Positions 1 to 32,322 of a stretch of DNA of 32,322 bases are shown here, in pieces. The DNA is from Cytophagaceae bacterium (GTDB lineage: Bacteria > Bacteroidota > Bacteroidia > Cytophagales > Cytophagaceae): NCBI GenBank assembly GCA_014376985.1, contig JACMQM010000026.1:1-32322 (forward strand), given 5' to 3'. The notes beneath the pieces are model-generated. The model did no database searches. It had not been told where the DNA came from and saw only the letters and a list, made by a program, of their open reading frames with translations. Both the position numbers and the translations under genes were made by a program. Each line of letters begins with the position of its first letter. The stretch's first letter is position 1.

Positions 1-14
1 AAAGACAATAAAAG

Positions 15-557
15 ATGATAACTGAGAACAAATTTGAACTGACAGTAAGAAAAGAAGACTTACTCGAACTTTACAAAGACCAAACAGCATTTAAACTCTT
101 CTCTAAAGCTTACGCAGGAAGAATTTTCTTTATAGCTGTCGCACTGCTATTGGGAGGCATTACATTGGCTGCTTCTTTTTATAACAGCAAGTATGTTTTC
201 TATGCCCTGTTATTTATGGCTGGAATCGTCTATTGCGTGTACGACATCCAAAAAAATTACCGCACCATACAAGATAAAAAGAAATTCGTTGAAGCTTGGG
301 CTAATGAAGTCTTGAAATTCAAAAAGCATGAATTGGCAATCAACGACTTTGCCTTAGTCTACACAAGAGACGAAGAGTTTTTCAACTATGCGTTTGAGAG
401 CATCCACATGCACGATGCTGCCACTTACTTTCAAATTCTGGTGAATAATGGTGCTGAACTGCTGATTCCGAAAAAAGCATTTGCTGGTGATGAATATAAA
501 AGCTTTACTAAAAGTATAAGCGAAAGAAAAAGCAATTTCAACGGAGACCTCTCTTAA
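15..557 (+). CDS. YcxB-like membrane protein
   Basis: A 180-residue protein with a short cytoplasmic N-terminus, two closely spaced hydrophobic segments (about residues 36-53 and 58-76) and a soluble C-terminal part. The C-terminal part has the flow of the YcxB-like family: a stretch around residues 105-155 in which an acidic/aromatic segment precedes a loop ending in a leucine-isoleucine-proline-lysine-lysine motif. Members are small membrane proteins of unknown function. The start follows an A-rich leader typical of this phylum. It lies upstream of, and on the same strand as, the YjgN and M48 genes, but about 260 bases separate them, so a shared transcript is uncertain. Family assignment rests on pattern recognition. 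Confidence 0.75.
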   Translation: MITENKFELTVRKEDLLELYKDQTAFKLFSKAYAGRIFFIAVALLLGGITLAASFYNSKYVFYALLFMAGIVYCVYDIQKNYRTIQDKKKFVEAWANEVLKFKKHELAINDFALVYTRDEEFFNYAFESIHMHDAATYFQILVNNGAELLIPKKAFAGDEYKSFTKSISERKSNFNGDLS

Positions 558-814
558 AAAGGTACTCATGTCAGAAAAGAGCACGGAAAGAAAACTAAAA
601 CATCTTGCCTGCGTAGACAAAAAACAAGAATTAACGGCTTCTTCTATTGTTTAATCTTTGTTTTAAACCCTATGGCTATTATTCTATACTCAAAATAGCA
701 TGATGGTATGGGGCTATACAGAATTAAAGTATATTTATAGAATCTTTTTACTCTTTTTAGGTCGATGAAATGACCTTTATTATGCTAACAAATTTTTAAA
801 TTTAAAACAAACTC

Positions 815-1777
815 ATGAGCGATCTTAACAAAACTCAACGTTCCTTAACCTTTTACGGAGAAGGCAGCAAACTATTTGGCATTACAATTATCAATGCTAT
901 CCTTACTGTAGTCACCGTAGGATTTTATTATCCCTGGGCCAAAGTAGCCAAACTTCATTACCTGTACAGTGAATTTGAATTTGAAGGAAGCCGCTTTGAA
1001 TTTCATGGAAAAGGGAAAGAAGTATTTAAAGGCTTCCTCAAACTGATTGCTTTTATCGTTATTTTCTATGGAGTACTTATAGGTCTGCCTCTGATTACGC
1101 AAAACGTGGCGGTTATTATCATCTCTGTACTGGCTGTTTATACACTCATGATCTTTATCATTCCTCTTGCGCTACATGGTTCTGCCAGATACCGCTTGTC
1201 ACGTACTTCTTGGAGAGGGATCCATTTCGGTTACAGAGGTGATCGTAAAGAATTGGTTACGCTTTTCGTAAAAGGTTTCTTATTGACCCTTGTCACTTTT
1301 GGTATTTACGCTTCCTGGCTTTCTATTAGTTTAAGAAAGTACATCATCGGTAACATTCGTTTTGGGAACATTACTTTTTCTTATAAAGGAGACGGAGGAG
1401 AGTTTCTTTGGTTGAATTTCACCAACTACTTTTTAAGCATCATTACCTTAGGCATCTACTTCCCTTGGTACATGAAAAATCTTACCAATTATTATATCGA
1501 GAACATTACACTACATCAGGACGGCAAGAAAATAAAACTGAAGTCTTCCATAACAGGCGGTGGATATTTTGTGTTGTTCCTTGGCAATGCATTGATTGTA
1601 CTCTTCACATTAGGCTTCGGCACGGCATGGGCTACGATCAGAACCTTGAGGTATTTCGCTTCTAACGTTACTGTAGTCGGGGACCTGGATACTGAATCGA
1701 TTCAACAAACAGAAGAAGATTATAAAAATGCAACAGGCGACGATTTGGCAGATTTCTTTGAAATTGATTTGATCTAA
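815..1777 (+). CDS. YjgN family (DUF898) multipass membrane protein
   Basis: A 320-residue integral membrane protein with several hydrophobic segments arranged as repeated units. Each unit has a helix running into a 'GFYYPWAK', 'GIYASWLS' or 'GIYFPWYMK' type motif, followed by a soluble loop with F-G-D/G residues. This G-[FI]-Y-x-P-W repeat is the hallmark of the YjgN/DUF898 family, whose function is not known. The C-terminal 35 residues are acidic and polar. The next gene, an M48 metalloprotease, begins 10 bases after the stop, so the two are almost certainly co-transcribed. That pairing suggests a common role in membrane protein quality control, which is an inference. Confidence 0.88.
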   Translation: MSDLNKTQRSLTFYGEGSKLFGITIINAILTVVTVGFYYPWAKVAKLHYLYSEFEFEGSRFEFHGKGKEVFKGFLKLIAFIVIFYGVLIGLPLITQNVAVIIISVLAVYTLMIFIIPLALHGSARYRLSRTSWRGIHFGYRGDRKELVTLFVKGFLLTLVTFGIYASWLSISLRKYIIGNIRFGNITFSYKGDGGEFLWLNFTNYFLSIITLGIYFPWYMKNLTNYYIENITLHQDGKKIKLKSSITGGGYFVLFLGNALIVLFTLGFGTAWATIRTLRYFASNVTVVGDLDTESIQQTEEDYKNATGDDLADFFEIDLI

Positions 1778-1787
1778 TCTCTTTTTC

Positions 1788-2879
1788 ATGGATAAAATAA
1801 GAGTCAACTATTATGATGGAAAGTCATCCAAAGGCTACAGCGCTGAGCTATCGCTTTTGGATGATATCTGGGTAATTGAATACCTCAATAAGGATTCCAT
1901 TTCTGAAGTGGTAAAATGGGAAATCGGTAAAGTAGAAAGTTACCAAAGTTCCGACAAACTGATTCGTTTTAAGTACGGGGAGTTTCCCCAACAAATCATT
2001 GAGTGTGATGCTGCGACCTACGAAGCTTTGTCGAAACATTATCCTCAAATTAAAATCATCGATCGTAATTTTGTTTGGATCTTGAAAAAAGGCCCAAAAA
2101 TGATTGTTGGACTTACCCTGTGTTTCATAGGAATAATGATTTGCATTTACTTTTTTGTATTGCCTCCGGTTGCAGAACTCATTGCAGGACAAATACCCAT
2201 GGAATACGAGGAGAAGTTGGGGCAATCGGTGTACGAAGCCAACATGGAAGGTCTTGAAAAAAATGACAGCCTTACTTTATTAATCAATCAGTTTGCCAAA
2301 GAGATTCACTTTAACACTAATTATCCCATTCATATTACTGTAGTGAATGTAGACCAACTCAATGCCTACGCGATACCGGGCGGAGAAATTGTAGTCTACC
2401 GTAAAATTCTTCAGGAAATGGAAAATGAAGAAGAACTGGCAGCTCTTCTCGCACATGAAGTTTCTCACGTCCATTACAGACATTCTCTAAAAAGCATCAG
2501 CCGTAGTTTGTCGGGTTACATCTTCCTCTCTTTCTTGTTCGGTGACATCAGTGGTCTTACTTCTGTCATCGTGGAAAACTCTCACTCGATGATTAATTTG
2601 AATTATTCCCGGTCACTTGAAGAAGAGGCAGACAAAAAAGGATTGGAAATTTTGGAAGCCAATCACATCAGTCAATATGGATTCGTTAATTTATTTGAAC
2701 GAATGAAAAAAGAGCAAAAAGACGAGGAATACTTAAAATACCTTAGTTCTCATCCGCAATTGAACGAACGTATCGTTTACAGTAAGGGAATTGCTCAACA
2801 GCAAAAAAATCTAATCGAGAATCCAGCCTTGAATAAAACATGGGCAGATATTAAAAGACTGTCACATTCGAATGACTAA
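1788..2879 (+). CDS. Membrane-anchored M48 family metalloprotease
   Basis: A 363-residue zinc metallopeptidase. Residues 1-100 form a soluble N-terminal domain rich in beta strands. A single strong transmembrane segment follows at about 105-128, and then the peptidase domain. The zinc site is visible as H223-E224-V-S-H227 (HExxH), with the third ligand in an ExxxD motif at E278-D282. These match the M48 peptidases of the HtpX/BepA group, but the single N-terminal anchor and cytosolic-looking head differ from four-helix HtpX. The gene starts 10 bases after the YjgN gene, implying an operon. Substrates are unknown; cleavage of misfolded envelope proteins is the usual role of the family. Confidence 0.92.
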   Translation: MDKIRVNYYDGKSSKGYSAELSLLDDIWVIEYLNKDSISEVVKWEIGKVESYQSSDKLIRFKYGEFPQQIIECDAATYEALSKHYPQIKIIDRNFVWILKKGPKMIVGLTLCFIGIMICIYFFVLPPVAELIAGQIPMEYEEKLGQSVYEANMEGLEKNDSLTLLINQFAKEIHFNTNYPIHITVVNVDQLNAYAIPGGEIVVYRKILQEMENEEELAALLAHEVSHVHYRHSLKSISRSLSGYIFLSFLFGDISGLTSVIVENSHSMINLNYSRSLEEEADKKGLEILEANHISQYGFVNLFERMKKEQKDEEYLKYLSSHPQLNERIVYSKGIAQQQKNLIENPALNKTWADIKRLSHSND

Positions 2880-2932
2880 GCTTATGACCAGAAACGGTCG
2901 TTTGTTTATCTAACCTTAACGAAAAAAAATAC

Positions 2933-3310
2933 ATGGAACAACCTTGGTTTAAAACGAAGCCTTTCTCTCAATTGGAGATTAAAGAATACCAATCGATCTC
3001 TACACGTAACGTCAATCACTCGGCAACGGTTAACGATACATCTGTTATTCAAGCACTCGTTGATCGCATCGAACAGATTGATTCGAACGGCAATATGATG
3101 GTCTCCTGGGGACCGGATGCACAATACCTGACATTAACCTTCATCCAAGAAAACGATCGTGAAGTCATCGAAGTCATTCAACAAAAATTCAAGACACCCT
3201 CTACAGGCTTTCATGGTAGGAATGAACAAGAAACTGCTTTGTATCAGGAAATACAACAACTGTTAAAAGCTCCACTAAAGAAGAAGGCAAAAATAATCCA
3301 TAGAAGTTAG
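2933..3310 (+). CDS. Small conserved-looking hypothetical protein
   Basis: A 125-residue soluble protein with no signal peptide or membrane segment and a lysine-rich C-terminus. The middle section contains G-N-M-M-V-S-W-G-P-D-A followed by alternating hydrophobic residues, which suggests a small alpha/beta fold. I do not recognise the family. It follows the M48 protease gene by 53 bases on the same strand and may be the third gene of that operon. The ATG is preceded by a run of eight A residues, consistent with initiation in this phylum. It is probably real because of its length, strand and position. Confidence 0.65.
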   Translation: MEQPWFKTKPFSQLEIKEYQSISTRNVNHSATVNDTSVIQALVDRIEQIDSNGNMMVSWGPDAQYLTLTFIQENDREVIEVIQQKFKTPSTGFHGRNEQETALYQEIQQLLKAPLKKKAKIIHRS

Positions 3311-3424
3311 CTTACCACCCAGCCGAAACAGCATTTCCCTAAGTCAAAACACCTTTTGCCTAAGTCCTCATTTACATTATCGTGATTCTCGTGTAAAATT
3401 GGTTATACCTTAACCGTAACACCG

Positions 3425-4675
3425 ATGAACACGATACTGCAACTCTCCCTCACGGGAATTTTATTGAGCATCAGCACACTGTTTGCTTTTCATTCTTCCA
3501 ATCCTGATAGGCCTGTTACCTCCGATGGTTTAGTTTATAAACCCTCTACCTTAAGTTTACTACCTCCTCAGGAAAGTACTGTAACTTCTGCTCCACTTGT
3601 TCAAGACAAAAAAGTTCAAGTCGTATTTGCACTGGATGCAACAGGCAGTATGAGTGGACTCATTGGTACAGCGAAAGAAAAGATTTGGCCAATCGCCAGC
3701 AGTTTTGCGCAAGACCCCACTACTCAGGTAGAAGTGGGGTTGATATTTTACAGAGACCGTGGCGATGCTTTCGTCACTAGAAAAATACAACTCTCCAAAG
3801 ATCTTGATGATGTATACGAACAACTCATGACCATTACAGCCGACGGCGGTGGCGACGGCCCTGAAAGTATGAATCAAGGTTTGTATGAGGCTGTAACACT
3901 CATGCCATGGAATACCGACACGACTGTATTTAAAAGTATATTTCTCGTAGGAGACTACGAGTCGCACATGGATTATCCGAACGATGTCAAATATTCTAGG
4001 TCTTGCAGCATAGCCAAAGAAAAAGACATCCTGATCAATACCATATTGATGGGCAACAATGATGTCGCGAAAAAAATCTGGAAAGAAATCGCTGCTTGTT
4101 CCGGAGGAGAATTTCTGCAAGTAGATATGAATGCCAACAACCTGACCGTGACAACTCCTTATGACGATAAAATTGCAGATGTTTCTACTAAGATGGATGA
4201 TACCAGAATCTATTACGGCTCCAACGAACAAAAGCAAAAACAATACATCAAGAAATCACAAAGTGATAAATTGAATTCAGGTATCACTAGCTCAACAGCC
4301 GCTCGCCGAGCGGAATACAATAACAATACAAAATCAGGTAAAGACGCTTACATCGGAGATCATGAATTGGTCAATGATTACAAATCAAAGAAAGTAGATC
4401 TCACCAAAATTCCAACGACTCAGCTTCCTGATGCGATACAAAAAATGGATGTTCCACAACGCGAAAAATACCTGGACAGTTTAACTACTCAAAGAGATCA
4501 ATTGCAAAAAGAAATGGACGCATTGATTGTCCAAAGAAAAGCATACATCGAAGTAGAATTAAAGAAAAAGAAGAAAGAAGAGGTTTCTGAGTCCTTTGAC
4601 AATAAAGTCTATGAAAACGTAAAGCGACAAGCTGCGAAGAAAAATATTGAGATGAAAGATGGTGTAAAGTATTGA
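3425..4675 (+). CDS. Secreted von Willebrand factor A domain protein
   Basis: A 416-residue exported protein. It has a signal peptide (hydrophobic up to about residue 22, no lipobox cysteine). A vWA domain spans about residues 64-250, and the lysine-rich tail (about 340-416) is likely to form a coiled coil. The metal-ion-dependent adhesion site is visible as D71-A-T73-G-S75, a DxTxS variant of DxSxS. A downstream T-x-D-G-G-G-D-G-P-E segment (residues 138-147) probably supplies the remaining ligands. Two cysteines at the end of the domain could form a disulfide. Such proteins mediate metal-dependent protein binding at the cell surface or in the periplasm. It has its own terminator downstream and appears to be a single-gene unit. 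Confidence 0.85.
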   Translation: MNTILQLSLTGILLSISTLFAFHSSNPDRPVTSDGLVYKPSTLSLLPPQESTVTSAPLVQDKKVQVVFALDATGSMSGLIGTAKEKIWPIASSFAQDPTTQVEVGLIFYRDRGDAFVTRKIQLSKDLDDVYEQLMTITADGGGDGPESMNQGLYEAVTLMPWNTDTTVFKSIFLVGDYESHMDYPNDVKYSRSCSIAKEKDILINTILMGNNDVAKKIWKEIAACSGGEFLQVDMNANNLTVTTPYDDKIADVSTKMDDTRIYYGSNEQKQKQYIKKSQSDKLNSGITSSTAARRAEYNNNTKSGKDAYIGDHELVNDYKSKKVDLTKIPTTQLPDAIQKMDVPQREKYLDSLTTQRDQLQKEMDALIVQRKAYIEVELKKKKKEEVSESFDNKVYENVKRQAAKKNIEMKDGVKY

Positions 4676-4682
4676 GAGATGG

Positions 4683-4736
4683 GAGATGAGAAATGGAGAT
4701 GAGAAAACTGCATTTCTTATTTCTCATCTCTTTTTT
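4683..4736 (+). terminator. Intrinsic terminator with a duplicated 5' arm
   Basis: Positions 4696-4706 pair perfectly (11 bp) with 4720-4730, followed by six T residues. A second copy of the same 5' arm at 4683-4694 can pair over 12 bp with 4719-4730. It lies just after the vWA gene stop. Confidence 0.8.
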
Positions 4737-4818
4737 ACTATCTTATAAATGAGTATGACACTGGCGTAGCAATAAGAGAAACCGAGGATCCTCAGAAAGT
4801 CGATACTCCTATTATTAC

Positions 4819-5371
4819 ATGAAAAATATCATTTGCATTTGCATTTTCACACTGTTTGGTCTGACGTCGTTTGCACAAACCAGATATACCGCTCTTCCTT
4901 CTGAAATTATTTCTAAAAATAAATACCTCTTCTATTTGCATGGAAGAATCATTGAAGAAGAAGGGATTCGCGCTGTTAGTAAGAAGTGCGGAGCCTACGA
5001 ATATTATGCCATCCTTGATACACTCAAGAATTATGGATTTACAGTCATCAGTGAGGCGAGGCCAAAAAATACCAATATCAATTTATACGCTAAAAAGACA
5101 GCGGCACAAATTGATACGTTATTAAAAGCCGGTGTTGCTCCTGAATATATATGTAGTCGGCGCGTCGAAGGGCGCATTCATTACTTTATTTACTTCTATA
5201 GAAACAAAAAACGATACAGTAAATTACGTACTTATGGTCATGTTTAGTAAAGAAGACAACATAGCACTTTTAAACAGTGGCATTTTACCCTGTGGTAACT
5301 TTCTTAACATTTATGAAACCAGTGATCCCTATGGAGGCTCCTGCGAGATACTTACGATCAGGAATGCGTAA
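4819..5371 (+). pseudogene. Frameshifted secreted alpha/beta-hydrolase-like gene
   Basis: The first part reads from 4819 and encodes a signal peptide ending in F-A-Q, a strand-loop 'YLFYLHGRIIEEEG', and a 'YEYYAILDTLKNYGFTVISEARPKNT' type region (quoted here only in outline), then enters foreign sequence and stops at 5247. The second part continues in another frame from about 5150 and contains V-V-G-A-S-K-G, a nucleophile-elbow-like Gly-x-Ser-x-Gly, then about 60 further residues to a stop at 5371. Joining the frames at the (AT)4 tract at 5145-5152 gives one continuous protein of about 184 residues. One extra AT pair there (or loss of one base) would restore the frame. It could be a true pseudogene, a slippage-prone gene, or a sequencing error. 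Confidence 0.75.
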
Positions 5372-5486
5372 CTGACTTTCAGGAAATAAAATTGAGCATG
5401 AATAACAAACATGGTTTCCTATACAAACCCTATCCGCAATAGGTAAAACCAATGATGACATGAGCTTTGACTAATAAATAGAAAGC

Positions 5487-5816
5487 ATGACCACGCAACA
5501 GTTCCACGAACTCGCACTTTCTTTTCCCGGCACAGAAGACAATCCTCACTTCGACAGGATTGCTTATACAGTCACAGGTAAAAAAATATTCGCTTCTGTA
5601 CACGAAGAAAGTCAATCAGCGAACTTAAAACTCTCCGTAGCTGATCAAGCTGTTTTTTCCAAGTTCGATAAAGCAATGGTTTATCCTGTACCAAACAAAT
5701 TTGGATTGCAGGGCTGGACAACTTTTGAATTGAAAAAAGCACCTATCGATTTGATGAAAGAAGCGCTGCATAGTTCTTATAAAGAGGCTATCAAAGTGAT
5801 TCCTAAGAAGAAATAA
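5487..5816 (+). CDS. MmcQ/YjbR family protein
   Basis: A 109-residue protein matching the MmcQ/YjbR family (CyaY-like fold). It has the typical opening with a S-F-P-G-T-E motif, a H-F-D-R segment, a G-K-K-I-F-A strand and the W-T-T-F-E-L motif near residue 76. It ends in a basic tail. The function of the family is uncertain; a double-wing DNA-binding role has been proposed from structure. Length is normal. It stands alone on the plus strand and converges on the large T9SS protein gene downstream, with hairpins between them. Confidence 0.9.
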   Translation: MTTQQFHELALSFPGTEDNPHFDRIAYTVTGKKIFASVHEESQSANLKLSVADQAVFSKFDKAMVYPVPNKFGLQGWTTFELKKAPIDLMKEALHSSYKEAIKVIPKKK

Positions 5817-5826
5817 AAAAGAAGAA

Positions 5827-5875
5827 AAACAGAGTGTAAAAAGATTGTACCCATTTCGTTCTGCGCTCTGTTTCT
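5827..5875 (+). terminator. Possible weak terminator after the YjbR-like gene
   Basis: Positions 5827-5834 pair with 5866-5873 (8 bp, extendable by one wobble and one G-C pair). The loop is long at about 27 bases and there is no good T tract, so the call is tentative. Confidence 0.35.
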
Positions 5876-5883
5876 ATGCTCTT

Positions 5884-5917
5884 AAAAAAAGGGGCTATCA
5901 CTCAAGACAGCCCCTTC
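5884..5917 (-). terminator. Intrinsic terminator of the DUF3616-like gene
   Basis: A perfect 8-bp stem (5889-5896 with 5909-5916, AAGGGGCT/AGCCCCTT) with a 12-base loop. On the minus strand it runs into seven T residues. It lies about 20 bases past the stop of the minus-strand gene. Confidence 0.88.
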
Positions 5918-5937
5918 CAACAAACTAAAAAAAAGTA

Positions 5938-8298
5938 TTACTGCTTAGAAACTTTCACCGTTTGGTTAGTACCTTCTCGTTTAATCACATAAAATCCTCT
6001 GTTCAACTGCGTCAAGTCCACCATTACGTTAGCTTCTGAAGAATGAATTTCTCTGACCAATGATCCAGCGGCATCGTAAACAAGAAAGGTTTCTTCCTTA
6101 CCTGCCGATACTTCGATCGTTAATACGCCTGAAGTAGGGTTAGGATATATAGTATACGATTCCACGGCTGTTGCTTGCTCACTGTCAAATGAAGCAGCTG
6201 TTCTACTGCCTCCACTGACAGTAACAAGAGAGCTCAATCCTTTTTGATAATTCGGCTCTGTCAAATCTTTGTCTACAATGCCATCGTTATAAGGAATGAA
6301 CGAACCTCCTAAGTCAGATAATAATTGAACCTGAAACGAACCGCTTAACGTAGCAGGAACATCTACAATGCCTTCAGGACTCAGACCTATAAGATTTGTA
6401 CTCAAGGCTACCGGAGCGCTTGTCGATAAACCATTCCACTGATATAAAGCAAAGGTTCCATCAGCGGCATAACTTCCTGCCACGATCAAAAATTGATTGG
6501 AAGCGTTTTTACCAAGACTTCTGATGCCATGATTATTCAGATCCAATTCAATCGAATTTCCGAAAGTAGGTGAAGAGCTCGGACTGCCTGTGCCAAACCA
6601 GGATTCAAAATTTAACAATGGAGCTATCACGGCTTTGTTTGTTGCTGTACCTACATATGGAGCTCTGAATGCGATGTACAACGTCGTTCCATCAGGTCCC
6701 ATTTCTAAACCTTCCACATTGAAACCGTCGATTCTTTTGGGTTCAATACCGGTTGCGGCTTTAGCCGTAAAGTTGTATCCTTTTGAATCTCCCCATGAAA
6801 TCAATTTTGCTCTCAATCCTTTGTAGTAACCTACGAAAGTCAAGGTAGCAGAAGCACCGCTACCAACGATATCTGTTGCAAAAATACGATCGCGATCAGG
6901 TCTTGATTCTCCATTTTTATTATTACTCAACGAACCGATCCAGTAGATACGATTGGGATTGGTCGGACTTCTGAAAGATCCTTCGATATCGACTTCAGTG
7001 CCAGTAGTGGCCAGATAAGAACCGGCATCAAAAGAATAAACCGGTAATCCCGATGTATTTCTATTGTATAAACGAATGATATTATTTTCATCGTCTGCTA
7101 CAAACATATAATTGGCATCCACTGGTATTGCTGTAGATCCATCTGCTGATCCGGTGTGATAGACATCCGTGGAAACGGTATTAGTAGCAATTGAATCAGA
7201 AACAGCAAGGCTCAAACTGATGGTTTTAGTCAAACCGCCATTGTCTGTAACTTTTAAGGTGATGGTTGCATAACCAACAGCAATCGGGTTGATTATAAAT
7301 TTACGTGAAGTGCCCGTACCAACAATCGTAAAGTTGGCATTAGGAACAACAGAGGTATTGCTGCTTGTCATAGAAAAAGTCAGTGAAGTCAAATCTTCAT
7401 CGCCTACAGTAATATCTAATCCCAAGACGATAACAGGATCTGTTGTATTATTCATGACACAACTTACTTTGGCAGAAGTCAAATCAACCAGTTTAGAAGC
7501 GGTAGTATTGAAACTCAATGTAGGCGCCACATTCGTTCCGCCACCTCCACCGGTAGTCAATGTGATAGAAGTAGTATTGTAAGTAGCCGTTGTACTAGCA
7601 GCCCATGCACGGACAGTAGTAAACACATTCGTTGTAGGATTGTATACACCTGAAGTAGCTTTCACTAAATCTCCACTAGCAGGATCCGGAGCCAAAAATA
7701 TACCTGTGCTTAATTTACCGCCATTGTATTTGTCGTTCACAGGCATTTGGTAACCGGAAGAACTGCTATTGTAAGCCGAGCCGACAGAAGTACCAAAGAA
7801 TATAGCGTCTACCGGAACAGTAGAAGAGGAAATAGAAGAAGCAGAAACACTGAACACGGCAATACCATCTGCATTGCTTCCACCCTGACCTAATACTCCG
7901 GCAGAATTACTTGAACCAAAACTATCTCCACTGGAAGAACCTGTATTTTTTGTTTTCAAAGCTACTCCGCCATTACTTAAAGGAAGCATAGAAGAACCTC
8001 CAACATAAACAACTTGTCCCGCCACTACCGATCCGGAAGAAATAGTAAAACCATAAGAAACAGAACTTCCTGCTTTCCATCCGTTAGAGGTAGCTGTACC
8101 GTTATCTGTGAAGACGACAGCGTATGGTGTGGAAGCAAAATTGATAGGAATTGTAGCCAGTAATTCTACATACTCAAAAGGAGAATCATTGCCACTTGGG
8201 TTAGTGAAAAATTCTGAGATAATAAGCCCCTTCGTTTGTCCAAAGACATTGGTGCTCAACAGAACGCTTCCCACTAATACGAGTAATCTTTTTTTCAT
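5938..8298 (-). CDS. T9SS-exported protein with lamin-tail-like and DUF3616-like domains
   Basis: About 786 residues from the preferred ATG at 8298, which directly precedes a clean signal peptide (M-K-K-R-L-L-V-L-V-G); the frame stays open to an ATG at 8346, but that would bury the signal. The mature N-terminus (I-I-S-E-F-F-T-N-P-S-G, then E-Y-V-E-L) resembles a lamin-tail domain. A Ser/Thr-rich part and a glycine linker follow, then an Ig/cadherin-like region (V-T-D-N-G-G-L). The next region has the D-I-E-G and E-G-L-E-M-G-P-D-G-T-T-L-Y signatures of DUF3616-like beta-propeller proteins. The last 75 residues (Y-P-N-P-T-S-G through K-V-S-K-Q) are a type A T9SS sorting domain, so the protein should be secreted or surface attached. 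Its function is unknown. Confidence 0.85.
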   Translation of the reverse strand: MKKRLLVLVGSVLLSTNVFGQTKGLIISEFFTNPSGNDSPFEYVELLATIPINFASTPYAVVFTDNGTATSNGWKAGSSVSYGFTISSGSVVAGQVVYVGGSSMLPLSNGGVALKTKNTGSSSGDSFGSSNSAGVLGQGGSNADGIAVFSVSASSISSSTVPVDAIFFGTSVGSAYNSSSSGYQMPVNDKYNGGKLSTGIFLAPDPASGDLVKATSGVYNPTTNVFTTVRAWAASTTATYNTTSITLTTGGGGGTNVAPTLSFNTTASKLVDLTSAKVSCVMNNTTDPVIVLGLDITVGDEDLTSLTFSMTSSNTSVVPNANFTIVGTGTSRKFIINPIAVGYATITLKVTDNGGLTKTISLSLAVSDSIATNTVSTDVYHTGSADGSTAIPVDANYMFVADDENNIIRLYNRNTSGLPVYSFDAGSYLATTGTEVDIEGSFRSPTNPNRIYWIGSLSNNKNGESRPDRDRIFATDIVGSGASATLTFVGYYKGLRAKLISWGDSKGYNFTAKAATGIEPKRIDGFNVEGLEMGPDGTTLYIAFRAPYVGTATNKAVIAPLLNFESWFGTGSPSSSPTFGNSIELDLNNHGIRSLGKNASNQFLIVAGSYAADGTFALYQWNGLSTSAPVALSTNLIGLSPEGIVDVPATLSGSFQVQLLSDLGGSFIPYNDGIVDKDLTEPNYQKGLSSLVTVSGGSRTAASFDSEQATAVESYTIYPNPTSGVLTIEVSAGKEETFLVYDAAGSLVREIHSSEANVMVDLTQLNRGFYVIKREGTNQTVKVSKQ

Positions 8299-8613
8299 GT
8301 GTACTATTTTTGTTTGGTTAAATAATACCATAAAAGTACTTGTCATAAGTGACGCGTCGTGCCGTGTTATGTAATCATATCTTTACCGGATTGTTAAGAA
8401 TTGCTAAAAATCCCTTTAAAAAGTGCTGGCGTAATCGATGAAATCATCTTTTCGTAACCCTGAGTTCATACTATTTCAAATACATTTTATAGTGCATCAG
8501 GTACTTACTTCAATGGTTAAAATCTTATCCGTCTATAAAAACCATTCCTCTGCCGAGACAATCACCTTGCATATCATGTTCCTGTCTTTTTAATTAAAAT
8601 AACAATAAATTGC
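8299..8613. other. Divergent intergenic region without a recognised site
   Basis: About 315 bases separate the starts of the minus-strand T9SS protein and the plus-strand beta-barrel gene. It must hold both promoters, but I see no clear TTG / TAnnTTTG pair oriented toward either gene, no long palindrome and no small coding frame. Confidence 0.5.
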
Positions 8614-11109
8614 ATGTACAATCATCTACTTCGCATGAAACATTTATTTAGCCTTTTATTATTCTTTTCCATAATTCAATGGAGTCAGGCCCAAACAAAT
8701 CCTGTTCCTCCTACAGGTAAAATATCCGGTACTGTTTCAGACTCTTCCACATCAGATGCTGTAGAATTTGCTTCCATCGGATTGATTGATCTTGCAACAG
8801 GTAAAATAGTAGATGGTACTGTTACAGACAGCGCAGGATCTTTTGTATTAGAACATGTTGCCAATGGCACTTACCAAATAGGAATACGCATGATCGGATA
8901 CGATGATATGTCGATCAATAATGTTATCGTATCCGATCAGGCATCCGAGGTGTCATTGAAAAGAATTCGACTGACTGCTCCCCTCACAGCACAAATAACA
9001 GTAGAAGGAAAAAAAGATTTGATTACAGAAGAAGTAGACCGTATCATTTACAATGCAGAAAACGATGCCACCAATAAAGGCGGTGATGCAACCGATGTAC
9101 TACGCAAAGCACCACTGTTGATGGTAGACATGGACGGCAACTTGTCCATGCGAGGCAATAGCAATGTCAAAGTACTCATTAACGGAAAAGCTTCCGCACT
9201 CATGGCATCTAGTGTAGCAGATGCCTTAAAACAAATTCCTGCTGATCAGATTAAATCGGTGGAAGTCATTACTTCTCCTTCTGCCAAATACGATGCGGAA
9301 GGCTCTGCTGGTATTGTGAATATTGTTTTAAAGAAAAATACACTGCAAGGATTTTCTCTCAATGTAGATGCCAGCGCAGGTATACGAGGTTCCTCCCTTG
9401 GATTGAATGGAGCTTACCGCACCAAAAAAATGGGGTTCTCTTTGGGAGGTCATGGAAGAGCAGGCTACAACATTCCTGGTAGTTATCAGAACGATCAAAA
9501 TGCGTACGACCAAAACGCAGGCAAGTATACCCGCACGATACAGCAAGCCCATACACAAAGTGTCATGGGATTTGGACATTATGTATTCGGCTGGGATTAT
9601 GACATTGATTCCACTAATTCCATCAATGCTTCCGTGAAATATGGTTTAAGACAAATGAACAATTCGCAAACCGATCTTTCCTCTCATTCTTATCAAGATG
9701 ATGTATTGATCAACGAAAGCCACAGGGATGTAAGAACGGTCAATGCCAATCAATCCGTCGATGTCAACTTAAACTACACACACTTATTCAAACAACCTAA
9801 AAGGGAATTCAGTGTACTGGGTTTATACAGCAGAAATAACAGCGATAACAATTTCACCAATAGCATTCTCAATAATGCGGACTGGTCACAGGTAAGCAGT
9901 CGATTAAAAAATCAGAACCACGGCTATAACCAGGAAAGTACTATACAATTGGACTATCAACACCCGATATCCAAAAACCAATTGCTTGAAGTGGGTGCCA
10001 AAAATATCTATCGTCAGGTGTACAGTAAATATGAGTACTTCTCCGCGGTGGGTGCGGATGGAGATTACACACCTCTTGGCAATGACAGTTTAAACAATAC
10101 GTTTCGTTACAATCAAAACGTCACAGCGGGTTATGCTTCTTATACGCTCAACTTTCTCAAAAACTATACTGTAAAAGCAGGCTTGCGTTACGAATACACC
10201 AGCATCAATGCACAATACCAGCAAGATCGTGAAGTGAGTATTCCTTCTTATGGCGTATTAGTTCCGAGCATCAACGTGTCAAGAAAACTGGAAAACGGAA
10301 ATATGATAAAAGCCTCTTACAACAGACGTATTCAAAGACCCTCCATGCAGTTTTTAAATCCCAATGTACAGGCGTCAAATCCTTATAACATCACAGTGGG
10401 TAATCCGGAACTGCGTCCTGAATATTCCAACAACTACGAACTTTCATACAGCGCATACTTCGGAAGATCTTCTGCGACACTATCTAGTTTCATGCGCAAT
10501 ACAGAAAGCTCTATACAAGCGGTACGTGATGTTAGAGGAGATACCATTCATACCACGTATCGAAACATAGGCAATGAAGATGCTTATGGATTTAACCTCT
10601 TCTCAAATATCAGCATCTCCAATCGTTTTACCTTAGGCGGTGGAATAGATGCCTATTATGCGGTATTGAAAAATAATAATCCAGACCCGTTTTATAATGC
10701 GAGTAACCAGGGTTGGGTAATAGGTGGACGAATCAATGGCCGCTTTGAAATTGCCAAAGGATGGGGATTGCATTGGTTTGCCTTCTACCGCGGTAATCAA
10801 GTGCAGTTGCAAGGTTACCAAACCAGTTTCGGAATGTACAGTTTAAACCTGAAAAAAGATTTCAATAAAAAGAAAGGCACTTTCGGTATCGGTGCAGAAA
10901 ATTTCTTTACCCCTTCCATCCGCATAAGGACACAGCTTGATTCACCGATGCTAAATCAATCCAGTAGCAACATCATGCACACGATGAACTTTAAAATCAA
11001 CTTCAGTTACCGCATCGGAAAAATGACAACCGAGAAGAAGAGCCGGAAGAAAAGCATCAACAACGATGACTTAAAAAATAATTCTGACAATAACTCTCCT
11101 GGTCAATAG
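8614..11109 (+). CDS. TonB-receptor-like outer membrane beta-barrel protein
   Basis: An 831-residue outer membrane protein. After the signal peptide comes a carboxypeptidase-D-regulatory-like beta-sandwich (about residues 35-115), then a plug domain (about 135-240; V-L-R-K-A-P-L and V-E-V-I-T-S-P-S-A-K-Y-D signatures). The rest is a barrel of the 'outer membrane beta-barrel family', with R-R-I-Q-R-P and N-P-E-L-R-P-E-Y-S-N-N-Y-E motifs. It is shorter than SusC and no SusD partner lies next to it, so it is not a classical glycan importer. The C-terminus extends past the last barrel strand as a basic, Asn/Ser-rich tail. An alternative start at 8635 gives a more standard 20-residue signal peptide and is equally plausible. 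The substrate is not predictable. Confidence 0.88.
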   Translation: MYNHLLRMKHLFSLLLFFSIIQWSQAQTNPVPPTGKISGTVSDSSTSDAVEFASIGLIDLATGKIVDGTVTDSAGSFVLEHVANGTYQIGIRMIGYDDMSINNVIVSDQASEVSLKRIRLTAPLTAQITVEGKKDLITEEVDRIIYNAENDATNKGGDATDVLRKAPLLMVDMDGNLSMRGNSNVKVLINGKASALMASSVADALKQIPADQIKSVEVITSPSAKYDAEGSAGIVNIVLKKNTLQGFSLNVDASAGIRGSSLGLNGAYRTKKMGFSLGGHGRAGYNIPGSYQNDQNAYDQNAGKYTRTIQQAHTQSVMGFGHYVFGWDYDIDSTNSINASVKYGLRQMNNSQTDLSSHSYQDDVLINESHRDVRTVNANQSVDVNLNYTHLFKQPKREFSVLGLYSRNNSDNNFTNSILNNADWSQVSSRLKNQNHGYNQESTIQLDYQHPISKNQLLEVGAKNIYRQVYSKYEYFSAVGADGDYTPLGNDSLNNTFRYNQNVTAGYASYTLNFLKNYTVKAGLRYEYTSINAQYQQDREVSIPSYGVLVPSINVSRKLENGNMIKASYNRRIQRPSMQFLNPNVQASNPYNITVGNPELRPEYSNNYELSYSAYFGRSSATLSSFMRNTESSIQAVRDVRGDTIHTTYRNIGNEDAYGFNLFSNISISNRFTLGGGIDAYYAVLKNNNPDPFYNASNQGWVIGGRINGRFEIAKGWGLHWFAFYRGNQVQLQGYQTSFGMYSLNLKKDFNKKKGTFGIGAENFFTPSIRIRTQLDSPMLNQSSSNIMHTMNFKINFSYRIGKMTTEKKSRKKSINNDDLKNNSDNNSPGQ

Positions 11110-11136
11110 TATAAAAAGTTGACTGCTTTCCTTACC

Positions 11137-11165
11137 ATGGCCTGTCCCCCGACAGGCCATTTTTA
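11137..11165 (+). terminator. Strong intrinsic terminator after the beta-barrel gene
   Basis: A perfect 10-bp GC-rich stem (11137-11146 with 11151-11160) with a CCCC loop, followed by TTTTA. It lies 28 bases after the stop codon of the receptor-like gene. Confidence 0.93.
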
Positions 11166-11208
11166 TTAAAAGAAAAGCTTGGTGCGGTTGGCGTCCGCGA
11201 AAAGAGCG

Positions 11209-11329
11209 AATTTTAGAAGACTTGTTATAAATTAACTCCGCGAATTATCTAGATCCACAAGGTCTTCTAAAATTGGTTTTCGTGACTCCCTTTTCTTTTG
11301 TTTCTTTTTTTGCTCGCCCAAAAGAAAAG
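11209..11329. repeat. Cluster of two inverted repeats in a noncoding region
   Basis: The region between 11110 and 11451 has no gene. Past the terminator it holds a near-perfect inverted repeat: 11209-11225 pairs with 11257-11274, 17 pairs with one bulged base. It also holds a perfect 11-bp inverted repeat, 11290-11300 with 11319-11329 (CTTTTCTTTTG / CAAAAGAAAAG). This arrangement is unlike the surrounding single terminators and looks like a palindromic intergenic repeat element; whether it is dispersed in the genome cannot be judged here. Confidence 0.6.
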
Positions 11330-11451
11330 AAAAAAGATGGTATGAAAACTACGGTTGTCAGTTGCATAAGTTATAATGATTAAAAACTCCCTTATTTACC
11401 AAAATTGATTTATATTAATCTTTTAATTTTTACACCATAAATCAAATTCCA

Positions 11452-11964
11452 TTGAAAACCGAGTACAACTTCAGATCCAGATCTTTTTTCGCTATTGGCC
11501 CTCATTTACTAGGACTCATCTTTATTGCAGTCGGATTCTTCACACTGGTTAGTCCTTTATTCATGCCTGGCGATAACTCTGTCAACAAAGCTTTACTTGT
11601 CGGCTCTTGTGCCATTGTCTTCGGAAGCATGGTCATCACTTCTTATCCCGGTACTTTTTTTGATTTCAAGAATAACCGCTTTAAAAAATATTACTGTTTT
11701 ATCGGTTACAAAACCGGTCAATGGAAGACATTGCCTCCACTAAAACTGGTAAAAGTTTTTCCGTATACTTTCAAAGGAGACATGATGGCTAATGGTGTAA
11801 ATCCTACTCCCACTATAAAGTTCACCCACTATATCGTAGCTCTTTACAGCGATCAGCCTAAACCTGTCGTTGCTTTGGAATATGAGAATAAAAACTCAGC
11901 ATTAGAAGGGAGTAAAATTATTTCAGATGAAATGAATGCTACGTTGAATATTCAATTGTCATAA
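11452..11964 (+). CDS. Small membrane protein of unknown function
   Basis: A 170-residue protein starting at a TTG codon. No in-frame ATG lies before the first membrane segment, and the next methionine would remove that segment, so the TTG start is preferred. Two hydrophobic segments lie at about residues 14-36 and 46-63. They are followed by a soluble domain beginning Y-P-G-T-F-F-D-F-K-N-N-R-F-K-K-Y, a pattern seen in small bacterial membrane proteins of unknown role in which the soluble part is beta-rich. The next gene begins 31 bases later on the same strand, so co-transcription is possible. I do not recognise a named family. Confidence 0.65.
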   Translation: MKTEYNFRSRSFFAIGPHLLGLIFIAVGFFTLVSPLFMPGDNSVNKALLVGSCAIVFGSMVITSYPGTFFDFKNNRFKKYYCFIGYKTGQWKTLPPLKLVKVFPYTFKGDMMANGVNPTPTIKFTHYIVALYSDQPKPVVALEYENKNSALEGSKIISDEMNATLNIQLS

Positions 11965-11995
11965 TTTAACTTTTCGTATACTAATTATTTCTATC

Positions 11996-13042
11996 ATGAA
12001 CTCATTTTTGTATCGTACACTTTTTTTAATCCTGAGTTTTTGTCTTGCTTATTCATCCATTGCACAAGACCTTGCTTCCATCAGTCAACTGTTAGAAGAA
12101 AATAAAAATGATTTTAAAGGCCATGTCATCATGGTCGTGAAACAAAAAGACAGCACCTTCTATCAACATGAGATTGGCTTAGCCAAATTGTCGACAAAAA
12201 TTCCGGTAGCCTCGGCTAGCAAGTGGTTGTCGGCAGCAGTTATTCTTACGCTTGTCGATCAAGGGCTCTTATCGCTGGATGACAGCATAGGGAAATACCT
12301 TCCTTCTTTTTCTAAATATGGCAAAGGTCATCCTACCATTCGACAATGTTTAACTCATACAAGTGGATTTCCTGCTTATCCTTCACTGGATCACAAAGAC
12401 GATGGTCTCGGCCCGTTAATTGATAGCATGGCTAAATACATTCCATTAAAAAATAAAGCCGGTGAACTATTCAACTACGGTGCGATGTCTTACCGAATAG
12501 TAGGTCGTATAGCAGAAGTCGTTTCAGGTAAATCATGGAACGAACTTTTCGCAACCAACATCACTTCTAAATGTGAAATGATTGCCACTGTGTATTGTCA
12601 TGAAAAGATAACACCCGAGCTGGCAGGCGGTGCCTGTTCTACTCCGGGTGATTACCTTAATTTCTTATCTATGATATCAAACAACGGTCTGTATAAAGGC
12701 ACCCAGGTCATTTCAGCGGCTTCGATCAAAGAATTCTTTAAAAACCAACTCTCCGCCAAAGTACGTGAGGATATGATGAAAGCTAATCCTGATATGAAAA
12801 AATTTGCTGATGATAAATTGATCAGTTATGGGTTAGGCACATGGATTTACGATTACAAACCATCACAGGAAATTCAAACAGAAATTTTCTGCCCTGGTGC
12901 ATTGGGTACTTTTCCTTTTATTGACAGCTGCAAAAACATTTACGGCATTATCTTAACACATACGCAAATAGCAAAAGTCATAGAAACAGAATTCAAAGCC
13001 ATTAGCACTATTAAGGAAAAATATAAAGGTACTTGTAAATAA
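11996..13042 (+). CDS. Secreted serine hydrolase, beta-lactamase/PBP fold (class C-like)
   Basis: A 348-residue exported enzyme with a signal peptide ending in S-I-A-Q. The active-site SxxK tetrad is S73-A-S-K76, followed by W-L-S-A-A. A conserved H-T-S-G-F motif is present near residue 121. The second active-site motif is Y161-G-A163 in place of the classical Y-x-N, as in esterase-type members that carry YGG or YGA. The family contains DD-peptidases, esterases and peptide hydrolases, so the substrate is open; the altered motif favours an esterase or unusual amidase over a beta-lactamase. The phospholipase D-like gene begins 5 bases after its stop, so the two are translated from the same transcript. 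Confidence 0.87.
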   Translation: MNSFLYRTLFLILSFCLAYSSIAQDLASISQLLEENKNDFKGHVIMVVKQKDSTFYQHEIGLAKLSTKIPVASASKWLSAAVILTLVDQGLLSLDDSIGKYLPSFSKYGKGHPTIRQCLTHTSGFPAYPSLDHKDDGLGPLIDSMAKYIPLKNKAGELFNYGAMSYRIVGRIAEVVSGKSWNELFATNITSKCEMIATVYCHEKITPELAGGACSTPGDYLNFLSMISNNGLYKGTQVISAASIKEFFKNQLSAKVREDMMKANPDMKKFADDKLISYGLGTWIYDYKPSQEIQTEIFCPGALGTFPFIDSCKNIYGIILTHTQIAKVIETEFKAISTIKEKYKGTCK

Positions 13043-13047
13043 TACAG

Positions 13048-14595
13048 ATGGAAACACACCATAAAACGACACTATTCGCTTTTCTTTTTCTGTTGCTACT
13101 GATCTCTTCCTGTTCAGAAACAATAACAGAAATCCCCGTTCAGGAAAAAGATTTCTGCACCAGCATACACCGTAACGACTCTCTGTCACTTTCTAAGGCA
13201 TTGTATTCGCTGCGTGAGTTGATGCAAACTAAAACGGGTGTGTATGTTTTAGAAGACGGAGGCAATGCTTTAATCGCTCGCGGCTGGCTGTCCGAATATG
13301 CAGAACAAAGCATCGACATTCAATATTTTATTTTTTCTCCCGATAATGTAGGACTGATCGCCTGCGACTACCTGGTAAGAGCGGCAGATCGTGGTGTTAA
13401 AGTTCGCTTACTGGTAGACGACATTATGGTCGATGCCGGCATTCATGAAATTTTAACTTTAGACTCTCATGAGAATATTGACATCAGAATATACAATCCC
13501 GGAGTGAATCTGGGTAAAAATATTTATAACAAGGTGGTTAAATTCACTACTCATTTTCGTTCGGCCAATCAACGCATGCACAACAAGACATTTATTGTAG
13601 ATCAAAAAGTAGTCGTGACTGGTGGAAGAAACATAGCTGACGAATACTTTGACTACGATCATGAATATAATTTCCGCGACCGTGATGTGTTGCTAATTGG
13701 TAAAATAGCATCGACAGTGCATCAATCCTTCGAGTCGTTTTGGAACAGCCCTTTAAGCGTACCAGTCACGAAACTGGTCAGCGAAGAAGTCAGCACAAAG
13801 ATAGACAGCACGCGCTTCGACAGACTTCACCAGTATGCCTGTAATCCCGACAACTTCTGGCCGCAGGTACGAACGAAAATGCAAGCACTGCCTCAAGCAT
13901 TCGAACGCATGCAGCAATCGGGGCAACTGGTATGGACAGACAGTCTTTTCTTTGTATCCGATGTACCAGGAAAAAACGATGGTAAAAAAGGTTTATCCGG
14001 TGGAGGTGTATGTACTGATACCTTGATGAACTTAATCAAAAGAGCCAAACACTCTATCGATATACAATCGCCTTATCTCATAACAACGGAAACAGGTCGC
14101 ACGCTTTTCCGTGAAGCCGTAAAACGTGGCGTCAAAGTAAGAATATTAACCAATAGCCTCGCATCAACAGATAACCTCGAAGCCTTCAGCGGTTACCAAC
14201 GCGACAGAAAAAAATTATTGGAAACGGGTATTCTTATTTATGAATTCAAACCCGATGCAGAAGAACGCCGAAAGGTAATGACTGGTGCCTTGCAGGAAAA
14301 AATGGACTTCACTCCCATCTTCGGTTTGCACGCTAAGTCTATGGTGATAGATGGAAAGATTACGGTCATCGGTACATTCAACTTAGATCCGAGAAGTGCC
14401 AATCTGAATACGGAATGTGTAGCGATTATTCATTCTGCTAAAATAACAGCAGGCGTGCTAAAAGGAATGGAAGAAGAATTCAAACCGACGAATTCCTGGC
14501 AAACAACATTGACTTCTAATCCTGATAGTGTAGCTTCTCAATCAAAGCGCATAAAGGCATTGACAAAGCGAGTGGTGCCGAAAAATATTTTGTAA
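13048..14595 (+). CDS. Phospholipase D / cardiolipin-synthase-like lipoprotein
   Basis: A 515-residue protein with a lipoprotein signal: a hydrophobic stretch ending L-I-S-S-C, with the lipidated cysteine at position 22. It contains two HKD motifs: H178-N-K180 with D185, followed by G-G-R-N; and H428-A-K430 with D435, followed by G-T-F-N-L-D-P-R-S. Order and spacing match phospholipase D family phosphatidyltransferases, closest in layout to cardiolipin synthase C. Both catalytic motifs are complete, so activity is expected. A lipid anchor would place it on a membrane surface facing the periplasm or outside, unusual for a cardiolipin synthase. It is coupled to the preceding serine hydrolase gene. 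Confidence 0.88.
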   Translation: METHHKTTLFAFLFLLLLISSCSETITEIPVQEKDFCTSIHRNDSLSLSKALYSLRELMQTKTGVYVLEDGGNALIARGWLSEYAEQSIDIQYFIFSPDNVGLIACDYLVRAADRGVKVRLLVDDIMVDAGIHEILTLDSHENIDIRIYNPGVNLGKNIYNKVVKFTTHFRSANQRMHNKTFIVDQKVVVTGGRNIADEYFDYDHEYNFRDRDVLLIGKIASTVHQSFESFWNSPLSVPVTKLVSEEVSTKIDSTRFDRLHQYACNPDNFWPQVRTKMQALPQAFERMQQSGQLVWTDSLFFVSDVPGKNDGKKGLSGGGVCTDTLMNLIKRAKHSIDIQSPYLITTETGRTLFREAVKRGVKVRILTNSLASTDNLEAFSGYQRDRKKLLETGILIYEFKPDAEERRKVMTGALQEKMDFTPIFGLHAKSMVIDGKITVIGTFNLDPRSANLNTECVAIIHSAKITAGVLKGMEEEFKPTNSWQTTLTSNPDSVASQSKRIKALTKRVVPKNIL

Positions 14596-14658
14596 ACCTT
14601 TATCAACAGCGAAAAAATACACTTTGAAGTTTTTACAAAAGAATAAACAAGTACTCTT

Positions 14659-15177
14659 ATGAAAGCACTTGTTTTTATCCTACTAACATTAATATTTTAT
14701 AGCACATCTTTCGCGCAAACAGCGTGTGATTATAAAACGTTAACTCTTCTATTAAAAACATATCCGAAAACAAAAACAGCCAAGCTTTATTTCATAACCT
14801 TTCTTCCTGAAAAAATCTCTGAAAATACTCCGAAAGAAGATGCTGAGATATACGTTTCTTCAGCAAATGAATTGATTCAAAAAAATATACCTTCCTCCAA
14901 TTATAAATTAACAAAGAGGACATTGCGAAGATCACATATTAAATGGAATAAAGATAAAGTAGTACTTGCTAATTCTATCGATAAAGAAACAGATGATCCC
15001 TTTTTCTATTATTCTAAACCTATATTCGTGACGAATGTATATTTCATAACCATTAGTTATTATGTAATGCCTGGTGGAGGGATTACTATTTGGCTTTTTA
15101 AAATGGATGATGTCAATAACCAGATAGTAAAAATAGAAAGTGAAACAATATTGACATACGGCCTTAACTTTCGTTAA
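14659..15177 (+). CDS. Small secreted hypothetical protein
   Basis: A 172-residue protein with a clear signal peptide (M-K-A-L-V-F-I-L-L-T-L, cleavage after F-A-Q). The mature part is basic and rich in Tyr, Lys and Ile, with a glycine turn M-P-G-G-G-I near residue 138. No catalytic motif was recognised and I cannot assign a family. It lies 63 bases after the phospholipase D-like gene on the same strand, with no visible terminator between, so it may be the last gene of that operon. Its stop is only 4 bases from the stop of the convergent leucine-rich-repeat gene. Confidence 0.65.
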   Translation: MKALVFILLTLIFYSTSFAQTACDYKTLTLLLKTYPKTKTAKLYFITFLPEKISENTPKEDAEIYVSSANELIQKNIPSSNYKLTKRTLRRSHIKWNKDKVVLANSIDKETDDPFFYYSKPIFVTNVYFITISYYVMPGGGITIWLFKMDDVNNQIVKIESETILTYGLNFR

Positions 15178-15181
15178 AGAC

Positions 15182-16006
15182 TTATCGAATCTGCAACTCC
15201 GGCAAACAACCATTCAATCCCTTCAACTTCACATCCGACAAAGCACTTCCAGAAACCATCAGCACTTTCAGTTTTTTCAACTCACAAAAACAATCCGGCA
15301 ATTCTTTGATGGCATCTTCTTCTATCGTTAAAAAACGTAGCGTAATCATTTTACAAATTCCCTCGGGCAAACTTTCAATGTTGGTATTATCAATGAATAA
15401 AATCTTCAGAGCCGGTTGACTCAAAACCCATGTACCAATAGTCGACATGGGATTACCAGAAAGGATTAACGACTTGAGTGTCTTCAATACAAAAGAAGAA
15501 GAAGGATAACCCGTCAATTGGTTGGAATGCAGATCCAACTCTTCCAGCTGGCTGCATTTGCTCACTGCATCGGGAATAACGGTCAAGTTGTTTTCCGAGA
15601 CATCCAATACTTTTAAAGCAGGATGAAAAATAGTGGTTGGCAATTCAGTTAAATTATTACCCGCATACTGGAGTGTGTGAAGTTTTCTGCACTTATCAAA
15701 TAGATTCATTGGAATAGTCTCAATATGGTTGTAAGAAATATTGAGGGTATGAAGATTCTTGAATGTTAATATTTCTACTGGGAAAATCTTTAATTTCTTG
15801 CTTTCGAGGGATAGCTCACTCACCCGCAAGGGTGACCTCAGAGCGTCTTCCAAAGAAAAAAAGATACTGTCGTATGGATTCTGATCTTTAAGATGAGTGC
15901 CGTTGCCCACTTGAAAATTAACTTCGCCGGACGACTGTGCATGACTTATCGAAACAAGCAGAAAATGCCATACCAGTACAAATAAAAACCTCACTCTGAA
16001 TCTCAT
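15182..16006 (-). CDS. Secreted leucine-rich repeat protein
   Basis: About 274 residues from the preferred ATG at 16006, which is followed by an arginine-rich signal peptide ending S-H-A-Q; the frame continues upstream to an ATG at 16033. The mature protein is built of about nine leucine-rich repeats of 22-24 residues of the L-x-x-L-x-L-x-x-N-x-L-x-x-L/I-P type (for example L-N-I-S-Y-N-H-I and L-D-L-H-S-N-Q-L), ending in degenerate repeats. No T9SS tail or lipobox is visible, so it is probably periplasmic. Such repeats serve in protein binding; the partner is unknown. It lies downstream of the GH26 terminator and is probably a separate unit. Confidence 0.85.
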   Translation of the reverse strand: MRFRVRFLFVLVWHFLLVSISHAQSSGEVNFQVGNGTHLKDQNPYDSIFFSLEDALRSPLRVSELSLESKKLKIFPVEILTFKNLHTLNISYNHIETIPMNLFDKCRKLHTLQYAGNNLTELPTTIFHPALKVLDVSENNLTVIPDAVSKCSQLEELDLHSNQLTGYPSSSFVLKTLKSLILSGNPMSTIGTWVLSQPALKILFIDNTNIESLPEGICKMITLRFLTIEEDAIKELPDCFCELKKLKVLMVSGSALSDVKLKGLNGCLPELQIR

Positions 16007-16070
16007 AGTAAAAACGAATGAGCTAAAATACATTATTATTTATAACCTGAAAACAGACATAGAATAAATA

Positions 16071-16101
16071 AAAACGACTGCCCCCTTTCGAAAGCAGTCG
16101 T
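16071..16101 (-). terminator. Intrinsic terminator of the first GH26 gene
   Basis: A perfect 8-bp stem (16074-16081 with 16094-16101) around a loop containing CTTTCGAAAG. On the minus strand it is followed by TTTTTATTTATT. It separates the GH26 gene from the leucine-rich-repeat gene. Confidence 0.9.
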
Positions 16102-16124
16102 CCCAACGAATTCGTATGATTTAC

Positions 16125-18935
16125 TTATAACTTCACAATAACCCTAGTTAAGAATTCAGATCCTGTATCGATCTGAATATAATACAAGCCAGACGGTATA
16201 TCCTTTAGCGAGAGACTTGCATTGGGTTCCATCGCTCTGTAAGCAATAACTTCAAACCCTTGCGCATCAAGTACACGGACTTTAGTTGATTTGTTGGTAT
16301 TGAACATTATGTAATCAGATGTTGGATTTGGAGACAGTATAAGTAGTTCAGAAGACTCAATTGCTGACCTATCATCTGAACTTCTAGAAGCACATGTCCC
16401 TTTATCCAACCAAGCGTCAGACCAATATGCTCCTGAACCTGGACCATAGGCCCAAGCTGCTCCATTGCACCAACCGGAGTAAGGATAAGGCTTGCATTCG
16501 TATTGTCTGTTGTTATTTTTTACCTTACTACCAGCTGTATAATTTCCACTTTCAACATATTGTACAAGCGAAGTACAAGCATTGGTAACCACGTTTGCAA
16601 CATTAACCGATACCGCAGAAGAGGTTGTAACTGCGCCACTATTGTCTGTTGCTTTGGCTGTAATCGTATATGTTCCAGCAACTAAATTTGTCCAAGTATA
16701 TGAATAGGGAGACGTAGCGTCACTGTATAGTAAAGCAGACCCATTGTAGAAATCTACTTTTGCAATAGAACCATCGCTGTCTGATGCATTCGCACTGATT
16801 ATGATCGAAGCAGGAGCATTAACCGTTGAATTTACAGGAGAAGTCAAGAATACACTAGGCGCTTGATTTACGCTTGTAATTGGAGATCCATATACCTCCA
16901 ACTCGTAAATAGAATAACCATAAACTGTTCCTCTGGCAGAACCGTTGATACTTATAAAACGATACATGCCAGTCAATCCTGTAAAATCATTGCTTAAGGT
17001 CGTATTACCAGTAATCGTTTTTAGTGTCACCCAAGTCATGCCATCGGCAGACCCGATAATCCGATAGTCTCTTCCATAAGCAGCTTCCCATGTAATCTTT
17101 ACACGATTCACATTAAAGTTGGATCCCAAATCAACCGTTAACCATTCTGCATTTGTATACGCGGAAGACCATCGTGTTCCATATTGCCCATCAACTGAAT
17201 TGCTTGCCATATTTAATCCTGCTTCAGTAGACGACACCGTCACTTGCTTACCTGTTGCTAAGTTTGCAGGAACTGTAACTATTGCTGTCACCGTCACATT
17301 GACAGCGGCAGAAGTTGCGACTGCTCCTCTATCATCTGTAGCTCTGACAGTAAGACTATACGTACCTGCTGCTACATTTGCCCAAGAAAAAGTATACGGT
17401 GCCGTATTATCAGAACCCAATAAGGTTGTTCCATTATAAAAATCTACTTTGGCAATGGATCCATCACTATCCGATGCATTCGAGCTGATTGAAAGTGTAG
17501 CAGGTGCAGTAAAGGTTGCATTGTTTGAGGGAGCAGTGATCGCCACTGTAGGCGGTTGATTCACATTCGCTGTAGTTCCGTAAACTTCCAATTCATAAAT
17601 GGAATAACCGTATACTGTACCTCGTGCCGTGCCATTCATTCTCACATAGCGAGCAGCACCTGTTAAACCCGTATGATCGTTGACTAAGGTATTATTCCCA
17701 GTAATCGCTTTTATTGTTGACCAAGTAGTGCCATCAGTTGAATATTGTATTGTATAATCTCTTCCGTAAGCCGCTTCCCAAGTGATCTTAACTCTGTTTA
17801 CATTATAGTTGGCCCCCAAATCTACCGTCAACCATTGCGCATCGGTATACAAGGATGACCAGCGTGTGGAATAACTTCCATCTACTGCATTCGAGGCCAC
17901 ATTAGATCCTGCTTCTGTTGATGATACCGTTACAAGTTTACCTTTTGAAAGACTATTCGGCACTGGATTCCAACCTGGCATTTCATTGAGTGTTAGTACA
18001 TTCGTAGCATTATAAACATCCGATAGTTGAGCGTTGGTGTTTTTCTGTTGTGTTAATTCTGCCCAACCCATAAAATATGCCCAGCGTGGTTGTGCTTGTA
18101 AAATTTCTTTTGTTGGCAACACTTCACATTCGCCAATACCAATGGGTTTATTGCCCGCTTTATTTAAAATAGCCTGGTATTTTGCAGTAGAATAATTTTG
18201 CCCATCGGAATTATACATATCAAGTGACAAGACATCCCAATTGGCACTACCCGGATCATAATTATTTAAATCGCTGGATAGCGTACCAAAATCTTGTACA
18301 TTCCATACAAATATTAAATTTGAAAGTCCTTTTGTATTGACCAGGTAATCTCTCGTAATTTGGTACAATCTGCTACTTCCATTTGGGCCAGGTCTGTTTG
18401 CCCACCAAAATACATAGGGGTGGTTCATCTCGTGAAAAGGACGGAACAACACTTCAACACCACTATTTTCTAAGTCTTGAAGATAAGAAGCAATGACATC
18501 TAAACGGGCTTTCCAGTTTTTATTAATCTGAGAACCATCGGTGATCAAGTCGTTCCATTCTGAGTCGCTAAGCCTACCCGTTACGTTAGACCAATCGCAA
18601 GGTTCGCCCATTGTTGGCGGACAGCCATGAAAAGTAAAAGCTACTACTGCTCCTTCTTTCCATCTTGCTTTCGCTTCATTGGTAATCAATGTTCGCCATT
18701 CATGCATTGAACCCGTTCCTCCCCAGTTGTAGAAAGAAAAATCTTCTCCCCAGAGTCCAGCGTTTTGACCTGAAACCGTTTTCATCGCATCCCAATAACT
18801 ACGGTTTTGCTGACCTGCAATACACTTCTTACCAGAAATATCGTAGAGGTAATTGAGTGTATTATAATTCGTTTGAGCTTTTATTGATACTGTAAGTACC
18901 GATAATAAAACTATAAAGAGCAGTTTGTTTATCAT
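16125..18935 (-). CDS. Modular GH26 glycoside hydrolase (probable beta-mannanase), T9SS-exported
   Basis: A 936-residue secreted enzyme. In order: signal peptide (1-20); GH26 domain (about 22-322); F5/8 type C domain (about 334-453); bacterial Ig-like domain (460-550); second F5/8C (558-683); second Ig-like (690-780); a four-cysteine CBM5/12-like module (787-848); and a type A T9SS sorting domain (about 862-936). The catalytic residues are E169 (acid/base, in F-R-P-F-H-E-M-N) and E269 (nucleophile, in I-G-I-G-E-C-E), 100 residues apart as expected. C105 and C113 of F-H-G-C-P-P...P-C recur in the neighbouring GH26 and may form a disulfide. Most GH26 enzymes are endo-beta-1,4-mannanases; other GH26 specificities exist. 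The esterases nearby fit acetylated glucomannan. Confidence 0.93.
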   Translation of the reverse strand: MINKLLFIVLLSVLTVSIKAQTNYNTLNYLYDISGKKCIAGQQNRSYWDAMKTVSGQNAGLWGEDFSFYNWGGTGSMHEWRTLITNEAKARWKEGAVVAFTFHGCPPTMGEPCDWSNVTGRLSDSEWNDLITDGSQINKNWKARLDVIASYLQDLENSGVEVLFRPFHEMNHPYVFWWANRPGPNGSSRLYQITRDYLVNTKGLSNLIFVWNVQDFGTLSSDLNNYDPGSANWDVLSLDMYNSDGQNYSTAKYQAILNKAGNKPIGIGECEVLPTKEILQAQPRWAYFMGWAELTQQKNTNAQLSDVYNATNVLTLNEMPGWNPVPNSLSKGKLVTVSSTEAGSNVASNAVDGSYSTRWSSLYTDAQWLTVDLGANYNVNRVKITWEAAYGRDYTIQYSTDGTTWSTIKAITGNNTLVNDHTGLTGAARYVRMNGTARGTVYGYSIYELEVYGTTANVNQPPTVAITAPSNNATFTAPATLSISSNASDSDGSIAKVDFYNGTTLLGSDNTAPYTFSWANVAAGTYSLTVRATDDRGAVATSAAVNVTVTAIVTVPANLATGKQVTVSSTEAGLNMASNSVDGQYGTRWSSAYTNAEWLTVDLGSNFNVNRVKITWEAAYGRDYRIIGSADGMTWVTLKTITGNTTLSNDFTGLTGMYRFISINGSARGTVYGYSIYELEVYGSPITSVNQAPSVFLTSPVNSTVNAPASIIISANASDSDGSIAKVDFYNGSALLYSDATSPYSYTWTNLVAGTYTITAKATDNSGAVTTSSAVSVNVANVVTNACTSLVQYVESGNYTAGSKVKNNNRQYECKPYPYSGWCNGAAWAYGPGSGAYWSDAWLDKGTCASRSSDDRSAIESSELLILSPNPTSDYIMFNTNKSTKVRVLDAQGFEVIAYRAMEPNASLSLKDIPSGLYYIQIDTGSEFLTRVIVKL

Positions 18936-19103
18936 ATCTATTAGTGTTTTTCTTATAGTAAATGAATCTATTTATTGTAGTACTCAACTATAAATTCGAA
19001 GCGAAATTTTTAGTTTCATGTTCATTCAAACAACTAGTAATTGTATCCATTTTGCTTTGTATACTAAGGCTACACAATCATACTTCTCTACTAACTACTA
19101 GAA
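18936..19103. other. Spacer upstream of the first GH26 gene
   Basis: AT-rich spacer of under 200 bases that must carry the GH26 promoter on the minus strand. I found no exact TAnnTTTG there and no copy of the GTCCGAA repeat seen in front of the GH26-GH18 gene. Read-through from the upstream gene is limited by the terminator at 19112-19143. Confidence 0.4.
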
Positions 19104-19143
19104 TTTTATAAAAGAAGCAGGGATACTAGCATCCCTGCTTCTT
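19104..19143 (-). terminator. Intrinsic terminator of the GH26-GH18 gene
   Basis: A perfect 13-bp stem (19112-19124 with 19131-19143) with a 6-base loop; on the minus strand it is followed by TTTTATAAAATT. It lies 15 bases past the stop codon. Confidence 0.92.
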
Positions 19144-19157
19144 AGAATGACAAAAAA

Positions 19158-22100
19158 TTATTTCTTAATGATAGCCTTCGTCACCAATTCATTACCCGTA
19201 TCGATGCGAATATAATAAATGCCCGCTGCCAGTTCTGATACATGAAGAATACCATTGGCATTTACCGATGTCTCCGTCATCACTTCCATACCTTGTACAT
19301 TGAATACGCGCACTGTTGAGGCAAGATCTGAATGGATGGTTATCACATCGGTTGCAGGATTCGGAGATAAAAATACTTCTGAAACTTGTGCGTCATTTAT
19401 TCCTACTAGATCCGCTGCACTTCTTGCAGTACATGATCCTTTGTCCAACCAAGCATCTGACCAGTATGCGCCAGAACCAGGACCATAAGCCCATGCTGCA
19501 CCGTTACACCAGCCTGAGTAAGGATAAGGCTTGCACTCGTATTGTCTACCGTTGTTTTTCACTTTGCTACCTGCAGCATAGCCTGCGTTTTCAATATATT
19601 GAGCAATAGATGCGCACGTATTGTTAACCACATTGACCACTGTAATGGTGATCGCAGAAGACGTAGTACCTGCTCCACTGTTATCTGTTGCTCTAGCAGT
19701 AATCGTATAGGTCCCCGCTGCCACATTCGTCCATGTAAAGGTAAATGGTGCGGCATAATCATTAAACAACAAAGTAGAACCGCTGTAAAAATCTACTTTA
19801 GAAACAGTACCATCGGCATCACTTGCATTGGCAGATATGGTAATTGTAGCCGGTGCATTGAATGATGCATTCGCTGAAGGAGAAGTTAAAGTCACTGATG
19901 GAGGCGTATTTACAACCACCACATTAGTTACCGTAACCACAGAAGCAAAAGAGGTTGCCACCGCACCCACATTGTCCGTTGCTCTTGCAGTAATCGTATA
20001 GCTACCTGCAGCGATATTCGTCCAGGTGAACGAATATGGCACTGTAGCATCAGAATTCAATAACGTTGTTCCATTGTAGAAATCTACTTTAGTTACCGAA
20101 CCGTCGCTGTCCGAAGCATTGGCGCTGATCACAATAGAAGCTGGAGCAGTTACACTGGTGTTGTTCGCAGGAGAAGTTAAAGACACCGTCGGCAACTGAT
20201 TCGTATTACCAGCCGCAGTTCCATAAACTTCCAATTCGTAGATTGAATAACCATACGCCGTTCCTCTCGCAGTGCCGTTCATACTGATGTAACGATACGT
20301 TCCAGTAAGGCCAACATGATCATTCGTTAACGTTGTGTTACCTGTAATCGTTTTTAACGCAGTCCACGTAACACCATCCAAAGAACCTACTACTCTGTAA
20401 TCTCTTCCGTAGGCTGCTTCCCATGTAATCTTCACGCGGTTCACATCGTAGTTAGCGCCTAAATCAACCGTTAACCATTGTGCATCGGTGTATAAAGAAG
20501 ACCAACGCGTTCCATACTGACCGTCCACTGCATTAGAAGCTACGTTGGCTCCTGCTTCTGTCGAAGAAACCGTTACAGCTTTACCAGTAGCCAAGTTAAC
20601 CGGAACTGGTATCACGCCATACACTTCCAATTCATAGACAGAGTAACCAAAGGCTGTTCCTCTCGCTGTACCATTCATACGCACATAACGTGCTGTTCCT
20701 GTAAGTCCAGTATGATCATTCATTAAGCTGGTGTTTCCTGTCACCGCTCTCGCTGTTGTCCAGTTTGTACCATCCGTAGAATACTGTACGGTATAATCTC
20801 TTCCGTACGCAGCTTCCCATGTAATCTTCACACGATTCACGGCATACACTGCACCTAAATCAACAGTCAGCCATTCTGCGTCTGTATAAGCAGACGACCA
20901 ACGAGTAGCGTATTGACCATCTACCGCATTCCCCGCTGCATTCACTCCTGCTTCGGTGGATGAAACAGATACCGGCTTACCGGTTGCTAAATTTACAGGA
21001 ACAGGTGTAACATTGCTTCGGGATTTCACCACCTGATCAATGGCGAGTAAAAGTGATTTAGCCCCTGTTGCATCTTGAGACAATTCCCAAATCATCACAC
21101 CACCTATAGCCTGATCAAAAGAGTAATTAACTTTTGCTTTGATGGTGGGAATGCCATTGTACCAAATTGTACTGCCCGCCTGGTCTGCATTTTCAGCACC
21201 AGCATACGTACTCACGATATTTTTATAAGACCATTCTCCAGAAACAGAGCCAAATCCATAGCCGTAAAAAGGAAGTCCCAATACCGCTTTATTTTTTGGC
21301 AATCCTCTTCCTAACCAATATTGAACATTACTTTGTGCATAAGCATAAGAAGAATGCTGCCCCGGATTAGACGTATCCCAAGGACCAGTTGCATCATACG
21401 CCATGATGTTAATAAAGTCAAAATAGGCAAACGTAGAACTTGGCACATTACCGCCCCCATATCCTTGAGACAAAGCGGCTGTCAATCCTTTGCCTGCAGG
21501 CTTCAAGGCGGCAGAAAGATCCGCGATGAATTTACCATAATCACCATTGATGGCTGGACCTTCTAAGTCGACATCGATGCCGTCGAAATTACGTGCTTGC
21601 AGATACGCAGCTATTTTAGAAACAAAACCTGCTCGACGTGCATCACTGATCAGGCTGAAATAATTACCTTGAATAGTAGGATCCGTTGAAGCAGAACCTC
21701 CTCCAATAGAAACGTATACTTTCACATTGTTGGCATGTGCTTTTTGAATTAAAGCAGCATCGCCTGCATTAAACGATAGATCTCCATTGGAATTTGGATT
21801 TTCAAACGCAATGTTAATGTGGGTTAACTTTGCATAATCAATCGCATTGGAATACGTATTTAGATCATTCCAATTGGCCACATAAGCCACCACTTTAGTA
21901 GCAGATGAGGGCGGAGTGACAGGATTATTCACTACCACAGTAATCGCTGAAGATGTTGTTCCTGCCCCGTTGTTATCAGTCCCTCTAGCTGTAATGGTAT
22001 AAGTTCCAGCTGCTACATTAGACCATGAATAAGTATAAGGTGCTGCATTGTCAGTAGCCAATAAAGTACTTCCGCTATAGAAATCTACTTTAGTAACCGA

Positions 22101-23597
22101 ACCGTCGCTATCCGCTGCATTGGCGCTGATTAAAAGAGTAGCGGGTGCTGTGACGTTCGAATTGTTATTAGGAGAAGTAAGTGATACTGTTGGTGCTTGA
22201 TTAACGACAGCAGCAGTGCCATATACTTCCAATTCAAATATAGAATATCCATATGCGGTTCCACGAGCCGTTCCATTGATGCGAACATAGCGAGCCATTC
22301 CTGTAAGACCTGTATGATCATTGCTTAAGCTCGTATTTCCGGAAATTATTTTCGCCGTTGCCCAAGTTGTTCCATCGGTAGAATATTGCACCGTATAATC
22401 TTTTCCATAAGCTGCCTCCCATGTAATTTTTACACGGTTCACATTGTAGTTGGAAGCTAAGTCAACCGTTAACCACTGCGCATCGCTGTATGCAGAAGAC
22501 CAACGGGTGATATAACTGCCATCTACAGCATTGGATGCGATGTTAGCTCCCGCTTCAGTAGAAGACACTGTAACAGGTTTTGCAGTTGCTAAGTTAGTTG
22601 GTGCTGTTACATTGCCCCATCCTGGCATTTCATCGCGTGTAATTACACGTGGATTAGCATAGCAAGCTTGAATTTCGGCTACGGAATTAGTTTGCTGGGG
22701 AGGATTGTTGTAATCTTTTTCTAGGCCATAAGCCCATACCATGAAGAAACTCATGTTAGGCTGGTTGTTAAACTCGGACTGCACCGGCAATTTAAACGTT
22801 TCTCCATTCGCTACAGGCTTGCCTGATGCTTGTCCAAGTAAAGCATTGTAATAACTTGTATTGGTATGGCCATCGCCGTAAATATCTAATGCAGCAATAT
22901 CAAAATATGCAGCACCAGGATTATAATCTCCAAAATTAGTACTCATGTCTTGCACATCCCACACCCAAATTAAATTCGAAAGACCTTTAGTATTGGTCAT
23001 GTAATCGTGCGTCAATTTCCAAAGCGCTTTTGTATTTGCAGCACCACCAGAGTTCCACCAAAAGGCAGTTTGGTTTTGTTCATGAAGTGGTCTCCACATC
23101 ACCTCTACTCCTTTATCTTCTAAGTATTGCAGGTAAACCGATATTTGATCGATTCTTGATTTCCAAGTATTGTTTAAAGCACTTCCATTGGTAAGTAGTT
23201 GACTCCATTGTGAAGAATTTAAACTACTTAATAAACCTCCGTCCCAATTACATACATCTCCTTGCACTGGAGGACAAGTATGCCACATGAGGTTCACCGC
23301 AGCTCCCGCATTCCATTGACGTTCGGCTTCGTAGGTAATGGCCCATCGAGCTGGCCCATCTCCATTAAACAAAAAATCGCCGCTGTACAAAGCAGGATAT
23401 TTCCCCGTCAACTGGTTAACCCTGTTTGTCCAATAGTTCTCGTTGGTGCCATCTTTTTGATCGTTGTGCTGACCCGACATGATGTATTTACCTGTAATAC
23501 TATTTAAATAATTCACTGTTTTGAAACGGGATTGTCCCTGAACCGATACAATAAGTAGCAGCAAAAGGCCTAATAGAAATAGTAGCTTTTTTCTCAT
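19158..23597 (-). CDS. Bifunctional GH26-GH18 modular enzyme, T9SS-exported
   Basis: A 1479-residue secreted protein. In order: signal peptide (1-21); GH26 (about 23-327); F5/8 type C (335-460); Ig-like (466-556); GH18 (568-858); two tandem F5/8C domains (869-993 and 1001-1124); two Ig-like domains (about 1134-1222 and 1230-1320); four-cysteine CBM5/12-like module (about 1325-1389); type A T9SS tail (about 1400-1479). GH26 catalytic residues are E173 (R-P-L-H-E-Q-N) and E266 (V-A-N-G-E-T). GH18 has the full D-G-I-D-V-D-L-E motif (D672-E679), with S-I-G-G-G and M-A-Y-D strands, so both domains should be active. The GH18 part resembles a chitinase-like group common in Bacteroidota. Mannan- plus chitin-directed activity in one chain is the simplest reading; exact substrates are unproven. 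Confidence 0.93.
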   Translation of the reverse strand: MRKKLLFLLGLLLLLIVSVQGQSRFKTVNYLNSITGKYIMSGQHNDQKDGTNENYWTNRVNQLTGKYPALYSGDFLFNGDGPARWAITYEAERQWNAGAAVNLMWHTCPPVQGDVCNWDGGLLSSLNSSQWSQLLTNGSALNNTWKSRIDQISVYLQYLEDKGVEVMWRPLHEQNQTAFWWNSGGAANTKALWKLTHDYMTNTKGLSNLIWVWDVQDMSTNFGDYNPGAAYFDIAALDIYGDGHTNTSYYNALLGQASGKPVANGETFKLPVQSEFNNQPNMSFFMVWAYGLEKDYNNPPQQTNSVAEIQACYANPRVITRDEMPGWGNVTAPTNLATAKPVTVSSTEAGANIASNAVDGSYITRWSSAYSDAQWLTVDLASNYNVNRVKITWEAAYGKDYTVQYSTDGTTWATAKIISGNTSLSNDHTGLTGMARYVRINGTARGTAYGYSIFELEVYGTAAVVNQAPTVSLTSPNNNSNVTAPATLLISANAADSDGSVTKVDFYSGSTLLATDNAAPYTYSWSNVAAGTYTITARGTDNNGAGTTSSAITVVVNNPVTPPSSATKVVAYVANWNDLNTYSNAIDYAKLTHINIAFENPNSNGDLSFNAGDAALIQKAHANNVKVYVSIGGGSASTDPTIQGNYFSLISDARRAGFVSKIAAYLQARNFDGIDVDLEGPAINGDYGKFIADLSAALKPAGKGLTAALSQGYGGGNVPSSTFAYFDFINIMAYDATGPWDTSNPGQHSSYAYAQSNVQYWLGRGLPKNKAVLGLPFYGYGFGSVSGEWSYKNIVSTYAGAENADQAGSTIWYNGIPTIKAKVNYSFDQAIGGVMIWELSQDATGAKSLLLAIDQVVKSRSNVTPVPVNLATGKPVSVSSTEAGVNAAGNAVDGQYATRWSSAYTDAEWLTVDLGAVYAVNRVKITWEAAYGRDYTVQYSTDGTNWTTARAVTGNTSLMNDHTGLTGTARYVRMNGTARGTAFGYSVYELEVYGVIPVPVNLATGKAVTVSSTEAGANVASNAVDGQYGTRWSSLYTDAQWLTVDLGANYDVNRVKITWEAAYGRDYRVVGSLDGVTWTALKTITGNTTLTNDHVGLTGTYRYISMNGTARGTAYGYSIYELEVYGTAAGNTNQLPTVSLTSPANNTSVTAPASIVISANASDSDGSVTKVDFYNGTTLLNSDATVPYSFTWTNIAAGSYTITARATDNVGAVATSFASVVTVTNVVVVNTPPSVTLTSPSANASFNAPATITISANASDADGTVSKVDFYSGSTLLFNDYAAPFTFTWTNVAAGTYTITARATDNSGAGTTSSAITITVVNVVNNTCASIAQYIENAGYAAGSKVKNNGRQYECKPYPYSGWCNGAAWAYGPGSGAYWSDAWLDKGSCTARSAADLVGINDAQVSEVFLSPNPATDVITIHSDLASTVRVFNVQGMEVMTETSVNANGILHVSELAAGIYYIRIDTGNELVTKAIIKK
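20218..21010 (-). repeat. 396-bp tandem duplication of the F5/8 type C module
   Basis: Within the GH26-GH18 gene two F5/8C modules with their P-V-P-V-N-L-A-T-G-K linkers lie back to back with a 396-bp (132-codon) period, e.g. the shared ACTTCCAATTC at 20227 and 20623. The copies have diverged in the middle (Y-T-V-Q-Y-S-T-D-G versus Y-R-V-V-G-S-L-D-G). Confidence 0.85.
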
Positions 23598-23624
23598 AAT
23601 AAATTGGGTTTATCTAATATTAAT

Positions 23625-23653
23625 CAAACATACATAAGCTCTTCGTCTATCAA
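23625..23653 (-). promoter_or_regulatory. Bacteroidota-type promoter of the GH26-GH18 gene
   Basis: On the minus strand TTG (23651-23653), an 18-base spacer and TATGTTTG (23625-23632) match the -33 / -7 consensus TTG...TAnnTTTG. The predicted transcript would begin near 23618, about 20 bases before the ATG at 23597. Confidence 0.75.
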
Positions 23654-23659
23654 TCTCAT

Positions 23660-23698
23660 TTCCGTCCGAAGGAATTTTAATCCTGTCCGAATTAATTT
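23660..23698. promoter_or_regulatory. Direct repeat, candidate operator for the hybrid two-component regulator
   Basis: GTCCGAA occurs at 23664-23670 and again at 23685-23691, exactly 21 bp apart (two helical turns), with further matches such as AATTT on the 3' side. The first copy ends about 11 bp upstream of the -33 element of the GH26-GH18 promoter. This geometry fits an AraC-type activator; a third degenerate copy (GTCCTGA, 23714-23720) is out of phase. Confidence 0.55.
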
Positions 23699-23788
23699 CC
23701 GTATGATACAATTGTCCTGAAATATGATAGGATTGTCTTTTTTTTGAGGTTTTGAGCCGGATTTAAAAAATTGATGCCACAGGAAATA

Positions 23789-23816
23789 TTGAAGGCTTAA
23801 AAGTTTTTGTAGTTTG
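23789..23816 (+). promoter_or_regulatory. Tentative promoter of the hybrid regulator gene
   Basis: TTG at 23789-23791, an 18-base gap, then TAGTTTG at 23810-23816, one base short of TAnnTTTG. It lies 22 bases before the ATG at 23839. The match is imperfect. Confidence 0.3.
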
Positions 23817-23838
23817 TTTAAAGGGCAGTTATACACGT

Positions 23839-26800
23839 ATGCGTCTACTAGTATTTTTGTACTGTTTATGGGGTTCATTTTTGGCTTATTCTCAGATAGG
23901 TCAATATAAGGTATATAACCTCACCAGTGAAGATGGATTACTGAGTGATAATGTCGAGTGCCTATTCCAGGACAGTTATGGATTTTTATGGATAGGAAGC
24001 AACGATGGAGTCGTCAGATGGGATGGTTACAACTTTAAAAAATACATTCATCAGGAAGGAGACGTCAATACCCTATCCAATAATATTATCTATACCATTG
24101 TAGAGGACAGCCGGCGACGGTTATGGGTAGGCACGATAAACGGGATCAATCTGTACGATCCGCTGTCGGATACCTTTTCTAAAATAAAACTGGATGCTGC
24201 TTCTGGAAATATTCCTGTCAATGCCATCAAAGAAGATTCTAAACACAGGCTTTGGCTAGCTACATCAGATGGTTTTTGCCAGTACAACCACGATTATCCT
24301 CAAAAAAGCAAATGGTATTATGCGGAAACTCCAAATGGATTAAGTGACGCGGTTGTATTTGCAATGGATATCGACCGAAACGATAACCTTTGGTTAGGCA
24401 CTTTCAATGGAGGATTAAATAAATTCAATACAGAAACCTGCACATTCTCTTACTTTACGCACCGTCCCGATGATCCCTCAACCATATGCAGCAATAAATT
24501 AAAAAGACTTTTTATAGACAAAGATCAAAACATCTGGGTGGGCTCTATAGATAATGGTCTTTCTGTAATCAATCAAAAAGGCGAAGTGTTCAGGCAGTAC
24601 AAAAGTTTTGAAACTGCGCGGGGTATAAAAGAAAGATTGAATAACATCACCTGCATCTACCAGGATGAAACCGGAATGATATGGGTTGGTGCAGGTGACC
24701 AGAAGTTATGCTACTTGAACACGAGCAAAAATGCCCTGGTGCCATTTATGAATCCTGTTCATAATCAATACCACATTACCTGTCAGGGTATCACTTCATT
24801 GTTTGAAGACTTTTTCGGCAATACCTGGTTTGGCTCTGAACGTGACGGACTTTTTTATACCAACAAAACAAAAAATATGTTCAGGCATTATTACCACAAC
24901 TACTCCAATGCCGCAGGACTCAGCCATAATAAAGTAACAGCGTTTTGTCAGGATAAAAATAACGGCACCTGGATAGGAACAAATGGCGGAGGACTCGATT
25001 ACCTTGACCATACAAACAACAGCATTCAATCCTTCAGTAAAAAAACGGGTATACAAAGCCAGGTTATTCAGGATATCGTATCGGAAGCATCCGGCAAACT
25101 TTGGATTGCTACACACAATGGAGGAGTAACGATGTTTGATCCTAACAATCGAAAGAGTGAGACATTCCAGCATGATCCGCTTCGTAAAAATTCATTGGTT
25201 TTTAATGACATCACCAGTCTGGTCATCGATGATTCGCTGGTTTGGATGGGAACATACGGAGAAGGGGTTTGCATCTATAATACGCTAAGAAAACAATTTT
25301 ATCACCATCAAAACAATACTGTATTTCCATTCAATATGCGTGCACCAGGCTGGACCAACCATTTGTACAAAGATTCTAAAAAAAGAATCTGGATGGGTTC
25401 ATACGGTGGTTTGCACCGGTACGACAATCATACCTTCCGCACCTTCACGCATTCTGCTGATCCTACCAGCATCAGCAATCATGACATCAACATGATCGCA
25501 GAAGATGCCCGTGGAAACATCTGGATCATTACCGTAGCCGGTGGACTGGAATTATTTGATGAAAACACGAATACGTTTATCCATTACAGTAAGCTATTCG
25601 ACTTACCGCTTACTCTTAAATCCATTGTAGTGGACAACAAGGGCTTATTATGGATGGGCTCCAATTCAGGGCTAATATGTTTCGACCCGGTTTCGAAAAA
25701 ACAAATGCGCTATGGCAGTTCGGATGGGCTCCAAGGGGATTTTTTCAACGTGAGAGCTGCATCAAAAAATAAATCAGGAGAACTCTTTTTTGGTGGCAGT
25801 AATGGTTTCAATGCCTTTCACCCGGAAAAAATTAGGCATGATTTTAAGCCATCCGGTTTCTACTTCACAGCTCTTTCTGTATTTGGTGTTGCACAAAAAC
25901 CTACGGCCAGTCAATCTGTACTCTCTAAAAATATTCAGGTTACAGATACATTAAGCCTATCCTACAACCAATCTTTTTTCACCATAGAGTTTACTGACAT
26001 CAACTTTTATTCTCCCGGTAAAACCCTGTATGCTTATAAGCTAGAAGGTCTTTATGACCGATGGATCAATAACCAATCGGAACGAAAGATATCATTTACC
26101 AATTTACCGGCAGGCCGCTATACCTTAAAAGTTAAATATACATTACCCAATGGCAGATGGCAGCTGGCCGACAAAACACTCATCATTCTTGTCGCTCCAC
26201 CCTGGTGGAATTCCTGGTGGTTCATCAGCTTAGCTGTCGCCAGCACTTGTATCGCGTTGTTCCTGCTCTACAAACAACGCGTCAGAAACATAAAGAAGCG
26301 GAATGAAGTACTGGAAACAGAAGTGAGATCCAGAACAATGGAACTGTCGGATCGTAATTCAGATTTGCAGGAAAGCAATGAAGAAATTAAACAACAAAAA
26401 GAAAAACTGGAAGCGTATAACTTGGAAGTGGTGCGGCAATCTGATAAAATTCTTGCGCAACAAGAATTCATCCTGCGGCAAAACCAAGAACTTGAAAAAC
26501 TAGTGGGTAGACTTTTCATCAGCGATGAAACCAAAAACTTATTCTTCAATATACTGGCTCACGATCTCCGCGGACCTATAAGTGGCATAAGCAATTTGTC
26601 TGATCTGCTAATCAACAATATATCGAATTTGTCGTCCCAGGAAATTATAGATTTCAGCCAACACATCAAGCAATCTTCGGATGCCACTCAAAAATTACTT
26701 TCTAACTTACTGGACTGGGCACGCAGCCAATCCCAATACCTCGACTACCTGCCTGTTGCCCTGAACAGTTATGACCTGATTGTACGCAATTTGATATTGA

Positions 26801-28068
26801 TGGAACAGCAATGCTTGCAAAAAGACATTCAGGTAATTAATCTGGTAGGCAAGGAACATTCCATTTTTGCAGATTACAACATGATCGACACGGTAGTTCG
26901 TAACCTCATCAGCAATGCGGTAAAGTTTACCCCACCGGCCGGTACCATCACAATAACATCCAGTTTGCACCATGAAGAAGTTGAAATCAGAGTCAGTGAT
27001 ACAGGATTAGGCATCAGTGATCAAGAACTTAAAAATATTTTTCAGTTGGGCAAACGAAAAAGTACGAAAGGTACAAAAGGAGAAACAGGTACCGGACTAG
27101 GCTTAATCATTGTAAAAGAATTCACAGCAATCAATAAAGGGAGTGTGGCGATCGAAAGCAAAGAAAAAGAAGGGACTACCTTTACACTTCGTTTACCCAT
27201 GGCTTTGGAAGTAGTGCCTGCTGAAAGTAACTTTCAGGCAGAAGCTATTGTACAGGAAAATAAAGGCATGTCTCTTTTGTCAGAAGATCAATTAACAACG
27301 ATAAAAGGGAATAAAATACTTTTGGTAGAAGACAATCTATCCATGCGCAATCACCTCAAATACTTACTCGCATCGACCTTCGAAATTACAGAAGCTGAAA
27401 ATGGGCGAGAGGCGCTTTTGCTGGCAGCCGAAATCCAGCCCATGGTGGTCATTACAGACATGGTTATGCCCGTAATGGATGGCTTGGAATTTTGCAAAGC
27501 ATTAAAGAAAGACCAGAATACATCACATATTCCTGTTATCATTCTCACCAGTCACGATAATGAAGAAGGTAAACTGTCTGGTTATTATGCCGGCGCAGAC
27601 ATTTACCTGACTAAACCTGTGCAGAAAGAAATTTTATTGCAAATCATATTCAATATCCTGCAAAGCAGAAAGCACCTGCTAAACAATATATTGACAAGAG
27701 AATCTGAATCTCTTGAAGAAGAGCATACATTGACTTTAATAGATCAGAAGTTCCTCGAAAAAATAAGTTCTTTCATTGAGGAAAATATCGCCAATCAAGA
27801 ATTAGAAGTTCATCACATTGTGCGCCATATGGCCATGAGCCGAAGTGTATTATATTCTAAATTCAAAGCCATTACAGGGCAAGGAGTAAATGAATTCATT
27901 CGACTGCTCAGACTCAGAAAGAGTAAAGAACGTCTCATCACAAGTAGCATGAGTATCAATGAAATTGCCGATGCGGTGGGTTTTAACAGTGCTTCTTATT
28001 TTATCCGCTGCTTTGTGAAAGAATACCAGATTACTCCAACGGAATTCAGAGGAGGTAAAAAACAATAA
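23839..28068 (+). CDS. Hybrid two-component system sensor/regulator (HTCS)
   Basis: A 1409-residue single-chain signalling protein. It has a signal peptide (1-19), then a periplasmic sensor of two beta-propellers made of Reg_prop repeats (to about 690; repeated W-[IVLM]-G and L-S-x-N-x-[IV] motifs) and a Y_Y_Y domain (about 700-775). One membrane helix (about 793-812) and a coiled coil follow. The kinase region has phospho-acceptor H908 (L-A-H-D-L-R-G-P), an N-box (N-L-I-S-N-A-V-K-F) and D-T-G-L-G-I / G-T-G-L-G-L ATP-binding motifs. A receiver domain follows (from about 1160; phospho-acceptor D1207 in I-T-D-M-V-M-P), and a C-terminal AraC-type HTH (about 1300-1405). All signalling residues are present. 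Such proteins sense glycan fragments and activate adjacent degradation genes; the likely target is the divergent GH26-GH18 gene. Confidence 0.95.
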   Translation: MRLLVFLYCLWGSFLAYSQIGQYKVYNLTSEDGLLSDNVECLFQDSYGFLWIGSNDGVVRWDGYNFKKYIHQEGDVNTLSNNIIYTIVEDSRRRLWVGTINGINLYDPLSDTFSKIKLDAASGNIPVNAIKEDSKHRLWLATSDGFCQYNHDYPQKSKWYYAETPNGLSDAVVFAMDIDRNDNLWLGTFNGGLNKFNTETCTFSYFTHRPDDPSTICSNKLKRLFIDKDQNIWVGSIDNGLSVINQKGEVFRQYKSFETARGIKERLNNITCIYQDETGMIWVGAGDQKLCYLNTSKNALVPFMNPVHNQYHITCQGITSLFEDFFGNTWFGSERDGLFYTNKTKNMFRHYYHNYSNAAGLSHNKVTAFCQDKNNGTWIGTNGGGLDYLDHTNNSIQSFSKKTGIQSQVIQDIVSEASGKLWIATHNGGVTMFDPNNRKSETFQHDPLRKNSLVFNDITSLVIDDSLVWMGTYGEGVCIYNTLRKQFYHHQNNTVFPFNMRAPGWTNHLYKDSKKRIWMGSYGGLHRYDNHTFRTFTHSADPTSISNHDINMIAEDARGNIWIITVAGGLELFDENTNTFIHYSKLFDLPLTLKSIVVDNKGLLWMGSNSGLICFDPVSKKQMRYGSSDGLQGDFFNVRAASKNKSGELFFGGSNGFNAFHPEKIRHDFKPSGFYFTALSVFGVAQKPTASQSVLSKNIQVTDTLSLSYNQSFFTIEFTDINFYSPGKTLYAYKLEGLYDRWINNQSERKISFTNLPAGRYTLKVKYTLPNGRWQLADKTLIILVAPPWWNSWWFISLAVASTCIALFLLYKQRVRNIKKRNEVLETEVRSRTMELSDRNSDLQESNEEIKQQKEKLEAYNLEVVRQSDKILAQQEFILRQNQELEKLVGRLFISDETKNLFFNILAHDLRGPISGISNLSDLLINNISNLSSQEIIDFSQHIKQSSDATQKLLSNLLDWARSQSQYLDYLPVALNSYDLIVRNLILMEQQCLQKDIQVINLVGKEHSIFADYNMIDTVVRNLISNAVKFTPPAGTITITSSLHHEEVEIRVSDTGLGISDQELKNIFQLGKRKSTKGTKGETGTGLGLIIVKEFTAINKGSVAIESKEKEGTTFTLRLPMALEVVPAESNFQAEAIVQENKGMSLLSEDQLTTIKGNKILLVEDNLSMRNHLKYLLASTFEITEAENGREALLLAAEIQPMVVITDMVMPVMDGLEFCKALKKDQNTSHIPVIILTSHDNEEGKLSGYYAGADIYLTKPVQKEILLQIIFNILQSRKHLLNNILTRESESLEEEHTLTLIDQKFLEKISSFIEENIANQELEVHHIVRHMAMSRSVLYSKFKAITGQGVNEFIRLLRLRKSKERLITSSMSINEIADAVGFNSASYFIRCFVKEYQITPTEFRGGKKQ

Positions 28069-28075
28069 ACTGACT

Positions 28076-29164
28076 TTACTTATTGGACTCACGAAACTCT
28101 TTCGGGGTACAATCAAATTCTTTTTTAAACACCCTGTTAAAATGAGGGATGTTGTTATAGCCCGTTAGGTAGGCGATGTCAGAAACAGGTTTGTGGGTGT
28201 GCAGCAACAAGCGCTTCACTTCCGCTAAACGGATGGTATTAAGGTAAGACTTAAACGAACTATCTAAATTATTTTTAATCAATAAACCAATCTCTCGTTC
28301 AGTAACACCAATCGCCTGCTGAAGATCCTGGGCGGAAAGTTCCGGGTTCGAATAATGTTGCGCCATGTAAGATTTAATTTGATCGAGCTTGGAATGCGAA
28401 TTTTGTTGATCAATCACATGAACTTGATAAGGCACCAATACTTTTTTCTTCTGTATAAAATATACCAAAGTCATCATGATTAAGATTGCGAGCACAGAAA
28501 AAGCATATGTAGTATAAAGGTAGCGGTTGTTGTTCGAAAAGTAGATGGAACGGATTTGAATTTCATCCCTTTTACCTGCACCCAAGGCCTGACAACTATT
28601 GACGACTAAATAGGTAACCCGAGAAAAATCTAATGCACTAAAATCTTCCTTTTTCATTTGTTGCAAACGCAACCACCAACTTGGTATTTCAAAATCACTT
28701 TTATTAATGGCATACACACCTTCTCCCTCATATTCTATTACAGCAGAAAGCGGCAACCATGACAAAGCTTTACCCGATTTGGTATATCCTTTATAATCTA
28801 AGGTTAAAAAAACTGGAATACGTGTACCCTGCTCAGATCTTAAATAAATGGAAAGCTGGTCGAATTGAGAAAAATCCATAAAGAGATCATGCGTGGAATC
28901 CTGGCGATGTAAGTACAAGCCAACAAAGGGTTCTTGAACCGCCCTACTCAACGTATATTTAAAACGAATGATACTATCCTGGTCGATCGCATAACTTCCC
29001 TCTGACCAATTGGAAGGAATTTCTTCATGGGAGATACCCAATTGAATTTGGGAACCTTTGTCAAAAGGATAGAGCTTTTTCGTTTCAAAATCTAGACTCC
29101 AGTAAATGACTAAACTAAGCACCGTAAAAACGGTTAAAAAGAAGATGTAATAATTTTTCTTCAT
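28076..29164 (-). CDS. Membrane-spanning AraC family regulator with periplasmic sensor domain
   Basis: About 362 residues from the preferred ATG at 29164 (M-K-K-N-Y-Y-I-F-F-L, start of the first helix); the frame extends to an ATG at 29233. A first transmembrane helix (about residues 4-24) is followed by about 180 extracytoplasmic residues of mixed beta strands rich in Trp and Tyr. A second helix (about 215-238) and a basic stop-transfer segment follow, then a C-terminal AraC-type DNA-binding domain (about 258-360; I-A-Y-L-T-G-Y, F-N-R-V-F-K-K-E-F, T-P-K-E-F-R). There is no kinase or receiver. It would act as a one-component transmembrane sensor bound to DNA. It is divergent from the esterase genes, which are the likely target. 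The sensor resembles a carbohydrate-binding jelly roll, but this is uncertain. Confidence 0.85.
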   Translation of the reverse strand: MKKNYYIFFLTVFTVLSLVIYWSLDFETKKLYPFDKGSQIQLGISHEEIPSNWSEGSYAIDQDSIIRFKYTLSRAVQEPFVGLYLHRQDSTHDLFMDFSQFDQLSIYLRSEQGTRIPVFLTLDYKGYTKSGKALSWLPLSAVIEYEGEGVYAINKSDFEIPSWWLRLQQMKKEDFSALDFSRVTYLVVNSCQALGAGKRDEIQIRSIYFSNNNRYLYTTYAFSVLAILIMMTLVYFIQKKKVLVPYQVHVIDQQNSHSKLDQIKSYMAQHYSNPELSAQDLQQAIGVTEREIGLLIKNNLDSSFKSYLNTIRLAEVKRLLLHTHKPVSDIAYLTGYNNIPHFNRVFKKEFDCTPKEFRESNK

Positions 29165-29317
29165 CAAATAATTAAGAACCGATGAAAATACAAAAAAGTA
29201 GCTCAAAGTTCTCGAATTTGAACTCATTTTCAATTTGATCTTTTTTGCAAAACTCTATGCTTTTTATGTTTTGTCATGAAACCCAGTTATAATCAAGTCA
29301 ATTCCTAAAAATGAAAA

Positions 29318-29346
29318 GTGCACAGATTGGATAGTCATTATGTTTG
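29318..29346 (+). promoter_or_regulatory. Candidate promoter of the esterase pair
   Basis: TATGTTTG (29339-29346) matches the -7 consensus exactly and is identical to the -7 of the GH26-GH18 promoter. At the same 18-base spacing there is GTG (29318-29320) in place of TTG. The implied 5' leader is short, with the ATG at 29369. Confidence 0.5.
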
Positions 29347-29368
29347 TTGAAATCAATCCTGAACGACT

Positions 29369-30772
29369 ATGAACATCAAAATACTACTTCTGATTTCTTT
29401 TTTATGCGTCCAAGCCGTAGAAAAAAGTCAAGCTACCGATTTCTACATAAAAGCGGACGATCCTGCCATACAATACATGGGTAGAATTGACTTTTCTAAC
29501 CCTCAAAAACCCAGCTATTCTTTTCCAGGCATCAGTATAAAGGCCAAATTTAACAGCAGCACCATTAAAGCTGTCATTAAAGACTTTGGATTGGGAGGAG
29601 AACAAACGACAAACTACTATAATGTGATCATCGATGGACAGTTTGTACAAAAATTACAGGTCAACGCCATCGATACCTTGTACCTTATTGCCACAGGACT
29701 TGATGCCAGCGACCACACCGTTGAATTGATCAAACGAACAGAAAGTTCAGTGGGGAAAAGCTCGTTCTTTGGTTTTGTCATTTCCTCTAGTGTCTTACTT
29801 CCATTAGATCCTATGCCCATTTATAAAATGGAATTTATTGGAGATTCATGGACTTGCGGATACGGTAACGAAATCAGCACGAACAGTCCCAATACAGGCT
29901 TTCACTCGATCAATGAAGACAATGCCCGTGCGTGGGGATACACGGTCGCGAAAAAATTTAATGCTCAGTACAACGCCACGGCTATATCTGGTCGTGGGTT
30001 ATACAGAAACAATACGGGGTCTACAACCGGCGTCTTACCTGAGGAATTCAACAAAACCTTCCCAGGTCAATCAAGCCCTCTTTGGAATTTCAACAACTAC
30101 ATTCCAGACTTGGTGATCATTCATTTGGGAACCAATGATTTTTACCCAGAAACGGTATCAAGCACAGATTTGCTAGACTCCGCGCTCTTCGTCAATAAAT
30201 ACATTGCATTTGTGAGCGATATTAGGACTAAGTATGGGTCCTCTACAAAGATCATTTGCGCCTTTGGTAATTCTAAATCCGATTGGTGGCCAACAGGTTT
30301 AAGACATTTAAGCCGTTGGAGAAATTATGTGAACGCCACCGTCAATTACTTCAACACCAACAGTGATAATGCAGTTTACGCTTTTGAGTTGACCGTACAA
30401 AGTGCTCCTTACGGAGAAGACTGGCATCCCACCATCGTCACTCACAATCAAATGGCAAATCAAATCGCCCCTTTCATCACCACCATTACTGGACGCTCGG
30501 CCTCTTCCTATGAAGCTCCGTTAACCTACAACACTGTAACTTCAATCGACACAGGAATCGCCAATGATAATAAACTTATATTTTACCCCAATCCTACATC
30601 GGGCGTTTTTTCACTAGATGGAATAGACGAGAATATAAGCTGGGAAATCTACGACAGCACTGGACGCTCAATCCATCGTGGATTAGGTAAAACTGGCAAT
30701 ATAGAATCCTTAAAGGCGGGCATGTACTTTGTCTTGCTACAAAACAAACGCATTCCATTCGTCAAACAATAA
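29369..30772 (+). CDS. CE2-like SGNH carbohydrate acetyl esterase, T9SS-exported
   Basis: A 467-residue secreted esterase with a signal peptide (1-22). An N-terminal beta-sandwich (about 24-140; opening I-Q-Y-M-G-R-I-D-F-S) precedes the SGNH hydrolase domain (about 150-375). The nucleophile is S160 in F-I-G-D-S-W; G-T-N-D (254-257) gives the oxyanion block; H353 in D-W-H-P is the catalytic histidine. The jelly roll plus SGNH order and the G-R-x-D-F opening match CE2 acetyl esterases, which act on acetylated mannan, glucomannan and xylan. The last 70 residues (Y-P-N-P-T-S-G-V-F through V-K-Q) are a type A T9SS tail. It is followed after 5 bases by a second SGNH gene. Removal of acetyl groups would aid the nearby GH26 enzymes. 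Confidence 0.88.
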   Translation: MNIKILLLISFLCVQAVEKSQATDFYIKADDPAIQYMGRIDFSNPQKPSYSFPGISIKAKFNSSTIKAVIKDFGLGGEQTTNYYNVIIDGQFVQKLQVNAIDTLYLIATGLDASDHTVELIKRTESSVGKSSFFGFVISSSVLLPLDPMPIYKMEFIGDSWTCGYGNEISTNSPNTGFHSINEDNARAWGYTVAKKFNAQYNATAISGRGLYRNNTGSTTGVLPEEFNKTFPGQSSPLWNFNNYIPDLVIIHLGTNDFYPETVSSTDLLDSALFVNKYIAFVSDIRTKYGSSTKIICAFGNSKSDWWPTGLRHLSRWRNYVNATVNYFNTNSDNAVYAFELTVQSAPYGEDWHPTIVTHNQMANQIAPFITTITGRSASSYEAPLTYNTVTSIDTGIANDNKLIFYPNPTSGVFSLDGIDENISWEIYDSTGRSIHRGLGKTGNIESLKAGMYFVLLQNKRIPFVKQ

Positions 30773-30777
30773 CCTTA

Positions 30778-32154
30778 ATGACTATGAAAAAGAACTGCTA
30801 TACTATTTTATCGTGTGCTGTGATAATGCTCTTATCATTGCAAAAAGTACAAGGAGCCGTTGTCGTCCCTCTTGATGATCCAAACATGCGGTATGACGGA
30901 GCATTCTACAATGTTGTTACACCTACATTGGTAACATTTAATCGTCACCAAGCAGCCGTATATAACAATGTAGAATCAGGGATTTACGGATCATGGATCA
31001 ACCAGTGGGTCATCACGCAAACTGGAATTCGTGTGCGCTTTAAAACGACAAGTCCGACCATTACACTGACTTTTCAAAAACGTACGGGAGGAGGAAGTAT
31101 AGGAACATCTCCTACGAATGGCTTTTCTGTATTTGCGAATGGCAACTTAATAAATACCTATTCATCCCTATCGTTTACCATCAATAACCCCAGTGCGGGT
31201 AATGCTACCCTTTACGAAGTAAGCCTACCCAACCTTTGGGCAGTCGATCTGATAGGCATGTCAATAGATGATACGCACGCATTGGATGATCCAGGTACAT
31301 TAAGCAAACCGATTTACGTAGCCATAGGAGATTCTAAAACCCATGGCACGGGCCAGTATGTATCTTCAGCTAAAACATATCCTTTTCAACTCGCCAACTT
31401 GATGGGCTGGGATCTGCACAATATTGCGGTAGCTGGATCTACCTTAGGATGGGCAATGGCGCTGAACATCAAAAATCAGTCAGTAGATGTACTGACGATT
31501 GAATTGGGCTATAACGATTGGGAATACCTGTCAACAAACTTAGCGACAATGCAACATGAATACGAAAGACTGATTGATTCGATTCGATTGTATCAACCTA
31601 CAGCAAAGATTTTTTGCATTACGCCAATCGTCACCACCGATCCTTCTGGCGCAGCTCCTTACACACTCGATGCGTATAGAAACATGGTACAAAACATCGT
31701 CAGTATTCGCATGCAGAACGACCCAAAGATATTCGTCATTCCAGGCCCTTCGGTATCTGATGCTGGCATGCTAGCCAGTGGAGATGTGGTGCATTTAAGC
31801 GAAGGCGGTGCCTTAACATTAGCGCAAAACCTCGTTGCTCCAATTACAAATCCGTCTTCAATTGTACTAACCACCACAGCAACCGGTGAAGCCATTGAAA
31901 CGGCAAAAAAAAAGATCTTCATTAAGCAACTAAATAATGTGTACCTCACGATTGTTATTGAAGAAGAAGGCAATTACAACGTAAATATATATACAACCAA
32001 CGGTACTTTAGTCGATTCAAAAAATGACACGTATCTAAACCGGGGCGACAATACGATTTTTTGGAAGTCCTCGTCCATCAAGAGCGGAAGTCTTTACCTG
32101 ATTCGAATTCAAAAAGGAACTGATGCCTTGAACGAATTGAAGTATGTCGAATAG
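30778..32154 (+). CDS. Second secreted SGNH hydrolase, probable carbohydrate esterase
   Basis: A 458-residue protein beginning five bases after the CE2-like gene. The ATG at 30784 is an equally good start for the signal peptide (M-K-K-N-C-Y-T). An N-terminal beta-rich domain (about 30-170) precedes the SGNH hydrolase domain: nucleophile S186 in A-I-G-D-S-K-T-H-G, a G-Y-N-D block (N246) and D336-V-V-H339 with a following L-S. Thus the full catalytic set is present. The sandwich-then-SGNH layout parallels its neighbour but the sequences share little, so it belongs to a different esterase branch. The C-terminal 80 residues resemble a degenerate T9SS-type sorting domain (N-V-N-I-Y-T-T-N-G-T-L). 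The pair may remove esters from different positions of one polysaccharide. Confidence 0.82.
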   Translation: MTMKKNCYTILSCAVIMLLSLQKVQGAVVVPLDDPNMRYDGAFYNVVTPTLVTFNRHQAAVYNNVESGIYGSWINQWVITQTGIRVRFKTTSPTITLTFQKRTGGGSIGTSPTNGFSVFANGNLINTYSSLSFTINNPSAGNATLYEVSLPNLWAVDLIGMSIDDTHALDDPGTLSKPIYVAIGDSKTHGTGQYVSSAKTYPFQLANLMGWDLHNIAVAGSTLGWAMALNIKNQSVDVLTIELGYNDWEYLSTNLATMQHEYERLIDSIRLYQPTAKIFCITPIVTTDPSGAAPYTLDAYRNMVQNIVSIRMQNDPKIFVIPGPSVSDAGMLASGDVVHLSEGGALTLAQNLVAPITNPSSIVLTTTATGEAIETAKKKIFIKQLNNVYLTIVIEEEGNYNVNIYTTNGTLVDSKNDTYLNRGDNTIFWKSSSIKSGSLYLIRIQKGTDALNELKYVE

Positions 32155-32169
32155 TTGATCAGGTATACA

Positions 32170-32213
32170 AAACAAAAAGGCCTTCCGACTCAAATCAGAA
32201 GGCCTTTTTGTTT
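32170..32213 (+). terminator. Strong bidirectional-type intrinsic terminator
   Basis: A perfect 16-bp stem (32170-32185 with 32198-32213) containing AAGGCCTTC, with TTTTTGTTT on the 3' side and AAACAAAAA on the 5' side. It lies 15 bases after the last esterase stop and can work in both directions. Confidence 0.93.
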
Positions 32214-32250
32214 GTGGTGTTTGAAACACTTAGTCAATAAAATGCAAGCA

Positions 32251-32314
32251 ATAAAAAAAGTGTGATCGAGAGCTAGAGTATGGATAAAGATACTCACTGT
32301 TCAAGATCACACTT
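32251..32314 (-). terminator. Nested hairpin, likely terminator of a minus-strand gene beyond the window
   Basis: A perfect 10-bp outer stem (32258-32267 with 32305-32314) encloses a 6-bp inner stem (32276-32281 with 32290-32295). On the minus strand the outer stem is followed by seven T residues, so it fits an intrinsic terminator for a gene to the right. Confidence 0.65.
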
Positions 32315-32322
32315 CGGTGTAG

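Follow-up and report, generated by a model that had tools for sequence, protein, structure and literature searches.

What kind of material would a bacterium attack with one exported protein that joins a GH26, mannanase-type domain with a GH18, chitinase-type domain? In this work, we address this question for a gene of a Cytophagaceae bacterium, located in a window of 32,322 nucleotides (the whole stretch of DNA that was analysed). We consider it fairly probable that its product is an exported two-enzyme depolymerase, a chitin-anchored mannanase-chitinase of a chitin-degrading Cytophagales bacterium. Positions of the gene, its domains and its neighbours are given in Table 1.

Table 1 Coordinates of the GH26-GH18 gene, the domains of its product and the neighbouring genes in the window
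Feature	Residues	Position	Strand	Basis
GH26-GH18 gene, 1479 aa, with signal peptide		19158..23597	-	single uninterrupted ATG ORF; Pfam and NCBIfam matches
GH26 catalytic domain	22-330	22608..23534	-	Pfam PF02156; acid/base E173 at 23079-23081, nucleophile E266 at 22800-22802
CBM32-type (F5/8 type C) domain 1	336-462	22212..22592	-	Pfam
Big_7 Ig-like domain 1	463-557	21927..22211	-	Pfam
GH18 catalytic domain	560-860	21018..21920	-	Pfam PF00704; DGIDVDLE motif 672-679 at 21561-21584
CBM32-type domain 2	869-994	20616..20993	-	Pfam; best solved match 4zy9 (glucanase/chitosanase domain)
CBM32-type domain 3	1000-1130	20208..20600	-	Pfam
Big_7 domain 2	1135-1225	19923..20195	-	Pfam
Big_7 domain 3	1230-1322	19632..19910	-	Pfam
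CBM73-like module, predicted chitin-binding	1326-1398	19404..19622	-	matches to CbpD, GbpA, 6z41; family features PMC8449059
T9SS type A sorting domain	1409-1479	19161..19373	-	TIGR04183 and PF18962
GH26B, exported GH26 protein		16125..18935	-	Pfam
Hybrid two-component regulator (HTCS), divergent, propeller sensor; probable locus regulator		23839..28068	+	Pfam
AraC-family regulator		28076..29233	-	Pfam and NCBIfam
CE2-type acetylesterase with T9SS tail		29369..30772	+	Pfam and NCBIfam
Second SGNH/GDSL-type esterase		30778..32154	+	scan of the window genes

The protein is built in the order signal peptide, GH26, CBM32, Big_7, GH18, two CBM32, two Big_7, a small chitin-binding module and a T9SS type A tail. 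Besides GH26 and GH18, Pfam recognised three F5/8 type C (CBM32-type) domains, three Big_7 and Por_Secre_tail. With a sorting domain scoring above the cut-off of TIGR04183 (48.2 bits versus 23) and an N-terminus resembling a signal peptide, as judged directly from the translation, it is a predicted T9SS type A cargo.

GH26 is a beta-mannan family. Its profile PF02156 covered residues 26-323 (profile positions 11-311 of 311; E 2.4e-35, 122.8 bits versus a cut-off of 20.2), and the glutamates E173 (RPLHEQN) and E266 (GETFKLP) aligned with the catalytic residues of solved GH26 enzymes, both columns being invariant across 30 aligned sequences. The fold closest to the model of this domain (mean pLDDT 95.3) was that of GH26A from Muricauda sp. 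MAR_2010_75 (6q75; TM 0.90, sequence match E 2.6e-48); the Podospora anserina GH26 mannanase (3zm8; TM 0.82, E 3.2e-29) was likewise one of the nearest solved enzymes in both sequence and fold, while lichenases and xylanases reached far lower TM values of 0.60-0.62. By its modelled fold the domain groups with beta-mannanases and is a predicted mannanase. The exact substrate, if taken from homology, is uncertain, since Muricauda GH26A, the nearest solved relative, does not cut commercial mannans and acts only on mannan from a diatom bloom (PMC9860051). This unusual specificity would suit an explanation to which we give little chance, namely that GH26 or GH18 has moved to an unrecognised substrate, so that the usual meaning of mannanase-chitinase would not apply to the protein. 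The GH26 domain also falls into a small, distinct group (98/100) that shares only some 50% identity with other GH26 sequences, and its loop past the acid/base residue is altered (WWNSGGAANT in place of WWGGRPGPNGT). Against such a shift, however, the catalytic and barrel residues are conserved, and a Carboxylicivirga GH26 of the same small group (62-63% identity) lies in a locus of beta-mannan type with GH130, GH5, esterase and HTCS genes.

For the GH18 domain, PF00704 matched residues 568-842 along the entire profile (positions 1-317 of 317; E 4.3e-43). The closest solved sequence, and also the closest fold to the model (mean pLDDT 94.0), was FjChiB of Flavobacterium johnsoniae (6xyz; E 4.7e-58, TM 0.91, 37% identity), an endo-chitinase (PMC7426924) which has the same DxxDxDxE and MAYD motifs. 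In 13 aligned sequences the acids of the DGIDVDLE motif (D672-E679) and the M, Y and D of MAYD were invariant, and the active site lined up with the catalytic residues of solved GH18 enzymes. Having the DxxDxDxE motif, the MxYD tyrosine and the full barrel of the chitinase family, the domain is predicted to be a chitinase. The original prediction had named E173 and E266 as the GH26 catalytic pair and E679 as the last residue of the GH18 motif, and these positions proved exact; its claim of two complete catalytic domains within one T9SS-exported protein is likewise supported by the Pfam and TIGR04183 matches and the aligned active sites.

The small C-terminal module had been described as CBM5/12-like, which has to be revised. 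No match to Pfam CBM_5_12 was obtained even at E 10, and the CBM5 of Cellvibrio LPMO10A (6z40) matched far more weakly (E 0.22) than the CBM73 of the same enzyme (6z41; 4.1e-7); the CBM5/12 identity was rejected in consequence. Further matches were the chitin-binding C-terminal modules of CbpD (1.4e-9) and GbpA (4e-7). The module contains four cysteines, and its GWC, AYGPG and YW could be matched by eye to the W371, Y378, W386 pattern described for CBM73 (PMC8449059). It is a CBM73-like module, predicted to bind chitin, and chitinases of this genome and its genus carry it as well.

The arrangement had been expected to be uncommon, and the domain-architecture searches agree with this. No second GH26-GH18 pairing turned up in 390 genomes from the order, 395 from the phylum or 72,556 plasmids; in the phylum, all 395 genomes were searched for GH26 and then those with longer open frames for GH18, and the two families coincided in the present protein alone. 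A search of 84,980 species gave a single further fusion among the best GH26 relatives, on the Burkholderiales groundwater contig L064, with no additional ones in 195 and 399 Burkholderiales genomes searched, and no paper on the pairing was found by the phrases and terms used. The pairing is very rare.

The L064 gene has the same domain order without the T9SS tail, and its GC is host-like. Its GH18 is sister to the one described here (95/90) and its GH26 falls into the same small group (98/100), with 65% and 75% identity of the catalytic domains. Because both domains are such close kin, the fusion is one that the two phyla have in common and not an assembly join, and its recurrence in a distant phylum indicates that it is real and, apparently, transferable. 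The L064 copy itself may be non-functional, as about 146 nt are missing inside GH18. A contig designated L063 ends inside the first CBM32.

The same comparison decides on an assembly chimera, in which two genes would have been misjoined across the repeated Big_7/CBM32 modules. The gene does contain several repeats of 70-75% identity, and the source assembly consists of 389 contigs. These repeats are, however, far too diverged to collapse, GC3 is alike across the domains, and the independent L064 assembly from another phylum retains the same order across the join, with 55% identity over residues 15-645, so that a chimera is ruled out. Chance joining of a working mannanase and a working chitinase by recombination among the repeated Big_7/CBM32 modules, with no special target, is an explanation that we regard as unlikely, though with some real chance. 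In this genus many catalytic domains are mounted on a shared chassis made up of CBM32, Big_7, CBM73-like module and T9SS tail; across the genus and family these accessory modules occur on GH18, GH26 and GH5 proteins, among others; the accessory DNA of the GH26-GH18 gene is 70-72% identical to that of neighbouring GH26B; and a sister species has another mixed protein, GH16-like with GH18. What speaks against mere shuffling is that the fusion recurs in L064 with both catalytic domains diverged and has, therefore, persisted.

The neighbour GH26B is composed of GH26, CBM32, Big_7, CBM32, Big_7, a CBM73-like module and a T9SS tail; its CBM73-like module is the same as that of the GH26-GH18 protein. 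The best NCBIfam match of the CE2-type esterase was the bifunctional acetylxylan esterase/glucomannan deacetylase model, below the cut-off of that model. The adjacent SusC/SusD pair expected of a polysaccharide utilization locus was absent among the window genes scanned; the locus may continue further, because the contig stops at 32322. Matches in the genome comprised 11 GH18 and four GH20, and its gene content is best read as that of a chitin-degrading bacterium of the Cytophagales. Mannan use through GH130 was also looked for, and no GH130 was found, either next to the gene or elsewhere in the genome.

In the mechanism we favour, that of a chitin-anchored mannanase-chitinase, the signal peptide and T9SS tail would deliver the protein to the cell surface or beyond it, where the CBM73-like module, probably together with the CBM32 domains, would hold it on a chitin-containing solid. 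GH18 would cut chitin internally in the manner of FjChiB, GH26 would cut beta-1,4-mannan or glucomannan lying with it, and each cut may uncover substrate for the other domain. Gene order suggests that the CE2-type esterase and GH26B could help by deacetylating and cutting mannan, and that the divergent HTCS may turn the gene set on.

A joint target of beta-mannan and beta-GlcNAc polymers, as originally proposed, remains the natural reading, its chitin side being strengthened by the CBM73-like module; fungal walls as the prime target are not supported. Lysis of fungal walls, in which GH18 would degrade the chitin and GH26 the wall mannan, would suit the GH18 and chitin-binding module, yet we hold it very improbable. 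Such walls are a poor fit because they contain alpha-linked mannan, while GH26 is a family for beta-mannan and the GH26 model groups with beta-mannanases. Fungal alpha-mannan is served by GH38/76/92/99/125, while endo-1,4-beta-mannanase is counted among the enzymes for plant hemicellulose, the class in which 1,4-beta-mannan is placed (PMC6520439). Algal walls, or plant-fungus detritus holding both polymers, would be a better fit than a fungal wall alone. More speculatively, and in our estimate with a rather small probability, both domains may be directed at a single wall material of composite or heteropolymeric nature that has so far escaped recognition as one bacterial substrate. An algal wall with a physical or covalent linkage between beta-mannan and chitin-like chains would be an example; if so, the fused gene would spread between phyla owing to its usefulness against such a wall material. 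That a mannanase is fused to a chitinase in two phyla suggests a natural material containing both polymers. The protein offers a defined handle to look for it and could be a lead for enzymes opening algal or mixed biomass.

Of the closest solved relatives, neither Muricauda GH26A nor the Podospora enzyme has a chitinase domain, and the former, unlike the protein described here, is probably periplasmic and belongs to a mannan locus. FjChiB is an outer-membrane lipoprotein of a chitin locus with SusD proteins and has no GH26, CBM or T9SS tail. FjChiA of F. johnsoniae, also from Bacteroidota, likewise links two catalytic domains via a long middle region, but both are GH18 and act on one polymer, whereas here homology suggests two families with different polymers. 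In Prevotella bryantii PbGH26-GH5A (6d2w) GH26 is similarly joined to a glycoside hydrolase of another kind, in that case a GH5 glucanase and not a chitinase. According to the main text of one survey, where no GH26-GH18 pair is named, the domains of 211 out of 217 multi-enzyme glycoside hydrolases are directed at one polymer or at associated ones; the cellulase:chitinase proteins of Mycobacteria, Chitinophaga and Thiotrix that it reports, only six in number, also bring together enzymes for a plant-type polymer and chitin, with a cellulase in place of a mannanase (PMC4928363).

The window is an entire contig of 32,322 bases from a 389-contig assembly, and the fusion gene on its minus strand is an uninterrupted frame coding for 1479 amino acids. 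According to Pfam and NCBIfam, the domain order is GH26, F5/8C (CBM32-type), Big_7, GH18, two further F5/8C, two further Big_7 and a T9SS type A tail. The original prediction had placed the catalytic residues at E173 and E266 (GH26) and at E679 (GH18), and all three positions proved exact: E173 lies within RPLHEQN, E266 within GETFKLP, and E679 closes the GH18 motif DGIDVDLE. When solved structures were searched, these positions lined up with catalytic residues of the GH26 and GH18 enzymes recovered; the GH18 stretches MAYD and MIWELSQD aligned likewise. The analysis confirms the GH26-GH18 observation, although one module had to be renamed.

Coordinates of the fusion gene and of features in the window and in related loci
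Feature	Sequence	Position	Strand	Description
Fusion	window	19158-23597	-	exported GH26-GH18 protein
GH26B	window	16125-18935	-	adjoins fusion gene; second exported GH26 protein, same accessory modules as fusion
Leucine-rich-repeat protein	window	15182-16033		adjoins the GH26 genes
Mixed GH18 protein	L052 (genome G006, same genus)	6784-11583	+	1600-aa exported protein; second mixed GH18 fusion of the genus
CE2-type esterase/GH18	L055 (same-family relative)	7688-10185		esterase (42% identical to that of the window) directly adjoins GH18 protein; housekeeping genes around
GH26 protein	L066 (Aquabacterium)	9146-10882		same-group GH26 after N-terminal CBM5/12-like stretch, long proline run and crystallin-like region (by eye)
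GH18 gap	L064 (Burkholderiales)	8320-8345		~146 nt absent within GH18, frame broken (counted by hand)

The renamed module is the small one near the C-terminus, described earlier as CBM5/12-like. The CBM_5_12 profile did not match it even at E 10, and CBM73-type matches among solved structures (CbpD, 1.4e-9; GbpA, 4e-7; CBM73 of Cellvibrio LPMO10A, 4.1e-7) were far better than the weak one to the CBM5 of LPMO10A (0.22), so the CBM5/12 identity was dropped. The module resembles CBM73, with its four cysteines and W, Y, W pattern (residues matched by eye to PMC8449059); this pattern is conserved in CBM73, of which the example examined in that paper binds crystalline chitin (PMC8449059). Within the same genome and genus, chitinases also carry this CBM73-like module, at 66-75% identity. 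The CBM73-like cores of the fusion and GH26B are near-identical (RQYECKPYPYSGWCNGAAWAYGPGSGAYWSDAWLDKG), while the remaining accessory modules share ~70-72% DNA identity.

The pairing had been considered uncommon, and our searches bear this out. Fusion residues 22-867, used as a query against 390 genomes of the order, revealed no further site spanning both catalytic domains, and none of 72,556 plasmid records covered 80% of the query. GH26 is present in 74 of the 395 genomes searched in the phylum; when GH18 was sought in genomes having GH26 inside a longer open frame, the two coincided in the window's own gene only. When 84,980 species were scanned for the nearest GH26 relatives, the best 78 loci were retained, one of which, L064, also has GH18 in the same arrangement; since only best matches are retained, GH26-GH18 proteins with a more distant GH26 could be missed. 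As it recurs in two phyla, the pairing is more than a one-off. Multi-enzyme glycoside hydrolases are well known; the literature searched made no mention of GH26 joined to GH18.

L064 (JACPVY010000556.1) is a groundwater contig, Burkholderiales by title. Its protein runs signal peptide, GH26, CBM32, Big_7, CBM32, Big_7, GH18 and ends a few residues later, without the CBM73-like module and T9SS tail. The gap within its GH18 could reflect either a genuine deletion or faulty assembly. The flanking genes (among them a urocanate hydratase with 77% identity to a Comamonadaceae record) and GC content (gene 0.50-0.52, contig 0.51) fit a proteobacterial contig. Among Burkholderiales relatives, the fusion was found in L064's own genome only of 195 in the family, and in 0 of 399 in the order.

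In the GH26 tree, the window, L064 and the relatives L063, L065 and L066 group together (support 98/100); the starred set comprises six sequences, including the long-branch outlier L071. In the GH18 tree, L064 is sister to the window's sequence (95/90), and the pair is nested among GH18 domains from the window's own genus, family and order. The simplest reading of these trees is that the fused gene was transferred between phyla, probably from Bacteroidota, its T9SS part being lost or never present. Losses or separate joins are also possible, given that L065 and L066 have same-group GH26 without GH18; the L063 sequence is broken off by the contig end.

Other neighbours of the fusion gene include two regulators (a divergent HTCS and one of the AraC family) and two esterases, one CE2-type and a further one of the SGNH class; no SusC/SusD pair was found beside it. 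Counting that of the window, the source genome shows 11 GH18 matches, along with 4 GH20 matches, two GH26 and no detected GH130, and no GH26 was found in the three other genomes of the genus. These counts, the neighbours and the lack of GH26 in those three genomes suggest a bacterium that degrades chitin and has added mannan-cutting enzymes mounted on its chitinase chassis. In the mixed protein of L052, from a sister species, GH18 is preceded by CBM35-like and Big_7 modules and, at the N-terminus, by a GH16-like domain that has an EMDIVE motif and matches agarase 3wz1 weakly (E 4.6e-5); a CBM73-like module and T9SS tail follow.

A same-group GH26 locus of Carboxylicivirga, with GH130, GH5, esterases, a sodium symporter and HTCS, supports beta-mannan as the GH26 target. 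The original interpretation was supported in part: two complete catalytic domains in a rare pairing stood, whereas fungal walls as prime target were not supported. Such walls account for GH18 but not for GH26, because their mannan has alpha linkages, and 1,4-beta-mannan is regarded as a plant hemicellulose (PMC6520439). Diatoms produce a beta-1,4-mannan (PMC9860051) and have mannose-rich wall matrices, with chitin in some species (PMC3633991, PMC3478156), and chlorophyte walls are of two types, glucan-mannan and glucosamine (PMC9962006); algal material or plant-fungus detritus would therefore fit better.

AlphaFold2 gave confident models of both catalytic domains, with mean pLDDT of 95.3 (GH26) and 94.0 (GH18). 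The GH26 model is closest to Muricauda GH26A (TM 0.90), followed by beta-mannanases (mostly 0.79-0.82), with lichenases and xylanases well below (0.60-0.62). Muricauda GH26A had no activity on commercial mannans but removed the beta-mannan signal of diatom-bloom material (PMC9860051), a specificity that suggests caution in assigning the GH26 substrate. The closest fold to the GH18 model is FjChiB (TM 0.91, 37% identity), a chitinase that has an open cleft and acts in endo mode (PMC7426924).
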